DNA from: Chamaesiphon sp. 341R_metabat_111
GTDB lineage: Bacteria; Cyanobacteriota; Cyanobacteriia; Cyanobacteriales; Chamaesiphonaceae
Length of the DNA: 64,000 nucleotides
NCBI GenBank assembly: GCA_025351825.1
Contig: JANXVE010000052.1
Span: forward strand, 1-64,000
Direction: 5' to 3'
Positions 1 to 64,000 of the stretch are shown here, in pieces. Under the pieces are notes generated by a model. The model had not been told where the DNA came from, ran no database searches, and saw only the letters and a list, made by a program, of their open reading frames with translations. Both the position numbers and the translations under genes were made by a program. How positions within the stretch are numbered: position 1 is the stretch's first letter; each line of letters opens with the position of its first letter.

Positions 1-384
1 ACTACTCTTATTTCCCTCCTGATAAGTCTTGAGAATAAATTTCTGCCAATCCTCATCCACCCGATATGAGCCTTTATCAGTTCGAGTTGATTCAGTCAAT
101 CCAATTAAACCATCCTGCTCCCACTTCTTCACTAACCGCCGGATTGTCCGCTCAGATTTGTCCAGCTTAATAGCTGCTTCCTTGAGTCTTTCTGCATAGA
201 CCCGTTTATCCGTTACTGCCAACAAGCCTTCAATTATCTCTAACTTTTGTTGTGCCGCTGGTGATAATGCAGATGGAATGATTGGAGCCTTGTCATCACC
301 ATCGACTAACAACGTAATCTCATCGGCGCACTCCACGTTTGGGTCAGAAGTACATTGATTTGAGTGATCGTCATGAATAGGCAT
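1..384 (-). CDS. tnsB: TnsB-like transposase, N-terminal 128 residues (runs off left edge)
   Basis: The reading frame begins at an ATG (384-382) preceded by AAGGCGG and stays open to base 1, so only the N-terminus is visible. It translates as an acidic leader, then LSPAAQQKLEIIEGLL, a winged-helix-like stretch (ERLKEAAIKLDKSERTIRR, then LVKKWEQDGLIGL) and KTYQEGNKSS. From memory this closely parallels the N-terminal DNA-binding domains of TnsB from cyanobacterial type V-K CAST elements. The DDE catalytic core would lie to the left. TnsB binds repeats in the transposon ends and performs strand transfer. It reads away from the adjacent element end, as expected for tnsB. It could instead belong to a related Tn7-like element without Cas12k. 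Confidence 0.85.
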   Translation of the reverse strand, partial: MPIHDDHSNQCTSDPNVECADEITLLVDGDDKAPIIPSALSPAAQQKLEIIEGLLAVTDKRVYAERLKEAAIKLDKSERTIRRLVKKWEQDGLIGLTESTRTDKGSYRVDEDWQKFILKTYQEGNKSS

Positions 385-441
385 AAGCCGCCTTGATTGC
401 TAACAATATACTAAGTATAAAACAACTATGTTGTATATGGG

Positions 442-681
442 CCAAATAATCTGTTAATTTTCTTTGATCTGGATGTGACAGGCTCAAATATCTAGTTTCT
501 GACTATTGACATCTATCTTGTTAAAAAGCTGGTAATTGACGCTTAATTTGTTAAATGCAATCTCGTGAATCAATGTTATGATTAGAGATATAAAATTAGT
601 TCTAATCATTGATACGCAATGCTTAGGGCGTATTGTTATTGAGTAGACATTAATCTGTTAAATTGACAGATAATTAGTTAA
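442..681 (-). repeat. Array of five TnsB-site-like repeats in the transposon end
   Basis: Five related 16-17 bp repeats lie in the same orientation at 442-457, 508-524, 538-554, 646-661 and 665-681. On the plus strand the consensus is roughly GACNNNTAATYTGTTAA. The two outermost copies are nearly contiguous and abut the terminal TGTACA; the inner ones are more widely spaced. Multiple spaced transposase sites are the hallmark of Tn7-family ends. Copy 442-457 is the least conserved, lacking the GAC. Confidence 0.75.
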
Positions 682-687
682 TGTACA

Positions 688-894
688 TATCAATTCCCGT
701 TTTTTTGGGAATTGACTATCCGATCCAAAAACATCAGAATAGATCCAAAGCATAGATCCAAAGTCAAATAATGGATCTACTCTAGGGTCAAAGTCTAGCC
801 AACAGCCGATCGACGATCGGGTAGACTCGATCGTTCACAACTCCTAAAATTTGTCCGGAAAAGTTCGATCGATTAGCTCTCACCAGATGACAAC
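688..894. other. Flank between the transposon end and thrB
   Basis: No gene is seen. An 8 bp inverted repeat (691-698 with 707-714) encloses a loop of G plus seven T, so it is not a classical terminator. Further right is a short imperfect direct repeat containing AGATCCAAAG (741-750 and 754-763). No tRNA gene is recognisable here, although native V-K CASTs often insert beside tRNA genes. Confidence 0.5.
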
Positions 895-1797
895 CTAAAT
901 TCTCGTCACCGCTCCCTGCCAATCTACTTGCAGGGGGTGCGCTTGAACTTGAATATTGTGAGTTTCCCAAGCTTTCTTCATCGCCGTAGCAACGACTTCA
1001 GCCCGCGCTGTGGCTGTAATTGCTAGCAAAGTTGGTCCAGCACCGCTAATTACCATCCCGTAGCCCCCAGCCGCAATTACGGCGGACTCAACATCAGCAT
1101 AGCCAATAATTAACTTTTGACGATAGGGTTGATGGATCTTGTCTACCAATCCGGCAGTGAGCCACTCTGCATTCCCCGTCTCCAAACCCCGAATCATCAA
1201 GCCTAGATGAGCCGTATTAAAAATTGCATCAGCGCGGCTGTATTCGGCTGGGAGGACACTCCGCGCCTCTGCTGTCGAGAGTTCAAAATCGGGAATAGCA
1301 ACTACGGGTACGATACTATCATGCCAGGGAATATCGGCGATCTCCCAACCATTCCCTGCCGTAGCTGCCAAGCGACAGCCACCAATCAGGGCGGGTACCA
1401 CATTATCGGGATGTCCTTCCATTTCGATCGCTAGTTGCAGCACTTCTGACTGGGAAAGTGGGTTGCCAGCGAGGGTGTTGGCACCGAGCAAGCCGCCGAC
1501 AATCGCGGTTGCCGAGCTGCCCAGTCCTCTGGCTAACGGTACACCGAGCTGAATTTCGAGCTGAATCACTGGGGGTGTGCGATCGATCCGCCCATACAGT
1601 TTGAGAAAGGCTTGATAGGCGAGATTGCTAGTACCTGTATCGACTTTAGCCGCTTCCAATCCCTGGACGGCAATTACCAGATCTGCGCTATCGATCGGGG
1701 TAAAGGTAAACTCGTTATACATGCTCAAAGCAGCACCGATACAGTCAAATCCCGCGCCCAGATTGGCGGTGGTAGCAGGTACGCGAATTTTTGTCAT
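895..1797 (-). CDS. thrB: Homoserine kinase
   Basis: This GHMP-family kinase phosphorylates L-homoserine with ATP in the cytosolic threonine branch of the aspartate pathway. The 300-residue product has the N-terminal substrate-side motif PATTANLGAGFDCIGAAL (about residues 7-24), the ATP-binding motif PLARGLGSSATAIVGG (about 87-102) and the C-terminal GHMP motif ISGAGPTLLAI. Length fits the family. The gene stands alone and leftward. ilvA, which consumes threonine, is about 20 kb away and not co-transcribed. Identification is secure. Confidence 0.96.
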   Translation of the reverse strand: MTKIRVPATTANLGAGFDCIGAALSMYNEFTFTPIDSADLVIAVQGLEAAKVDTGTSNLAYQAFLKLYGRIDRTPPVIQLEIQLGVPLARGLGSSATAIVGGLLGANTLAGNPLSQSEVLQLAIEMEGHPDNVVPALIGGCRLAATAGNGWEIADIPWHDSIVPVVAIPDFELSTAEARSVLPAEYSRADAIFNTAHLGLMIRGLETGNAEWLTAGLVDKIHQPYRQKLIIGYADVESAVIAAGGYGMVISGAGPTLLAITATARAEVVATAMKKAWETHNIQVQAHPLQVDWQGAVTRI

Positions 1798-2235
1798 AGG
1801 AAGAGAGGCTTTAGGGTTTGGGCTTTAGCCAGGAAGACCATGCCTAAGCAAATTATAACTTGAAGGTTGTGGTTCTCAAAGTCGATCGATCTGGTTGGAT
1901 TGTTAGCTAAGTGACAATATATTGAAGTAAGGATGAAGTAATATACAGAGTGTAAATGAATGTCACAAAATGCGAAGTATTTTTGCTAGCGATCGAACTA
2001 ATGCCCTGACCAGGGAAATAAGATGCTAGGCTATAACTAGTCATGAAACATTTAAGCAAAAGGTGAGGTAATCATATTATCCATTGATGGATAATCATTT
2101 ACAGAATCTGACTTCAACGTACATCGTAAAGTCGTCAGTATAGTAAGTAGAATTCGCTACAGAGGAAGCAAGAGTTTCCACAATTTTCTTTTCTATCTCA
2201 GCTTTAAATTATAATCTAAATAGTGGGAGATGCTT
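1798..2235. other. Divergent intergenic region and long lrtA leader
   Basis: This 438 bp region separates the divergent thrB and lrtA. Immediately upstream of thrB is a low-complexity string of the GGCTTTAG type (about 1807-1830) that recurs elsewhere in the window. Cyanobacterial lrtA genes are known for long untranslated leaders, so part of this region is probably lrtA 5' UTR. I could not place a promoter or a structured RNA with confidence. Confidence 0.4.
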
Positions 2236-2844
2236 ATGAAGCTTGTGCTCCAGAGTAAGAACATCGAAATTACCGATGCCATCCGTGACTATGTGAATCA
2301 AAAGATCGAAAGGGCTGTCAGCCATTTTGAAAACATTACGACCGGAATAGATGTCAATATATCAGTTGCTAAAAATCCGCGAATCGCCGCATCGCAAGTA
2401 GCTGAGGTCACAATTTATGCCAACGGTGCTACGATTCGTGCCGAAGAAGCCAGCGAACACTTATATGCAAGTATCGATCTAGTTGCCGACAAAATTTCTC
2501 GACAGTTGCGGAAGTATAAGGAACGCAACTTTAGCAAGAAAGATCGCACGGATGGATCGAAAGAAGTGGGAGAAGAACTAGATCTAGAGCTGCTAGATTA
2601 TAATCTAGCCGACAATCGATCGGCAACATTACCCGCAGAGGTAGTTCGGACTAAATACTTTGCCATGTCAGCATTGACGATCGAGGAAGCACTAGCTCAA
2701 TTGCAATTAGTCGATCATGATTTTTACATGTATCGCAGTGTCGAGACAGGCGAGATCAATGTCGTTTATCGCCGAAATCATGGCGGTTTCGGGACGATTC
2801 AACCACGCCCGACTGCGAATGATAAAGTGCCTGCTGCAACATAA
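2236..2844 (+). CDS. lrtA: Long-form ribosome hibernation factor (HPF/LrtA)
   Basis: This binds the 30S decoding region and promotes formation of inactive 100S ribosome dimers; in cyanobacteria it is the light-repressed transcript A product. The N-terminal S30AE domain covers about residues 1-105. The C-terminal dimerisation domain typical of long HPF follows (about 136-190, including VVRTKYFAMSALTIEEAL and the FYMYR core). The ATG at 2236 is chosen because GGGAG at 2225-2229 lies 6 bp upstream. The in-frame ATG at 2230 abuts that site and is unlikely. Confidence 0.95.
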   Translation: MKLVLQSKNIEITDAIRDYVNQKIERAVSHFENITTGIDVNISVAKNPRIAASQVAEVTIYANGATIRAEEASEHLYASIDLVADKISRQLRKYKERNFSKKDRTDGSKEVGEELDLELLDYNLADNRSATLPAEVVRTKYFAMSALTIEEALAQLQLVDHDFYMYRSVETGEINVVYRRNHGGFGTIQPRPTANDKVPAAT

Positions 2845-2904
2845 CTATTCTAGCTCGATCGCTGGAATAGATTTGATTTTAGATGATTAAATAGAGGATT
2901 CGAC

Positions 2905-2976
2905 CGCCTTGGTGGCGCGCTTCTCTACGAGACGCTGTGCCTACGGCAGACTTGCGCCAACGCGAACGCGCTCGAG
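2905..2976. repeat. Cyanobacterial small dispersed repeat (GAGACGCTGTGCC type)
   Basis: A GC-rich block with CTTCTCTACGAGACGCTG and GCCAACGCGAACGCG, typical of small dispersed repeats found in cyanobacterial intergenic DNA. Related blocks occur at about 6410-6545 and 37515-37585. The 67-codon reading frame across it is composed largely of this repeat and is not called as a gene. Confidence 0.6.
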
Positions 2977-3118
2977 TCTTCACCATCTCCTCAGGAGGAT
3001 TTACCAAAATCCTCCTGATTTTTGTGTAGCTATACATTGAGCCGCGTAAGCTAAAATGTATATGTTTTAGATCCGATGTCACTACATTCGCTCGACTAGT
3101 GATATGGATCGTAGTCCC

Positions 3119-3157
3119 GTTACCCCACCCCAGCCCTCCCCTTGTAAAAGGGAGGGA
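3119..3157. repeat. C-rich dispersed repeat, copy 1
   Basis: The string TACCCCACCCCAGCCCTCCC, followed by CTTG and a G-rich partner arm GGGAGGG, recurs at 52593-52645. It lies just before the PBP gene and may form a weak hairpin (CCCTCCC with GGGAGGG). Confidence 0.6.
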
Positions 3158-3185
3158 GCAAGATCCCCCATTCCCCTAGTTCCCC

Positions 3186-5444
3186 ATGCCGTCGCAGCCA
3201 CCCAAAAAGACACTCTTGGCTCAACTTAGTCAAGTCATTCAACGGACTAGAGTTAACTTTACGCGCTTGGCACTCAAAGCAAATGCCAGAGTGCCCAAGC
3301 TGCTAGTTCAAGATGCTGATGCGCCAGAGCCGGATATCTTTCCACTATTAGGCGAAAAATATGTATTGGGACGCAGCTCTGCATCCTGTGATATTGTCGT
3401 GCGAAATGAGGTGGTCAGTCAGACACATCTGTCATTGAGCCGAGAGAAAAAAAAGGGTCATACTTTTTTACTTAAAGACGAGGGTTCGACGAATGGGATT
3501 TATCGGGGCAAGAAAAAGGTCGATCGAATCACCCTGAGAAATGGTGATATATTTACTCTTGGCCCACCAGAACTCAAAGCCGCCGTTAAGATTACCTATC
3601 TCGATCCGCCGCCTGTTTATCTGCGAGTATTGCGATATGGATTGTATGGGACGGGGAGCTTATTGGGGCTGCTCCTAGTTGCAACAGTAGCTGAGTCTAC
3701 CAAAATTAATGTCAATCCACTGCCAGATGCCAATGGGCCAGTGATGGTCTATGCTGACGATCTAGCAGAACCATTGCGTCCAGCTAAAACTGGCTCCCAT
3801 AAGGATCTCGCCAAGCTGACAGATTTTTCCAAGTATCTGCCCAAAGCTCTAATTGCATCTGAAGATAGTCGCTTTTACTGGCATTTTGGGATCGATCCTT
3901 TGGGTGTTGGGCGGGCCGTAATGGTCGCACGCCAAAAAGGTAAAGTGACTCAGGGTGCGAGTACACTGAGTCAACAGGTAGCCCGCAGCTTGTTTCGATC
4001 GTATGTTGGCAGTGAAGACAATTTGCCTCGTAAAATGCGGGAAGCTGTCGTCGCGCTCAAGTTGGAAGCTACCTATAGTAAGGATAAAATTCTGCTAACC
4101 TATCTCAATCGAGTATTTCTTGGCGATGACGCTCACGGCTTTGAGGATGCCGCCCAGCATTACCTGGGTAAATCTGCGCGCGATCTAAACTTACCCGAAT
4201 CAGCGATGCTGGTGGGGATTTTACCTGGTCCAAATATGTTCAATCCTTGTGTCGAAGATAAACAAGGGCGCAAAGGGACAAAAGCGATCGAGCGGCGAAA
4301 TTTAGTCTTAGCTAGAATGCTCGAAACAGGTATGATTAGTCAATTAGAGGCACGGGAAGCGAGAAGATCGACGCTAAATTATCGGCTTGAAGCTTGCGCT
4401 CCCAGTAGCAATACCACAGCTCCCTATCTCTACAGCTATGTGTTTCAGGAACTCCAAGAGATTTTGGGTGCTGAAACTGCCAAGGAAGGAAATTTTGCGA
4501 TCGAAACAGGCCTAAATCTCAAGATGCAAGCCAAAGCAGAAGCGGCACTGCGAAGCAATATCGCTACTGCTGGGAGTAATTATCGGTTCTCGCAAGGTGG
4601 CATCGTCAGCCTCGATCCCACCACCGGAATTGTCAAAGCAATGGTTGGTGGTGTGGACTACCAAAAGAGTCAATTCAACCGTGCCACAGATGCCCAGCGT
4701 CAGCCTGGATCGACATTTAAGCTATTTGGGTACGCTGCGGCACTCGAAGGTGGTATCTCATCGGGAAAGTCCTATTCCTGCGATCCAATGTCGTGGGGGG
4801 GTAGACGCTTTTCTGGCTGCGGACATGGCGCGTCAGGCGCGGCGGATATGTATACTGGGTTTGCGCTGTCTGAAAATATTACGGCTCTGCGAGTCGCGCG
4901 AGATATTGGTTTGCCCAAGGTCATCGCAACTGCCCAGAAGATGGGGATTCGATCGAAACTCGATGAAGTGCCAGCGGTAATTTTGGGACAGAGCGTAGTC
5001 AATATGCTCGAAATTACTGGAGCTTATGGTGCCGTTGCCAATCGTGGCATCTGGCACAAACCGCGCACGATCGTGCGAGTATACGATACGAGCAATTGCA
5101 ATCTCAAGCAGCTTCGTACCTGTAGATTGATGTACGACTATACCAAAGATGCCCCATCACAGCGAGTGTTGCGAACCAGTGTTGCGGACACCTTGACGAC
5201 GATGATGCGGGGAGTCGTCACCAACGGTACTGGCAAAAATGCCGCCATCGGATTAGGTGAAGTTGGCAAGACTGGCACAACTGATAATAACGTCGATCTG
5301 TGGTTTATTGGCTTTATTCCCGATCGAAAAGTAGTAACTGGAGTGTGGCTGGGAAATGATGATAATTCACCCACTAAAACTAGCAGTAGCAGTGCCCAAG
5401 CTGCTCAATTATGGGCCAATTATATGGGTAGTGTTTACAAGTAA
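3186..5444 (+). CDS. Class A penicillin-binding protein with N-terminal FHA domain
   Basis: A bifunctional peptidoglycan glycosyltransferase/transpeptidase, 752 residues. An FHA domain occupies about residues 55-135 (GRSSASCDIV, STNGIYRG). A membrane segment follows (about 148-170), then a GT51 domain with catalytic Glu226 in ASEDSRFYWHFGID and the QGASTLSQQ motif (256-264). The transpeptidase domain has Ser509-Lys512 (GSTFK), SEN (562-564) and KTGT (695-698). All catalytic motifs are intact. The FHA domain suggests phospho-Thr recognition and Ser/Thr-kinase control. This fusion is, as far as I recall, common in cyanobacteria. No clear Shine-Dalgarno precedes the ATG. Confidence 0.95.
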   Translation: MPSQPPKKTLLAQLSQVIQRTRVNFTRLALKANARVPKLLVQDADAPEPDIFPLLGEKYVLGRSSASCDIVVRNEVVSQTHLSLSREKKKGHTFLLKDEGSTNGIYRGKKKVDRITLRNGDIFTLGPPELKAAVKITYLDPPPVYLRVLRYGLYGTGSLLGLLLVATVAESTKINVNPLPDANGPVMVYADDLAEPLRPAKTGSHKDLAKLTDFSKYLPKALIASEDSRFYWHFGIDPLGVGRAVMVARQKGKVTQGASTLSQQVARSLFRSYVGSEDNLPRKMREAVVALKLEATYSKDKILLTYLNRVFLGDDAHGFEDAAQHYLGKSARDLNLPESAMLVGILPGPNMFNPCVEDKQGRKGTKAIERRNLVLARMLETGMISQLEAREARRSTLNYRLEACAPSSNTTAPYLYSYVFQELQEILGAETAKEGNFAIETGLNLKMQAKAEAALRSNIATAGSNYRFSQGGIVSLDPTTGIVKAMVGGVDYQKSQFNRATDAQRQPGSTFKLFGYAAALEGGISSGKSYSCDPMSWGGRRFSGCGHGASGAADMYTGFALSENITALRVARDIGLPKVIATAQKMGIRSKLDEVPAVILGQSVVNMLEITGAYGAVANRGIWHKPRTIVRVYDTSNCNLKQLRTCRLMYDYTKDAPSQRVLRTSVADTLTTMMRGVVTNGTGKNAAIGLGEVGKTGTTDNNVDLWFIGFIPDRKVVTGVWLGNDDNSPTKTSSSSAQAAQLWANYMGSVYK

Positions 5445-5487
5445 TTTTACGTGTTGTACTGAAATGTAGTTGCTGGTGTTTTGGTGA

Positions 5488-5510
5488 ACAGTGGATGGTG
5501 AATAGTACTA
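5488..5510. repeat. Dispersed AGTGGATGGTGAATAGT repeat, copy 1
   Basis: A short string containing AGTGGATGGTGAATAGT that recurs at 28890-28912 and 29563-29610. It lies in the gap between the PBP and superoxide dismutase genes. Confidence 0.55.
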
Positions 5511-5562
5511 GTTGTTGGGGTATGTCATACTGATAGAATCATTCGTCCCTTTTAATAAAAAT

Positions 5563-6297
5563 ATGATAACTAACCGCCGTAATTTTATTTACTTACTCAG
5601 TGGCGGCACTGCCGCTGCCTTCTTTGGTAGTGACACCAATTTTAGTTGGGCAACCTCAGCTACAGCTCCAGTCGCCACGCCAGACGTATTTAAACTGCCA
5701 CCATTGACTTATGATTACAACGCGCTAGAACCACATATTGATGCAGCAACGATGAAATTTCATCATGATAAGCACCACGCTACTTATGTAAAGAATCTAA
5801 ATGGTGCCGTAAACAAATATCCACAGCTTAAAACGAAAACGGTCGAAGAACTACTGAAAAATATCAGTAAATTACCAAAAGATATTCAAACTGTGGTCAG
5901 AAATAATGCTGGCGGACATCTTAATCACAGCATGTACTGGCAGATCATGGGGCCAAAAGGTGGTGGTGCGCCAACAGGTGAAATCGCTACAGCAATTAAG
6001 ACTCAATTCGGATCGTTTGATGCTTTCAAAACTCAATTCAATGAAGCAGGTACAAAATTGTTTGGTAGTGGTTGGGTGTGGTTAGTTAGAGAAAAAAGCC
6101 AACTCAAAATTATCACCACCATCAATCAAGACAGTCCAATTAGCCAAGGTTTGTATCCAATCATGGGTAATGATGTCTGGGAACATGCTTATTATCTCAA
6201 CTATCAAAATCGTCGTCCTGATTATCTATCCGCTTGGTGGAATGTAGTTAATTGGACGGAAGTAGATCGACGATTTGCTAAATCTTTGAAAGCTTAG
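5563..6297 (+). CDS. sodA: Mn-type superoxide dismutase with Tat-like signal
   Basis: Converts superoxide to oxygen and hydrogen peroxide. From the ATG at 5563 the protein begins [20 protein letters not shown], a twin-arginine leader, so the enzyme is probably exported or thylakoid-lumenal. An upstream in-frame start (5512) would bury this signal and is disfavoured. Metal-ligand motifs [20 protein letters not shown] and [18 protein letters not shown] are all present. The Gln in NQDSP, as in Mn enzymes, points to manganese. C-terminal length is normal. Identity is secure; localisation is inferred from the signal. Confidence 0.93.
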
Positions 6298-6313
6298 TTA
6301 TTTACCTATTCTG

Positions 6314-6378
6314 GAATACATCAAGAGATGAGTAGGGGCAATTCATGAATTGCCCCTACCTCATCTTTTGATGTATTC
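6314..6378. terminator. Bidirectional palindromic terminator, copy 1
   Basis: A long hairpin between convergent sodA and vipp1. The outer arms GAATACATCAA / TTGATGTATTC enclose a palindrome centred on AATTCATGAATT with flanking GTAGGGGC / GCCCCTAC. The same core recurs at 33834-33861 and 42439-42471, also between convergent genes. Confidence 0.7.
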
Positions 6379-6409
6379 AATTCAATAATCTCAGCTAGGT
6401 GTGTTGGGT

Positions 6410-6545
6410 TTCATTCTTCTGCTTGGTGGAACGCACGCTGTAGACGTTGGCGAAGCCTCTCCGAATAGGAGATACGAAAGCGAGACGTGCCGTTCGCGGA
6501 GCGTCTCGAAGAGAAGGCAGGCTAACGCCAACGCCTACAGCAAAG
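6410..6545. repeat. Cyanobacterial dispersed palindromic repeat
   Basis: Contains CGTTGGCGAAGCCTCTCC, GTTCGCGGAGCGTCTCG and CTAACGCCAACG, which are mutually complementary iterons able to fold into a long hairpin. It resembles the block at 2905-2976. No gene is called across it. Confidence 0.6.
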
Positions 6546-6572
6546 GTTCCATCCGCAACCCAACCTACAGAT

Positions 6573-6606
6573 CTACTATCAACGATCAACTATCAGCTAT
6601 CGACTA
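6573..6606. repeat. ATCAACTATC-type repeat at the 3' end of vipp1
   Basis: A degenerate repeat of the heptamer ATCAACT/ATCGACT ends one base before the vipp1 stop codon. A similar string (7574-7606) ends exactly before the stop codon of the next leftward gene, and the perfect tandem version is at 34830-34864. Confidence 0.5.
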
Positions 6607-6607
6607 A

Positions 6608-7399
6608 TTAAAGCCCATCAATTTGCTTGCGTAATGCTTCTAGTTCGGCATCTTCAACACTCATCGGAGCCTTGACAGTATCTGGCGTTGCCGCTTTTGG
6701 TGTTGCAGTACCTTGTGGGAGAGCCGCTGTTGACGAACTACCACCGAGCATTTGCTGCTTCATTGCTGCTAGCTCGTCCTCTACATCGCTACCTGCGGAT
6801 AGAGCGGCAAACTTGCTTTCTAGATCTGCGCCAGTCAATTCTGCCGCAGCCTGAGATCTGGCTTCTTGAATCAGGACTTTTTCTTCCATCCGTTCAAAAG
6901 CAGCCATCGCGCTGTTGGTACCAATTCGACCCACAGCACCTTGTAGTTGCTCCTGCGCCTTGGCAGCTTGAGCACGGGACTTGAGCATGTCTTTCTTGGT
7001 TTTGGCCTCTGAAATCTTGCCTTCTAGTTGCATCAGGCTCTTTTTCATCGTGTCTACCATGCCTGCTTGCCCGTCTAGCTGGGCTTTGAGGCTAGCAGCA
7101 GTCTCACTATAGTTTTTCTTCCGCAGTAGGGCTTCACGGGCAAGATCTTCATCACCTTTTTGCAATGCTAGTTGCGCTTTGCTCTGCCAGCTATTGGCAT
7201 CGCCCATTGCTTTGGTGTACTGTTGCTCGGTGCGTTTTTGATTGGCGATGCTACTAGCAACAGCTTGGCGAAGTTGCACCAAATCTTCCTGCATATCCAT
7301 CACCGCCTGTTCCAGAATTTTTTCTGGATCTTCGGCTTTAGCCACCATATCATTGACATTCGCCCGCAGCAGTCTGCTTACCCGATCGAACAATCCCAT
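6608..7399 (-). CDS. vipp1: Vipp1/IM30 membrane-remodelling ESCRT-III/PspA protein
   Basis: A 263-residue PspA/IM30-family protein needed for thylakoid biogenesis and membrane protection; it forms rings and rods on membranes. The N-terminal amphipathic helix is MGLFDRVSRLLRANVNDMV. A long alpha-helical coiled region follows (about 25-215, including EDPEKILEQAV and GDEDLAREAL). The C-terminal extension with a final helix (SVEDAELEALRKQIDGL) separates Vipp1 from plain PspA. It is leftward, convergent with sodA, and about 200 bp from the next leftward gene. No other psp genes are near. Confidence 0.95.
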   Translation of the reverse strand: MGLFDRVSRLLRANVNDMVAKAEDPEKILEQAVMDMQEDLVQLRQAVASSIANQKRTEQQYTKAMGDANSWQSKAQLALQKGDEDLAREALLRKKNYSETAASLKAQLDGQAGMVDTMKKSLMQLEGKISEAKTKKDMLKSRAQAAKAQEQLQGAVGRIGTNSAMAAFERMEEKVLIQEARSQAAAELTGADLESKFAALSAGSDVEDELAAMKQQMLGGSSSTAALPQGTATPKAATPDTVKAPMSVEDAELEALRKQIDGL

Positions 7400-7606
7400 A
7401 TTACTATCCTCTTTATAATTTCTAGCACTAGTTGCTGAGGTAATACTCTCACCCCTAGTGCTGGAGTTGTGACTCGATAATTTTAATAAATAGCCTAGTC
7501 ATCATCATAACTTCTAGCACTGCCGATCGGGTAGTAGTCATCTACAGCATAAATGTAGTTACTATTTTGAGTAGCTATTAACGATCGATTATCAACTATC
7601 GACTAA

Positions 7607-8656
7607 CTAGCGTTTTAGTCCCAACGGGATCGATCTATTGCCAGATGATTTGGCATAGGATTGAAAGTTGGGTGGTAGTAATGATTTAATCAGACTGTCC
7701 GCTAATCTGGGCTGAGATGTAATTGCCCCTGTGGGGACAATTTGAGTTCTAGTAAAGGGGACTGGTGCTGGTGCGGTTGTGGTGGCACCTAAGTTGGATG
7801 TAGCAATGCTCACATTTGTGGTGGGAGCTGCTGCGACTACTGTTGGCAACTTGATATTATTCAGCGTACTCAAATTGAGTTCGGTAAATTCATTAGCAGC
7901 CAGATTAGGACTTTGAATCAAACTACTGGTGGTCGGGACAGCTACCTTAGTCGCCGTCAATGTTGTTAAAATACTGGGGTTGAGCGAAGTATAAACTGCT
8001 CCCCCAGCGATTACGCAAGCTGCCGCCATCGAGCCGATCTTGAGCGGTGTAAAGTACTTGTTTTTGCGTGCGGGTGAGGGGATCTTAGTCCGATTGAATG
8101 TTTCCGTTGAGGTCGGATAACCCGATTGAATCTGCCGTAATAGTTCCTGCGATGATGACAGGTATTCATCATGGAACGGTGCAATCTCGCCACCAGTGGA
8201 GAAATTCACGTTCAAACTCTCTGGTGGCGATGACGAATTTTCTCGATAGATCGTTATCGGGGCATAGCTGACAGTCGTACTTACCGATTGACTACTAGTC
8301 GATGAAGTAGTGAGTCCATCAATGATGATAAACCCACTCGGTTGAGGGCGATCGTCTTCATCGTCGGCTCCGATCCCAGTTATCCCTGGTTGAACAATTT
8401 GAGCCGTGAAAATGTCTTCATCTGCATATAGATCTTCTGACTGTTCCCAAGTGGCTGTCGCTACTGGAGCCAGTTGTCGTTCTGGCAATGGATCTGTCCG
8501 ATGAGATCTAAATCTAGTCAGTTCGTCTTCCAATTTGATGTCCAAGCAACCGAGAGCTTGCCCAAGCACGGGATTGAGGTGATGGGACTCACGATCTACT
8601 ACAGCTCGATCGGATGGGTGGACATTCGCGCTATCGTCAGATGAGTTGTGATTCAT
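7607..8656 (-). CDS. Single-pass membrane protein of unknown function
   Basis: I do not recognise a named family. The 349-residue product has an N-terminal cytosolic-type region (about 1-210) rich in Asp, Ser and Thr. A conserved-looking motif near residue 28 (LNPVLGQALGCLDIKLEDEL) recalls cyanobacterial hypothetical proteins. One hydrophobic segment (about 208-226, IGSMAAACVIAGGAVYTSL) is followed by an Ala/Thr/Pro-rich tail. Topology is probably type II with the C-terminus outside. It lies upstream of vipp1 on the same strand, about 200 bp away, so co-transcription is possible but unproven. Confidence 0.7.
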   Translation of the reverse strand: MNHNSSDDSANVHPSDRAVVDRESHHLNPVLGQALGCLDIKLEDELTRFRSHRTDPLPERQLAPVATATWEQSEDLYADEDIFTAQIVQPGITGIGADDEDDRPQPSGFIIIDGLTTSSTSSQSVSTTVSYAPITIYRENSSSPPESLNVNFSTGGEIAPFHDEYLSSSQELLRQIQSGYPTSTETFNRTKIPSPARKNKYFTPLKIGSMAAACVIAGGAVYTSLNPSILTTLTATKVAVPTTSSLIQSPNLAANEFTELNLSTLNNIKLPTVVAAAPTTNVSIATSNLGATTTAPAPVPFTRTQIVPTGAITSQPRLADSLIKSLLPPNFQSYAKSSGNRSIPLGLKR

Positions 8657-8958
8657 AAATCGGGGTTAAATGCGAATATTATAAAAATTATTAGTTCTGC
8701 GCTGAGATTGGCCAGCAGTGGGCAAACAACGGATGCAGTCAGCTCATTAGAATATCTAGCGAGAGAGAGAAGTTCTCAATCCAAACTATTCAATTGGTAC
8801 CAGCATGTTTGAAGTTGTTAGGCTTGTCGATCGCGTAGTGTCTCTGAGAGAGACTCGATGCTGTTTCACCAATAGTATTCCAAAACTTCGCCAATTCACT
8901 AAATACCAGACATTTAGCTGGATTTCACCAGATTTTCCGTCGTCACTACCTTTAAACC
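8657..8958. other. Divergent intergenic region
   Basis: About 300 bp between the divergent membrane-protein gene and the DciA-like gene. A 62-codon frame (8805-8993) overlaps the next gene and has no family resemblance, so it is not called. No structured element was recognised. Confidence 0.4.
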
Positions 8959-9504
8959 ATGACTTTAACGCCGATCTCCCAAATCATCTTTGAGATTCAA
9001 TCACAGCCAGGTTGGGAAGGCGTGCGGGACTGGGGATTAATCGTCAAGGCTTGGATTGGTACCGTATCACCAACGATCGCCAAACTGACCCAACCTCGAT
9101 CGATCTCTAGAGAGATTCTGACGATCGCAACTAATAGTTCTAGCCTAGCGCATCAACTTACGTTTGGGCGACAGGCACTCTGTCAGCAGCTCAATCACCG
9201 CTTGAGTGTACCAGTTCGCGATCTCCGATTCATCGCTGTGGGCTACAGTAACGCTGCTACTAATGTAACGACTACTGATGACTCACTTATCCGAATTGAC
9301 TCAGGATCTGTCGTTATTTGTTCCCATTGTATCTCTCGTGCTCGTGAGGGGGAAATATTTCGGTGGGGTGTTTGCCAATTCTGTGCGCGGAGCTTGGGCA
9401 TCATGGGTGGCAAGCTGAGATATCAGAAACTAGCCAATGGGGCGACGGTAAGAGCGATGGATGCTAGCAAATTTAAATTAGACCATGATTTCGGCGATCG
9501 CTAA
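8959..9504 (+). CDS. DciA-like DUF721 protein with zinc-ribbon-like cysteines
   Basis: The 181-residue protein has an N-terminal DUF721 (DciA) domain (about 1-85; VKAWIGTVSPTIAKLTQP and LAHQLTFGRQALCQQLNHRL match its pattern). DciA proteins assist loading of the replicative helicase DnaB in bacteria lacking DnaC. The C-terminal half has CSHC and, 15 residues later, CQFC (about 118-140), a likely zinc-binding knuckle seen in cyanobacterial members. The assignment rests on pattern recognition; a role in helicase loading is inferred. Confidence 0.7.
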   Translation: MTLTPISQIIFEIQSQPGWEGVRDWGLIVKAWIGTVSPTIAKLTQPRSISREILTIATNSSSLAHQLTFGRQALCQQLNHRLSVPVRDLRFIAVGYSNAATNVTTTDDSLIRIDSGSVVICSHCISRAREGEIFRWGVCQFCARSLGIMGGKLRYQKLANGATVRAMDASKFKLDHDFGDR

Positions 9505-9884
9505 TAGATAGCTTCTATGTATCATGATTAGCTATTTATCGACCGGATCGATCTTTCTACTGACACGATCTAATTTTTTTTGATGGCCACAATCCTAAAT
9601 ACCCAAAATTCACAGTTCCTCGTTTTCCCCGATCCCCAGTGGTTTAGTCTCGATTGCAAGTATCATTGGGTGCTGACAAATTAACTGAGTATATATACTG
9701 AACACTCTAATAAATGTGTCTTTCTATAAACTGAATCTAAAGAGAATATAAAGTCTTAATTGGCGTGGGGATCGCTACAATCCAGTGGGGATCGACGATC
9801 GGCATCGCTTTAGCCCAAATTGGCAACAGTCATAATAGAAAGCAGGAGAGGATTGAATTAGGTACTCTTCCAAAGGTGATGTTG
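9505..9884. other. Intergenic region, no feature recognised
   Basis: 380 bp between the DciA-like gene and the small Cys-containing gene. An in-frame extension from 9765 exists but has no coding character I recognise. AT-rich promoter-like DNA is present around 9690-9740, but no specific site can be assigned. Confidence 0.35.
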
Positions 9885-10160
9885 ATGACCAACAAAAATT
9901 GTCTGACTTCTGCATGTCGCTACTGCCGATTTTATCAGCCAGAGGGACTGCGTGGAGGTGCTTGTCAGCAACTGGGTGTATCCGTTCACAGCGATTGGAC
10001 GGCGTGCCAATTAGCTCTACCAGCGTTTGCTAGTGCGTGGAATAATGTTGAAGAACTCGCTGCCAACTGGCAGATCGAAACACCACAAGTCTTGCCCGAT
10101 CGAGAATTGATTCCTGTCGGTAGCTTGGAACTGAGCGGTAGCTCCGCTAATAATAATTAA
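9885..10160 (+). CDS. Small cysteine-containing cyanobacterial protein, unknown function
   Basis: A 91-residue protein if started at the ATG at 9885, which AAAGG (9872-9876) precedes by 8 bp; alternatives at 9879 or 9765 exist. Conserved-looking features are CRYCRFYQPEGLRGGACQQ and DWTACQLALPAF, giving four Cys that could bind zinc or an Fe-S cluster. I recall similar hypothetical proteins in cyanobacteria but no function. It lies 89 bp before another small hypothetical gene on the same strand. Confidence 0.65.
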   Translation: MTNKNCLTSACRYCRFYQPEGLRGGACQQLGVSVHSDWTACQLALPAFASAWNNVEELAANWQIETPQVLPDRELIPVGSLELSGSSANNN

Positions 10161-10249
10161 TTTTAATTGCTGGGGCTTGCGATCGGCTCTGCTGTGAGCG
10201 CAAAATTGTAGCTTATATGTTTGTTATAAACTGCAATTGGTAGTTACCA

Positions 10250-10582
10250 ATGACCGAACCGATCCCGTCGATTACTTTACTGCCAGCAACCAACCCCGTC
10301 GAAGAGGGTGCTTGGCTCCAGACATCACTCAAACAGTGGCTCGATCGAGAATTTATTCCTGAATCGATCAACGAGACGATTGCCCTGCGTGCGGCTCAGA
10401 TCTACACTCGCCAGCGCATGGAAGGCGAAAACGATTTAGGCTCTCTCGTCGTTGCAATCATCACAGAGATGCAAGCCTTTAATTTCAATGAAAGCTTTTT
10501 TGGCGAATTCGCCGTCGCTAATGCTGTGAGCGACCTGATTTTGGATAGTCTCGGAATTGATAATCGCTGCTGCGGAAATTAG
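10250..10582 (+). CDS. Conserved hypothetical protein, all-alpha, 110 residues
   Basis: A small soluble acidic protein with predicted helices (WLQTSLKQWLDREF, NETIALRAAQIYTRQRM, DLGSLVVAIITEMQAF, AVANAVSDLILDSLGI). It ends in CC near the C-terminus. No family is recognised. It is rightward and convergent with rpsN, downstream of the small Cys-containing gene, with which it could form a transcription unit. Confidence 0.65.
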   Translation: MTEPIPSITLLPATNPVEEGAWLQTSLKQWLDREFIPESINETIALRAAQIYTRQRMEGENDLGSLVVAIITEMQAFNFNESFFGEFAVANAVSDLILDSLGIDNRCCGN

Positions 10583-10595
10583 GGGTTAGGCTTTA

Positions 10596-10619
10596 GGCTA
10601 GAACCGATCGTTCTTAGCC
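10596..10619. terminator. Hairpin between convergent genes
   Basis: GGCTAGAAC and GTTCTTAGCC pair with one bulge across CGAT, between the hypothetical gene (+) and rpsN (-). It also carries the GGCTTTAGGCTAG-type string found elsewhere. It could terminate both genes. Confidence 0.45.
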
Positions 10620-10635
10620 CTTAGCACTGTAATGT

Positions 10636-10938
10636 CTACCAGCTAGATTTGACTACGCCAGGTAGCAAACCTTGGTGTGCCCATTCACGCAGGACGTTGC
10701 GGGATAGACCAAAGTCGCGATAGTAGCCACGGGGACGACCAGTTACCCAGCAACGGTTGTGCAAGCGAGTAGGCGCGCTATCGCGAGGCAATTGTTGGAT
10801 TTTGCGGTGAACTGCAAATCTAATTTGGGGTGTAGCTGCTGTTTTAAACTCTTCGAGTAGAGCTGCGCGTTTATCTGCAAATTTCGCGACGATTTTCTCG
10901 CGCTTTTTTTGCCGCTCGATCATGCTTCTCTTCGCCAT
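10636..10938 (-). CDS. rpsN: 30S ribosomal protein S14
   Basis: A 100-residue S14 of the long, zinc-free type: it lacks the CxxC motifs of short S14 and ends in the canonical [11 protein letters not shown]. The core [26 protein letters not shown] is unmistakable. As in other cyanobacteria it stands alone, outside a ribosomal-protein operon. It assembles into the head of the 30S subunit. Confidence 0.98.
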
Positions 10939-11104
10939 CTGGATCCTTTCCCTATATTACATCAAACCTGAGCCGCTCTTGTGAAGCTACGCGACACTAG
11001 TCAAACGCATTACAAGAGTGTCAAACACTCAATTATACAACATGTTTAGGTATTTTGGATCGGGATGTGCGTGAATCCAGCAATTCCAAATTCAAACATG
11101 CTGT

Positions 11105-11287
11105 AGGAGCAGGTTTATGCTGTAGGGGCAGGTTCATGCTAACAAGCCTGGATTTGCAACGATAAGTATCAACAAAACCTGCCCAACCCCACCAGAAACA
11201 GTCGATTATTCTTAGTGGGGTTGGGCAGGTTTTGTTTGTCAATTAATGGGGGGTTGCGAGTATTTTTAGCATGAACCTGCCCCTACA
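11105..11287. repeat. MITE-like nested inverted-repeat element
   Basis: A perfect 20 bp outer inverted repeat (11121-11140, TGTAGGGGCAGGTTCATGCT, with 11268-11287) encloses a second perfect 20 bp inverted repeat (11173-11192 with 11215-11234, arm CAAAACCTGCCCAACCCCAC). A degenerate tandem copy of the outer arm precedes it (11104-11120). Total about 180 bp, non-coding, lying between rpsN and the 3' end of groEL. The structure suggests a miniature transposable element or a repeat-derived double terminator. No transposase is seen. Confidence 0.65.
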
Positions 11288-11299
11288 AGGTGGTATAGG

Positions 11300-12982
<1,683 letters not shown>

Positions 12983-12999
12983 TTATCATCTTCCAAAAT

Positions 13000-13026
13000 T
13001 TAGCACTCTATGAGCGGGAGTGCTAA
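13000..13026. promoter_or_regulatory. CIRCE operator (HrcA site)
   Basis: TTAGCACTC, a 9 bp spacer and GAGTGCTAA match the published CIRCE consensus exactly. It lies just upstream of groEL, where HrcA binding would block transcription. Confidence 0.97.
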
Positions 13027-13090
13027 ACGGATGCCGATCGATCTGTGTGCGGTTTCCCGAACTTTTGATGGTCAAATCTGTGCCGAAGGG

Positions 13091-13864
13091 CTACTGACTT
13101 TTTTTAACCACAATGTACAACCCCCCTGAAATTTCCTCGTTGAGTAGTTCTACATCGCTATGTTTGAGGCTACCTGCGTCGATTTGAGCATCGGTACCGA
13201 TGCCGACAATCTCAAAGCCAACCGATTTTAATAAATCATATATTTCCGTAACTCGATACCAATATGTGTAAGGAGGTCGATCTGCGATCGTTCCAAAGTT
13301 AAATTTACCACTCAAGCGAAACCAAGGTGAAGATTGGACGCTGCGACGATCTCTACGTAATTTTCGGAAGATTTTCAGGTATTGATAATAAAGTGAAAAA
13401 ATCGGTTGTGAACTGCGAAATTCAAAATTTAACACTGAAAATAAGCCAATCCCACCTGGTCTGAGAATGCGATAAGATTCTCGAACTGCTTTTAAACTAT
13501 CCTCACGACTTTCAAGCGTGCAGAGAATCTGCATCAGATAAATAATTTGGTCGAAACGACAATTGGGATAATCTAATTTAGTCGCATCTTGCACCTGATA
13601 ATCAATTGTTTTAGTGGTGTCTTGTTCGATTGCTCGATCGATTAGTTCTGGTACATAGTCGAATCCTGACAGATTTTTAAATCCCATAGCTTGCATTCCT
13701 AGCAAGATGCGACCCCCATTAGTACCAGCTTCAACCGTCGTTAGCTGCGGGTCCAGATATTTTGAAATCAAATATGTTTCGGCTGGAATTAGGCTGCGGT
13801 TATTGAGCCAATTTGAAAATTCTGAGTCACGATACAAGTCTTTGTTACTGTTGGCTAGCATCAT
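13091..13864 (-). CDS. SAM-dependent methyltransferase, paralogue A
   Basis: A class I methyltransferase of about 258 residues. Motif I is TVEAGTNGGRILLGMQ, followed by the acidic strand end FDYVPELI, QVQDATKLDYP and the post-motif RESYRILRPGGIGLFSVL. Substrate unknown. The ATG at 13864 is chosen because it gives the same N-terminal length as the neighbouring paralogue; a GTG at 13879 is possible. It is the last gene of a three-gene leftward unit. Motif I reads EAGTNGG rather than EVGCGTG, and the same deviation occurs in the paralogue. Confidence 0.85.
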   Translation of the reverse strand: MMLANSNKDLYRDSEFSNWLNNRSLIPAETYLISKYLDPQLTTVEAGTNGGRILLGMQAMGFKNLSGFDYVPELIDRAIEQDTTKTIDYQVQDATKLDYPNCRFDQIIYLMQILCTLESREDSLKAVRESYRILRPGGIGLFSVLNFEFRSSQPIFSLYYQYLKIFRKLRRDRRSVQSSPWFRLSGKFNFGTIADRPPYTYWYRVTEIYDLLKSVGFEIVGIGTDAQIDAGSLKHSDVELLNEEISGGLYIVVKKSQ

Positions 13865-13894
13865 ATTTTTAAAATACACATTAAAGTGAATCTA

Positions 13895-14665
13895 TTATCT
13901 TTTTCTGACGACAATATACAGCATTCCCGAAATTTCCTCAGCACACAATTCTCGATCGGTAGCCTGGAGGCGATCTGCCTTAATTTGAGGATCACTGCCC
14001 ATGCCAACAATCTCAAAGCCAACCGATTTTAATAGCTCATATATTTCGGTAACTCGATACCAATATGTGTATGGAGGTCGATCTAGGAGTGCATTAAAAT
14101 TAAATTTACCACCCAATTTTAGCCAAGGTAAATGCTGGATACTGAGATCGTTACCACGGATTTTTCGGAGCAACTTCAGATATTTAAAATAAACTGAATA
14201 GATTACGCTAGAATTTCGTGACTCAAAACTCAATGCTGAGAATAAGCCAATCCCCCCTAGTTTGAGAATCCGATATGACTCTCGCACTGCTCTCAGCCGA
14301 CTTGCACGATCTTCAATCAAGCAAATAATTTGTTGCAGATAAACGATTTGATCTAAGCTATTGTCTGGATAGGTTAATTCGATCGCATCCTGAACCTGAA
14401 AATCAACTGTCCGGTCGGGATTTCGCTCGATCGCTTCAGCTATTAATGCAGGTACATAATCAAAACCAGCTAGATTTGTAAACCCCAGCTCTTGCATATT
14501 TAATAAAATTCTCCCGCCATTGACACCAGCTTCAACTATTCCAAGCTGGGGATTTAGATATTTTTTAATTAGATATTCTTCTTGTGGCCATAATTTCTGT
14601 AGATCGAGCCAGGTAGAAAATTCTATGCCGCTGTACAAATCTTTATTACTAATAGTTGATTTCAT
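13895..14665 (-). CDS. SAM-dependent methyltransferase, paralogue B
   Basis: 256 residues, aligning end-to-end with its downstream neighbour: shared NKDLY, EAGxNGGRILL, GFDYVP, RESYRIL, PPYTYWYRVTEIY and LLKSVGFEIVG. The pair is a tandem duplication that has diverged, with conservation strongest in the SAM fold and in the C-terminal DRPPYTYWYRVTEIY block. The gap to the next gene is only about 30 bp from the chosen starts, implying co-transcription. Substrate unknown; neighbours suggest modification of a glycan, peptide or lipid. Confidence 0.85.
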   Translation of the reverse strand: MKSTISNKDLYSGIEFSTWLDLQKLWPQEEYLIKKYLNPQLGIVEAGVNGGRILLNMQELGFTNLAGFDYVPALIAEAIERNPDRTVDFQVQDAIELTYPDNSLDQIVYLQQIICLIEDRASRLRAVRESYRILKLGGIGLFSALSFESRNSSVIYSVYFKYLKLLRKIRGNDLSIQHLPWLKLGGKFNFNALLDRPPYTYWYRVTEIYELLKSVGFEIVGMGSDPQIKADRLQATDRELCAEEISGMLYIVVRKR

Positions 14666-14711
14666 GTTTTAAAATTAAATAATGAAGGTTTTATTAGCTC
14701 AAAACAAGATA

Positions 14712-15851
14712 TTATCTCGACCGATAAGCAGGAAAGAAAGACGTGCTTTCTAATTCCAATTTAGATATCCCTTTCGATCGAGCTACATCCTGTACCAACC
14801 GATCGTACTTTTCTCGATCGACAATAGTTTTAATAGTTGCAAAAGATTCACGCTCATCAGAAAATCCAGCTTTGAAGTGATATAGAGAGTCATAATTGCC
14901 ACCTAGTCCACCGCCTAGATTTAATAATCTGTTGTTTCGTTGTTTTGCCCACTCGATCGCATATTTAAACATAATAGTCGCTGGCGACTGGCGCAGAAAC
15001 TCTGTTTTTGTGCCACCCAAGTAATACTGAACTATGCCACCAAATTCAGTGATTAGGCTAGCCGCAACCGCCTCTCCATTAATTTCAACAATACAAATTT
15101 TTAGTCTATCACCCAAGACTCGGACTAGATTATTAAAATACGCTTGAGTGAAATAATAACCATCGGTTGCTTTGACCCGATCCATAGTTTCTCGATAAAT
15201 ATCAATAAACACATCTAGATATTCATCGACAGATCCCATCCTCACTACAAAACCAGCCCGAATTAATCTATTAATTTTAGTCCGATGACTCGATCTAATT
15301 CGCTTGGTGATATCTTCAAAAGTTTTTGTCAAGTTACAAGTTACAACATCACCTTGCTGACAAAATATAGATTTATTATCATCAATTATTGAACTGCTAA
15401 TATCGGCATTTAGAATTGGGTGTAATCTAATAAATGCCGAGCAAATGTTGTTCTCGCGCCAGTAATCATAGATTAAGTTCAAACACTCTTTGATGAATCC
15501 TGGATTTTGCCCTGCTTGACTGACCAACATGCCAGGATAGCCATATGGCGAAACAACATCATAGATTCGATTCTCCACAGGAGATAGCTCTCCGCCAGCG
15601 AATTGATGATTACTTTCGCTTGAGATATCTGAGCAGTCTCTGACCAAATATGACAGAAAAAATATTTTTTCATCACTCTTGACAATAAAAGCTTCTGGTC
15701 TGGCATTGTGTCTAGCAGCTTCCAATGCTAGATATCCAGGTAAATGATAGAAGTCATGAGGTAAAATTTCTAGAACTTCTTGCCAGATCGAGTCTACTGG
15801 TGATGCAACTCGAATGAGTATCAAATCCTGCTGAATTATTGACTCAATCAT
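14712..15851 (-). CDS. GNAT/FemAB-type acyl- or aminoacyl-transferase
   Basis: A 379-residue protein of the FemAB/GNAT_6 (BioF2-like) superfamily, usually two tandem GNAT-like domains. Features include DFYHLPGYLALEAARHN near the N-terminus, TFEDITKRIRSSHRTKINR (about 198-216) and the typical GNAT_6 block IVQYYLGGTKTEFLR (about 290-305), followed by NLGGGLGG and HFKAGFS. FemAB relatives transfer amino acids to peptidoglycan precursors or modify polysaccharides; the actual substrate cannot be read here. It is the first gene of a three-gene unit with the two methyltransferases. Confidence 0.8.
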   Translation of the reverse strand: MIESIIQQDLILIRVASPVDSIWQEVLEILPHDFYHLPGYLALEAARHNARPEAFIVKSDEKIFFLSYLVRDCSDISSESNHQFAGGELSPVENRIYDVVSPYGYPGMLVSQAGQNPGFIKECLNLIYDYWRENNICSAFIRLHPILNADISSSIIDDNKSIFCQQGDVVTCNLTKTFEDITKRIRSSHRTKINRLIRAGFVVRMGSVDEYLDVFIDIYRETMDRVKATDGYYFTQAYFNNLVRVLGDRLKICIVEINGEAVAASLITEFGGIVQYYLGGTKTEFLRQSPATIMFKYAIEWAKQRNNRLLNLGGGLGGNYDSLYHFKAGFSDERESFATIKTIVDREKYDRLVQDVARSKGISKLELESTSFFPAYRSR

Positions 15852-16419
15852 ATTATTTATTCCCTGATATGTGCTGAATATGTCAGCAGCAGACTTTAAT
15901 TATTTGTTGGGATTAGCTTGGCCACTGTAGATGTAATGGCGATAATTATTATCGCATTACATCTACTGATAAAACATCAGCTATTTGTACGAGAGCTACA
16001 GTGTAGATACTGTAAGCAAATTGAGAATTAAACTCTGGTTATAGCCAAATAGTGACTAAATTGTCATCAAAAATAGACTCGATGTGCATTGCAATTGACT
16101 CGGATATTTTTCAGGCAATCTTGACGTTTTAGCCAAAATATACTTAGTTAGATTTGTTACTTCAACGCGGACGATCGTTTCGGTTCTCAACGGTGGTAGC
16201 TTGAAATTGTGGTGATGGCAAATTGAATAGTCTAGACATCTCACTTCGACTATCCCACCGATCTTTTGAGTAGGTAGATTCGATCGCGTATAATTAGAGT
16301 CGCATCGATCGACATCAACCTATTGCATCAGCGTGTCGATCGAGATTCAAGCCCCACTAGGCTAAGTATTTTTCCGAGAGCCTGAAAGTCTAACCTTCCT
16401 ATCCCATACCTCCGAAACC
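15852..16419. other. 568 bp divergent intergenic region with a 40 bp hairpin
   Basis: Contains a near-perfect palindrome at 15927-15966 (arms GTAGATGTAAT / ATTACATCTAC around GCGATAAT/ATTATCGC with one bulge). It lies 75 bp upstream of the FemAB-type gene's start, so it is an operator or repeat candidate, not an obvious terminator. A 62-codon frame at 16056-16244 has no family signal. The DNA before miaB (16250-16419) holds no recognised RNA. Confidence 0.45.
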
Positions 16420-17772
16420 ATGACCTCTGCCACCCGAAGCTACCATATCACCACTTTTGGCTGTCAGATGAACAAGGCTGATTCTGAGCGGATGGGTGGC
16501 ATCCTCGAAGGAATGGGATTTCAATGGTCAGACGATCCGTTTACCTCAGATTTAGTGCTCTACAATACTTGCACCATTCGCGATCTAGCCGAACAAAAAG
16601 TCTACTCTTACTTGGGCAAGCAAACCCGTCGCAAAAAAGATAAACCCGATCTGATCCTGATTATGGCTGGCTGTGTCGCCCAGCAGGAAGGAGAGAGCCT
16701 GCTGCGGCGGATTCCCGAACTCGACATCATCATGGGGCCACAACACGCCAACCGCTTGGAAGACCTCTTACAGCAGGTATTTGCTGGGGCGCAGGTAGTC
16801 GCCACCGAGCCGATTCACATCATCGAAGATATCACCAAACCCCGTCGCGACAGTAGTGTGACTGCCTGGGTGAATGCGATCTACGGTTGTAATGAACGCT
16901 GTACCTACTGCGTGGTGCCAAATGTACGCGGGGTCGAGCAGTCGCGCACGCCTGAAGCCATTGGCACCGAAATCAAAGATTTAGCCCGTCAAGGCTACAA
17001 GGAAATCACCCTCCTCGGTCAAAATATCGACGCTTATGGGCGAGATTTACCTGGATCTACTGCCGAAGGTCGCCACCTGAACACGCTCACAGATTTACTC
17101 TATTATGTTCACGATATCGCAGGAATCGAGCGGATTCGGTTCGCTACCAGTCATCCGCGCTACTTTACCGAGCGGTTGATTAAAGCCTGTCACGAATTGC
17201 CCAAAGTCTGCGAACATTTCCACATTCCGTTCCAGTCGGGAGATAACGACATCCTCAAAGCGATGTCACGGGGCTACACCCATGAGAAATATCGGCGAAT
17301 TATCGATACTATCCGTCAGTATATGCCCGATGCGTCAGTCAGTGCCGATGCGATCGTCGGATTCCCAGGTGAAACCGAGGAGCAGTTTGAACGCACCCTC
17401 AGCCTCATCTCCGATATCGGCTTTGATATGGTCAATACAGCCGCCTATTCCCCCCGCCCAAATACCCCTGCGGCGGTATGGACAAATCAAGTCAGCGAGG
17501 AAATCAAACTAGACAGACTCCAACGGATCAATCACCTAGTTTCCCAAACTGCGATCGAACGATCTGGACGGTATCTCGATCGAGTAGAATCCGTCCTAGT
17601 GGAAGAACGTAATGCCAAAAATCCCGACCAAGTGCTCGGCAGAACAGGCGGTAATCGCCTCACCTTCTTCAACGGCGATATCGAAGAACTCCGGGGCAAA
17701 GTCGTTCCTGTCAAAATTAGTGCAGTTCGCGCATTCAGCCTCACAGGTGAGATGGTGACAAAGCTCGAATAA
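16420..17772 (+). CDS. miaB: tRNA-2-methylthio-N6-dimethylallyladenosine synthase
   Basis: A radical-SAM methylthiotransferase that converts i6A37 to ms2i6A37 in tRNAs. The 450-residue protein has the N-terminal UPF0004 domain with three cluster Cys ([27 protein letters not shown]). The radical-SAM motif [12 protein letters not shown] and a C-terminal TRAM domain (about 385-450) follow. All six expected Cys are present and length is typical. It stands alone, rightward. Confidence 0.97.
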
Positions 17773-17829
17773 CTTTGCTGGCATGAAATATAAATCTAAT
17801 GCTCATACTCCAGGCAAAGGTGATGATAA

Positions 17830-17973
17830 ATGGCACGAACTCAAATAACATTTGGGTGATTTGGTAATCCTGAAACTTTCAAGCTCAGGTATGACAATAG
17901 ACAAACAATCGAACAGTTGTGGAAAATATTCGACCTCAAGCAAAAAGAATTTGTCGGCAAAAAACAGCAATAA
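17830..17973 (+). pseudogene. Short reading frame interrupted by one TGA
   Basis: From ATG 17830 the frame reads MARTQITFG, an in-frame TGA (17857-17859), then FGNPETFKLRYDNRQTIEQL and a Lys-rich end (WKIFDLKQKEFVGKKQQ) to TAA at 17971-17973. The second half has protein-like composition. No family is recognised. It could be a decayed small gene or the tail of a larger one; a coincidental frame is also possible. Confidence 0.3.
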
Positions 17974-18001
17974 TTAACAGAGAAGAATAATAAGCTACGT
18001 T

Positions 18002-18032
18002 AGAAACCCGACTTTTGAAAAGTCGGGTTTCT
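18002..18032. terminator. Hairpin terminator (AAACCCGACTTTT type)
   Basis: AGAAACCCGACTTTT and AAAGTCGGGTTTCT form a near-perfect stem with a minimal loop. This hairpin type is widespread in cyanobacterial intergenic DNA. It lies 230 bp after miaB and before a Uma2 gene. Confidence 0.6.
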
Positions 18033-18120
18033 GTTCTCACCAGCTTGGAACTAAACATGAAAATATCGATTAAAATAAATAATAGTTAGATTATCCCTAA
18101 GTATAGGTAGGTTAAAACCT

Positions 18121-18696
18121 ATGGTTATTGCAACTCACACTAAGTTAATGACCCTTGAGGAATACCTCAACTACGACGATGGCACCGATACCCTTTGTGA
18201 ACTTGTGAATGGAGAACTTATCCCCATGCCCCCAGAAAGCCATCAAAATCAAAAAGTTTCAATCTTTTTACTAGCTTACTTTCTGAAGTTAGGAATACCG
18301 CCGCAATTATTGAGGAATCAAATTGCAATCTCTGTAATGGGTGGTAGAGCAACTGCACGCATACCAGATCTAACAATTCTTTCCGAAGATTTGGAACTAG
18401 AATTAAGCGAAACTAATCGATCGACAATTCTTTCGGATATGCCGCCACCTACTTTAGTTGTTGAAGTAGTCAGCCCCAAGCAAGAAAAAAGAGATTATCG
18501 ATACAAAAGATCTGAATATGCAGCTAGACAGATTCCTGAATATTGGATTGTCGATCCGATCTTAGATAAGGTGACAGTTCTAGAACTCGTCGAAGGATTA
18601 TACGAGGAACAAGTTTATACAGCCGAGCAAATTATTGGATCACCTCAATTTAGTCAGTTTAATCTAACTGCTAAACAAGTTTTAACTGGACTGTAA
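18121..18696 (+). CDS. Uma2-family (DUF820) restriction-endonuclease-fold protein, copy 1
   Basis: 191 residues. The Uma2 fold is a PD-(D/E)XK nuclease relative hugely expanded in cyanobacteria; biological role is unknown. Motifs: N-terminal [11 protein letters not shown] and [12 protein letters not shown], then [30 protein letters not shown] (E and K of the nuclease motif) and IPEYWIVDP. The active-site-like residues appear intact. Two further copies lie at 28928-29491 and 32599-33333. Confidence 0.92.
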
Positions 18697-18931
18697 GACA
18701 AAAATTGATACTTATACTTCATTAAATGGGTACTAAGCTGTTAGTCATTTAATTTACATATCTCAGCCCCGCGCCCCGCTCCCCGCTTTCAAAAAATCTA
18801 GTATGTGATTTAAAGACGGATACTGATTAGCGATTGCATCCAGTCTTCGGGCTGGATGAGGATTGGAAGTTGGATCGTTCGTTTCGCGGGATCGGGTACT
18901 CTAGAGAGACAGTGTATTCATCCCAGCATCA

Positions 18932-20053
18932 ATGCTAAGTCTTAAAAATATTCTCTCTGTTTTACTGCTATTCGTGCCGATTTCGATTTCAGGTCACTTC
19001 TTGGGCTGGAGCGACCAGGTGGTATTTGTCACTTCCGCCCTAGCTATTATCCCCTTGGCAGCCTGGATGGGGACAGCAACGGAAGAAATAGCTGTAGTGA
19101 TGGGGCCAGCTCTGGGTGGCTTATTAAACGCCACTTTTGGCAATGCGACAGAGTTGATTATTGCGCTAGTTGCCCTCAATGCTGGACTGGTGGATGTGGT
19201 CAAGGCTAGTTTAACAGGTTCGATTATTGGTAACTTGTTGCTGGTGATGGGATTTTCGATGTTGCTGGGTGGCTTGAAGTACAAAGAGCAGACTTTTCAG
19301 CCTGTGGTGGCGCGAGTCAGTGCATCAAGTTTGAATCTAGCGGTAATCGCGCTATTGTTACCGACAGCAGTGGACTATACTTCAACAGGGATCGATAGCG
19401 ATGCAATTCAGAAACTATCGATCGCAGTATCGATCGTCCTCATTATTGTCTATGGTCTAACGCTAGTATTCTCAATGAAAACTCATACTTATTTGTATGA
19501 CGATGATGGTCTGGCGGCGATGGATCCGGAAGAATTAGCCGCAGCAAATCTGGCAGGTGATGATGACCACGGTAAGGTTAATTTACCGTTGTGGATTTCA
19601 GTATTACTCGGCTGTACGTTATTAGTCGCAGTCGAATCAGAATTTCTCGTTTCTACCCTCGAAGTTGCGACCAAAGAGTTGGGTTTAACCGCTTTATTTA
19701 CAGGTGTAATCTTGGTGCCGATCGTCGGAAATGCTGCCGAACATGCCACTGCGGTAACGGTAGCGATGAAGGATAAGATGGATTTATCCGTATCTGTCGC
19801 CCTGGGTTCGAGTTTACAAATTGCTCTATTTGTTGCGCCAGTGCTCGTATTAGCTGGCTATATTATGGGCAAACCAATGGATTTGAATTTCAATCCATTT
19901 GAATTGGTGGCGGTAGCAGTGTCAGTACTGATTGCCAATTCGATTAGTTCGGATGGTCGATCGAATTGGTTGGAAGGTAGTCTATTATTGGCCGCTTATG
20001 TTGTCTTGGGTTTTGCCTTCTACTTCCATCCTGTAATTGAGGGAATTGGTTAA
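18932..20053 (+). CDS. cax: Calcium/proton exchanger (CAX family)
   Basis: A 373-residue inner-membrane Ca2+/H+ antiporter of the CaCA superfamily with about 11 hydrophobic segments. The two inverted alpha-repeat signatures are visible: GLLNATFGNATELIIALVAL (about 63-82) and VGNAAEHATAVTVAMKDKMD (about 266-285). An acidic loop (DDDGLAAMDPEELAAAN) separates the halves. It extrudes Ca2+ using the proton gradient. Monocistronic and convergent with higA. Confidence 0.94.
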   Translation: MLSLKNILSVLLLFVPISISGHFLGWSDQVVFVTSALAIIPLAAWMGTATEEIAVVMGPALGGLLNATFGNATELIIALVALNAGLVDVVKASLTGSIIGNLLLVMGFSMLLGGLKYKEQTFQPVVARVSASSLNLAVIALLLPTAVDYTSTGIDSDAIQKLSIAVSIVLIIVYGLTLVFSMKTHTYLYDDDGLAAMDPEELAAANLAGDDDHGKVNLPLWISVLLGCTLLVAVESEFLVSTLEVATKELGLTALFTGVILVPIVGNAAEHATAVTVAMKDKMDLSVSVALGSSLQIALFVAPVLVLAGYIMGKPMDLNFNPFELVAVAVSVLIANSISSDGRSNWLEGSLLLAAYVVLGFAFYFHPVIEGIG

Positions 20054-20100
20054 AAGAAAGCAAAAACAAATTATCGATCGGCTCCAAAATATTTAAATCT

Positions 20101-20142
20101 AATCAAAGCGGTATCAATTTATGAATTGACACCGCCTTGATT
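20101..20142. terminator. Bidirectional hairpin between cax and higA
   Basis: Imperfect palindrome AATCAAAGCGGTATCAATTT / ATGAATTGACACCGCCTTGA sits between the convergent cax and higA genes. The AATTTATGAATT centre resembles the palindromic terminators at 6314, 33834 and 42439. Confidence 0.55.
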
Positions 20143-20170
20143 TGTTACTACCGTAGCTTTCTCTTCACGC

Positions 20171-20551
20171 TTATACCGCCGACAATGCTAGCAAGTAAGG
20201 CTGAATTAGTGTTTGAGCCGGAATTCCTAGCTGCTCATGCAGTCTTCTAATCATTTCTAATGTAAGTGGGCGTTTGCGGTTGAGAATTTCGGCAACTCTA
20301 GCGCGACTACCAATTGCTGGCTCTAGATCCTGTCTGGTTAAACCCCGACTCTCCATGTAATAAAGAATTGCTTCAATTGGTTCTGGTGCCAAAATTGACT
20401 CATACTTATTTTCATATGCTTCTACTAGAGTGGCGAGAATATCTAACTTGTCAAATTCTGGGGTACCTTGAGGTGCATCAAAAATTCGCTCTATTTCTGT
20501 CAAAGCTGCTTGATGATCTTCCTGATTTCTGATCGGCTGTAAATAGTACAT
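20171..20551 (-). CDS. higA: HigA-type antitoxin
   Basis: A 126-residue XRE-family antitoxin. The N-terminus (QPIRNQEDHQAALTEIERIF) matches HigA antitoxins of the HigB-first type. The C-terminal HTH is MESRGLTRQDLEPAIGS...VAEILNRKRPLTLEMIRRLHEQLGIP (about 68-113). It neutralises HigB and represses its own operon. It starts 8 bp after the higB stop codon, in the toxin-first order diagnostic of hig loci. Confidence 0.92.
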   Translation of the reverse strand: MYYLQPIRNQEDHQAALTEIERIFDAPQGTPEFDKLDILATLVEAYENKYESILAPEPIEAILYYMESRGLTRQDLEPAIGSRARVAEILNRKRPLTLEMIRRLHEQLGIPAQTLIQPYLLALSAV

Positions 20552-20559
20552 AATTTGCC

Positions 20560-20853
20560 TTAAATATTTTCTGCATCTACTTTGTTGTATTCAGCATGAG
20601 TACCCACAAATCTGATAAAGATGATACCTATCTCATAACGAATATGGACAATCAGGCGATGCTTATTGCCTCTGATATTAAACACAACTCGATTATTTGC
20701 CAAAATACTGGCATTCGCATACACGTTCTTAATGTTTGCGGGGTTTTGCCAATCTGCATGAATAGTATCATCAATCCATGCTCTCAGAGCTGCTTCAGCT
20801 TCTGCATGAACTTCCCAAAATTCTCTTAGAGTGCTGCGGGAAATGATTCTCAT
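20560..20853 (-). CDS. higB: HigB-type mRNA interferase toxin
   Basis: A RelE-superfamily ribosome-dependent mRNase. From ATG 20853 the 97-residue protein starts MRIISRSTLREFWEVHAEAE and includes WIDDTIHADWQNPANIK, VVFNIRGNKHRLIVHI and FVGTHAEYNKVDAENI, all typical of the HigB family. A longer frame to 21012 would overlap the ilvA start and is rejected. A palindrome 15-35 bp upstream is a candidate HigA operator. Confidence 0.93.
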   Translation of the reverse strand: MRIISRSTLREFWEVHAEAEAALRAWIDDTIHADWQNPANIKNVYANASILANNRVVFNIRGNKHRLIVHIRYEIGIIFIRFVGTHAEYNKVDAENI

Positions 20854-20867
20854 CTTTAGATCATAGC

Positions 20868-20888
20868 TTGCTCCCGCAGCGGGAGCAA
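20868..20888. promoter_or_regulatory. Candidate HigA operator palindrome
   Basis: A perfect inverted repeat with 10 bp arms (TTGCTCCCGC / GCGGGAGCAA) around a single A lies 15 bp upstream of the higB start codon, between the divergent higBA and ilvA. HigA antitoxins autoregulate via such palindromes, but binding here is an inference. Confidence 0.6.
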
Positions 20889-20985
20889 TAGGGCTACGAA
20901 AATTTGTTAAAAACTCTTCGTACCCACATTCCTCAACACAACGATCGTAGACTAGATCTACACCACCCCAAATTTGCTGCTGTCC

Positions 20986-22512
20986 ATGTCTAGCGATCCC
21001 GATTACCTCCAAAAAATCCTCACCGCCGCTGTCTATGATGTCGCGATCGAATCACCCCTAGACTATGCCCCCATCCTCTCTGAGCGGTTCAAAAATCAAA
21101 TTTTGCTCAAACGGGAGGACATGCAGCCTGTCTTCTCCTTCAAGCTACGGGGAGCCTACAACAAGATGGCGAAACTCTCACCAGAACTATTGGCACGAGG
21201 CGTAATTGCCGCGTCTGCGGGGAATCACGCTCAAGGGGTGGCATTGGGTGCTAAACGACTGGGGACAACCGCCACGATCGTCATGCCCGTGACTACACCA
21301 CAGATGAAGGTAAATGCCGTTGCAGCTAGGGGCGGGGAGGTGATCTTGTGGGGCGAGACTTATGATGATGCCTATGCCCATGCCTGTCAGCTTGGGAAAG
21401 AGCGGGGTTTGACTTTTATTCACCCGTTCGACGATCCGGATGTGATTGCCGGACAGGGGACGATTGGGATGGAGATCCTGCGCCAGTATCAGCAGCCAAT
21501 TCATGCGATTTTCGTCGCTATCGGTGGGGGTGGTTTGATTGCGGGGATTGCGGCTTATGTGAAGCGGCTCTATCCTGAGACGAAGATTATTGGGGTGGAA
21601 CCAGTCGATGCCGATGCGATGAATCGATCGCTCCAAGCAGGTGAACGGGTGAAGCTCGATCGAGTGGGCTTATTCGCCGATGGTGTCGCCGTGAAGGAAG
21701 TTGGGGTGGAAACCTTTAGACTGTGCCAAAAGTACGTGGATGAGGTGATCTTGGTCGATACAGACGATATCTGTGCGGCGATCGAGAATGTCTTCGAGGA
21801 TACTCGATCGATCTTAGAGCCTGCGGGGGCACTAGCGATCGCCGGAGCCAAAGCCTACATCGAGCGGGAAGGGATCGAGGGTGAAACCCTGATCGCGGTG
21901 GCTTGTGGCGCGAATATGAATTTCAATCGGCTCCGGTTTGTGGCGGAACGAGCCGAAGTTGGCGAACGGCGGGAAGCAATCCTGGCTGTGACGATTCCGG
22001 AAGAACGGGGCAGCTTTCGCCGCTTTTGTACCTGCTTGGGCGCACACAATCTGACCGAATTTAACTACCGGATGGCAAACACCACCGCAGCGCATATTTT
22101 CGTCGGTGTCCAAATCCAAAATCGGTCTGAAACAGCCATTATCATCGCCAAGCTAGAGGCCGAAGGTTTCAAAACCCTCGATCTCACCGATGATGAAATG
22201 GCGAAACTCCACCTCCGGCACATGGTCGGCGGACGCTCTCCCGTTGCTCAAGATGAGCTGCTGTATCGGTTTGAATTTCCCGAACGCACGGGTGGATTAA
22301 TCAAGTTCTTGCACAGTATGAATCCTGATTGGAATATCAGTCTGTTTCACTACCGCAATCACGGAGCTGATTACGGGCGGATCTTGATTGGGATTGAGGT
22401 ACCGCCAGTAGAAATGAATGATTGGGCTGACTTTCTCGATCGAACTCCCTACCGCTACTGGGACGAACGCACCAATCCCGCTTATCAGTTATTCTTGAAT
22501 TATGAGGGCTAA
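20986..22512 (+). CDS. ilvA: Threonine ammonia-lyase, biosynthetic
   Basis: A PLP enzyme deaminating threonine to 2-oxobutanoate, the first committed step of isoleucine synthesis. About 508 residues from ATG 20986. The PLP lysine lies in SFKLRGAYNKM, phosphate-binding loop AIGGGGLIAGIA follows, and the SAGNHAQGVA motif is present. Two C-terminal ACT-like regulatory domains (about 325-505; RRFCTCLGAHNLTEFNYR and IKFLHSMNPDWNISLFHYRN) indicate the feedback-inhibited biosynthetic form. It is divergent from higBA. Confidence 0.96.
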   Translation: MSSDPDYLQKILTAAVYDVAIESPLDYAPILSERFKNQILLKREDMQPVFSFKLRGAYNKMAKLSPELLARGVIAASAGNHAQGVALGAKRLGTTATIVMPVTTPQMKVNAVAARGGEVILWGETYDDAYAHACQLGKERGLTFIHPFDDPDVIAGQGTIGMEILRQYQQPIHAIFVAIGGGGLIAGIAAYVKRLYPETKIIGVEPVDADAMNRSLQAGERVKLDRVGLFADGVAVKEVGVETFRLCQKYVDEVILVDTDDICAAIENVFEDTRSILEPAGALAIAGAKAYIEREGIEGETLIAVACGANMNFNRLRFVAERAEVGERREAILAVTIPEERGSFRRFCTCLGAHNLTEFNYRMANTTAAHIFVGVQIQNRSETAIIIAKLEAEGFKTLDLTDDEMAKLHLRHMVGGRSPVAQDELLYRFEFPERTGGLIKFLHSMNPDWNISLFHYRNHGADYGRILIGIEVPPVEMNDWADFLDRTPYRYWDERTNPAYQLFLNYEG

Positions 22513-22557
22513 TTCTGGGATCGACAAGTTAACTCAAGTTACTTTGAGGATAAGAAA

Positions 22558-23154
22558 ATGGCATATAATAATTTTACGTTAGAAACAGTTTTAGATAAAT
22601 TTAAATTAAGTCTATTGGAAGACCGCTTTTGTCAACTTCTACCTACTGTCGATCCACAACCAGAATTTCTAATAATATTTGAATATCTTTTTGAGTTAGG
22701 AGAGGCTGCCAAAAGTGAAAAGGCAAAATCAGAATTATTAGTTAGTCCAGTATTAGCACAAGCGAGAAAGTTAACAGATCGGGCAGTTCAGCTATTCTCT
22801 GGTGAGGAGTTTAATGTAGACCAAGCGCGAGGTTTAAATGGATTTTGTGATTTCTTATTTACTAAATCTATCAATAGATTTTCGATTGAATCTCCAGTAT
22901 TAATGTTAGTGGAGGCTAAACGTGGAGAAATAGAAAGTGGATGGGGGCAATGTGTAGCTGAAATGGTAGCTGCACAGATCTACAATCAAAATCACGAGCA
23001 AACTATTCCAGTAGTTTATGGATGTGTAACTAGTGGGAGACTATGGCAATTCTTTAAATTAGAGGACAATCGAATCACGATCGATCCTACTAATTACTCG
23101 CTGTTACCAGTACAGAGAATTCTTGGTATTCTCAAGTGGATATTGAGTCAGTAG
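22558..23154 (+). CDS. PD-(D/E)XK-like cyanobacterial hypothetical protein
   Basis: 198 residues, ATG preceded by GAGGA at 8 bp. The middle contains GLNGFCDFLFTKS and, about 20 residues later, LMLVEAKRGEIESGWGQCVAEMVAA, which fits a D...ExK nuclease-fold core. A Trp-containing C-terminal block (YGCVTSGRLWQFFKLEDN) follows. I recall similar hypothetical proteins in cyanobacteria. Nuclease activity is not established. It follows ilvA by 45 bp and may be co-transcribed with it. Confidence 0.7.
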   Translation: MAYNNFTLETVLDKFKLSLLEDRFCQLLPTVDPQPEFLIIFEYLFELGEAAKSEKAKSELLVSPVLAQARKLTDRAVQLFSGEEFNVDQARGLNGFCDFLFTKSINRFSIESPVLMLVEAKRGEIESGWGQCVAEMVAAQIYNQNHEQTIPVVYGCVTSGRLWQFFKLEDNRITIDPTNYSLLPVQRILGILKWILSQ

Positions 23155-23216
23155 TTTACTTTTTGAGTAAGCTATTAGTAACTGCGATCGGGATCGGTAA
23201 ATCCGATTGACCCATC

Positions 23217-26200
23217 CTAATTCCGTCTGAACACATCCTGCTGCAAGTAAACAACGCTTGGAGTCATCGGTGGTAAGGAAAGGAAGGCATTAAAGCTGGC
23301 ATCGTAATTAAAGTTTCGATCGGGTGGATTAAAATAAGAATATTGTGTTGACCCCGCTCGAAATCTGCCGCCAAATTCCAGTGGAGTTGCCAAGCTGACA
23401 AGAGAACCACTGTAATTGAAAGATCCACTATCCCAGTCTTCCATAAATCGCATGTAGTTGTTTAAGCCACCGCTATACAAAGGGCTGCTGGTGCCATAAT
23501 CACGATCCTGACCTAAGTTGCCAAAACTCTGAGCGGTAAAAGACAAGAATGCAGCATTAACTGTTGTTGTCTGAGCAATATACATCTTTGTATCGGGTCT
23601 TTTGGTGAGTGAGCCACCAGTCCAGGGTGAGTTACCACTAATCAGACCCTCCCAGGGGAAGATGAGACAGTTGACATTAGCAGTGGGAATTTTTGACGGA
23701 TCATCTTCGGTTTTGCGACTGACGCAATTGACCGAGAGTGCGGTAATCGTATCTGCCATAATTGCAGCAGGTTTTTTAGCAATCGTATTATAGTCACCTT
23801 GGAGATAAACACTTTGGTCGCTGGCGATCGTCATTGCGCCAGGTAAATTTCGACCACCATTAAAAGCAAAAGCATAGGGAGTGACTGGATAGTCAACATT
23901 AACCGAACTAGGATAAGTTCGATAGTAATCTACTACAACTTCGGTACCATCTGAATTTTTTTGCTTGATTCCTCTGGTACTTGCAACAACATCAGGAGTA
24001 CCAGTATTTACGCCGTCCAAAAAGTCATCAACGTGAGCATGAAGCACCAGTCCCCGTTCGGTTTTGTCTGCTGCTGCCAGTCCCAGTCGATCGAAACTGC
24101 CAATAATGCTGCCACTAGCTGGAGCACGGAGAAATAATACACTATTACCCGAAAAGGCATCCACGGCAGGTGGATTAGTTGGTGCAATGGTAGAATCGCC
24201 ACTGGTGAGAGCGGGTATTAACTGAGTATCCAGATCGGCAGCAACCGTCAAATCCGCTGGCAAGTTCACAAACCGACCATCCCGATTCCAGACAGTCAAA
24301 CTTTCGATATTAGTTTGCAAAGTCTGGATCCACCGACCTTCTCGTTGATCGTACAGTCCATAGGAAGGCCCGATCGTTGTGGCAGCATTGGCAGGTCTAA
24401 TGCCGAGCAAATCGGGTAGAAATGACTTAGAGCCTGAATCAGTACCACCACCACCGCCGCCACCACCGCCAGCAGGGGTAGGGATGACATCGGGTGGTGT
24501 GGGTGGAGTGTTGCCATTGTAGCCGAGATTTCTTGCAACTCGGACGATCGGTGCAGGTAGAAAGCAGCTCTTCCTTGCTTTGGCGATACTGGCTGGACTA
24601 GCCTTTGAGATGGTATCAATCTGACCTGGGGTCAATTCAAGATTTAGAGTGATGTTGCCCAGTAGTGTTGCAAAAGTTGCTTGAATGTCTGGGGGTAACG
24701 TACCTGCTGCGGATACGTTCTGGTAATCAACTGGTTTTCTACGCGCCGAAATAGCTACCTGTAAAGCTCTTAATACCTTATCAATCTTAGCATCACTCAA
24801 TCCATTGGTAGTCGTGTCTGCTGTAACACTAGCATAGTTGAGAATATCTCTAAGTCGATCTGTAGATCCATCGGTCGGCTTGGCACAAAATCTCGCTTCT
24901 TCTTCGGCATTATCACGGGTCAGAACGAGTACAGGCTGCTGCAAACTGGTAATTTCACCCAAGCTCAAGTTATGACACTTGAAGTTGCTACCTTGTCTGG
25001 TCGAATCGATGTAATTTTGGGCGGGATCTTGACCAGAAGTAAATGTAGTTACACAAGTCTCCCCCTTGGCATTTGCACCACTTTGAATCGCGGTGAACTT
25101 AAAGGGAATTGGTGAATTGGGAGTCATCTGCAATCGCAAATCGGCTTTACCAAAATATTCACCAATCTGATTGGTGAGATAATTACGCTTGCGGAGGAAA
25201 CCTGCCTGAGGTGGATTCAGTTGTTGTACACCATTCCCTTTATTCGCCACTTGACCCAACAAGGTATTCATCTCAGTTGTCGAAAGTGGTTCCAGCGGAT
25301 TTGGTGGCCTCTTGTAGGCTGGAAAAGGAGCAGAAGTAGTTCCCGAAAAAATTCTAGTTGTACCAACTCGACCAGCACTATAAGGTGAAGCATCGACTCG
25401 ATTATAGATATCTCCAGCGACAGTCACTTTATTCAGGAAATCGATCCCTGTTGTTCCCACTGGATTGGGTGTGACTGGTGTTGGTTGCACATAGAGATTG
25501 GCATTGGTATGAACTCGACCAGTCAAGGTCATCGGGGTAGTGGAGTCGATCTCTAGATCTCGATCGTAGAATGCCGCAAACTGAAACAGCGGGATAATCT
25601 GACTCTTAAAGTCCATTTGCAAGACAGTTTGAGCATCTCCCCGCTGTAACGATGACGCTGGATTGGTTGGGTCTACTTTTGCCGCAGTCGAGTAGACGGT
25701 GTACCGATATTGCTGCGAGTTCAAACCTGCATACAGTTGTCCTGAGGGGATCACCGACGGAACTGGTGCCGCCACTGCTGAAGTTGGATCGTAAATTGTT
25801 TTATCAGCAACGAACGTAAAAGCAGTATAGTCAATTTGTTTGCTGATATTTGTAGCCTGAACTGAACCGCCACTACCAGTAACATTTGCTGAATTACTAT
25901 TATATTTAAAAGCATAATTCCGACACTCGAAATCACTAGCCGTGTCTAAAACGGTAGTGTTAGTCGCAACAGAAAAACAGTTGGCAATATTTGCTGGTGA
26001 GACTGGATCTGTAGCGACTGTTTGACCTGGACTCAATCCGGTTGGCAATCTGTAACCAACAAACTTTTGCCGGAGCTGATCGGCGCGTTTATTTAAGCCT
26101 GATTCAGCCGCATAAAAAGTATTGGTACCATCAACATAGGCATTTGTCGATGATTTAGTGATATTTGTCACTAGCAAATATGCGCCCAGCAGACTAAACA

Positions 26201-26354
26201 TCACCACACTAACGATCGACACAATTACCATCGCATAGCCACGATCCTGCTGCGAATCTTGCTGGGCGATCTGCTGTGCTCGAATGATGAATTGAATCAG
26301 TTTTTGGGCTTCTGTTTGTTCTGACAGATGATGTTTTTGCTTGTTGTTAAACAT
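23217..26354 (-). CDS. hpsA: HpsA-like pseudopilin-type secreted protein
   Basis: 1045 residues. The N-terminus has a cytosolic leader, then a type IV pilin/PilX-like membrane segment (about 38-64: DRGYAMVIVSIVSVVMFSLLGAYLLV) followed by FYAAESGLNKRADQLRQK. The large exported body includes a poly-Gly hinge and a C-terminal block (YSGGLNNYMRFMEDWDSG and FNPPDRNFNYDASF) reminiscent of hormogonium polysaccharide protein HpsA. HpsA is linked to polysaccharide secretion and gliding in filamentous cyanobacteria. The symbol is tentative; alternatively it is a generic PilX-family minor pilin fused to a large passenger. No other hps or pil genes are adjacent. Confidence 0.6.
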   Translation of the reverse strand: MFNNKQKHHLSEQTEAQKLIQFIIRAQQIAQQDSQQDRGYAMVIVSIVSVVMFSLLGAYLLVTNITKSSTNAYVDGTNTFYAAESGLNKRADQLRQKFVGYRLPTGLSPGQTVATDPVSPANIANCFSVATNTTVLDTASDFECRNYAFKYNSNSANVTGSGGSVQATNISKQIDYTAFTFVADKTIYDPTSAVAAPVPSVIPSGQLYAGLNSQQYRYTVYSTAAKVDPTNPASSLQRGDAQTVLQMDFKSQIIPLFQFAAFYDRDLEIDSTTPMTLTGRVHTNANLYVQPTPVTPNPVGTTGIDFLNKVTVAGDIYNRVDASPYSAGRVGTTRIFSGTTSAPFPAYKRPPNPLEPLSTTEMNTLLGQVANKGNGVQQLNPPQAGFLRKRNYLTNQIGEYFGKADLRLQMTPNSPIPFKFTAIQSGANAKGETCVTTFTSGQDPAQNYIDSTRQGSNFKCHNLSLGEITSLQQPVLVLTRDNAEEEARFCAKPTDGSTDRLRDILNYASVTADTTTNGLSDAKIDKVLRALQVAISARRKPVDYQNVSAAGTLPPDIQATFATLLGNITLNLELTPGQIDTISKASPASIAKARKSCFLPAPIVRVARNLGYNGNTPPTPPDVIPTPAGGGGGGGGGTDSGSKSFLPDLLGIRPANAATTIGPSYGLYDQREGRWIQTLQTNIESLTVWNRDGRFVNLPADLTVAADLDTQLIPALTSGDSTIAPTNPPAVDAFSGNSVLFLRAPASGSIIGSFDRLGLAAADKTERGLVLHAHVDDFLDGVNTGTPDVVASTRGIKQKNSDGTEVVVDYYRTYPSSVNVDYPVTPYAFAFNGGRNLPGAMTIASDQSVYLQGDYNTIAKKPAAIMADTITALSVNCVSRKTEDDPSKIPTANVNCLIFPWEGLISGNSPWTGGSLTKRPDTKMYIAQTTTVNAAFLSFTAQSFGNLGQDRDYGTSSPLYSGGLNNYMRFMEDWDSGSFNYSGSLVSLATPLEFGGRFRAGSTQYSYFNPPDRNFNYDASFNAFLSLPPMTPSVVYLQQDVFRRN

Positions 26355-26576
26355 TGCCTAATCAAATTTTTATAAAGTATTAAATCTAGATTGGGGCAGA
26401 CGTAGATGTGAACACCCTCTGTCAAAACGACTGATTTATTTGAATGCGCTAGCTATCCAGAAGCTATACAGATGTATGCAGCCTACCTAATCAATCGCCT
26501 ATTATTAGTCTACCCACAGTTCAATTACAAACTGCGATCTCAGTCACTTTCAATCTAGATTTTGCAAAATACAAAA

Positions 26577-26617
26577 TAGCCACAAAATTTTAGTGTGTAC
26601 TAAAACTTTGTGGCTAA
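26577..26617 (-). terminator. Terminator after the caspase-like gene
   Basis: TAGCCACAAAATTTTAGT and ACTAAAACTTTGTGGCTA pair with one mismatch around GTGT, and on the minus strand the stem is followed by T-rich DNA. It lies about 40 bp after the stop codon of the leftward caspase-like gene. Confidence 0.7.
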
Positions 26618-26653
26618 AAGCCATTCATGCTTAATTCAAATTAAATCCTAGCT

Positions 26654-28039
26654 CTACTGTCCTTTTTGCTTCCAGGTAGCTACTAACGATTGCACAGCCT
26701 GATAATTAGCCGCTGTTTTTGGGACCATGATCGCCGTCCCGATCGCGCGTCGCCACTTTTCCTTACCAGCATAGCCTTCAGCAATAGTAGCAATCTCGAT
26801 CGACCATTTATCGATCGATTCATTGACGGCGATGGCGGCTGAGGGGTTGTCGGTCGGGATTTTTTGAGCCGCTTGGATTGCCACAAGATAGGAAGTCGCA
26901 TCCCCTGGGGTGATTTTTGCACCAGCACTTGCTAGAGCGGCAGTTTGGCTAGGATCTACAACTGACTCACTCGTGACTGATGGCAAGGTGAGATTGTTGG
27001 CAGCAGGTGTGGCAATAGGTTTGATGTCAGGGGACGATTGGGACACCAGCATCAATATGGCACCTCCAGTTGCCACCATTAAGGTCATCAAAAAGCCTAC
27101 ACTTGCCCAGTGGGGCACACGTTTACGATTTCTAACAGGTTTGGCTCGCAAGACGATTTCACTACTTCCCATCAGATCGCGGTTGACGATCGGGATCGGG
27201 ATCGAGATGGGCGGTATGTAAGGGGCGTAAATATCTTCCCGCGCTGATTGTGAGGCAGGAGGTGTGTAGGCTGGTATCGGAGTCGAAATCGATTCTATGG
27301 TTGTCCCAGAAAAGATTGGACGGTGAAGGGAAGCTGTGGTTGGGATCAGCGATACTGGTGTCTGTAAGGGTTTCCAGTGATGTTCGCTCAGTTCGACGAG
27401 GCGACTAGTCAGGTAAGTATCGATCGTGCCCAGATTGAGATCGGGATGATAGTTGAGTGCTTCTAGCAGCGCAGTTGTAAATAGCCCATGCCCCAAGCCA
27501 GCATCCTCATGAGAAAATTCATGACTCTGACAGGAGAGAAAAGTCGGCACCTGATAGGTGTGAGCCAGTTTGGTAGTGACTTCGCCGATACCACTGCTCT
27601 GGGGTGAGTGGATCGATCGATTGGCATCGAGGAACACTAAGGCATTTACACCGATATCGTTGAACTGTTGATACAATTTGCGGATGGAGATACAGGTATT
27701 TGGTATATCCTGGACATCACCATCGATCGGCATCAGGTAATCTTCACCCTCAAAACTAATCCCACAACCACTAAAAAAGAACCAGACTAGATCCCCATGA
27801 TGAAGAGTATCCCAGGACCATTGTTGCAGCCATCGATCGATATTGGCTCGATCGGGATAGGTGGATTTATCGCCATGATTGGGCGACGTATCAGTCATCA
27901 ATAGACATTGCGCGGGACTCCACCCAGCCGCATCGACAAAAAATTGCTCCATTGCTACCGCATCTGCCAGTCCATAGCCGAGAGCTGGTAATGACTGATA
28001 TTGGTTGATCCCGATCGAAATACACGTTTGAGTTGCCAT
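26654..28039 (-). CDS. Caspase-fold (peptidase C14-like) protein lacking the catalytic dyad
   Basis: A 461-residue protein with an N-terminal caspase-like p20 domain (CISIGINQYQSLPALGYGLADA, DLVWFFFSGCGISFEG, ALVFLDANRS). At the usual FSGHG position the sequence is FSGCG (Cys92), and at the usual LDxCHS position it is LDANRS (Asn140), so both catalytic residues are replaced. A Pro-rich linker and one membrane segment (about 310-330, VGFLMTLMVATGGAILMLV) lead to a C-terminal extracytosolic-type domain. Probably a pseudoprotease scaffold or sensor. It is downstream of a CheW protein, about 200 bp away. Confidence 0.85.
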   Translation of the reverse strand: MATQTCISIGINQYQSLPALGYGLADAVAMEQFFVDAAGWSPAQCLLMTDTSPNHGDKSTYPDRANIDRWLQQWSWDTLHHGDLVWFFFSGCGISFEGEDYLMPIDGDVQDIPNTCISIRKLYQQFNDIGVNALVFLDANRSIHSPQSSGIGEVTTKLAHTYQVPTFLSCQSHEFSHEDAGLGHGLFTTALLEALNYHPDLNLGTIDTYLTSRLVELSEHHWKPLQTPVSLIPTTASLHRPIFSGTTIESISTPIPAYTPPASQSAREDIYAPYIPPISIPIPIVNRDLMGSSEIVLRAKPVRNRKRVPHWASVGFLMTLMVATGGAILMLVSQSSPDIKPIATPAANNLTLPSVTSESVVDPSQTAALASAGAKITPGDATSYLVAIQAAQKIPTDNPSAAIAVNESIDKWSIEIATIAEGYAGKEKWRRAIGTAIMVPKTAANYQAVQSLVATWKQKGQ

Positions 28040-28242
28040 TCAAAGTTTAATAATTAATAGACCAAACTGCCGTGTATCCAAACCTTTCTCTTTGGTATTG
28101 TTAGCACCTGAAGATCGCTATTATCTAAAACTATCCCAGTCTAAAGTGACTAACCACGATCTACCCAGCTAATTTTTTGGCGATCGGCAGTCGTTCCAAC
28201 ACTTGTTAAAATTATCATACCATTCTAGCAATAGATCTCTTC

Positions 28243-28824
28243 CTAACCACAGACTATTGATGTAGCATCTAATAAAAAGATTGAAGGTAGCTCCAGTCCT
28301 GTGGTTCCACTAGTAGCAGGCGCAGCTATAGACATGGCACTGACACAGTGAATATTACTATGCTTACGATAGATCTCTGGTAAGGGCTGAAATGCTGAAA
28401 GCTTAATCGACTGAATACTCGGTGGTGAATCAATCGGTAATCCGACGAGCTGGCGCACCAATCCAGCGGCTGTCTCAACAGACTCAGCCTGGAGAATCAA
28501 TAAATATCTAACCGAATCACCATCGAGTTGAGTGGTACGAGGGCTGGTTCTGGTTTGCTGACTGGGTAAAAGTACCTGCTGTGCTTTACCAAAAATTCGG
28601 TGTCCGACATCGATTACGACTAGCTCGCGACCTTGATAGGTGGTCAAGCTGACTCCAGTTCGATCGGGATCGCCGTATACTCGATCGAGCGTGGTCACTT
28701 TCTGCACTCGATCGAGTGGCAATGCAAAGTCTCCCTCACCCAGCTTGAAGGTAATTAGCCGTTTGGTTGCTTCAGTCTGCTGCGCCGCCAACCGTCGGGA
28801 TCTCAGTGGGGAATAAATAGCCAT
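28243..28824 (-). CDS. CheW-domain protein
   Basis: 193 residues with a CheW-like domain (about 22-190; LITFKLGEGDFALPLDRVQKVTTL, TYQGRELVVIDVGHRIFG, RYLLILQAESVETAAGLVRQLVGLP). CheW domains link receptors to CheA-type kinases in chemotaxis or phototaxis. No cheA, methyl-accepting or response-regulator gene lies nearby, so its partner is unknown. It precedes the caspase-like gene on the same strand. Confidence 0.85.
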   Translation of the reverse strand: MAIYSPLRSRRLAAQQTEATKRLITFKLGEGDFALPLDRVQKVTTLDRVYGDPDRTGVSLTTYQGRELVVIDVGHRIFGKAQQVLLPSQQTRTSPRTTQLDGDSVRYLLILQAESVETAAGLVRQLVGLPIDSPPSIQSIKLSAFQPLPEIYRKHSNIHCVSAMSIAAPATSGTTGLELPSIFLLDATSIVCG

Positions 28825-28889
28825 AGGTGCAATGCCCTTTCGATACTACTATCTATAGTTCCACCATCGATCGCGAAAGTTACTATTGT

Positions 28890-28912
28890 TGGATGGTGAA
28901 TAGTGGATGGTA
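28890..28912. repeat. Dispersed GGATGGTGAATAGTGGATGG repeat, copy 2
   Basis: A short direct repeat of GGATGG(T)GAATAGT type in the gap between cheW and the Uma2 gene, related to strings at 5488-5510 and 29563-29610. Confidence 0.55.
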
Positions 28913-28927
28913 GGCAATGTAAATAGC

Positions 28928-29491
28928 TTAATCGCTTAACCATCCGAATAAATCGCCTAAGGTGAGCTGAAAATCCGTGGCAAATTCAGGTACGGGTAGT
29001 ATGTCTAGCTCCTGCTCAAAAACTTGAGTCGATTTATCTGATGCGTAAATAAATATCGATCGCTCGGCAGGGTCAATCAGCCACCCCATCTGTGTTCCAT
29101 GCTGCAAGCAATGCAAGATGTTCTTGGTTACTTTGGTTTGGCTTTGGTCGGGAGACAGAATTTCAATCGTCCAATCGGGTGCAATGGCAAATACATTGGC
29201 AATATCGCCATTTTTATCGCGGGGAATTCTGCTGCTGGCAAATACCGTCACATCGGGTACAGTCGCCCTACCACCAAAGCTACAACGCAGTTCACTAAAA
29301 GCACGTACTAACCGCTGAGGTTTGAAAGTCGAGTTAATATTGATAATTAGTTCGGACTGGATTAAGCTATGTTTTCCCTGTGGCATGGGCTTTTGAATAA
29401 TTTGACCATCGATGAATTCGCTTGCTGGCTTGGTTTCGGGCAGCAACAAGAACTCAGCCAATGTCATGGCTTTAACCAGCGATTGAACCAT
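28928..29491 (-). CDS. Uma2-family (DUF820) protein, copy 2
   Basis: 187 residues with Uma2 motifs: MTLAEFLLLPETKPASEFIDG, VPDVTVFASSRIP, DWTIEILSPDQSQTKVTKNI and GWLIDPAERSIFIY. The family lysine is present in the TIEILSPDQSQTKV block. Only distantly similar to the other two copies in the window. Function unknown. It reads leftward, upstream of the cheW gene. Confidence 0.9.
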   Translation of the reverse strand: MVQSLVKAMTLAEFLLLPETKPASEFIDGQIIQKPMPQGKHSLIQSELIININSTFKPQRLVRAFSELRCSFGGRATVPDVTVFASSRIPRDKNGDIANVFAIAPDWTIEILSPDQSQTKVTKNILHCLQHGTQMGWLIDPAERSIFIYASDKSTQVFEQELDILPVPEFATDFQLTLGDLFGWLSD

Positions 29492-29562
29492 TTTTAGTCC
29501 ACCTAGATTTCAATTTAACTCTATTTTACACACTTCCCAGTTGCAAATTGGATATCTAGTTT

Positions 29563-29610
29563 AGTGAGTGGATAATGAATAGTGAATAGTGGATGGTGAA
29601 TAGTGAATAG
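29563..29610. repeat. Tandem GTGAATAGT repeat, copy 3
   Basis: Several partly degenerate copies of (G)TGAATAGTG and GGATGGTGAATAGTG in the gap between the Uma2 gene and the HetZ-like gene. Longest example of this family in the window. Confidence 0.55.
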
Positions 29611-29653
29611 CAATAAACCTAATTCTCCCGATCTCCCCGCTCCCATCTCCCTG

Positions 29654-30784
29654 CTAACTCCTCCGAATCTTCTGAGCGGCTAGATAAATTTGTACCCACG
29701 TACCTGTGACTTGATTTGTTTTGATCTGAAGTGATTTGGCAATCGATTCCAACGAATCTCCAGCTTTTAATTTGGTTAAAATTTCCAGTTGCTTGGAATC
29801 TAGATCCTGACAAAATGTTTCCCACTGACTAGTCGTTAAGCCTAAATTATGGGACTGGAGTGAAGTATGCAGCCACTCACTTACCAGTCCTGATTCTGCT
29901 TTAATTGCAAAGACTTTGAGCGTGTGATAATCGACTTTTTCACGGAGTCGATATACTTGCTCGATCTCCATTTTCAGCGTGATGGCGATCGCGGCAGGAG
30001 ATTTACCCTGGAGATATAGATCCAGCCAGATCCCTGCTGCTGGGCTAATCTGCTCGACCAAATAATCGCGCAGTGTGTCCTTGACTCGATCGCGAGTAAC
30101 TCGATCTTCTTGCCATTCTTGCTGTTGCTGATAACTCTCTTGAGCTTGTTTGTCGAGCAAGCTTAAAGTTGAGTCACTATCATCAATAATTTCATCAGAG
30201 ATTAACTTAACTAGATCGCCGTGGGGGACATTAGTGATGCCACCTTTTTGCGATCGACAGAGGTAATTAACAAATCGATGTGCTAGTAAAGGTCGATTGC
30301 GGACTGGGCGCAAGCAATATTCTTCAATGCTGGCAAATAACAAGATATCTCGCAGGCGGGGATTATTAGTACATTGTCCAATCCAGCTAATTTGCTGCTG
30401 AATATACTTATCACCTTGGAGCATTTCTTGAATCACTTCTTGCAAGACATCCACTACATTTCGCTGCCTGTCATTGCTCAAAGTCAGCCATGCGCGAATC
30501 TTGTCTCGCAGCACCGCCAATCCGCCCAACCGCTGCATCAGATTCTTGTATGCCCGTTCTGGCGGCAATCCGAGATACCTTTGGAGCAGAATCCGCCAGC
30601 GATAATCGATCGCTTGTTCGGCGATTTTTAGCTGGGCTGGATCGAGGGTTTCCCACCGCTGACGATCTTCCCCCAGCAACCAGTTGAGAATACTCGCTTG
30701 AGTAGTGCCATTTTGCCCATTGCTTTCGATCTCGATCCGCGCCGCCCATTTCGTGGCGATGCGATCGACGACTAGTTCCGTCAT
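29654..30784 (-). CDS. HetZ-related protein
   Basis: 376 residues, soluble, mostly alpha-helical. The order and wording of conserved blocks (DYRWRILLQRYLGLPPERAYKNLMQRLGGL, LRDKIRAWLTLSNDRQRNVVDVLQEVIQEMLQ, DRVTRDRVKDTLRDYL, SPAAGIWLDLYLQG) agree with my memory of HetZ-family proteins. The C-terminus ends in a helix-turn-helix-like stretch (LKAGDSLESIAKSLQIKTNQVTGTW). HetZ acts in heterocyst differentiation in Nostoc, but relatives also occur in cyanobacteria without heterocysts. So no developmental role can be claimed here. Confidence 0.6.
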   Translation of the reverse strand: MTELVVDRIATKWAARIEIESNGQNGTTQASILNWLLGEDRQRWETLDPAQLKIAEQAIDYRWRILLQRYLGLPPERAYKNLMQRLGGLAVLRDKIRAWLTLSNDRQRNVVDVLQEVIQEMLQGDKYIQQQISWIGQCTNNPRLRDILLFASIEEYCLRPVRNRPLLAHRFVNYLCRSQKGGITNVPHGDLVKLISDEIIDDSDSTLSLLDKQAQESYQQQQEWQEDRVTRDRVKDTLRDYLVEQISPAAGIWLDLYLQGKSPAAIAITLKMEIEQVYRLREKVDYHTLKVFAIKAESGLVSEWLHTSLQSHNLGLTTSQWETFCQDLDSKQLEILTKLKAGDSLESIAKSLQIKTNQVTGTWVQIYLAAQKIRRS

Positions 30785-31158
30785 CTGGCGGTTGCTCCTG
30801 TCTTGTCCCTAAAAATCAAAATAGCGATACTGCTCCGTCATCAAAAGTAACGATCGATTGAATGCTAACCGTCATATGGCGTACATACTTATTTACCAAA
30901 CTTTGTAAAATTGGTAAATGTCACAAACAGATAACAAAAGTAGTTTAACATCTAAAAATCGCCACTAAGTTTAATAATTTGGTAGTGCTCGTGTTTGGGC
31001 GATTTAAGCGCAGGATAAATATAGCGATCGGCACCAGTCCCATCATCCCCGATCCAGTCGCGATCGGTATATCTTTTGAAAGGTTAGTTCTGACAGCGGG
31101 AACGATCGAAAAGCAGGACAACTAGTAACTAGTTATCCTGCTTTTTAGGCTATTTGGC
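30785..31158. other. 374 bp intergenic region ending in a terminator
   Basis: Between the HetZ-like gene (its promoter side) and the Get3/ArsA-like gene (its 3' side). Apart from the hairpin at 31109-31146 I see no gene or structured element; the sequence is AT-rich near 30880-30980. Confidence 0.4.
31109..31146 (-). terminator. Terminator of the Get3/ArsA-like gene
   Basis: AAAAGCAGGACAACTAG and CTAGTTATCCTGCTTTT form a stem with one bulge and terminal A/T tracts on both sides, 13 bp after the leftward gene's stop codon. A strong intrinsic-terminator candidate. Confidence 0.75.
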
Positions 31159-32256
31159 TTAAAATGAAATAATTAGATAACCACTCTGAAACTTTGCGCC
31201 CGTAACACTAGATCCCTTCAATTGTGGTGGCAGCAAAATATTTCGCCGCTGGTCTCCAGCCTCGATCGTCACTTCTGGCCCCGATTGAGTCAGCTTGACT
31301 TGGGTTTTATCAAAACCAGGTAAATACAGCCGAACCTCGCGCTTGGAGACATCAATAACGAGCGGTTTGGGTGCCGTTACTGCCTGAGCAAAATCTGGTA
31401 TCCCATCGATTAAGGGTTGCCAATCATTACCAACTTGGGTTGGGACTGTTGACACTGTTAAGGGGTCAAATTCAGCCGCGATAGAACTATTATGAGTACT
31501 CTGATTGAGAATGATGCCGCCAATCGTCAAGCCCGACTGTTGGGCACTACCCCACAGATATTTTGCAGTAGCAATTGCCGCAGGATCTTCTGTTGCTACT
31601 AGATAACCAACTACTCGCTGGGGATTGCTAAAGATCGATTGACTTTGCGTTAACAGAGCTGTCGCTTCCTGCATCGGTTGGGAGATCGTGCTTTCGCCCG
31701 TCCAGGCGATTGCCAACACACCAGCCATTGCTGGTTGCATGATGGGCGCGACAGTGCGCCACAGGTCAGATTCTTCCACTACGGCGATAAAGCGACGCAG
31801 GTACCAACCAATTGCTTCTGGCGTTCCGATCGTGCGTAGGGTAGTCATGTCACCCGTGCCATCATAGACGATCGCATCATACTTGTCACTAGCATCATAC
31901 TGCCTCAGCGCATTTAGAGCGATCGCACTATCCATTCCAGGTAGAATCGCCAATTCCTGTCCATAAACACTGCCCAAAATCGGCGATCTCAAGTATCGCG
32001 CTTCAATCTGCTTAATGTCTTCCCAGCCACGCTCGATCGCCACTGTAGCTGAAATTGATACTATCTCCAAGTTTGCGCCAATCGATTGGGGCGTATCCGT
32101 CAGCGGAACACCCAGCAAGATCCCCGTCGCAGGCGTAGGATCTTGACTGACAAATAATACTCGCCGACCGAGGCTAGCTTGTTGTTTGGCGGCGGCAATC
32201 GCGACTGTAGTTCGACCAGAACCGCCTTTACCAAGGAAGGTGAGAATTTGGGGCAT
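31159..32256 (-). CDS. Get3/ArsA-like ATPase with C-terminal Hsp20-like domain
   Basis: 365 residues. The N-terminal deviant P-loop is FLGKGGSGRTT (residues 8-16): the signature Lys10 is present, but the second P-loop lysine is Arg15. Switch-like YDAIVYDGTGDMTTLRTIG follows. The C-terminal about 65 residues (EVRLYLPGFDKTQVKLTQSG...) look like the Hsp20-like domain attached to ArsA-type ATPases of cyanobacteria and plastids. Family members handle tail-anchored proteins or arsenite; here neither arsenic genes nor the metalloid Cys triad is seen. Only 1 bp separates it from the upstream DUF2862 gene. Confidence 0.85.
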   Translation of the reverse strand: MPQILTFLGKGGSGRTTVAIAAAKQQASLGRRVLFVSQDPTPATGILLGVPLTDTPQSIGANLEIVSISATVAIERGWEDIKQIEARYLRSPILGSVYGQELAILPGMDSAIALNALRQYDASDKYDAIVYDGTGDMTTLRTIGTPEAIGWYLRRFIAVVEESDLWRTVAPIMQPAMAGVLAIAWTGESTISQPMQEATALLTQSQSIFSNPQRVVGYLVATEDPAAIATAKYLWGSAQQSGLTIGGIILNQSTHNSSIAAEFDPLTVSTVPTQVGNDWQPLIDGIPDFAQAVTAPKPLVIDVSKREVRLYLPGFDKTQVKLTQSGPEVTIEAGDQRRNILLPPQLKGSSVTGAKFQSGYLIISF

Positions 32257-32257
32257 A

Positions 32258-32452
32258 TTATTCTACAACTTTGAGTTCATCTTCAAAAAACCAGGTACTA
32301 GTCTTGTCTTCAAAGCGGACGACGGCACCAACACCGCTACCGTCTGTCATTTTGAAATCTTCGATCGTCCCTATCTTACCTAGTTTACTCACAACGCCGT
32401 TCGATACCCGATCTCTGAGGCGAAAAACTTTAACTTGTTGACCGATTTCCAT
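32258..32452 (-). CDS. DUF2862 small conserved cyanobacterial protein
   Basis: A 64-residue protein matching the DUF2862 pattern: MEIGQQVKVFRLRDRVS, KLGKIGTI, TDGSGVGAVVRFED and STWFFEDELKVVE. It looks like a compact SH3-like beta-barrel. Function unknown. Its stop codon is 1 bp from the start of the Get3/ArsA-like gene, so the two are almost certainly co-transcribed and translationally coupled. Confidence 0.9.
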   Translation of the reverse strand: MEIGQQVKVFRLRDRVSNGVVSKLGKIGTIEDFKMTDGSGVGAVVRFEDKTSTWFFEDELKVVE

Positions 32453-32598
32453 TTAACTTAAATTTTTTTGATATTCTCCATTCCACAGTTTACCCGAATT
32501 CTAGGCGCGGATTAACTCTGTGGGATCGATCGTTTCGCTGAAGTTTCTCGTTCTATTTTACTCGATCGCATTTTGACTCAAGCAAGTAAAATATCTGT

Positions 32599-33333
32599 AT
32601 GTCCTTTGGTATAGTAGCCATGTTCCAGTCCGAACTACCCAGATACCTGCCTACCGCCGACGAATTGCCCTGCTCTGATGATACTCCTGTGGATAATGAA
32701 CTCCAAGAATTGATACCCAGTTTACTCAAGTCAATTTTGCAGATCTTATGGGCAGATCGAATGGATTGGTTTTTTGGGATTGATATGGGTGTCTACTACC
32801 ATCCAGAACAACCGCCAATCGTGCCTGATGGCTTCCTCAGCTTGGGAGTTGAAAGGTTTTATGATGAAGAACTCCGCCCCAGCTATGTGCTGTGGGAAGA
32901 GCAAGTTGTGCCCAGTTTTGTGCTGGAAGTAGTCTCGGTTACGCCTGGGCGAGAATATACCAGCAAGCTCGATGACTATGCCCGCATGGGAGTCCTATAC
33001 TATGTGATCTACAACTCCAAGCGACGGCGGAAACCAAAGCTAGAAATCCATAAATTAGTAAATGGAAAGTATGAGTTGCAAGATACCCACCCATTCTGGA
33101 TGCCAGAAATTGGCTTGGGTATCGGTTATGAACGCGGCGATCACTGTGGATTGACACGGGATTGGCTATATTGGTATGACGAGGACAATCAACGTTATCC
33201 GACACCAGCCGAACAGATTAAACAGTTTCAGCTTCAGGCTGTCCAGGAACGATCTCAACTAGCTCAAGAGCGAATGCGATCGAATAAACTAGCTGCCAAG
33301 TTACGCTTATTAGGCATCGATCCAGACGAGTAA
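32599..33333 (+). CDS. Uma2-family (DUF820) protein, copy 3, long form
   Basis: 244 residues. Uma2 core: ELPCSDDTPVDNELQELIPSL, PIVPDGFLSLGVERFY (the usual PDxxV block), PSFVLEVVSVTPGREYTSKLDDYARMGVLYYVIY. The C-terminal extension (about 205-244) is a Gln/Arg/Leu-rich helix ending in LGIDPDE, common in long Uma2 proteins. The start may be the internal ATG at 32620. It lies 7 bp upstream of a macro-domain gene, suggesting joint expression. Confidence 0.9.
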   Translation: MSFGIVAMFQSELPRYLPTADELPCSDDTPVDNELQELIPSLLKSILQILWADRMDWFFGIDMGVYYHPEQPPIVPDGFLSLGVERFYDEELRPSYVLWEEQVVPSFVLEVVSVTPGREYTSKLDDYARMGVLYYVIYNSKRRRKPKLEIHKLVNGKYELQDTHPFWMPEIGLGIGYERGDHCGLTRDWLYWYDEDNQRYPTPAEQIKQFQLQAVQERSQLAQERMRSNKLAAKLRLLGIDPDE

Positions 33334-33340
33334 AGAATCA

Positions 33341-33811
33341 ATGAATACAGTATATGGCGATCTGATTGAACTAGCTAAAATCGGAAAATTTGATGTAATA
33401 ATTCACGGCTGCAATTGTCAATGTCGAATGGGACGTGGGATTGCGCTGACAATTAAACAGCAATTTCCAGAGGCTCTGTCGGCAGATTATGAAACAACAG
33501 TTGGCGATCGATCTAAGCTGGGAAACTTTACATCTGCTCACATTTATCGAGATGGCTGGGACTTTGCGATCGTCAATGGCTATACTCAATTTCACTGGAA
33601 AGGTGAAGGTGTTTTAGCTGACTATGATGCAATTAGATCGGTATTTAGGCAAGTGAAGCAACAATTTGGTGGCAAACGAATTGGCTATCCGAAAATCGGC
33701 GCAGGATTGGCGAGAGGTGATTGGTCAATTATTGAGGGGATTATTGGCGAAGAATTGGCTGGCGAAGATCATACTTATGTTGAACTTATGAGTAGATCTT
33801 TGCCTGAATAG
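33341..33811 (+). CDS. Macro-domain (ADP-ribose-binding) protein
   Basis: 156 residues of a single macro domain. The ADP-ribose pocket motifs are VIIHGCNCQCRMGRGIALTI (about 19-38) and GYPKIGAGLARGDWSIIE (about 113-130). Macro domains bind or hydrolyse ADP-ribose derivatives; this compact type resembles phage-associated and DarG-like macro proteins. No ADP-ribosyltransferase gene is adjacent. The 7 bp gap behind a Uma2 gene is the notable context. Confidence 0.9.
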   Translation: MNTVYGDLIELAKIGKFDVIIHGCNCQCRMGRGIALTIKQQFPEALSADYETTVGDRSKLGNFTSAHIYRDGWDFAIVNGYTQFHWKGEGVLADYDAIRSVFRQVKQQFGGKRIGYPKIGAGLARGDWSIIEGIIGEELAGEDHTYVELMSRSLPE

Positions 33812-33833
33812 AATAAATTGTCCAACTAATCAG

Positions 33834-33861
33834 GTAGGGGTAATTCATGAATTACCCCTAC
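33834..33861. terminator. Bidirectional palindromic terminator, copy 2
   Basis: A perfect palindrome with arms GTAGGGGTAATTCA / TGAATTACCCCTAC between the convergent macro-domain and methyltransferase genes. Compared with copy 1 the stem differs by a compensated C-to-T/G-to-A pair, so base pairing is preserved. Confidence 0.7.
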
Positions 33862-33880
33862 CCTAATTAACTGAACGAGT

Positions 33881-34825
33881 TTAGATAACCTTCGCAATCA
33901 CCGTGCGGTGACGCGGCGTGTTTGCAGTAATGGTTGGAGCTTCAAATCCAGCATCAACTAGTGCTTGAGCAATATCTAGAGTGAAATATCGATCGAGATA
34001 TGGTTCGGTACTTTTGAGCAGTGTCAAAATATATGGAGCCATTTGAGCATAGATTTCCGAGGCTGGATTCATATCCATAATCGCAATATGTCCACCTGGT
34101 TTGAGTAGACGTTTGGCTTCGACAAAAATCTCATGGGTGGCTGTCTGAGGTAGTTCGTGACAGATTAGAAATAGGGATACCAAATCGTAACTATTTGCAG
34201 GTAAGCCAGTCGATTCTCCGGCGGCGTGAACCCAGTTAATTTGCGTAGATTGTTTCTGCTCGGCGCGGTAATTGGCGATCGATAAAAAGTATGGTGATAA
34301 GTCTAATCCTGTAAGTTGAGCATCTGGATAAACCTCTTGCATCGCAAAGGTACTCATTCCCACACTACAGCCAATATCGAGGATGGCTTGAGGTGCAGTA
34401 GGTAAAGCTTGAGTAACTAGATCGTGATAAGTTTGGCGGAGTTGAGTGTCTCCAGTTCTGCCAGTTTCAGCAAAAATCTTGGCGTGAACTGAGTAAGCCG
34501 CAACCTCGACTTCCATCGCCGCATCCCAGCTCATATTGCCCCGCTCATAGGCGTGAAAGGATGTGAGATAGTATTCAGGATATTTGAGATTGAGGTTGGT
34601 AATCTGTGCTAGATCTGCCTCCCACTGCGGCGACAATGGTGCAGAACCACCTCTCGATCGCAAAAACTTCACATCGTCCCGCCAAGCTACCCCGATCGAC
34701 TCAGCCCGTTTGATAATCAATTCCCGCGCCTGATTTTTGGCGAATTTAGCCAGCGGCTTAATCGAGAGCAAACTATTTACAACTTGGCTAACAAAGCGAT
34801 CTGTCGGATTAAGGGTAGCTGTCAT
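33881..34825 (-). CDS. Class I SAM-dependent methyltransferase
   Basis: 314 residues from ATG 34825. Methyltransferase motif I is ILDIGCSVGMSTFAMQ, with GLDLSPYFLSIA, the post-I region YDLVSLFLICHELP and LLKPGGHIAIMDMNP. An N-terminal helical domain of about 130 residues (including RGGSAPLSPQWEADLAQ and YPEYYLTSFHAYERGNMSWDAAMEVE) precedes the fold. Substrate unknown. A longer frame to 34927 reads through tandem repeats and is rejected. The heptamer repeats abut the start codon, with no visible Shine-Dalgarno. Confidence 0.85.
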   Translation of the reverse strand: MTATLNPTDRFVSQVVNSLLSIKPLAKFAKNQARELIIKRAESIGVAWRDDVKFLRSRGGSAPLSPQWEADLAQITNLNLKYPEYYLTSFHAYERGNMSWDAAMEVEVAAYSVHAKIFAETGRTGDTQLRQTYHDLVTQALPTAPQAILDIGCSVGMSTFAMQEVYPDAQLTGLDLSPYFLSIANYRAEQKQSTQINWVHAAGESTGLPANSYDLVSLFLICHELPQTATHEIFVEAKRLLKPGGHIAIMDMNPASEIYAQMAPYILTLLKSTEPYLDRYFTLDIAQALVDAGFEAPTITANTPRHRTVIAKVI

Positions 34826-34829
34826 AATT

Positions 34830-34935
34830 AGTTGATAGTTGATAGTTGATAGTTGATAGTTGATAGCGATAATTGTATTCTCGCACACTCCCCATCTCGC
34901 ACACTCCCCATCTCCCCATCTCCCCATCTCCCCAT
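34830..34935. repeat. Tandem heptamer and octamer repeats abutting a start codon
   Basis: Five perfect copies of AGTTGAT (34830-34864) start 4 bp upstream of the methyltransferase ATG. Further upstream are four perfect copies of CTCCCCAT (34904-34935) with degenerate flanking copies to about 34970. These are the short tandemly repeated type known in cyanobacteria. Confidence 0.85.
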
Positions 34936-35032
34936 CTCCCAGTCTCCCCGTCCCCCAGTCCCCATCCCAAGCAGATCGAGCCTAACAACCAATTCCTGGG
35001 CATACTAGGTTGAGATAGTCTTGAGAGTACAG

Positions 35033-35788
35033 ATGGTAGTGAATAGTGATTTGCCGACCGAGATAAGCCCGATAAATGAGTTTGTGCAAATTGGGGATTT
35101 TCAGGTACCGCCAGCGGAATTAGTACCTCTATTGAAGCGATACCAGATGTTGCCTGGAGTGTTGCGTGAACTGGCGATCGATCGGGCAGTTACTGAAGTA
35201 GAATGCAGTCCAGACGAACAAATGACTGCGCTCAAACAGTTTTACGATCGTCATCAATTAACCGATGAAGACCGACTCGAACAGTGGCTCCAAGCATATG
35301 GATTAGAGCGTCCATATTTGTCAGAAATTGCTATTCGTAACTTCAAAATCGACAAATTCAAACAACAAACTTGGGGTAATAAGGTGGGATCTTATTTTCT
35401 CAAACGCAAGGCAAAATTGGATCGAGCCATCTATTCACTAATTCGGACGAGCGACATTGGAATTGCTCAAGAAATCTACTTTAGATCGATCGAAGGCGAA
35501 CAAACATTTGAAGAGATTGCCCGCCAATATTCTCAAGGTGCTGAGTCAAAAACTGGGGGGCTAATTGGCCCTGTAGAGCTAAGTACGCCACACCCAGCTA
35601 TTGCCCAGCTAATTATGACCCAACCGATCGGTCAAGTTTGCCGTCCGGTACAATTAGAACAATGGTTTGTGATTATTCGCCCAGAACAAATCATTCCCGC
35701 TCAATTAGATGATTCGATGCGTCAACGATTGGTTGATGAATTATTTCAAACTTGGCTACAGGAACAGTTGATGGTCGATCGTTACTAA
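35033..35788 (+). CDS. Parvulin-type peptidyl-prolyl isomerase
   Basis: About 251 residues from ATG 35033; the frame can open at a TTG (35021). An N-terminal SurA-like helical region (about 20-140) precedes a PpiC/rotamase domain: FRSIEGEQTFEEIARQYSQGAESKTGGLIGPVELSTPHPAI, then VCRPVQLEQWFVIIRPEQI. No signal peptide or membrane anchor is visible, so a cytosolic role is likely; cyanobacteria have several such proteins. Its 3' end is 20 bp from the convergent redoxin gene. Confidence 0.88.
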   Translation: MVVNSDLPTEISPINEFVQIGDFQVPPAELVPLLKRYQMLPGVLRELAIDRAVTEVECSPDEQMTALKQFYDRHQLTDEDRLEQWLQAYGLERPYLSEIAIRNFKIDKFKQQTWGNKVGSYFLKRKAKLDRAIYSLIRTSDIGIAQEIYFRSIEGEQTFEEIARQYSQGAESKTGGLIGPVELSTPHPAIAQLIMTQPIGQVCRPVQLEQWFVIIRPEQIIPAQLDDSMRQRLVDELFQTWLQEQLMVDRY

Positions 35789-35808
35789 TTATTTAACCCA
35801 AGTTGCTA

Positions 35809-36408
35809 CTATTCTTCGGCTCTAACACCTGTAAAGTACTCAGGTGCATTGCCCTCAATCCATTTGATATTGCAACCAATGCTCGGGCGTTGATTGGGAT
35901 CTACCTCTTTACCTGCAAGGAGGGATTCGATCGCGTGGCGCAGATCTTGTCCGGTCACTGGTTTACCATTAGAGGGACGACTATCATCCAATTGTCCCCG
36001 ATACGCTAAATGTCGTCGAGCATCGAATAAAAAGAAATCTGGTGTACAAGCAGCCGTATAAACTTTTGCAACTGCCTGACTAGGATCGCAGCAGAGCGGG
36101 AAATTAAACCCTTCCGCATGGGCTAAAGCTTGTAAATGCTCTGGAGCATCATCGGGATATTTTTCAATGTCGTTGGGGCTAATGCCTACTATGCCCAAAC
36201 CTTGACTAGCGTAATCCTTGCCAATCTGCGCCAGTTGCGTCTGAACATGCTTGACAAATGGACAGTGAACCGAAATAAACATCACGAGCAACGCCGATCT
36301 GCCAGTAAAAGTATCCAGGGAAATCGCGTCTCCACTGACAACATCAGTTAAGTTAAAAGCTGGCGCACTTACGCCCAAAGGTAGCATTGTCGATGCGGTT
36401 CTGACCAT
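35809..36408 (-). CDS. Thioredoxin-fold redoxin (AhpC/TSA-like)
   Basis: 199 residues. An AhpC/TSA-like fold: LPLGVSAPAFNLTDVVSGDAISLD, then LLVMFISVHCPFVKHVQTQL with a single Cys at the peroxidatic-like position, GIVGISPNDIEKYPDDAPEHL, and TPDFFLFDARRHLAYRGQLDDSRP. It resembles the widespread 'thioredoxin family protein' redoxins rather than a canonical 2-Cys peroxiredoxin. Substrate unknown. Upstream lies a low-complexity GGATTAGGCTTTAG region. Confidence 0.88.
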   Translation of the reverse strand: MVRTASTMLPLGVSAPAFNLTDVVSGDAISLDTFTGRSALLVMFISVHCPFVKHVQTQLAQIGKDYASQGLGIVGISPNDIEKYPDDAPEHLQALAHAEGFNFPLCCDPSQAVAKVYTAACTPDFFLFDARRHLAYRGQLDDSRPSNGKPVTGQDLRHAIESLLAGKEVDPNQRPSIGCNIKWIEGNAPEYFTGVRAEE

Positions 36409-36525
36409 AGGATTAGGCTTTAGATGTTAGGGATTAGGCTTTAGGGAAAAACTGCAAAAACAGTCAACATCTATTAGCCTATCCTAAATCATCACGTTCC
36501 TACCCTAAAGCCCAAAGCCTAATTC
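36409..36525. repeat. GGATTAGGCTTTAG direct and inverted repeats
   Basis: The intergenic region carries GATTAGGCTTTAG twice (about 36411-36423 and 36433-36447) and complementary CTAAAGCCC / AAAGCCTAATTCC near 36505-36530, giving a possible long hairpin. Related strings occur near 1807-1830 and 10581-10600. Confidence 0.6.
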
Positions 36526-37491
36526 CTAATTCCTCATACTTGCCTTTGTATAGACAGGAATCAACGATTGGAGTAGTCCATTTGCTGCTTTCCCATATTC
36601 CTCAATCTCGACTAGCTGCTCGACAGCATAAGTGATCCCTTCTTCAAGATCTGGGACGGATGGGTAATTTTTGAGTACTTCCAAGATCAGATCGTCGAGC
36701 TGATAGTCTCGCATCATACTGACTGATTGGCTACTGAAGTTAAAATCAGGCTTGAGCATCAGCAATAGAATGATTTTGGCACGCAATGGATTGGCGGAAC
36801 TCATCACATTTTGGCGCAATACGAAGGTATCGTACTCAGGTATGATGGGTCGATCGTCTTCAAGTTCGGGATAATCGGATTGACCGTCTTCACACAGATC
36901 GGGCGCGCAATAGGTTTCGTAGGCGGATTCGTCTACATCATCGTAGCCACTGGATGCCTGAGCTGCAAATTGCTGGGTAGGTAGTGGCTCATAGTTGCGC
37001 TGTAACGAGGATGGCACACCCAGATCCGTTAGTTGAGTCGGCTCTGGTGCGTAAGCACGTTGGAATGATGAAGGCACGGCTCCCAGGGCAGAATTGGTGG
37101 GTTCTGGTTGAGATATCCTAGCTGATGGCGTTGGTGCTGTTTCGACTTGCGGCGAAGCTGGCTTGGATTTATTGCCGTGTTCTCGATCGAATTCAGGATA
37201 TAGTTGTCCGATAGCTAAGTAAATCACTTTAGCAACCGCAATATATTGTTTGGGCTTATTAACTGTGCCAATCAATTTTTGCAACAAGGCTCTCAATAAT
37301 TCAAGTGTGTTGTTTTCACGAATTATTTGCTCGATTAAATATTGGAAATTAATTGAGTTTAAGTATTCTATATCCTTTTCCCATCTACCAGTACACAAGC
37401 AATACAGCATTTTTTTGATGCGAACTGCTTCCTGATGTTTATCTAGGTAGTTAACGACTTGTTGAAGTAAGTTCGGGTCATTAATCCTCAT
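36526..37491 (-). CDS. Hypothetical protein with a central disordered linker
   Basis: 321 residues from ATG 37491. The N-terminal helical domain (about 1-110; NDPNLLQQVVNYLDKHQEAV, LLRALLQKLIG) and C-terminal helical domain (about 215-320; LRAKIILLLMLKPDFNF, LEEGITYAVEQLVEI) flank a Pro/Ser/Gln-rich linker. The linker holds a duplicated motif, VPSSFQRAYAPEPTQ and VPSSLQRNYEPLPTQ. No family recognised. Likely a cytosolic cyanobacterial protein. Confidence 0.7.
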   Translation of the reverse strand: MRINDPNLLQQVVNYLDKHQEAVRIKKMLYCLCTGRWEKDIEYLNSINFQYLIEQIIRENNTLELLRALLQKLIGTVNKPKQYIAVAKVIYLAIGQLYPEFDREHGNKSKPASPQVETAPTPSARISQPEPTNSALGAVPSSFQRAYAPEPTQLTDLGVPSSLQRNYEPLPTQQFAAQASSGYDDVDESAYETYCAPDLCEDGQSDYPELEDDRPIIPEYDTFVLRQNVMSSANPLRAKIILLLMLKPDFNFSSQSVSMMRDYQLDDLILEVLKNYPSVPDLEEGITYAVEQLVEIEEYGKAANGLLQSLIPVYTKASMRN

Positions 37492-37514
37492 GAAATTAAC
37501 CAACTTTTAGCTAA

Positions 37515-37585
37515 ATTTTAGTCAAGCGGACGCTGCTTGCGCGTTGTTGCAGTCGGAGATGCTGTGCCCAATGCTGCGCCTTAGC
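37515..37585. repeat. Small dispersed repeat fragment (GCGGACGCTGCTTGCGCG type)
   Basis: A GC-rich imperfect repeat (GGACGCTGCTTGCGCGTTG, GAGATGCTGTGCCC, ATGCTGCGCC) between ycf51 and the hypothetical gene, reminiscent of the blocks at 2905-2976 and 6410-6545. Confidence 0.45.
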
Positions 37586-37597
37586 AAGATAGAGATA

Positions 37598-37618
37598 CTC
37601 GAACAATGATTGTTCGAG
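37598..37618 (-). terminator. Palindrome downstream of ycf51
   Basis: CTCGAACAAT and ATTGTTCGAG flank a single G, about 70 bp after the ycf51 stop codon on the leftward strand. Weaker outer complementarity (ATAGAGAT / ATCTCTAT) extends it. Confidence 0.5.
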
Positions 37619-37685
37619 CAAGATCGCTCCTTCCAATCTCTATTGTTCCCACTAAAGCTGCGTCGCTAACTAAACTAGATTAATT

Positions 37686-38204
37686 TTAAGCTTTGATTTG
37701 GGTTACTTTAGCGAGGTTAGCTCGATCGATTCTGACATCCAAGGCACTATCTTCGCCGCCACTGAGCGAACGGATCACTTCTCCCAGTACCAATGGTTCG
37801 GAGACTCCAGGGGCAGGGTGAATCACCGTCCGAGCGCGCACCTTGAGCTGTTTGTCAGCCGAACCAGATCGACCATAGGAATACAAGTCTGCTGCGGCTT
37901 GACGGAGTGTGGCATCCAATCCCGCTTCGGTGACAGGTGCTGCTACGACAATTGTAGCTCGATCGCTACCATTGTCATAAATCAAGGAGTAATGAAGTGC
38001 CCCAGGGACATTGGAATGGACGATTGGTACCAAGCTCAAGGCAAACAAACCAGCCGTCAGCACGCCCATGAAGCCAGTTGCACCAACTAATCTATATTTG
38101 AATGACCATTTTAGGGCTAAGGCTAAGATCGTCACGACGGTAAAGGCAATTGTCGCAATTCCCGACCATTGGAAGTACTGAGCAAATTCAGAGGTGGATA
38201 TCAT
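37686..38204 (-). CDS. ycf51: Ycf51-family membrane protein
   Basis: 172 residues from ATG 38204. Two N-terminal membrane segments (about 12-30 [19 protein letters not shown] and 38-62 [24 protein letters not shown]) precede a soluble domain ([39 protein letters not shown]), matching the Ycf51/DUF2518 pattern of cyanobacteria and some plastids. Function unknown. An upstream in-frame start (38306) would translate tandem repeats into NSQLPTP units and is rejected as an artefact. Confidence 0.88.
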
Positions 38205-38349
38205 GGGAGTTGGGAGTTGGGAGTTGGGAGTTGGGAGTTGGGAGTTGGGAGTTGGGAGCGGGGAGCGGGGAGCGAGGAGCGGGGAGCGGGAAAAATAACG
38301 TACCAAATATCTGCTTCTTTTCTCCCAACTCCCAACTCTTCACTCCCAA
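38205..38349. repeat. Tandem GGGAGTT / GGGAGCG heptamers directly upstream of ycf51
   Basis: Seven perfect copies of GGGAGTT (38205-38253) begin at the base next to the ycf51 ATG. About five copies of GGGAGCG follow (38254-38288). Inverted copies (AACTCCC-type) occur at about 38322-38350, so the block can fold back. No Shine-Dalgarno is visible. Confidence 0.88.
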
Positions 38350-38352
38350 CTC

Positions 38353-38829
38353 TTATTCCGATTCGTTACTAATAAAGTCGGCGATTTTGGCCTCTCCGGT
38401 CATTTGGAGGGCGGCTTTCATCGTGTGCCAGCCGAGATTGGCACACTTGATTCTCACGGGAAATTGAGCGACTCCTTTCATCACGTTGAGCTTGCGCTGC
38501 TCGGTGGGAAATTCGGTTTCTCCCTTCATCATCCCCTGAAAAATCTTTACCAATTCTAGAGCTTCATCGATCGTTTTGCCAGCAATTGCCCCAGCCATCA
38601 GATCGACGGAAGCCATCGCAATCGCACAGCCTTCGCCTTCAAACTGGACATCAGCAATCCGTTCGCCGCTAGGATCTAGCTGTAATGTTAATTCGATCGT
38701 ATCACCGCAAGAGGGATTATGACCTTTCTGATATCGATCGATTGGTGTAGTTTTGCCGCGATGTTTGGGTTTCTTGTAGTGTTCGAGGATGACCTGTTGG
38801 TACAGATCGCGCAAATTAGTCGTATTCAT
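38353..38829 (-). CDS. sufU: SufU/IscU-type Fe-S cluster assembly scaffold
   Basis: 158 residues with the three conserved Cys: Cys41 (HNPSCGD), Cys68 ([11 protein letters not shown]) and Cys129 ([11 protein letters not shown]). The 18-20 residue insertion between Cys68 and Cys129 ([10 protein letters not shown]...) identifies the SufU subtype, which accepts sulfur from SufS in a zinc-dependent reaction. No other suf genes are adjacent. Leftward and upstream of the ycf51 repeat block. Confidence 0.93.
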
Positions 38830-38910
38830 AGCAATTTAGAACAGATCGATCGATAACCAGATCTTCATTATCATCGATCGCTACTGTAGTAGCTAGCTCC
38901 CGATCTAACA

Positions 38911-38956
38911 AAAAAGGCATCAACTCAGCACAATTATGCTGAGTTGATGCCTTTTT
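38911..38956 (-). terminator. Strong intrinsic terminator of the SLBB gene
   Basis: A perfect 20 bp stem (AAAAAGGCATCAACTCAGCA with its complement 38937-38956) around a 6 nt loop, with A tracts and T tracts at the ends. It lies 8 bp after the stop of the leftward SLBB gene and could also stop rightward transcription. Confidence 0.9.
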
Positions 38957-38963
38957 CTAAAGC

Positions 38964-40868
38964 CTACTTAAACAGACCGCTGCCAAAGATACCTAAAAGA
39001 CCGCTGAATGGACTCAGAATTGAACTGAAGCCGTCCCCAACACGAGTTAGGTTATTCCGACCGATCACGATCGTATCGTTGTTTTGGAGGCGAGGATTGC
39101 TTTCTGGATCGATGCCTCTGGCAAAGTTGAGCTTGATCATCCGCTTGGTCACAGTCCCATTGGGATTGAGGCGAATGAAATCCACTTCATTTTTGTTTGC
39201 ACGAGTGGGATTAAAACCACCTGCAACCAATATCGCCTGATTGAGAGTTGTATTAGAAGCAACTTCAATGGTACTCACTCGTTGATTTGGGCCACTGCCT
39301 GTTTCTCCGAGGACATTGATTTTGATCGTTGCTGGTGATAAGGTTGAAGATGCGATCAGGTCTACATCCTGAGGATTAGCAGCTTGAGCGAACGGAATGA
39401 TAATTCGATCGCCTTCTTGCAAGATGATATCCTGACTGCTATCGCCCTGCTGAAGCAGTTTGAATAAGTTAATCGCGATTTTTTGTTCGCCGCTCCGAGT
39501 CATCCGAATCAATTGGATTTGACTGATATTAGCGTTGGGTTTGATTCCCGCTGCGGCTTGAATTGCGTTGGTAACGGTCGGTAGAGCTACAGCCCCAGTG
39601 AGCTGGGTATTGTTGTTGGTATTGTTGCTTTCACCTTTGACGGTATAGGTACCTGGACGATTTACTTCGCCGACAACTACTACTTTAGGCGGACTAATTG
39701 CCTGTGGGCCGAGGTTGGAAGCTGCAACTAGCGAACTATTTGCGTTATTAATTTCTGTTGATGTGGGCAATAAGATCGTGTCACCATCTTGGAGGATGAT
39801 ATCTTGGCCAAAATCACCTGATTGGAGCAGACTCATCAGGTTGATGGGCACTGTCTGCCCAGCTCCAGTCCGAGTATTGCGGCGGACTTTGATCCGGCTC
39901 AGATCGGCAGAAGCTGTACTACCGCCAGCGATCTTGATTGCTTCTGTCAGTGTCGGCGGCGTGACTCTGCCAGTACCAGCAGCCGATGTAGCACCAGCTT
40001 CGCCTCTGAGGGTGTAGGTACCTGGTTTACCGACTTCGCCCAAAATTGCTACTTTGACTGTGGCATCTTGATTTGCTAAGTTAGAACCTGAGAGTCGGAG
40101 TCTATCGGCAGAGCTGACCGATTCCGAACGAGCGATATAGATTGTGTCGCCATCCCGCAGACTGATATCTTGAGACGTGTTCCCCCTCTGGAGTACGTCA
40201 AATATATTGACATTGATGATTCTACCTGTAGCAGCGCGGCGGACTTGGACTTGCCGCAAGTTGGCTGTTTGAGTGGTACCACCAGCTAGTTGGATTGCTT
40301 GGCTGATGCTGGGGAATTTACGATTTTCGAGAGTGAAGGGGATGGTGTAGGAACCAGCACGGGTGACTTCTCCGGCAATAGCAAACTGGACGGGACGAGG
40401 AGCTAGAACGCTAATGGTCACAATCGGACGTTTGACATAGCGAGAGAAATAGGATGTGAGCAATGCCGAGGCTTTTTGGATGGTCAATCCTTGGACTGGA
40501 ATCGCTCCAATTACAGGGAGATTGATGGCACCATCACCCAACACAAAAAATTCACCACTGTATTCTGGTACGTTGAAGATATCTACCCGCAATCGATCGC
40601 TAGGCCCGAGGGTATAAGAGTCGGCAAAATTATTATTTTGGGGCGTGGCTGCTCTCGCCGGAGCTTTGGCTGGAGTCTTGGGCTTAGCCTTGACTGGCGT
40701 TGCAGCGAGTTTGGCTTTCTTTGGTGCAGCTTGAGCTAGAGTTTTTGGCTTACTGGTCTTGACTGGATCTGCGACACTAATTGACTGAAAATTGACGACT
40801 GTTATTACTGGCACTAAACCCAGGACTAGACCTTTGTAGATGTAAGTCCGCAAACTAGCATTATTCAT
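38964..40868 (-). CDS. Outer-membrane polysaccharide export protein with SLBB repeats
   Basis: 634 residues of the Wza/OPX type. The N-terminus has a hydrophobic segment (YIYKGLVLGLVPVITVVNF) and a Lys/Ala/Pro-rich linker. Next is the polysaccharide export domain YTLGPSDRLRVDIFNVPEYSG (about 85-105) through VTISVLAPRPVQFAIAGEV. SLBB-like repeats follow, each with a GEV.RPGTYT/TGSYT type strand and LREGDTI-type ending (LRDGDTIYIAR, LQDGDTILLP, LQEGDRIIIP, LQNNDTIVIG). It probably forms part of a capsule or EPS exporter. No Wzc or glycosyltransferase genes are adjacent. Confidence 0.9.
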   Translation of the reverse strand: MNNASLRTYIYKGLVLGLVPVITVVNFQSISVADPVKTSKPKTLAQAAPKKAKLAATPVKAKPKTPAKAPARAATPQNNNFADSYTLGPSDRLRVDIFNVPEYSGEFFVLGDGAINLPVIGAIPVQGLTIQKASALLTSYFSRYVKRPIVTISVLAPRPVQFAIAGEVTRAGSYTIPFTLENRKFPSISQAIQLAGGTTQTANLRQVQVRRAATGRIINVNIFDVLQRGNTSQDISLRDGDTIYIARSESVSSADRLRLSGSNLANQDATVKVAILGEVGKPGTYTLRGEAGATSAAGTGRVTPPTLTEAIKIAGGSTASADLSRIKVRRNTRTGAGQTVPINLMSLLQSGDFGQDIILQDGDTILLPTSTEINNANSSLVAASNLGPQAISPPKVVVVGEVNRPGTYTVKGESNNTNNNTQLTGAVALPTVTNAIQAAAGIKPNANISQIQLIRMTRSGEQKIAINLFKLLQQGDSSQDIILQEGDRIIIPFAQAANPQDVDLIASSTLSPATIKINVLGETGSGPNQRVSTIEVASNTTLNQAILVAGGFNPTRANKNEVDFIRLNPNGTVTKRMIKLNFARGIDPESNPRLQNNDTIVIGRNNLTRVGDGFSSILSPFSGLLGIFGSGLFK

Positions 40869-41355
40869 AAAAGATTTGTATATTATTCGCGATCGGGTTA
40901 ACGTTTCATAACCTAGTTTAATGCTTAGGGCTGGGTTTTACCCTCAGTGTTTTATCGTACATTTCGAGAATTCTAGTCCTAAGTAATCTCGTGAGATCGA
41001 GTTTTAGGCGGAATGCGTGATGTGAGGATATTGACTATGGAATATGCCTAAGCGGTTTGTGCCAAATAACTAGCAATGGTGACGGATAGATTGCTGATGG
41101 TAATTGAGTGCGATTTAACGTAGTGTTTACAGACGGTTCACGGTAGTCTAATGTTCCCCGAATAGTTTACATCTAATCTTGCGTCGAATCGACAATAGCT
41201 CCTACTTGATTATTCCCCAATTACTGCCTAAATATCGCTACCGATCGACTAAAGTTACTTGAGCTATTTGCGATCCCGATCGTCAGTATGAAGCTACGCC
41301 CAAAGACGATCGGGAAGTGTTAACTTAGTATGTGTGCGAGTTATGGAAAAAGTTA
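40869..41355. other. Divergent intergenic region between the SLBB gene and mnmA
   Basis: About 490 bp containing two divergent promoters presumably. No tRNA, structured RNA or repeat was recognised. Several AT-rich and CGATCG-containing stretches are present. Confidence 0.4.
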
Positions 41356-42423
41356 ATGTTGCCAACTACAAAAAAAGTCGTTGTTGGACTCTCTGGTGGA
41401 GTAGACAGTTCGGTTGCTGCGGCTATTCTCTGCGAGCAAGGTTATGATGTTCTCGGTCTGACACTGTGGTTGATGCGCGGTAAGGGTCAGTGCTGTTCGG
41501 AAGGGATGGTTGATGCTGCCAAGATTTGTGAGCAGTTGGGAATTACTCACGAGATCGTCGATAGTCGCGATACTTTCGAGCAATACATTATTGATTATTT
41601 AGTGGCGGGTTATGAAGCGGGGATTACGCCATTGCCCTGTTCTCAGTGCAACAAGGCGGTGAAATTTGGACCGATGGTCAAGTATGCCAAAGAAGTATTA
41701 AAGGCTGACTACATCGCCACAGGGCACTATGCCCGAATTACCTATGATGATAATTTACAGCGGTATCAATTGCGACGGGCGATCGATAGATCCAAGGATC
41801 AAACTTATTTTCTCTACGATTTAGAGCAAGATATTTTGGCTGCGACGCTTTTTCCATTGGGTGATACACTCAAAACTCAAACACGAACGATTGCCGCAGG
41901 ACTGGATTTATCCACCGCTGACAAACCCGAAAGTCAAGATCTCTGTCTGGTTGAAAAGCATGGTTCGATGAAAACTTTCCTCGACCAATATATTAGCGAA
42001 CGTCCAGGCGAAATCGTCAATACTCAAGGCGCAGTACTAGGTCAACATCTTGGTATCCATCATTACACGATCGGTCAACGTCGTGGTATTGGCATCGCTG
42101 CACCCGAACCGCTGTATGTAGTTGCGCTCCATGCAGGCAAAAATCAGGTCGTTGTCGGATCCCGCGAGGAAACTCATGGACTAGAATGTACCGTCGATCG
42201 AGTCAATTGGGTATCTATGCCGCAACCAACTACGCCGATTCGCGCCGAAGTCCAAGTTCGTTATCGTTCAGATGCGGTACCTGTGAGTGTGATTCCATTA
42301 GCAGGAAACAAGATTAAATTGGTCTTTGATGAACCCCAATTTGGAATCACGCCAGGGCAAGCGGCAGTTTGGTATGACGGGGAGATTGTCTTAGGTGGCG
42401 GCATTATCGATCCGATTGGCTAG
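41356..42423 (+). CDS. mnmA: tRNA-specific 2-thiouridylase
   Basis: Transfers sulfur to U34 of tRNA Lys, Glu and Gln. 355 residues from ATG 41356, with a GTG 24 bp upstream as alternative. PP-loop [12 protein letters not shown] near the N-terminus; catalytic Cys in [13 protein letters not shown] and [11 protein letters not shown]; substrate-binding CHAxGHYAR-type block ATGHYARI. C-terminal beta-barrel extends to residue 355. All catalytic residues are intact. It lies head-on to the giant leftward gene. Confidence 0.96.
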
Positions 42424-42428
42424 ATGCA

Positions 42429-42480
42429 TAAAATTGGAGAGTAGGGGCAATTTATGAATTGCCCCTACTCTAAAATTTTA
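42429..42480. terminator. Bidirectional palindromic terminator, copy 3
   Basis: The palindrome GAGTAGGGGCAATTTAT... with GAATTGCCCCTACTC (42439-42471) and flanking TAAAATT/AATTTTA sits between convergent mnmA and the giant Calx-beta gene, even overlapping its final codon. Core identical to the palindrome at 6314-6378 except one centre base. Confidence 0.75.
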
Positions 42481-45400
42481 TGCTGATTTAATCTTCAAAT
42501 TAACAACCAAATCATTAAAATCTCGATCGCCACTACCATACATATCTTCAACACCAAAGGTATTGTTGCCAATTAAGCGGAAGTGATCGGCTTTATCGGA
42601 ATTAGCACCAATGTAATTGAAGTAGGCATGAATATTATTGGCACCACCACCATTAGTAGGGTTTTTAGCAACAAAGTCATTTAATGTGCCTTGAGCCACA
42701 ACTACTGGCGCGTAAATTTTACCACCAGCAATATTTAGATTTGTTTTGACATCACTTTTACCTGCTTGCAATGAATTAGTTAAAGCATTTTTAATTGCTT
42801 CAATTGCATAATTAGTATCCCCTGGTTTGACGAAAGTACCATCTGTGAGTTGAATAGTACCTAGTGCATCTTCAACCACATAGAAACCAACGTTATTGTT
42901 ATAAGCCGCGCTGCTCTTGGTGACGATATCTGCTTTGAGAGTTTGTCCACCATAGCTAGTGAGATTGAGATTTACGGCTGTTGATGTTGGCGTAATTTTG
43001 ACAACATCTAAGACTAGATCTTGGGGATTTATAGTAGTGGTAAAGTTGGCTTGAACGATCGTATCGTTGAAATCTTTGTCACCACCATTACGGGTATCTT
43101 CAAATCCAAAGGTGTTGTTGTCCAATAAACGAATATGTTCGATTTTATCAGCGTTAGCGGCACTGTAAGCAGTGTAGACATTACTGAAATCGAGATTGAC
43201 ACTATCAGGTTTATTGTTGGTAATGATTAGCGGTGCATAGATTGCACCACCTTGAACATTGCTCCGACTGGTGACGGTTTGACCATTAATACCCAGCAGA
43301 TCGATGTTCGTCAAGCGGTTTTGGACAGCAGCGGCAAGATAGCCAGCATCACCAGGTTTAAGAGTTATCCCAATTTGAGAAACGATCGTACCTTGAGCAT
43401 CTTCGATTTTGTAGAAACTGACGTGGTTGTCATAACCAGCAGAGCGTTGAACGCTGAATGTTGCTTGGACGGCTTGATTATTACTGACCGATCGTAAGTC
43501 AATAATTTTTGCGATACTTTGGAGTCCAGATCCTAACGGTTGTTTATTCCGATCTAATCGATCGGGACTGGTATTATCGATCGGAGTAATGGGATTGAGA
43601 TTGACAACTACTGGTGGCTTTTCAGTTACTGATGGTTTTTCAATTACCTCAGGAGTGAGCGGAATTGGATTACCTCCGGTAGGCACGCCAACGACAATTA
43701 CTGGGGCTAAATCATCATTCTCGATCGTACCAGTACCAGTTGCTTTACCGATCGATCCACCCACTGCATTTTTTAGATTCAGGAAGAAGGTTTCCGTATT
43801 TTCAACATCAGCATCACCGTTAATTTTGATATTAATAGTCTTGCGAGTTTCACCTGGAGTAAATGTGGTGGTATTGGGAATCAGATCCGATGGTGCAAAA
43901 CTGAGGGTACCCGTTGTCGCCGTATAGTCACAATCGGCACCTGCCGTACCATCAGCAGTAGCATAATCAACTGTTACTATGTCATCACTAGCATTGCTCA
44001 GAGAGACAGTAAAAGTGAGATCCTTGGTGCTATCAGCTTCGGTAATAGTCACATCATCGATGCTAATTACTGGTGCTCGATCATCATCGATGATATTCAC
44101 CTTGGCAGTACCAATCGTTGCGTCGAAGTCATAGCGGCTACCTTTGCGAAGCGTGACGACACAACTACGCGCCGCATTGTAAACGGCATTATCGGCAACT
44201 GGTACGCCGAGGGTAACTGTATTGCTACCTGCTGCGAAAGTGACAGAGCCAGTCCGATTTCCATAGCCTTGGCGGGTGCTAGCATTGCCAGAGAGATCGA
44301 AATCGATATTCAGGGCACTATTTAAGTCGCCACCAGTACGGGCGAAGGTAAATAAGCCTTCACCAATGCCTTCAGTTGAAGTAGCATTTGTCGCTACGAC
44401 GGTGATGACGGGATTGGTAAACGCAATTGCTGGCGATGGCTCACTTTCGGGTGGAGTGACAACTACAGGAGGAGTGATAACCACTGGCGACGGAATCACG
44501 ACAGGAGGCGTAACCACAGCAACAGGAGATGTAACGACTACTGGAGGAGTGATAACCACTGGCGACGGAATCACGACAGGAGGCGTAACCACATCAATAG
44601 GAGGTGTAACGACTACTGGAGGAATGACAACTACCGGAGGAGTGATAATCACTGGCGGAGTGATGACATCGACAGGAGGTATAACCACCACTGGCGGAGT
44701 GATGACTATCGGAGGAGTGATTACCACTGGCGGCGTAACCACATCAATAGGAGGTGTAATCACTACTGGGGGAGTGACAACCACTGGCGAAGTAATCACC
44801 ACAGGAGGCGTAATCACATCAACAGGAGGCGTAATCACTACTGGCGGAGTGATAACTACTGGAGAGATCGTATCATCATTGATAATACTACCTGTGCCAG
44901 TTGCTCTACCCAATGTGCCGCCGACTGCGTTAGTCAGATTGAGCGTAAAGGTTTCATTCCTTTCAACCTCATTATCACCATTGATTTTGACGGTAATGGT
45001 TTTGCTGGTTTCACCTGGAGTAAATTCGGTAGTTCCGGCGAGGATGTCGGATGGTGTGAAATTGAGCGTGCCAGTTGTGGCAAGATAGTCACTTCCCGCC
45101 TTCGCGGTACCGTCAGCAGAAGCATAATCTACTTTCACCACGTCATCGCTGGCGTTGCTCAGAGCGACGGTGAAGGTGAGATCTTTTGTGCCGCTATCAC
45201 CTTCGGTGATGCTGACATCATTGATGCTAATTACTGGTGCCTTGTCATCATCGACGATGGTTACTGTTGCTTCACCACTGCCAATGACTCCGCTACCAGT
45301 GCCACCGGAGCCGCCTGAACCGCCAGCACCGCCTCCGCCTCCGCCTCCGGAACCACCCGCGCTGCCACCACCGCCTGAACCTCCACCGGAGCCACCACCA

Positions 45401-48400
45401 GAACCACCAGAACCTCCGCTACCAATACCGCCGCCGATACTGTAGCCAATGCCACCACGAAGCCGAACGACACAACTGCGATAAGCACTGTAGACAGTGT
45501 TATTGGCGACGGGAACGGGGAGAGTTGCGGTATTGCTACCTGCGGCAAAAGTGACTGAACCGCTGCGTGTGCCGTAGCCTTGGCGGGTACTCGCATTACC
45601 CAGCAGATCGAAATCGACGGTTAAGGTTCGATCGAGATTACCACCCGATCGGTAGAATGTGAACAATCCTTCACCTGTGCCTTCGGTAGAAATTGGATTG
45701 GTGGCATTGACGGTAACTGAGGGGAGGGTATCATCATTGACGATCGTACCCGTACCTGTAGCTGTGGTAATGCCGCTGGTATTTTTGGCGTTGGCGAGAT
45801 TGACTGTAAAAGTTTTATCGGGTTCAAAGTCTTTGTCGCCATTCACCGCGACATTAATCGCCTGAGTGGTTTCCAATGGTTGGAAAGTAACTGTTCCAGA
45901 TTTCGCTGTGTAGTCAGCATCGAGGTTGGTGGTACCCAATACTGTTGCGGTGCCATCGGCGGTACTATAGTCAACTGTGACTGTTTCGACGGTGGGGTTG
46001 CTGAGAGTTACATTAAAGCCAAAGTTACTGGTGCCACTGTTACCTTCGGCTTGGCTGACATTACTAATCGCGACTGTCGGACGAAGATCGTTATCGGAAA
46101 TATTAACGGTAGCGATATTGGTAGTACCGACGGCATAAGTAGCCGGAAACTTAGCATAAGCAAGGGCATTACCGCCATCGGCAAGTACGGTAGCCACTTG
46201 ATAAGCATTGGATACAACAGTTAAAATCGCCGTCTCTGGAGTGTCACCTTCAAAGATGTTGTCATCCTTGATATTGAGATCGACAACCATCGTACTGCTA
46301 CCAGCAGCAAAAGCAGCTACTCCGCTGACTGTATAGTCTGTGCCACTAGTTGCCGTACCCGATAGAGTGTATTTAATATTATCGAGGCCATTGGTAGTAG
46401 GGCCACTGCGGGTGAGGGTAAATTGACCTGGTTTAGTCGGTGTTTCACTCGCATCGGCAATTGTGGCGGCAACGGTTATTTCTGGTAAATCATCGTTATT
46501 GATGGTACCTGTTCCAGTCCCTGTGGTGGAACTAATCGAGCCATTCGTAGCACCGCTTAATACCGTGCTAAAGGTTTCGTTATCCTCAAATACAGTGTCA
46601 CCGTTGACGGCAACGTTTACAATTTGGCTAGTTTGCCCTGGTGCGAAGGTGACAAGCTGGTTGGTTAGGGCTTGGTAATCGCTATTTGCTGTAGTCGCTG
46701 TGCCATCAGCAGTTGAGAGATTAACAGTAACTGTCTCCGTCGAAGCATTACTGAGACTAACTGTAAATCCAGCGTTACTAGTACCAGTATTGCCTTCAGC
46801 TATAGCCGTACTGTTAATCGATATAATTGGACGACTATCGTTATCGGCGATATTAATCGTACCTGTAGTGCTGTTGCCGAGGAGATAATTCGCGCTAGGC
46901 GTGAGGGTGAGGATCGCTGTTTCGGGAGTTGCACCTTCAAAGATGGTGTCGTCGATAACTGTCAGATTGACTGAAGTTGTCGCGGCACCAGCGGCAAATT
47001 TGGCAATCCCAGTCACAGGCGCATAGTCAGCACTAGTTGCCGTACCGCTGAGAGTATAGGCAACATCGATCGAGTTAGTCAGGTCGCCAGTTCGAGTTAG
47101 AGTATAGACACCATTGGCCCCACCTTCGGCGGCATTTGGTTCGGCGACGCTGACATTGATGCCATTATCATCATTGACAATCGTTCCAGTCGCAGTAGCG
47201 CGAGTAATACTAGTCGCATTTTTAGCGTTGGTGAGATTGACAGCAAATGTCTCATCATTTTCGACATTGAGATCGCCAATGATGGGGACATTCAATACTT
47301 GGCTGGTTGTGCCTGGGGCGAAGGTGACAGTCCCAGTGGCGGCGGTGTAGTCATTACCCGCTACAGTAGCCGTACCATCGGTGGTGGTGTAATCGACGGT
47401 GACTGTTTCGGTGGAGGGGTTGCTGAGAGTAAGTGTAAATGCAGCGTTGCTGGTGCCAGTGTTACCTTCGGTTTTGGAGCTGTCGGCGATACTAATCGTG
47501 GGGCGACTATCATTATCTGCGATCGAAATCGTGCCAGTATTATTAGCAGGATCGACGCGATAAGTTGCTGCTCGATTGAAATAAGTAGTCGCAAAATAGC
47601 TGCTGTCGAAATAACTATCATCAATCAGTGTGAGAATAGCTGTTTCAGGAGTTGCACCTTCAAACAGATTATCGTCGGTAGGATTGAGTGCAACTTTGGC
47701 GGTGGTGCTGCCAGCGGCAAATGTCACCGAGCCAGGAATTGAATAGTCAGAGCCATTTGTGGCTGTGCCGCTGAGATTATACAAGAATGTTTTCTCAGTA
47801 GCTTCACCACCAACACGAGTGAAGGTAAATTCACCAGGATTTGCAGGTTGTCCGGTTAATGTTTCGGCTGCATTTGCATCAGTAACGGCGACACTAATTG
47901 TCGGTAAATCGTCATTATTAATGGTACCTATGCCAGTACCAGCAGTCGAGCTAATCGTGCCATTCGTAGCACCACTCAATATTGCGCTAAAAGTTTCATT
48001 AGCCTCGAAGGTGAGATCGCCATTGACATCAACATTCACAACTTGGCTAGTTTGTCCAGGTGTGAAAGTGACTGCCCGATTAGTTAAGGCTTGATAATCA
48101 CTATTTGCGGTAGTTGCGGTACCATCAGCCGTCGAGAGATTGACTGTAACTGCTTCTGTTGAAGCGTTGCTCAGACTAACTGTAAATGCTGCTTTACTAG
48201 TTCCAGTATCGCCTTCAGCAATTGTGGCATTACTAACTGAAATAACTGGACGACTATCGTTATCGATAATATCGATCGTCCCTGAATTGGCACTACTGAC
48301 GACATAATTGGTACTTGGCGTGATGGTGAGCGTCACTTTTTCAGGAGTCGCACCTTCAAAGATTGTGTCATCCAGGACGCGCAGATCGATCGATGCCGTA

Positions 48401-51400
48401 GCTTGATTGGCGGCAAATACTGCCGAGCCAGATAGAGCTTGATAATCACTACCCGCAGTAGCCGTACCACTGAGAGTATAGTTGACCGTGACAGCTTGGG
48501 TGATTTCACCCGATCGAGTCAACAGGAATTGACCGTTATTATTATTTGCTTCGCCAGCATCCCCATCACTGATACTGACTGAAATCCCACTCTCATCATT
48601 GAGAATTGTACCTGTCCCAGATGCTTTACCGATCGTGCCCCCAACTGCGTTAGTTAGATTGACACTATAGGTTTCATCGTCTTCACCGATTTGGTCGCCG
48701 ATAACTGGCACATTGACGGTTTTGGTGGTTTGGAGTGGGGTAAAAGTGACAGTTCCAGTCGTTGCGGTATAGTCGCTGTTGCTGTTAGTCGCTGTACCAT
48801 TAGCGGTGGCATAGTCTACGGTGACTGTTTCAACAGTAGGATTACTCAGGGTAATCGTAAACGGGGTATTGCTGCTGCCAGTATTACCTTCAGCGCGCGG
48901 GGTGCTATCGGCGATGTTAATTGTGGGACGACTATCGTTATCGGCGATCGAGATCGTGCCAGTATTATTAGCAGGATCGATCCGATAAGTATCAGGTCGA
49001 TCGTACTGATGGGTAGAATAATAGCTGCCATCATAGTAACCATCGCCAATTAACGTCAGAATAGCTGTTTCTGGAGTCGCACCTTCAAAGATATTATCAT
49101 CAGTAGGATTGAGTACGATCTTTGCCGTGGTACTTCCAGCCGCGAAAGTTACCGAGCCAGGACTTGTATAATCGGAGCCATTTGTAGCGGTACCGCTGAG
49201 ATTATATAAGAATGTTTTCTCAGTAGCTTCACCACCAACCCGAGTGAAAGTAAATTCACCAGGATTTGCAGGTTGTCCGGTTGATGTTTCGGCGGCATCG
49301 GCATCAGTAACGGTGACACTAATCGTCGGTAAATCATCGTTATTGATGGTACCTGTGCCAGTCCCAGCAGTCGAGCTAATCGTGCCATTCGTAGCACCAC
49401 TGAGCACCGCACTAAAGGTTTCATTCGCCTCGAAGGTGAGATCGCCATTGACGACGACATTGACAACTTGGCTGGTTTGCCCAGGTGTGAATGTAACCGT
49501 TCGATTGGTTAGTGGTTGATAGTCATTATTGGCAACGGTAGCGGTACCATCAGCCGTCGAGAGATTGACTGTTACTGTTTCTACGGAGGGATTGCTCAGA
49601 CTGACTGTAAATCCAGCATTAGTAGTACCCGTATTGCCTTCAGCGATCGAAATATTACCAACCGAAATCGTCGGACGACTATCGTTGTCGGCAATATTGA
49701 TGGTACCTGTATTAATGCCGATCGCATAATTGCCACTGGGCGTAAGGGTAAGAATCGCTGTTTCGGGAGTCGCCCCTTCAAAAACAGTGTCGTCGATAAC
49801 GGTCAAGTTGACTGAAGTTGTAGCAGCACCAGCAGCAAAGGTGGCGGTACCTGTGACGGGCTGATAGTCACTTCCCGCTGTGGTACCGCTGAGGGTGTAT
49901 GCGACTGCTAGTGCGTTAGTTAGATTGCCAGTACGGGTGAGAGTATAGACACCATTGGCACCACCTTCGGCGGCATTGGGGTTGGCGACGCTGACGTTTA
50001 TGCCATTATCATCATTGAGAATCGTTCCAGTGGCGGTGCTGTCAGTAATGCCCGTAGCATTTTTGGCGTTACTGAGATTGACGGTAAACGTTTCATCACC
50101 TTCCACTGTAATGTCGCCATTGATGGGGACATTGATAACTTGGCTGATGATACCTGGGGCAAAGGTGACGGTACCAGTGGCAGCGGTATAGTCCTTCCCT
50201 GCAATTGTGGCGGTGCCATCGGCAGTAGTGTAATCTACGGTGACTGCTTCGATGGATGGGTTGCTGAGGGTAACGGTAAATGCGGCGTTACTAGTGCCAC
50301 TATTACCTTCGACTTTGCTGACATCGGCAATACTAATGGTAGGGCGACTATCGTTGTCGGTAATACTGACGGTAGCAGTGTTATTAGTACCGATCGAGTA
50401 AGTAGCCGGAAATCTATCAATAATATCTCCATAACCAGTGGTTCTCGTGCTGGTGTAAGCATTATCCGCGATCGTCAAGATCGCCGTCTCTGGAGTGACA
50501 CCTTCAAAGATCTTATCGTCAACGATGTCAAGATCGACTACCATCGTACTGCTGCCCGCAGCAAAGCCGCCTAAGCTTGTAGCTGAGTAATCTGTACCAT
50601 TAGTTGCTGTGCCCGATAGTGTGTATTTAATGTTAGTGAGTTCTAGATTGTTGGGACCGCTGCGAGTCAGGGTAAATTGACCGCGTTTAGGTGTTTCAAT
50701 TCCCAACTTTTCTGCTGCATCTGCCTTATTGGCGACGACGGTAATTGTCGGTAGGTCATCGTTTTGGATCGTACCAGTACCAGTAGCACCAAGAAATTGA
50801 GCGATCGAACCTTTCGTCGGATTACTCAGCACGACCCCAAAGGTTTCATTATTCTCATATTCAGTATCGCCGTTGACCAGGACGTTAACAACTTGACTGG
50901 TTTGCCCAGGTGCAAAGGTGATAAGTTGATTTTTTAAGGCTTGGTAATCATTGTTGGCGATAGTTGCCGTACCATCTATGGTAGAGATCTGAACTGTGAC
51001 CGCTTCTCCTGTAGCATGGTCGAGCTTGACTGTAAATGCGGCATTTTTGGTGCCTGTGTTGCCTTCAGTTATTGCGGGAGCATCGCCGATTGAAATGGTG
51101 GGATAGGTATCGTCGTTGAGAATCTTCCCAGTGGCGGTGCTGTCAGTAATACCCGTTGCATTTTTGGCATTGCTGAGATCGACAGTAAATGTCTCATCAC
51201 CTTCGACGAGGAGATCGCCATTGACAGGGACATTGATAATTTGACCAATTTGATTCCCTGAATAAATGATATTACTGTACCCTGGTCCAAAAGTTAAAGT
51301 CCCTGTTGTTGTGGTGTAGTCATTACCTGCCGCTGTTGCCGTACCATCAGTAGTCTTGTAATCGACGGTAACTATTTCTGCGGAGGGGTTGCTCAGAGCA

Positions 51401-52464
51401 ACGAAGAACTGAGAATAACTAATGCCACTATTACCCTCTATGACACTAGACGCGTCGGTAATACTAATTGTGGGACGACTATCATTGTCTGCGATATTTA
51501 CAGTGGCAATCTTATTATTCGGATCGACACTATAAGTCGGCGGACGATTATTACCTAAAATCCCAAACAGACTATAAACTGTGTCATCAATCAGGGTGAG
51601 AATCGCAGTCTCTGGAGTCACACCTTCAAAAATATTGTCGTCAGTGGGAGTAAGCAGAGCTGTAACTGTACTGCTACCTGCCGCAAAAGTCACCGAGCCA
51701 GGAATCGTATAATCAGAGCCATTTGTTGCTGTACCACTGAGAGTGTAAAGGACGGTTTTGGCGATACTCTCACCACCGATGCGAGTGAAGGTAAATTCAC
51801 CAGTGTTCGCCGCTTGTCCACTCAGTGTTTCTGCGGCACTAGCATCGCTGGCGACGACACTAATTATAGGTAGTAGAGCTAATATTCCCGCATAGCTAGC
51901 CATCACCGCAGTTGTAAACGCTAATGGTACCGATGCGGCTAAATCCCAATCACCACCCAACTCAGGATTACCCGTCTTAGTCGCCTTAGCAATCACCCGC
52001 GCCTGAGTCAATTCACCCAGCCCCGCTACCAGAGCTGCGCCTCTACCACTCTGAGCCACTTCACAACCATAGATCAAAATCTCCGCATCTGCCGCCAGAG
52101 ATCTCGACCACGATCGCAATCTATCGGTATACTCGGCTAAGTTATCTAGATCTAAATACCCATTTCCCAACTGCACCGAGCCTGACGTACCGTGAGAGAC
52201 GATATGAATCGCCGTCAAGCCTCGATGACGGGCTAGAACCTGGGTAATTCGATCGATCCCATTTGAGTCGAGATCTACTAAAACAGTCGCGATTCCAGGC
52301 AGTACACCCGCAGTCAGGACAGCGTAATCGGTGATATTTCGATCGATAAAGACGATCTGTTTTGGTGCGACTAATCGAAGTGCAGTGGAGCGATTCAGGA
52401 TGGATGTAGTTAAGTTCATGTTGGTATGGATGAATGCGGAGTTAGTAAAGAGGTTTGTGGTCAA
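42478..52464 (-). CDS. Giant secreted protein: DUF4347, about 21 Calx-beta domains, two DUF4114 modules
   Basis: 3328 residues. An N-terminal DUF4347 domain (about 36-190) has HIVSHGTSG (His91) and ILIYGCEVAQSG (Cys134), resembling a caspase-like His/Cys pair. About 21 Calx-beta domains follow (about 196-2920), each ending in ADNDS or NDD motifs expected to bind Ca2+. They are interrupted by a Gly/Ser-rich hinge (about 2345-2394) and a Val-Thr-Pro-Pro-rich linker (about 2533-2673). Two DUF4114 modules end the protein (GFEDTRNGGDKDFND and GVEDMYGSGDRDFNDLVV). No Sec or Tat signal is seen, so type I-like secretion is plausible. The 9.99 kb frame is unbroken. Confidence 0.9.
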   Translation of the reverse strand: MTTNLFTNSAFIHTNMNLTTSILNRSTALRLVAPKQIVFIDRNITDYAVLTAGVLPGIATVLVDLDSNGIDRITQVLARHRGLTAIHIVSHGTSGSVQLGNGYLDLDNLAEYTDRLRSWSRSLAADAEILIYGCEVAQSGRGAALVAGLGELTQARVIAKATKTGNPELGGDWDLAASVPLAFTTAVMASYAGILALLPIISVVASDASAAETLSGQAANTGEFTFTRIGGESIAKTVLYTLSGTATNGSDYTIPGSVTFAAGSSTVTALLTPTDDNIFEGVTPETAILTLIDDTVYSLFGILGNNRPPTYSVDPNNKIATVNIADNDSRPTISITDASSVIEGNSGISYSQFFVALSNPSAEIVTVDYKTTDGTATAAGNDYTTTTGTLTFGPGYSNIIYSGNQIGQIINVPVNGDLLVEGDETFTVDLSNAKNATGITDSTATGKILNDDTYPTISIGDAPAITEGNTGTKNAAFTVKLDHATGEAVTVQISTIDGTATIANNDYQALKNQLITFAPGQTSQVVNVLVNGDTEYENNETFGVVLSNPTKGSIAQFLGATGTGTIQNDDLPTITVVANKADAAEKLGIETPKRGQFTLTRSGPNNLELTNIKYTLSGTATNGTDYSATSLGGFAAGSSTMVVDLDIVDDKIFEGVTPETAILTIADNAYTSTRTTGYGDIIDRFPATYSIGTNNTATVSITDNDSRPTISIADVSKVEGNSGTSNAAFTVTLSNPSIEAVTVDYTTADGTATIAGKDYTAATGTVTFAPGIISQVINVPINGDITVEGDETFTVNLSNAKNATGITDSTATGTILNDDNGINVSVANPNAAEGGANGVYTLTRTGNLTNALAVAYTLSGTTAGSDYQPVTGTATFAAGAATTSVNLTVIDDTVFEGATPETAILTLTPSGNYAIGINTGTINIADNDSRPTISVGNISIAEGNTGTTNAGFTVSLSNPSVETVTVNLSTADGTATVANNDYQPLTNRTVTFTPGQTSQVVNVVVNGDLTFEANETFSAVLSGATNGTISSTAGTGTGTINNDDLPTISVTVTDADAAETSTGQPANPGEFTFTRVGGEATEKTFLYNLSGTATNGSDYTSPGSVTFAAGSTTAKIVLNPTDDNIFEGATPETAILTLIGDGYYDGSYYSTHQYDRPDTYRIDPANNTGTISIADNDSRPTINIADSTPRAEGNTGSSNTPFTITLSNPTVETVTVDYATANGTATNSNSDYTATTGTVTFTPLQTTKTVNVPVIGDQIGEDDETYSVNLTNAVGGTIGKASGTGTILNDESGISVSISDGDAGEANNNNGQFLLTRSGEITQAVTVNYTLSGTATAGSDYQALSGSAVFAANQATASIDLRVLDDTIFEGATPEKVTLTITPSTNYVVSSANSGTIDIIDNDSRPVISVSNATIAEGDTGTSKAAFTVSLSNASTEAVTVNLSTADGTATTANSDYQALTNRAVTFTPGQTSQVVNVDVNGDLTFEANETFSAILSGATNGTISSTAGTGIGTINNDDLPTISVAVTDANAAETLTGQPANPGEFTFTRVGGEATEKTFLYNLSGTATNGSDYSIPGSVTFAAGSTTAKVALNPTDDNLFEGATPETAILTLIDDSYFDSSYFATTYFNRAATYRVDPANNTGTISIADNDSRPTISIADSSKTEGNTGTSNAAFTLTLSNPSTETVTVDYTTTDGTATVAGNDYTAATGTVTFAPGTTSQVLNVPIIGDLNVENDETFAVNLTNAKNATSITRATATGTIVNDDNGINVSVAEPNAAEGGANGVYTLTRTGDLTNSIDVAYTLSGTATSADYAPVTGIAKFAAGAATTSVNLTVIDDTIFEGATPETAILTLTPSANYLLGNSTTGTINIADNDSRPIISINSTAIAEGNTGTSNAGFTVSLSNASTETVTVNLSTADGTATTANSDYQALTNQLVTFAPGQTSQIVNVAVNGDTVFEDNETFSTVLSGATNGSISSTTGTGTGTINNDDLPEITVAATIADASETPTKPGQFTLTRSGPTTNGLDNIKYTLSGTATSGTDYTVSGVAAFAAGSSTMVVDLNIKDDNIFEGDTPETAILTVVSNAYQVATVLADGGNALAYAKFPATYAVGTTNIATVNISDNDLRPTVAISNVSQAEGNSGTSNFGFNVTLSNPTVETVTVDYSTADGTATVLGTTNLDADYTAKSGTVTFQPLETTQAINVAVNGDKDFEPDKTFTVNLANAKNTSGITTATGTGTIVNDDTLPSVTVNATNPISTEGTGEGLFTFYRSGGNLDRTLTVDFDLLGNASTRQGYGTRSGSVTFAAGSNTATLPVPVANNTVYSAYRSCVVRLRGGIGYSIGGGIGSGGSGGSGGGSGGGSGGGGSAGGSGGGGGGGAGGSGGSGGTGSGVIGSGEATVTIVDDDKAPVISINDVSITEGDSGTKDLTFTVALSNASDDVVKVDYASADGTAKAGSDYLATTGTLNFTPSDILAGTTEFTPGETSKTITVKINGDNEVERNETFTLNLTNAVGGTLGRATGTGSIINDDTISPVVITPPVVITPPVDVITPPVVITSPVVVTPPVVITPPIDVVTPPVVITPPIVITPPVVVIPPVDVITPPVIITPPVVVIPPVVVTPPIDVVTPPVVIPSPVVITPPVVVTSPVAVVTPPVVIPSPVVITPPVVVTPPESEPSPAIAFTNPVITVVATNATSTEGIGEGLFTFARTGGDLNSALNIDFDLSGNASTRQGYGNRTGSVTFAAGSNTVTLGVPVADNAVYNAARSCVVTLRKGSRYDFDATIGTAKVNIIDDDRAPVISIDDVTITEADSTKDLTFTVSLSNASDDIVTVDYATADGTAGADCDYTATTGTLSFAPSDLIPNTTTFTPGETRKTINIKINGDADVENTETFFLNLKNAVGGSIGKATGTGTIENDDLAPVIVVGVPTGGNPIPLTPEVIEKPSVTEKPPVVVNLNPITPIDNTSPDRLDRNKQPLGSGLQSIAKIIDLRSVSNNQAVQATFSVQRSAGYDNHVSFYKIEDAQGTIVSQIGITLKPGDAGYLAAAVQNRLTNIDLLGINGQTVTSRSNVQGGAIYAPLIITNNKPDSVNLDFSNVYTAYSAANADKIEHIRLLDNNTFGFEDTRNGGDKDFNDTIVQANFTTTINPQDLVLDVVKITPTSTAVNLNLTSYGGQTLKADIVTKSSAAYNNNVGFYVVEDALGTIQLTDGTFVKPGDTNYAIEAIKNALTNSLQAGKSDVKTNLNIAGGKIYAPVVVAQGTLNDFVAKNPTNGGGANNIHAYFNYIGANSDKADHFRLIGNNTFGVEDMYGSGDRDFNDLVVNLKIKSA
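44448..44868 (-). repeat. In-frame repeat encoding a Val/Thr/Pro-Pro linker
   Basis: About 420 bp of degenerate repeats of GGAGGAGTGATAACCACTGG type (plus strand) code for repeated VVITPPV/VVVTPP units inside the giant gene, between Calx-beta domains 19 and 20. A similar Pro/Thr/Val stretch lies in the 1510-residue protein at about 55380-55605. Confidence 0.85.
45283..45432 (-). repeat. In-frame Gly/Ser-rich hinge
   Basis: About 150 bp of CCACCGGAGCCGCC-type repeats encode a Gly/Ser run of about 45 residues inserted within Calx-beta domain 18, between its serine-rich strand and its terminal TIVDDD strand. Its composition is unlike the rest of the gene. Confidence 0.8.
46488..50754 (-). repeat. 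Higher-order repeat: three tandem blocks of four Calx-beta domains
   Basis: Equivalent block starts (DDLPxIxV) fall at 50754, 49332, 47907 and 46488: spacings of 1422, 1425 and 1419 bp (474, 475 and 473 codons). Each block holds four domain subtypes in the same order. The two central blocks (starting 49332 and 47907) are the most alike. Confidence 0.85.
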
Positions 52465-52592
52465 TTGCTAGTATAATTAGCTGGAATAAAAGTTGGTAAT
52501 TAGCTCGATCGATCTCACTTCGATCTCGATGCTTAGGCTAATAAAAAATCTTGATTTTAATAAGTTATTAATTAGGAATGTTGCGTAGATCT

Positions 52593-52645
52593 CTACCCCA
52601 CCCCAGCCCTCCCCTTGAAAAAGAGAGGAGGTAGGAGGGAGTAAG
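52593..52645. repeat. C-rich dispersed repeat, copy 2
   Basis: CTACCCCACCCCAGCCCTCC followed by CCTTGAAAAAGAGAGGAGG, nearly the same as the block at 3119-3157. It lies between two leftward surface-protein genes. Confidence 0.6.
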
Positions 52646-52651
52646 AACAAA

Positions 52652-54205
52652 CTAGACAACAGCAGGAGCTTTGACGTTCATGCTGACAACTAGATCGTTG
52701 AAATCTCTGTCGCCACCACCATACATATCTTCAACACCAAAAGTATTGCTACCGATGAGGCGGAAGTGATCCACCTTGTCGGAGTTGGCACCGATATAGT
52801 TGAAGTAAGCGTGGACATCATTTTTACCACCACCATTACTAGCGTTCTTGTTGAGGAAATCATCGAAGCTACCTTGGGAGATCACTACTGGAGCGTAAAT
52901 CCGACCACCAGCAATATTTTGATCCGCTTTACTATCAGTTTTACCTACTTGTAACAAAGCATTTTTGACTGCTTCTGCTGCATAGTTATCATCACCTGGT
53001 TTGACAGATTTGCCATTATCAAGTTTGATAGTACCGATCGCATCTTCGACTGCATAAAAGCCCACATTATTGGTGTAAGCAGCGCTACTTTTTGTGACGA
53101 TATCTGCTTTGAGCGTCTGTCCGGCAAAGGCAGTCAGATCGATCGTGCGTCCTTCTGGAGCACGCTGGGAGCCACTGCCGATCGCAGTTTCAACTACCGC
53201 GCCACCCAATTTAAGGACATCTAGCACCAATTCACTATTATTAATCGAGACATTGTAGCCACTACCATCAGCATTATTGGTGACTTGGATGGGGCTATTA
53301 CCATCTTTATCGGGAAGCGAGAACAGGATATTGGCAGGTGTTTTACCATTATCAATCTGTTGTTGGAGATCGCTAATCGAGCCATCTTGAATTTGAAAGA
53401 ATTGATAGTTTTTACTTGGATCGACAGCAAATTCCTGCTTGTTAGTATTGAAAAAATCACCAGCTAAAGTGCTGAAGATTGATTTAGCACTGCCTAAGGC
53501 AGCTTTGAGATATTCAGTACTACCGGGTACAAGAGTGCCGATTTTGCCTGTAGTGTCGTCAACTGCAAACATGCCAATTTCATTGACTTTGCTGCTAGGT
53601 TTTTGAGACAAAGCTTTGACACCAAAACCCTTAGTGGTGAGATCAGTTTTGAACAGGTTATTATCGATCGATACACCAGGAATGATGCCGCTAGGAGTGG
53701 TTGGAGCCACTACTTTCGATAGGAATGCAGCCGCCTGACTACCAAAGCCGCTGGGGATAAAGCCAGCAGGGAAGTATGAACTTAAGCCAGCTAATGTGCT
53801 CAGGCTATTTGCACCAGTTAAACCAGCCAATGCACCCAAATTTCCGGTACCAGCGGTTCCAGCACCACTCAAGCCAGCTAAGATCGCTGGGTTGTTAGCA
53901 AATTGTTTAGCAAGCTCGGTATATTGTGCCAACAAATCGCCACTTAGCTTACCACTTGCAAATTGAGCTGCAAGATCGGTGTATTGCTTCACCAAATCGC
54001 TGCTAAAGTTACCAGCAGAAAATTGTCCCGCCAGACCACTGTATTTTTTATACAGATCGAGAGCAGTTGCACTATCGGCAGCCGTTGCACCATTTGTCAA
54101 AACTTTTTCGGCAAGGTTGAAGAGATCGCTGCCAATACCATTACCAATTAGTGCTTTGGTTTGGTTGATTATTCCTAGTGCTGTATTTACGTCGGGAGTA
54201 GCCAT
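52652..54205 (-). CDS. DUF4114 protein, 517 residues
   Basis: The N-terminal about 170 residues form an Ala/Leu/Gly-rich helical region with three degenerate repeats (KYSGLAGQFSAGNFSSDL, QYTDLAAQFASGKLSGDL, QYTELAKQFANN). Two DUF4114-like modules follow: a first, degenerate one (VNEIGMFAVDDTTGKIGTL, YQFFQIQDGS) and a C-terminal canonical one (NNVGFYAVEDAIGTIKL, KVDHFRLIGSNTFGVEDMYG, DRDFNDLVVSMNVK). No signal peptide. The C-terminus is very similar to both neighbours, suggesting a shared sorting or assembly domain. Probably a surface or extracellular partner. Confidence 0.8.
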   Translation of the reverse strand: MATPDVNTALGIINQTKALIGNGIGSDLFNLAEKVLTNGATAADSATALDLYKKYSGLAGQFSAGNFSSDLVKQYTDLAAQFASGKLSGDLLAQYTELAKQFANNPAILAGLSGAGTAGTGNLGALAGLTGANSLSTLAGLSSYFPAGFIPSGFGSQAAAFLSKVVAPTTPSGIIPGVSIDNNLFKTDLTTKGFGVKALSQKPSSKVNEIGMFAVDDTTGKIGTLVPGSTEYLKAALGSAKSIFSTLAGDFFNTNKQEFAVDPSKNYQFFQIQDGSISDLQQQIDNGKTPANILFSLPDKDGNSPIQVTNNADGSGYNVSINNSELVLDVLKLGGAVVETAIGSGSQRAPEGRTIDLTAFAGQTLKADIVTKSSAAYTNNVGFYAVEDAIGTIKLDNGKSVKPGDDNYAAEAVKNALLQVGKTDSKADQNIAGGRIYAPVVISQGSFDDFLNKNASNGGGKNDVHAYFNYIGANSDKVDHFRLIGSNTFGVEDMYGGGDRDFNDLVVSMNVKAPAVV

Positions 54206-54303
54206 GATTTTTTCTATTTTGAGGTATATGTAATTTTTAGATGAACAAGAGTGATTGTGCTTATCTACAAAGCAGATATTTATGAATAGCTGCTTAATTA
54301 TTT

Positions 54304-57300
54304 TTATATTTTGACGTTCATGCTGACAACGAGATCGTTGAAATCTCGATCGCCACCACCATACATATCTTCAACGCCAAACTTATTATTCCCAATTAAG
54401 CGAAAATGATCGACATTATCAGAATTTGCACCAATATAATTAAAATAGGCATTAGGATTATTTGCACCACCAACATTAGTGGGGTTCTTTGCTGCAAAAT
54501 CAGCAAATGTGCCTTGAGTCACCACCACCGGAGCATAGATTTTTCCGCCTACGATACTTTGGTCTAGTTTGCTGTCAGTTTTACCTGCTTGCAATGAATT
54601 TGTTAACGCACTTTTGATTGCTTCGATCGCATAATTAGCATCACCTGGTTTGACAAAGCTGCCATTAGTAAGTTTGATGGTGCCGATCGAGTCTTCAACT
54701 GCATAGAAGCCGATATTATTGGTATAAGCCGCGCTGCTATTGGTGATGATATCTGCTTTTAGGGTTTGTCCAGCGTAGTCACTCAGATCGATCGTCCGTC
54801 CTTGTGGAGCTGTTTGGGACTTACTGCCGATCGGAGTATTGACAGTTGCACCCGCTAGTTTGACCACATTTAATACTAATTCATCTGCGTTTACAGAGAC
54901 TTTATAGCCATCACTATTACTATTGTTAGTAACCTTAATCGAACTTTTGCCGTTAGCATCGGGGGTCGAGAATAATAAATTAGTGGGCAATTTACCACCA
55001 GCAATCTGTTGTTTTGCAGATGCGATCGAACCATCTTGAATTTCAAAGAATTGATAGATCTTATTGGGATCGATCGAAAACTCTTGATTGACTTTGTTGA
55101 GGAAATCACCAGCCAAGCTTGTAAAGATTGGTTTGGCAATATCTAGAGCAGCTTTGATATACTCTGGAGTTCCAGGTGCGATCGAGCCAATTTTTCCAGT
55201 GAGATCGTCTACAGCAAATATGCCAATTTCATTGACTTTATTAGTTGGCTTCTGAGTTACAGCACTGACCCCAAAGCCCTTGATTGTGGCATCAGTTGTG
55301 AAGAGGTTTTTTGCTACAGTTACGCCAGGAATTAAGCTGCTAGAGCTAGTTGGTGTGACTACTGGGCTAGTGTTAACTGTATTAACAGGTGGTGTGACGA
55401 CTGGCGTGGTAACTACGGGAGGAGTTGTAACTACGGGAGAAGTTATGACTACGGGAGAAGTTGTGACTACGGGAGGAGTTATGACTACGGGAGGATTTGT
55501 AACTACGGGAGGATTTGTAACTACAACAGGTGGTGTGACGACGGGAGGAGTTGTAACTACGGGAGGTGGTGTGACGACTGGTGTGGTTACAACTGGGGTT
55601 GCAACATTCTGATTCAACAGGATTGACACGTCGTTGCCGTCGGATTCGGCGATCGCCAAGTCAGAGAGACCATCACCATTGAAGTCGCCGACTGTTGCCG
55701 AAGTGGGAGTATGGTACCCAGGAAAATTGGTGGCAGTACCAAAACCGCCTTTTCCATCTCCCAGTAGAACTGATATGCTGTAGGCAGAGTTAGTGATAGC
55801 CAAGTCAGCGATGCCGTCGTTGTTGAAGTCGCCTATTGCGATAGATTTGGGACTACCCCCTACTGCAAAATTAGTCGCAGTACCAAAACCGCCTTTTCCA
55901 TTTCCCAGCAGGACTGATACGTCGATGCTACCGTTCGCAGTAACTAAATCGAGGATGCCGTCGCCGTTGAAGTCGCCCACTTTTATCGAAGTGGGATAAC
56001 CGTCTACATCAAAACTAGTAGGAGTGCCAAAGCTGCCCTTGCCATTTCCTAGCAAGATTGATACGCTGCTGTTGCTGCTGTAGGAGTTAGTAGTCGCCAA
56101 GTCAGAGATACCATCACCGTTGAAATCACTCACCAGCACTGAATTGGGATGATTTAATACCGCGAATTTAGCAGGAGTGCCAAAATTGCCTTTTCCATCC
56201 CCCAGCAGAACTGATAAGTTGTTATTGGCGGGGTCAGAGGTAACGAGATCGAGGATACGATCGCCGTTAAAGTCTCCTACTGTTACGAAACTAGGAAAAT
56301 ACCCCACATCAAATTGAGTAGGAGTGCCAAAACTGCCTTTCCCATCTCCTAGTAGAACTGATACGTTGCTGCTGAACAGGTTGGCGGTAACGAGATCGAG
56401 GATACCATCACCGTTGAAGTCCCTGGCTGTGATGGAATTGGGAGCATTACCCGCCGCAAAATTGGTAGCAGTACTAAAACTACCTTTTCCGTTTCCGAGC
56501 AGGACTGATACGGTGTTGCTACCGTTCGCAGTAACTAGATCGAGGATGCCGTCGCCATTAAAGTCTCCTGATGTGACGGAATTGGGGCCAATCCCTACTG
56601 CAAATTTGGCAGGAGAGCTAAAGTTTGCGGTTGTGGGGTTATTGGGTGGGATAACAACAGCCGCTGTGACATTCAAGCCAAAGTTACTAGCTACTTTTAG
56701 ACCAGCTTTATCGGTGGCTGTGACATCAATGCTGAGATTGCCAGCATCACCAGCGGCGGGAGTACCAGCGAATGTTCTGGTCGTCGCATCGAAGGTGAGC
56801 CAAGTTGGGAGGTTATTACCATTGGCTAGTTTGGCACTGTAGCTCAGAATATCTCCAACGTCAGGGTCGGTAAAGGTATTGGCTGCGAAGATAAATTTTA
56901 GAGCACTGCCAGAGATGATACTCTGCGTCGATATTGGATTGGAAACTACTGGTACATTATTGACTGGGGTGACAATCGCCGCCGTAACATTTAGACCAAA
57001 GCTGTTGGTGACGGTTAGCCCAGCTTTGTCTGTAGCTGTGACCACAATCCCGAAGTTGCCAACATCACCAGCGGCGGGAGTACCAGCAAAGGTGCGGGTT
57101 ACGGCATTAAAGGTGAGCCAAGTTGGTAAATTACTGTTATTGTCTAATTTGGCACTGTAGCTGAGAACGTCTCCACTATCTGGGTCGGTGAAGGTATTTG
57201 CAGCGAGGCTGAAGTTTAGAGGGCTGCCTGAGACGATGCTTTGGGCAGAGATCGGATTGGCAACTACTGGGGGGTTATTAACTGGGGTATTAGGTAAACT

Positions 57301-58836
57301 ATCTTTGCTAGCGATGTATAAAGCGAATTTACCGCTGCTGGGATCGTTAATGGTTGCGGGGGTAAATGTGTCATAAATAACATTGCTACCAGAAACAGCA
57401 GTGTAGACTAGGTTTTCAATCACAGATGGTCCAGATGTCGCTAAATTGACTCTGGTATTACCATCATCGATATAAAGGTTGGCTTTAATCCCTACCTCGC
57501 TTCCGGTAATCAAGGTAGCCTGACCCGTAAACCATGTGTTGTTCTTGCCATCGGTATTAGAACTGCTAATACCGACACCAGTACCAAAATTATTTTCGAT
57601 CGGATTCTCAGTTTTACCGCTACTAATACTGTACGATCGCTCTGTCACTAGCGAACTATTCAATGCTTTAGCTTGATAAAAAACTCGATCGCCATTAATA
57701 CCAAAATTGGCAGCAGAAACACTTTCAGCGATTTTGGTACTTTGCCCATTATTGTAGAGATACAAGTCTTCTTTTGACAGATACACTACTTTGCTACCTG
57801 ATACGACGGCTGTGACGAGAGCGGGTTGAGTATAGGCATCTTGACCAGCAGGTAATGTAACTAGATCGACTATTTTCGTACCGTCATAAAACCGTAGAGT
57901 TTGGGCAGATACACCTGAAAGTGAAGTACCTTGTGTATTTTCGTTCCAGACGATCGACTTATCACTATCAATGACGAGGTTTGTGACATTTTTGGCTCCA
58001 GGCACTAGCGTATTACTTTTATCGCTAATTCGGTAGATATTAATCCCACCATCAGTTGCCCAAGCAATCCGATCTCCGGCGAAATCTGCACCAGTAGTCT
58101 TGCCTAAATCTGTAGTGGTGGTGCCATCATACAAAAAGGTGTGATAAACCGGAACTTGATAACCACCCAATGGTTCATCAACAAACTGACCCCAAACTAC
58201 TTTACCGCTATCGATACGAGTAGAGGCAGGCAAAAAAGCTGGTGAATTAGATGATTTATAGACGTTAGAGGTCTCCGTACTCAGAGTTTTAGTACTGGTA
58301 CCATCAAATAACCGGAGAGTTGAAGTAGCCCCAGTACCTTCTTGCCAGACAACTAGATTGCCAGAGATTTTGCTAAACCCAATAATGACGTTGCTACTGA
58401 GTTTTTTGATAGTGTATCCAGCCTCAGCCGCAGTTTTGTTAATAGTTGTCGCTGGAATTGTCGCAACTAGATCGTTATCAGTGATGAGGACGGTAGCAGT
58501 TTGACTGGTACCCAGAGTGTAAGCGGCATCTGCGACGATCGATACTTTGACAGTTTGGGTATTTTCAGGGATCGTATCATCGATCGGAATCACTGGCAGA
58601 TCGAGAGAATCCTGTCCCGCTGAAAAAGTAACCGTAGTAGGCAGTACTTGATAATCTTCGCCAGGAGTGGCATAGCTACTACTGCTAGCGTCGAGCAGAC
58701 TATATTGGGAAATGGTATTTAGTTTTACCGTTAAAGGCTGAGTGAGATCGCCAGTACGGGCGATCGTAAATGCGCCCTGAGTATTGGGTTCGCCAGCATT
58801 TTGTTTGTTGGTAATATTGACTGTTGAGCTTGCCAT
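54304..58836 (-). CDS. Mosaic surface protein: Calx-beta, propeller, Ig-like, FG-GAP and DUF4114
   Basis: 1510 residues. One N-terminal Calx-beta domain (about 1-125, ending VLITDNDL). A propeller-like region follows (about 145-515). Two near-identical cadherin/He_PIG-type Ig domains (about 520-735) share NTFTDPDxGDxLSYSAKL, LPTWLTF and TRTFAGTPAAGD. About seven or eight FG-GAP/VCBS repeats follow (about 740-1075), each with a DFNGDGILDL Ca2+-binding loop and VLLGNGKGSFGT. A Pro/Thr/Val linker precedes two C-terminal DUF4114 modules ending DRDFNDLVVSMNVKI. No Sec signal. Likely a Ca2+-stabilised adhesin or matrix protein, upstream in the same leftward cluster as the two other DUF4114 genes. 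Confidence 0.88.
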   Translation of the reverse strand: MASSTVNITNKQNAGEPNTQGAFTIARTGDLTQPLTVKLNTISQYSLLDASSSSYATPGEDYQVLPTTVTFSAGQDSLDLPVIPIDDTIPENTQTVKVSIVADAAYTLGTSQTATVLITDNDLVATIPATTINKTAAEAGYTIKKLSSNVIIGFSKISGNLVVWQEGTGATSTLRLFDGTSTKTLSTETSNVYKSSNSPAFLPASTRIDSGKVVWGQFVDEPLGGYQVPVYHTFLYDGTTTTDLGKTTGADFAGDRIAWATDGGINIYRISDKSNTLVPGAKNVTNLVIDSDKSIVWNENTQGTSLSGVSAQTLRFYDGTKIVDLVTLPAGQDAYTQPALVTAVVSGSKVVYLSKEDLYLYNNGQSTKIAESVSAANFGINGDRVFYQAKALNSSLVTERSYSISSGKTENPIENNFGTGVGISSSNTDGKNNTWFTGQATLITGSEVGIKANLYIDDGNTRVNLATSGPSVIENLVYTAVSGSNVIYDTFTPATINDPSSGKFALYIASKDSLPNTPVNNPPVVANPISAQSIVSGSPLNFSLAANTFTDPDSGDVLSYSAKLDNNSNLPTWLTFNAVTRTFAGTPAAGDVGNFGIVVTATDKAGLTVTNSFGLNVTAAIVTPVNNVPVVSNPISTQSIISGSALKFIFAANTFTDPDVGDILSYSAKLANGNNLPTWLTFDATTRTFAGTPAAGDAGNLSIDVTATDKAGLKVASNFGLNVTAAVVIPPNNPTTANFSSPAKFAVGIGPNSVTSGDFNGDGILDLVTANGSNTVSVLLGNGKGSFSTATNFAAGNAPNSITARDFNGDGILDLVTANLFSSNVSVLLGDGKGSFGTPTQFDVGYFPSFVTVGDFNGDRILDLVTSDPANNNLSVLLGDGKGNFGTPAKFAVLNHPNSVLVSDFNGDGISDLATTNSYSSNSSVSILLGNGKGSFGTPTSFDVDGYPTSIKVGDFNGDGILDLVTANGSIDVSVLLGNGKGGFGTATNFAVGGSPKSIAIGDFNNDGIADLAITNSAYSISVLLGDGKGGFGTATNFPGYHTPTSATVGDFNGDGLSDLAIAESDGNDVSILLNQNVATPVVTTPVVTPPPVVTTPPVVTPPVVVTNPPVVTNPPVVITPPVVTTSPVVITSPVVTTPPVVTTPVVTPPVNTVNTSPVVTPTSSSSLIPGVTVAKNLFTTDATIKGFGVSAVTQKPTNKVNEIGIFAVDDLTGKIGSIAPGTPEYIKAALDIAKPIFTSLAGDFLNKVNQEFSIDPNKIYQFFEIQDGSIASAKQQIAGGKLPTNLLFSTPDANGKSSIKVTNNSNSDGYKVSVNADELVLNVVKLAGATVNTPIGSKSQTAPQGRTIDLSDYAGQTLKADIITNSSAAYTNNIGFYAVEDSIGTIKLTNGSFVKPGDANYAIEAIKSALTNSLQAGKTDSKLDQSIVGGKIYAPVVVTQGTFADFAAKNPTNVGGANNPNAYFNYIGANSDNVDHFRLIGNNKFGVEDMYGGGDRDFNDLVVSMNVKI

Positions 58837-59187
58837 AGTTTTTCGCTTGTAAAGATTCGGGGTGAAAGGAGCTTAAATTTGGTCAGCAACGGGATCGATC
58901 GCGATTGAAAATAAATTTAGATCGATCGGTGTACTCAGCTAAGTTATTCAACTCCAAATTGATAGATATATGGTGCTAATTTAAAACTAGCTTAGAAAAA
59001 TATTACAGAGTGTTTGTGGAAGCAGTTATTTTGTCGATCTATCTTAATTTAGGTGTGGATGTAAGTAATTAGGTTCGATCGAGCCTAATTACAATCCTTA
59101 CACTCATAGACTACCCGTCGAGAACTAGTAAATTATCACTTGGCTAAAAATAATCTAACAGCCGATCGGACACCAGCATAAAAGATA
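58837..59187. other. 351 bp intergenic region between LRR and mosaic genes
   Basis: Contains the promoter side of the leftward mosaic gene and, nearer the LRR gene, the hairpin at 59066-59091. No gene is seen. Confidence 0.4.
59066..59091 (-). terminator. Hairpin after the LRR gene
   Basis: TAATTAGG and CCTAATTA flank a CGATCG-containing centre (with GTAAG/CTTAC outside it), about 100 bp past the LRR stop codon on the leftward strand. Confidence 0.5.
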
Positions 59188-60078
59188 TTAAAACCGACAA
59201 ATAGACTCTGGTTTTATGGGACATTTTTTTTCGAGAATGGGGTTTTTGTAAAGATAAAGTTCAGTTAACTTATTCAATCCAGACAACGGATTAATATCGA
59301 CAATTTGATTGCTATTGAGATAGAGTTCAGTTAACTTACTCAATCCAGACAGTGGCTTAACATCGACGAGTTGGTTTTGATTGAGACCAAGACGAGTTAA
59401 ATTACTCAATCCAGCCAGTGGCTTAACATCGATGATTTGATTCCCATTGAGACCAAGATAAGTTAGTTTACTCAATCCAGCCAGTGGCTTGACATCAACG
59501 ATTTGATTCCCATTGAGATCGAGATAAGTTAATTTACTCAATCCAGCCAGTGGCTTGACATCAATGATTTTATTGCCCACGATCTCAATAGCAACTAAGT
59601 TGCTCAATCCAGCCAGTGGCTTGATATCGACGATTTGATTGCCACTGAGACCGAGAGCATTTAATTTATTCAATCCAGCCAGTGGCTTGACATCGATGAT
59701 TTGATTGCCATCGAGACCAACAGCAACTAAATTATTCAATTCAGTCAGTGGCTTGATATCGACGATTTTATTACTATTGAGAGCAAGAATAGTTAAATTA
59801 CTCAATCCAGTTAATGGCTTTAGATCGCTGATTCTATTCTTCCTGAGATCGAGTTTAGTTAGACTTTTGAGTTGAATATTAGCTTTTTGACAGTCTTCAG
59901 TACCAGCTTTTGTAAGCAATACATCGATCGTTTTTCTAGTTTCAGCAGGTACAGTATTTTTCTCCTGACACCACTCGGCGAAGCTTTTCACTTTCACCTG
60001 TGCGAGGGTAACTGCTGCTACGGGCAGAACTTGAAATAATAATGTTGATAGACTTAGAAGTGCAAAGAATTTTTTCAT
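59188..60078 (-). CDS. Secreted leucine-rich-repeat protein (22-residue internalin/SDS22-like repeats)
   Basis: 296 residues from the ATG at 60078, chosen because it begins MKKFFALLSLSTLLFQVLPVAA, a clear Sec signal; a longer frame starts at 60156. After a cap region (about 30-75, two Cys) there are nine LRRs of exactly 22 residues with consensus LxxLxLNxNQIxDVKPLxGL, then a C-terminal cap (KNPILEKKCP). The fold is a curved beta-sheet for protein binding. The repeats are highly similar, suggesting recent expansion. It sits 88 bp from the next leftward gene, so co-transcription is possible. Confidence 0.9.
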   Translation of the reverse strand: MKKFFALLSLSTLLFQVLPVAAVTLAQVKVKSFAEWCQEKNTVPAETRKTIDVLLTKAGTEDCQKANIQLKSLTKLDLRKNRISDLKPLTGLSNLTILALNSNKIVDIKPLTELNNLVAVGLDGNQIIDVKPLAGLNKLNALGLSGNQIVDIKPLAGLSNLVAIEIVGNKIIDVKPLAGLSKLTYLDLNGNQIVDVKPLAGLSKLTYLGLNGNQIIDVKPLAGLSNLTRLGLNQNQLVDVKPLSGLSKLTELYLNSNQIVDINPLSGLNKLTELYLYKNPILEKKCPIKPESICRF

Positions 60079-60166
60079 GATTTTAATGATGAGAATATAG
60101 TTGATATCGATGACCTTTTGTCTGCTTTCTCTTAAGTTCGAGCACATCATCAGCAAAAGATCTCAA

Positions 60167-60802
60167 TTAATCCCACATACCGCCAAAGAAATTAAGACCG
60201 ACCTGGAGTTCCGTACCGTAAACACTATTTGCTGGTAAAACGACAGCACCAGTGATACTCAGATTACGGTTAATACTAAGATCGACTCCAGCAGTACCAA
60301 ACAAAGAAAAGGCACTGGTATCACCATTCCCAGTAATTTGGGGAATGGATTTCGATCCTAGTCCAACTCCAACAAAAGGATTAAACGTCGATTTTCGATC
60401 GCTAAGACTGTAAGTCAGAGCACCATCAATCGCTTTAAATGATAGTCCTGCTCTAATCCGAATATTAGGTCCAAGTGGGATATTGGGGCGGATACCAAAA
60501 TCGGTAAGTCCATTACTAGAATTGATATAAGGTGCAAGTAAGATTGCTAGACCGATCGCCTCTTCCTTTGTCTTAAACTCCAGACATGCTGGGTCTCCAG
60601 CATATTCATACTTTTCGGGCCTGCCATATTGTCGTTCATTCTGATTGAGATCGCTTACCTTCTTTTGAGCGCGACCGTAATCATCCTGAGACACACATCC
60701 TGCATGAGCTGGAGAATTGGTAATCGCGATCGCTACTCCGGTAGTCAGAAGAGTCAGGGCTAAAGTCTTGGTAGTTTTGGAATGAATGAGATTGACTATC
60801 AT
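60167..60802 (-). CDS. Exported beta-rich protein, possibly a small outer-membrane barrel
   Basis: 211 residues. A Sec signal ends near AHA-GC (about residue 34). Two Cys follow in the exported part. The C-terminal 110 residues alternate polar and hydrophobic residues (NIRIRAGLSFKAIDGALTYSLS, FNPFVGVGLGSKSI, FSLFGTAGVDLSINRNLSITGAVVLP, ELQVGLNFFGGMWD), with a terminal aromatic, as in small outer-membrane barrels. Function unknown. First gene upstream of the LRR gene on the same strand. Confidence 0.75.
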   Translation of the reverse strand: MIVNLIHSKTTKTLALTLLTTGVAIAITNSPAHAGCVSQDDYGRAQKKVSDLNQNERQYGRPEKYEYAGDPACLEFKTKEEAIGLAILLAPYINSSNGLTDFGIRPNIPLGPNIRIRAGLSFKAIDGALTYSLSDRKSTFNPFVGVGLGSKSIPQITGNGDTSAFSLFGTAGVDLSINRNLSITGAVVLPANSVYGTELQVGLNFFGGMWD

Positions 60803-61237
60803 TATTAGTTCAAATAATTTTGTTGAATGAGTTTTGAGGGTGAAGCGAACGATTGTTGCTTCCGATCCGAAAAGATGATTGGTACTTAATGATTTAGAAC
60901 TCGGTATATTTTAAGCATGTTTCCTGCTTTCTCCATTCAGGCATCGTAGAAAAGGCTAAATCGAATCAGCAGCAGGATCGACCGCGCTCGAGGATAAATT
61001 TAGATCGAGATAATAAAATACTTGTAGACCAAGTCAAGCGTAACTCACAGAAAATCGTGCTGAAGCTAAAAATCAGCCATTTAGCTGATGACAAATTTTA
61101 CGCGATATTAAATAAATGGCTCGATCCACTTCAAAACTGTTACCCAGATTTACTTTTAACTTGAGGAATGTACCGATATCTATGAGACAATACTCTAGAA
61201 ATTGGATACAAATTGGATACAAACTTTTTAGCATCAC
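60803..61237. other. Divergent intergenic region before the STAND gene
   Basis: 435 bp. Immediately before the STAND ATG is a direct repeat of AAATTGGATAC (61199-61209 and 61210-61220), a candidate regulator site. A 67-codon leftward frame here overlaps the STAND start and is not called. No RNA gene recognised. Confidence 0.4.
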
Positions 61238-64000
61238 ATGATTCCTCGTCGCGTACGTCAAATCCTCAACTACCATCTCTTCAATCAGCGCGGCAAGGGC
61301 ATTACCGAGATCGAACAGCAGATTTTTGAGGAGATCTGGCAGGATCGTGACTACAATGCGATCGCCAAAGCTACCGGATATCAGCCTGTGAGCGTGCGGC
61401 GGCTGGCTGCTCAGCTATTTCAAGAACTCTCAACCGCGACAGAACAAAAAGTCACCAAGACAAACTTTCAGGTGGTGTTCAACCAACTGGCACTCGATCG
61501 ACAATCTACAGTAGATTGGGAAGATGCGCCGACTGATATTCAGCCATTTTGTGGGCGGATGACTGAACTAGAAAAACTCTCCCAATGGGTATTAATTGAC
61601 AACTGTAAACTAATTGCAATTCTGGGAATTGGTGGCATCGGTAAAACAGCATTAGCCACTAAACTGGGGCAACAATTGCAAGATGGATTTGAATATGTAA
61701 TTTGGCGATCGCTACGGGAAGCTCCACCACTCAATCAACTCCTCGGCGATCTAATTGGTGTCCTCTCTCAACATGCTAATCTCGAACTTTCCAAGACAGC
61801 TCCAAAGCGGATTGCCCTATTATTAGAACAACTTCAGCAGCATCGCTGTCTATTAATCTTAGATAACGTCGAAGCGATTATGAATCCAGGTGAATATGCT
61901 GGAAATTATCGTGAAGGCTATGGCAACTATGGAGATCTATTTCATCGATTGGGAAGTAGTCAACATCAAAGCTGTGTGGTGATGACTAGTCGCGAACCAC
62001 CAGCGGAAATCACCGAGCTGAGTGGAAATAAGCTACCAGTAAGGACTCTACCACTAGCTGGAATTGCTGATGCTGGCGCAGACTTGCTAGATAAGATGTC
62101 AGTAGATGGTAAATTCTCAGAACTCCAAGAAATTAGCGATCGATGTCAAGGCAATCCACTTTACCTGCGGATTATTGCCAATACAATCGCTAATAACTTT
62201 GAAGGAGATCTAGCAGCATTTCTGGAATCAGATCGCTATACTTACGCCAAGATTAGTAATATTCTCACGGCTCAACTATCCAGATTGACAACTGATGAAA
62301 AACTATTAATTTATTATCTAGCAATTCAGCGGGAACCAGTCTCGATCGAATCAATGATTGTCCACTTCGCACCATTAGGACTCGATCGATCTTTGCCGAC
62401 AACTGTTGATTCCTTGATTAAAAGATCGATCGTTCAAGCGATCGGCAGTAACAATACGATCTCCACCAAATTAGTAAATAAACTTGGTAAGAATAAACGC
62501 TATACTCTCCAGAACGTCATCCTGGAATTTACAACCGACAGACTACGTGAAGATCTCAGTTTAGAGCTACAAGTACCAGAACAGGGGTTGTTTTTTTTTA
62601 ACCACCTGCTGCTCTACCCCACCACCTCGCCAACATACATTCGCGAGATTCAACAGCGGCTGTTTCTGGCACCGATTAGCCGCGTAATTGCCCAACAACA
62701 TGGTGAGAATGCTGTCACCTACCTCCAATCCCTAATTTCCACTATTCGTAATCTCACGCCCTTAGGCTGTGGTGCCGGAAATATCCTCAATCTCGCCCAC
62801 GAACTCCAAGCTGATTTTACTGGTTGGGATTTAACCAATTTGCACATTGCCGAAGTAGATTTTCAGCGAATATTACTACGTCGAGTAGATTTTAGGGGGA
62901 CTAGATTCGATCGATGTCGGTTTGCTCAGGGGATGGGATCGATTATTGGACTCAGTTTCAGCTCAGATGGGCGATATTTAGCAGCCAGTGACACTCGATT
63001 TCAGATCAAAATTTGGGAAGTGGCTACCAATCGCGAAATCGTCATGCTGATTGGACATCAGAGCTGGGTATGGGATGTCCAATTTAGTCACGATCGTCAG
63101 TACCTGATTAGCGGCAGTAGCGACGAAACAATCCGAATTTGGCATATCTCCAGCGGTGAGTGTGTACAAGTTCTCACAGGGCATAGTGACTGGGTGTGGC
63201 GCGTTAATTTTATCTTCAATAGTCAGCTTGCGATTAGCATTGGTGCCGATCGACAAGTAAAGATTTGGTGGTGGAAAAAGGGACAAAATTTACTGACTTT
63301 TACCGTGCCAGATTTCGGTGTGCGCGATGGTATCTTTCACGCTCGCAGACGGTTGTTGGCGGTTTGTGGGGAAGAGGGAATTAGAATTTGGCAGATTTGG
63401 CTGGGTGTCCAAGTCAAAGTAATTCGCGATCCGCGAGCACTCAATCTGCGACGGCTGGCATTTAGCCCCGATGGTAAAAAGATTTTGGGAGCAAATTTTT
63501 CGCGGACGATTCACTGTTGGGATGTAGATACGGGGGCGCATTTATTCGATCTCTGCGGACACCCCACTCAAGTGGGGCATATCAATTTTGGAACTGCTGG
63601 GCAAGTTATTTCTTCTTGTCTCGAACAAATTCGGGTGTGGAATCTGGAGACAGGCGCTTGTCTGAGATCGATCGATTTTGCAGCCGATTGTGGCAAAGGT
63701 GCCGCCTATCACGCCCCATTTGTCGCTACAGGTAGCGATAATGGCACAATTCACCTCTGGAACGTAGAAACAGGCAAATGTCTCTCAACTGCTGGCGGTT
63801 GTGCGCCCCGAATGATGAGTTTAGCAACCAATCCTCACAATGCGATCGTCGCTAGCGGTAGAGATGATGGCAGCCTATCATTGTGGCAGGTGGAAAATCG
63901 GGGAAAATTATCAAGTCCAATTACGTTCCAGGCACATCAAGGATTGGCAGGCGGACTAGCCTTCAGTCCCAATGGTAAACTAGTCGCCAGTACGGGTAGC
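61238..64000 (+). CDS. STAND NTPase: HTH, NB-ARC, pentapeptide-like linker, WD40 (runs off right edge)
   Basis: 921 codons are open to the last base. The N-terminal winged-HTH-like domain (about 1-80; NQRGKGITEIEQQIFEEIWQ, YNAIAKATGYQPVSVRRLA) resembles the N-terminal domain of vWA-MoxR-associated and related cyanobacterial proteins. The NB-ARC/NTPase has P-loop ILGIGGIGKTALA (about 128-140), Walker B CLLILDNVEA and VVMTSRE sensor. A winged-helix region then leads to a pentapeptide-like linker (DFTGWDLTNLHIAEVDFQRI, about 525-560), followed by WD40 blades from about 565 to the edge. Such proteins are signal-sensing ATPases, some antiviral. The effector and signal are unknown. Confidence 0.93.
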   Translation, partial: MIPRRVRQILNYHLFNQRGKGITEIEQQIFEEIWQDRDYNAIAKATGYQPVSVRRLAAQLFQELSTATEQKVTKTNFQVVFNQLALDRQSTVDWEDAPTDIQPFCGRMTELEKLSQWVLIDNCKLIAILGIGGIGKTALATKLGQQLQDGFEYVIWRSLREAPPLNQLLGDLIGVLSQHANLELSKTAPKRIALLLEQLQQHRCLLILDNVEAIMNPGEYAGNYREGYGNYGDLFHRLGSSQHQSCVVMTSREPPAEITELSGNKLPVRTLPLAGIADAGADLLDKMSVDGKFSELQEISDRCQGNPLYLRIIANTIANNFEGDLAAFLESDRYTYAKISNILTAQLSRLTTDEKLLIYYLAIQREPVSIESMIVHFAPLGLDRSLPTTVDSLIKRSIVQAIGSNNTISTKLVNKLGKNKRYTLQNVILEFTTDRLREDLSLELQVPEQGLFFFNHLLLYPTTSPTYIREIQQRLFLAPISRVIAQQHGENAVTYLQSLISTIRNLTPLGCGAGNILNLAHELQADFTGWDLTNLHIAEVDFQRILLRRVDFRGTRFDRCRFAQGMGSIIGLSFSSDGRYLAASDTRFQIKIWEVATNREIVMLIGHQSWVWDVQFSHDRQYLISGSSDETIRIWHISSGECVQVLTGHSDWVWRVNFIFNSQLAISIGADRQVKIWWWKKGQNLLTFTVPDFGVRDGIFHARRRLLAVCGEEGIRIWQIWLGVQVKVIRDPRALNLRRLAFSPDGKKILGANFSRTIHCWDVDTGAHLFDLCGHPTQVGHINFGTAGQVISSCLEQIRVWNLETGACLRSIDFAADCGKGAAYHAPFVATGSDNGTIHLWNVETGKCLSTAGGCAPRMMSLATNPHNAIVASGRDDGSLSLWQVENRGKLSSPITFQAHQGLAGGLAFSPNGKLVASTGS

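Follow-up and report, generated by a model that had tools for sequence, protein, structure and literature searches.

The window, by which we mean the whole analysed stretch of 64,000 nucleotides, starts where contig C131 itself physically ends; this contig measures 70,755 bp and belongs to a genome assembly comprising 4.06 Mb in 202 contigs. The first base of the window lies within an open reading frame which starts with an ATG at position 384 of the minus strand and reads leftward off the sequence at base 1. Since the window edge coincides with the end of the assembled contig, this gene, tnsB, is truncated. The following features were assigned to this part of the window:

1..384, minus strand: first 128 codons (5' part) of tnsB, truncated where the contig stops (open reading frame and match to ShTnsB)
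385..687, minus strand: transposon right end, on the side of tnsB, containing TTAAC..TGTC-type repeats
682..687, no strand: TGTACA terminus of the right end, whose first 18 bases, TGTACATTAACTAATTAT, recur at the left end (C125:22612)
688..692, no strand: target-site duplication TATCA; second copy at C125:22607-22611
693..894, no strand: chromosomal flank, continuous with the tRNA-Gly side in the congeners G152 and G124 (empty site)
895..1797, minus strand: host gene adjoining the site, 300 aa, read by eye

In a phmmer search residues 35-128 of the TnsB fragment align without gaps to residues 33-126 of ShCAST TnsB (E = 1.8e-28, 102 bits), a similarity which, judged from the alignment, lies far beyond chance. 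Pfam assigns the winged-helix/HTH domains HTH_29 and HTH_23 to the fragment, as expected, and the motifs WEQDGLIGL and KTYQEGNK are paired with WEQDGLVGL and KTYKEGNK of ShCAST TnsB. The sequence-only reading, which had described positions 1-384 as a CAST-like TnsB N-terminus whose winged-helix block and both motifs line up with known TnsB, is thus borne out by this match and these domains. The open reading frame which it reported exists and contains the named motifs; its strand has to be given as minus, running from 384 to 1. The TTAAC..TGTC-type repeats within the right end look like putative TnsB-binding sites. The 300-aa host protein encoded at 895..1797 is presumably, judged by eye, of the GHMP-kinase type and homoserine-kinase-like.

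That reading had further considered that TnsC, TniQ, Cas12k and a short CRISPR array might lie to the left of the fragment. These neighbours do exist and were found in the expected order, yet they cannot be reached from C131 and reside instead on another contig of this genome, C125 (47,601 bp), which itself ends inside tnsB. The features of this contig are:

G000:C125:47202-47600, minus strand: C-terminal part of TnsB, 133 residues, matching ShTnsB 446-584 (E = 1.9e-31)
C125:46358-47236: tnsC (E = 1.5e-112 to ShCAST TnsC)
C125:45840-46361: tniQ, 173 aa (E = 9.6e-68 to ShCAST TniQ)
C125:25499-25990: CvkR-like MerR regulator, plain, 163 aa (Anabaena CvkR, Alr3614: E = 2.2e-25)
C125:23598-25460: cas12k (NF038191, 764.7 bits, the cut-off for Cas12k being 150 bits; ShCas12k, E = 5e-194)
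beside cas12k on C125: tracrRNA-like region with antirepeat, predicted by its pairing with the repeat and the truncated repeat
C125:22958-23138: CRISPR array, three identical 37-nt repeats
C125:22828-22860 region: truncated repeat (anchor), preceding the anchor spacer
C125:22612: left end of the transposon (CRISPR end)
C125:22515-22585: tRNA-Gly(UCC) gene beside the left end

Both halves of TnsB accordingly match ShCAST TnsB, while the stretch corresponding to ShTnsB 127-445 (about 0.96 kb, including the catalytic domain) is missing from the genome assembly. The terminal 150 bp of C131 have no match on other contigs of the assembly, so that no repeat is visible at the break. The genes cas12k, tnsC, tniQ and the regulator gene, which is divergent from cas12k, are uninterrupted open reading frames. 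Between tniQ and the MerR regulator gene lies the cargo, which encodes one protein each of the DUF262, LRR and PD-(D/E)XK kinds, a set made up of DUF499 - DUF3780 - DUF1156 methyltransferase - PLD helicase, and an IetA-IetS pair; it is well documented that Tn7-like elements carry defence cargo (PMC8649781). Read base by base, the truncated repeat of the anchor can pair to the tracr antirepeat, AACTATTCTT, with no G-U pair, unlike the array repeats, which need G-U pairs opposite the same antirepeat. Such G-U-free pairing might favour the homing guide.

The two contigs are tied together by the equal duplications at both ends and by the unoccupied sites of two congeners, which align with 81% identity over 366 bp without gaps (G152) and with 87% over 245 bp (G124). 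As the CRISPR end is by convention named the left end (PMC9938897), the window holds the right one. The element amounts to about 26.6 kb, composed of 24,990 bp on C125 (22612-47601), about 957 bp of unassembled tnsB and 687 bp in the window (1-687). Its perfect ends and target-site duplication point to a fairly recent insertion.

On its predicted genes the element is a type V-K CAST with all V-K parts in their usual order: Cas12k, a TnsB of the V-K kind (recognised from two halves, the middle with the catalytic residues lying in the unassembled gap), TnsC together with a short TniQ, an array with a tracrRNA-like region, an anchor at the standard distance, and TGT..ACA ends with a 5-bp duplication, in this case TGTACA twice and TATCA on both sides. 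The anchor protospacer is flanked by TTC where GTN is usual; since GTN is a reported regularity rather than part of the gene-based definition, the assignment to type V-K stands and the element is to be regarded as a variant. As the catalytic part of tnsB falls in the assembly gap, the element is only putatively intact. Gene content thus supports the earlier proposal of an RNA-guided transposon, transposition itself being predicted, whereas the accompanying idea of a "previously unassigned host" carries little weight, as Cas12k is present in 98 of 391 sampled genomes of the same order. Membership in this class is ordinary in cyanobacteria, a phylum rich in such elements. We consider it highly probable that the element is a V-K CAST of the kind described; this reading includes, as proposals, the acceptance of TTC as a PAM and a possible role for the loss of Arg78, both discussed below.

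With ShCAST (Tn7747 of Scytonema hofmannii, type V-K) the element shares homologues of TnsB, TnsC, TniQ and Cas12k, the tracrRNA-like region, 37-nt repeats, TGTACA ends, the 5-bp duplication and the insertion distance of about 63 nt, counted from the edge of the protospacer. It differs in its Cas12k, which is about 50% identical, in having TTC instead of GTN at the anchor, in its cargo, and in carrying Lys and His where ShCas12k has Arg78 and Tyr80. AnCAST of Anabaena sp. PCC 7120 (CvkR = Alr3614) likewise possesses a MerR-type regulator gene divergent from cas12k, a truncated repeat with an anchor spacer and a tRNA gene pointing at the left end (PMC9938897). In contrast to the TTC of the present element, GTN has been reported as the conserved anchor PAM (PMC9938897).

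The anchor spacer CAAGCTGTTGTTGTGG comes right after the truncated repeat ...AATAGTTGAAAG and matches the tRNA-Gly(UCC) gene over 16 nt (C125:22549-22564), the match beginning 63 nt from the left transposon end. ShCAST insertions occur 60-66 nt from the PAM, in Anabaena most often at 63 (PMC10949235), and it is a strong inference that the anchor guide directed this insertion. The PAM of the anchor consists of T33, T34 and C35 of the tRNA anticodon loop, within the wider context CCTTC, which contains no GT. Because the anticodon includes two of these three bases and the PAM region has the same sequence in the empty-site alleles, a former GTN which has since mutated is very unlikely. Neither viral contigs, searched for exact matches of 20 nt, nor plasmids gave a match to the spacers of the array; without such targets these spacers yield no PAM, so that the PAM of this element is read from the single anchor.

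Relatives were fetched from public genomes and their anchors surveyed with no filter on the PAM. In a first survey, which demanded repeats ending in GAAAG, GAGAG or GAAAA and thereby passed over a clade described below, GTN was found at 72 of 73 anchors. Repeated without any limit on the repeat, the survey yielded GTN at 76 of 80 anchors, a set which holds near relatives and hence does not represent 76 independent events, and TTC at the remaining four: the present one and those of loci L180, L181 and L184, which all belong to one distant clade. A GT near the protospacer is found in every other surveyed element and is absent only at the present one. The literature examined, including the report of GTN as the conserved anchor PAM (PMC9938897), contains no account of a divergent Cas12k combined with an anchor other than GTN.

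The Cas12k of the element is itself unusual. Among about 780 sampled genomes its nearest relative is at most 51% identical, and in a tree of 65 sequences its end branch is the longest (1.05 compared to a median of 0.16). Among 89 columns that hardly vary elsewhere, 13 carry a different residue in this protein, R78K and Y80H being two of these changes. At column 78, 94 of the 104 rows compared show Arg, the present protein shows Lys, and L180, L181 and L184 show Trp. Published structures of ShCas12k presumably place Arg78 close to the PAM. The link between residue 78 and TTC was noticed post hoc; a forecast was then written and checked on fresh elements. Where the anchor of these was readable, the only one with Trp78 showed TTC and all eight with Arg78 showed GTN. 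Counter-examples are an element with Asn78 and GTG and one with Cys78 and a GTA-flanked match; as both keep GTN, Arg78 is either unnecessary for GTN recognition in some backgrounds or other residues join in. Residue 78 is, moreover, one change among many in this divergent protein. Thr287 and Arg421, both named in PMC10949235, were considered as the cause of a PAM change and rejected: Arg421 is kept, and Thr287 is replaced by Ser, as in many GTN elements. Taken from sequence comparison, these data suggest a changed PAM preference in a natural Cas12k lineage, possibly caused by the replacement of Arg78 (R78K, close to which Y80H is also found).

The Trp78 clade consists of V-K CASTs in genus g224 of another cyanobacterial order (L180, L181, L184 and L210, in genomes G550, G639, G686 and G514) and provides the only other TTC anchors in standard register. 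Its members also lack Arg78, and their REC1 segment resembles that of the present Cas12k. They differ in that their repeats end in GAAAC rather than GAAAG, their Cas12k is 41-43% identical, and their anchors address the tRNA T-loop, where the target reads GGTTC. With C as the last base of the repeat and GGTTC in the target, an alternative for the Trp78 clade is a GTT PAM shifted by one base and followed by C; for the present element such a one-base shift can be excluded. A larger, quickly built tree groups the element with this clade (SH-aLRT 90), a grouping which may be due to long-branch attraction, of which the program warned.

If the system works as ShCAST does, Cas12k together with the tracrRNA and the anchor crRNA would bind the tRNA-Gly gene, TniQ and TnsC would form the target complex, and TnsB would join the transposon ends about 63 nt downstream, thereby producing the 5-bp duplication. 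Other DNA would be the target of the array spacers, while repression of the system would fall to the CvkR-like protein. The new element in this scheme is that Cas12k would accept TTC (T33-T34-C35) in place of GTN. That the present element, and perhaps the Trp78 clade, represents a natural Cas12k lineage which homes on TTN (TTC) after losing an Arg78-dependent reading of the G at PAM position -3 has, in our estimation, an even chance of being correct.

This reading has to be weighed against a simpler one, according to which the element is an ordinary GTN-preferring V-K CAST and its insertion at TTC a rare off-PAM event without functional meaning. For this lineage there is a single case, the array spacers contribute no PAM information, and the Asn78 and Cys78 elements keep GTN, all of which is in favour of a chance event. 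Nevertheless, the element owns a spacer dedicated to this very site, which lies at the usual distance of 63 nt, and it passed over a GTA-flanked site 14 nt upstream in the same tRNA gene which is used by the CAST of a congener. Furthermore, a GT stands near the protospacer in all other surveyed elements, and residue 78 covaries with the PAM, the fresh data included. We therefore regard an off-PAM event as rather unlikely, if worth serious consideration.

Less probable still, and in our view improbable, is that the element is degenerating, with cas12k and perhaps tnsB decaying. Such decay would explain both the longest end branch among the 65 Cas12k sequences and the break of both contigs inside tnsB, the middle of which is unassembled; it is difficult to reconcile with four uninterrupted genes, with the perfect ends and duplication of a fairly recent insertion, and with the end of C131, which has no second copy in the assembly and thus gives no sign of an inserted repeat. 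Related transposases share winged-helix N-termini and another Tn7-like TnsB is encoded in the genome, on C58, so that the fragment might in principle stem from an ordinary transposon, Tn7-like or Tn5053-like, that is not guided by CRISPR. This origin was rejected and deserves virtually no credence, given that both TnsB halves match ShCAST TnsB best, that the element bounded by the duplication also contains Cas12k, the array and the anchor, and that the empty site is seen in congeners.

The same genome harbours three CASTs of two types, V-K and I-B1. A second V-K CAST (G000:C190:4284-22178; L009, L010), whose Cas12k is 40% identical to that of the first, uses a canonical GTA PAM and an anchor in tRNA-Pro(ggg). 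The two ends of this CAST read TGTACA and TGTACG, and equal 5-bp duplications were not found beside them. The regulator next to its cas12k (L009:18575-19453, minus strand) is a MerR protein of 292 aa fused to HSDR_N, a restriction-enzyme N-terminal domain, whereas the first CAST has a plain CvkR of 163 aa. The third, of type I-B1 (G000:C58:41826-68854; L011, L206), lies beside glmS in the order glmS, TnsB-like, TnsC-like, TniQ, Cas6, Cas8 (Csx13), Cas7, Cas5 and defence cargo matching HmaC, and also encodes a TnsD-like second TniQ family protein of 635 aa.

In the congener G139 a V-K CAST (L157, G139:C609) is anchored in the same tRNA-Gly(UCC) as the present element. It differs by a canonical GTA PAM, by an anchor located 14 nt upstream, and by its Cas12k, which is partial at a contig edge and 39% identical over the aligned part. 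Two congeners thus carry different CASTs in the same tRNA-Gly gene via different anchors and PAMs.

V-K CASTs are DNA-insertion tools which, according to published descriptions, depend on a GTN PAM. A natural effector with proposed TTC homing, together with a candidate residue, makes the basis of PAM choice by Cas12k directly testable, and such a Cas12k could widen the range of targetable sites. If the proposed TTN homing is true, it would have opened sites such as the anticodon loop of tRNA-Gly to these elements and hence given them a different targeting range.

Follow-up and report, generated by a model that had tools for sequence, protein, structure and literature searches.

A giant minus-strand gene in the window analyzed here (64,000 nucleotides) carries Calx-beta domains in an order of four that recurs at a near-constant period, which raises the question of whether this apparent unit is also the unit by which the gene evolved. 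The first-pass annotation had answered that the protein grew by duplication of four-domain cassettes. The four-domain order is real, but duplication of whole cassettes is contradicted by the per-domain trees for the sequences that survive. The explanation that we consider reasonably probable is that the array would form the stalk of a very large protein secreted to the cell surface, probably of a fibrillar-adhesin-like kind, built of alternating odd (types A, C, E) and even (types B, D, F) Calx-beta domains, with an old four-domain period whose copies have since been rewritten by patch exchange.

Architecture of the giant protein

Pfam assigns an N-terminal DUF4347 domain, a long Calx-beta array, and a C-terminal DUF4114 domain to the giant protein, and nothing else. 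On the whole protein, Calx-beta (PF03160) scores 732 bits against a curated cut-off of 27; 16 stretches exceed this cut-off individually, with some odd-class domains matching weakly. There are 21 Calx-beta domains, arranged in the order A0-B0-D0, A1-B1-C1-D1, A2-B2-C2-D2, A3-B3-C3-D3, A4-B4, E1-F1, a Pro-rich linker, and E2-F2. Six type profiles, trained on these same domains, sort every domain into its own type by a wide margin. The features, in window coordinates, are:

42478..52464, minus strand: giant open reading frame (ORF), 3328 aa, listed from TTG, with an ATG at codon 16 as the likelier start
51880..52356, minus strand: N-terminal DUF4347 domain, aa 37-195 (Pfam 1.9e-48; model pLDDT 94.9; PDB matches)
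50752..51879, minus strand: partial unit A0-B0-D0, aa 196-571, without C (domain cutting and alignment, type profiles)
49330..50751, minus strand: unit 1, aa 572-1045 (A1 50350-50751, B1 50008-50349, C1 49681-50007, D1 49330-49680)
47905..49329, minus strand: unit 2, aa 1046-1520 (A2 48934-49329, B2 48592-48933, C2 48256-48591, D2 47905-48255)
46486..47904, minus strand: unit 3, aa 1521-1993 (A3 47509-47904, B3 47164-47508, C3 46837-47163, D3 46486-46836)
45727..46485, minus strand: partial unit A4-B4, B4 grouping with its counterpart in a second genome (G006)
44869..45726, minus strand: E1-F1 pair, with a Gly-rich insert in E1 that is present in G006 too
44416..44868, minus strand: Pro-rich linker of PPVVITPP type, a 75-bp tandem repeat
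43708..44415, minus strand: E2-F2, the second E-F pair (domain alignment, type profiles)
42493..42726, minus strand: C-terminal DUF4114, aa 3247-3324 (Pfam; the better of two DUF4114 stretches)

The span to which the superrepeat had been assigned, 46488-50754, encodes aa 571-1993 of the giant protein and holds exactly three A-B-C-D units, and the starts of the A domains, placed by domain alignment, confirm the recurrence at 474, 475, and 473 codons. Self-comparison of the protein gives peaks at lags 475, 947, 473, and 1423, and the upstream partial unit is indeed short of one domain type. The pattern continues downstream past the noted span, first with the partial A4-B4 and then with a different pair type, E-F, twice. 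Chance is ruled out by the largest shared DNA segments, which score 253 and 102, far above the maximum of 22 and 20 in 300 permutations. Because the longest exact repeat within the array is only 38 bp and the units are 65-73% identical in DNA, assembly collapse or error is unlikely. Single-domain duplication alone fails to yield the strict domain order.

The DUF4347 domain is confidently predicted to adopt a caspase-like fold with a HIVSHG ... YGC His/Cys pattern; the prediction shows the clan CD caspase-like fold with His and Cys at strand ends. Its best PDB matches, of modest TM-score, are the DUF4347 protein Tce1 (9qpe; E 2.6e-5), a putative cysteine protease (PMC13323088), and caspase-3 (E 6e-4). 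Across 41 sequences the GC pair does not vary; the invariance of the His motif is not independent, as this motif formed part of the search pattern. The domain may process or release the giant protein. Relatives of DUF4347 are spread over many phyla.

Two minus-strand neighbor ORFs upstream of the giant gene (52652-58836) likewise terminate in DUF4114, and one of them, of 1510 aa, contains FG-GAP repeats, He_PIG domains, one Calx-beta-like domain, and PPVV repeats resembling those of the giant gene (similar Pro-rich tandem repeats of PPVV type lie at 44416-44868 and 55409-55566, in two neighboring genes). Elsewhere in the window are a leucine-rich-repeat protein with 66-bp tandem repeats (59188-60156), the start of an NB-ARC and WD40 protein that runs off the window (61238-64000), and 7-8 bp tandem repeats (TAGTTGA, TGGGAGT, CTCCCCAT) in or beside predicted ORFs (34829-34966 and 38204-38290). 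There are 46 copies of the octamer TCGATCGA in the window (1-64000) against 1.4 expected, or ~719 per Mb, whereas the usual cyanobacterial octamer HIP1, GCGATCGC, is present only 8 times (~125 per Mb). The former density is near that reported for C. minutus PCC 6605 (750 per Mb), but the latter fits less well (448 per Mb in that strain; PMC4390886). The source is very likely cyanobacterial and probably belongs to Chamaesiphon or a near relative.

Trees of single domains and of domain pairs

Identity tables reveal nearest partners that differ by domain (A2-A3 84%, A1-A4 63%, B1-B3 81%, C1-C3 83%, D1-D2 85%). The per-domain trees, which had been named as the place where the cassette reading could fail, do not share one topology across the four domains, as the A and C trees conflict with AU rejections. 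In the codon-based A tree, units 2 and 3 group together, as do A1 and A4, and the groupings 1+2 and 1+3 are rejected (p ~5e-5), whereas the codon-based C tree joins units 1 and 3 and rejects 1+2 and 2+3 (p ~0.018); these and the following p values are nominal and weakened, the groupings having been chosen after the identity table had been viewed. The B and D trees, taken singly, reject no grouping individually.

Pairs of neighboring domains give trees with strong groupings. D-A dimers place D0A1 with D3A4 (100/99.9) and D1A2 with D2A3 (99/98), the alternatives being rejected with a loss of ~70 log-likelihood units, a result that is very strong despite the post-hoc choice of groupings. The B-C dimer tree joins B1C1 with B3C3 (99/98) and rejects the alternatives (p 0.011 and 0.018). 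Identities of neighbors are correlated for B-C (r=1.00, 3 pairs only) and moderately so for D-A (r=0.54, 6 pairs), with no such correlation for A-B (r=-0.03, 10 pairs) or C-D (r=-0.84, 3 pairs). Neighboring domains are congruent in the D-A and B-C phase only, not in the A-B-C-D phase. The three units are shown to be mosaics, the parts of which have different nearest relatives.

Could whole four-domain cassettes nevertheless have been duplicated in tandem, the tree conflicts being noise from saturation and unequal rates? The exact order, the near-constant period of 473-475 codons, the occurrence of a period-four pattern in G006 as well, and the permissive B and D trees would all agree with this proposal. 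We consider it unlikely, given that the A and C trees reject each other's grouping, that the D-A alternatives are so much worse, and that DNA identity falls from >80% to ~60% between adjoining stretches of one unit pair. Whole-cassette duplication is largely refuted for the present sequences and could survive only as an older founding step. Either cassettes were duplicated and then overwritten piecewise, or the array was built up from smaller blocks.

Proposed exchange blocks and the homolog in a second genome

The best-preserved shared DNA consists of two blocks of 737 and 614 bp, each present in two copies and out of phase with the proposed four-domain cassette:

48907..49644, minus strand: exchange block 1, copy a (most of D1, all of A2, start of B2), 737 bp ungapped, 83.6% identical to copy b at 475 codons
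47482..48219, minus strand: exchange block 1, copy b (most of D2, all of A3, start of B3), partner of copy a
49738..50352, minus strand: exchange block 2, copy a (B1 and most of C1), 614 bp ungapped, 79.2% identical to copy b at 947 codons
46897..47511, minus strand: exchange block 2, copy b (B3 and most of C3), partner of copy a

The block ends are approximate, since some of the ends found at fixed lag fall on indels of one residue; identity declines likewise when gapped windows are used. Identity at fourfold-degenerate sites is 0.62 and 0.53 inside the blocks versus 0.35-0.47 for other unit pairs.

Among nine genomes of the genus, DUF4347 is present in two, this genome (G000) and G006. The G006 homolog (L028) has 2774 aa from its ATG and, like the giant protein, combines DUF4347 with a Calx-beta array (16 domains), in which a long A-type domain stands at every fourth position (starts 1048, 1503, 1962; spacings 455 and 459 codons), and with an A-B-E-F tail that bears the Gly-rich insert. 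It differs from the giant protein in that RTX repeats flank its array on both sides, in lacking a DUF4114 match, and in having fewer units. Within its RTX region, a 301-bp stretch (aa 227-327) recurs from aa 464 onward with 99% identity, the product of a recent duplication or conversion. Across 388 genomes of the class, only the giant gene of this window gave a strong full-length match to the four-domain unit; G006 does not feature in that draw, but it matches the unit over its full length in a separate comparison.

In a tree of 37 domains from the two genomes, B4, E1, and F1 each join their counterparts from the other genome, the D domains of this genome cluster among themselves, and the internal domains of G006 are mostly species-specific. 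The C domains group by genome, so their shared C identity is only putative. With the long A-type domain at every fourth position and the A-B-E-F tail present in both, the four-domain order is probably older than the split from G006. The exchanges in the giant gene, on the other hand, probably postdate this split, as fourfold-site identity in the blocks exceeds that between orthologous parts of the two genomes (0.30-0.47). With the DUF4347-containing gene in two genomes of the genus only, the time order rests on one comparison.

G006 possesses a patch of its own, 452 bp long and 92.3% identical, which lies across an A/B junction, has a core fourfold identity of 0.93, and holds 119 identical bases in a row. 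Patches are approximately one to two domains long and their phase differs between the genomes; the dimer phase is no rule. These data also bear on the notion that position-specific functional selection keeps like domains alike without recombination, for which it may be said that the domain types are position-specific and old. We regard this as very improbable, because the raised similarity of the blocks extends to fourfold-degenerate sites and because of the uninterrupted run of identical bases in the G006 patch.

A further possibility is that the array grew directly by duplication and insertion of even-odd dimers (D-A, B-C), never by a four-domain duplication, the tetramer order being a by-product. 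Besides the clean dimer trees, this finds a parallel in another cyanobacterium of the class (G336; L078, a 4072-aa frame), in which an even-odd Calx-beta dimer is repeated with a 227-aa period at 97% identity. Such growth seems doubtful here, as it leaves unexplained both the strict alternation of D-A with B-C and the period four of G006 with its differently placed patch. The array of yet another genome, G307, shows lags of ~1 and ~8 domains, which together with the dimer period of G336 indicates that the size of the repeat unit varies between proteins.

We therefore return to patch exchange within an old period as the preferred explanation. We infer that the period of four domains predates the divergence from G006. 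Afterwards, copies lying out of register would have recombined homologously, by gene conversion or unequal crossing-over, which would have overwritten patches of ~0.45-0.74 kb, roughly one to two domains. Such overwriting would have kept the order while making the copies within a lineage more alike, and the patches surviving in this genome fit the even-odd dimers D-A and B-C.

Calcium positions, protein kind, and known systems

The deepest split in the 37-domain tree separates the odd domains (A, C, E) from the even domains (B, D, F) with 100/100 support, and the alternation of the two classes holds throughout the array except at B0-D0, where C is missing. Alignment with NCX1 CBD1 and inspection place an Asp at the DGTA position in 10 of the 11 even domains of the giant protein (B2 has Asn). 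The same position is Ser or Leu in all odd domains, with the other acidic positions largely kept. The DGTA Asp of NCX1 CBD1 is a Ca2+ ligand. Along the stalk, even domains richer in Ca2+ would thus alternate with odd domains poorer in it, and the stalk would stiffen upon Ca2+ binding.

A bolder proposal, which we judge quite unlikely, is that the even-odd dimer is the mechanical and recombinational unit of giant cyanobacterial stalks, made so by the alternation of Ca2+-richer and Ca2+-poorer domains, with a dimer phase kept by recombination and a mirror-like order of dimer subtypes (alpha-x-beta-y-beta-x-alpha) as a real product. We do not claim the mirror-like order, which is post-hoc and arises by chance in ~1 of 9 cases according to a count of the possible pairings.

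The long repetitive stalk of sandwich domains that is a feature of fibrillar adhesins is present, with 21 Calx-beta domains. For one unit, AlphaFold predicts an all-beta structure at moderate confidence (pLDDT 79, pTM 0.52), and the fold matches of this model are the NCX1 CBDs and other sandwich arrays. No adhesive domain or cell-surface anchor was found in the giant protein by Pfam, and as only Calx-beta, DUF4347, and DUF4114 are returned, we call it adhesin-like rather than an adhesin. No secretion genes were found among the neighbor genes tested; the RTX repeats of the G006 homolog suggest type I secretion. The best reading of these analyses is that the giant protein would be a stalk-like surface protein.

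This case illustrates that a repeat of several domains, however plain to the eye, may differ from the unit in which a giant bacterial protein evolved. Smaller exchanges can rewrite the copies and yet leave a regular period in place, so that unit counts and ages derived from whole-cassette comparison would mislead. The gene itself is of an ordinary kind; its mosaic history is a useful correction to the cassette reading, and the pair of genes from G000 and G006 offers a compact system for testing how giant surface proteins undergo concerted evolution.

The literature searches returned no study that describes cyanobacterial Calx-beta cassettes. Calx-beta arrays occur in large adhesins such as BapP and LapA, the latter representing a type of RTX adhesin (PMC12153261). 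BapP of Pseudoalteromonas tunicata is, like the giant protein, large and equipped with tandem Calx-beta-like domains; it has predicted Ca2+ sites and putative type 1 secretion (PMC12153261), but it possesses 7 Calx-beta-like repeats, other repeats, and a beta-propeller, whereas the giant protein has 21 Calx-beta domains between a DUF4347 start and a DUF4114 end. The CBD1-CBD2 pair of NCX1 (for example PDB 3us9) is likewise a tandem Calx-beta pair, the best PDB sequence match and among the best fold matches; it acts, however, as a cytosolic regulator of an exchanger and comprises two such domains only. Periscope proteins (PMC8201768, PMC9210967) are also bacterial surface proteins with repeated stalk domains, but their repeats are highly identical, and the giant gene, given its unit identity and longest exact repeat, lacks such near-identical tandem repeats. 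Multi-domain repeat expansion is already known: arrays of domain repeats gain several domains at a time, often at a central position (Bjorklund et al. 2006, PMC1553488). Compared with those expansions, the present-day blocks of the giant gene span approximately one to two domains, and they do not respect the borders of the four-domain unit that the order suggests.
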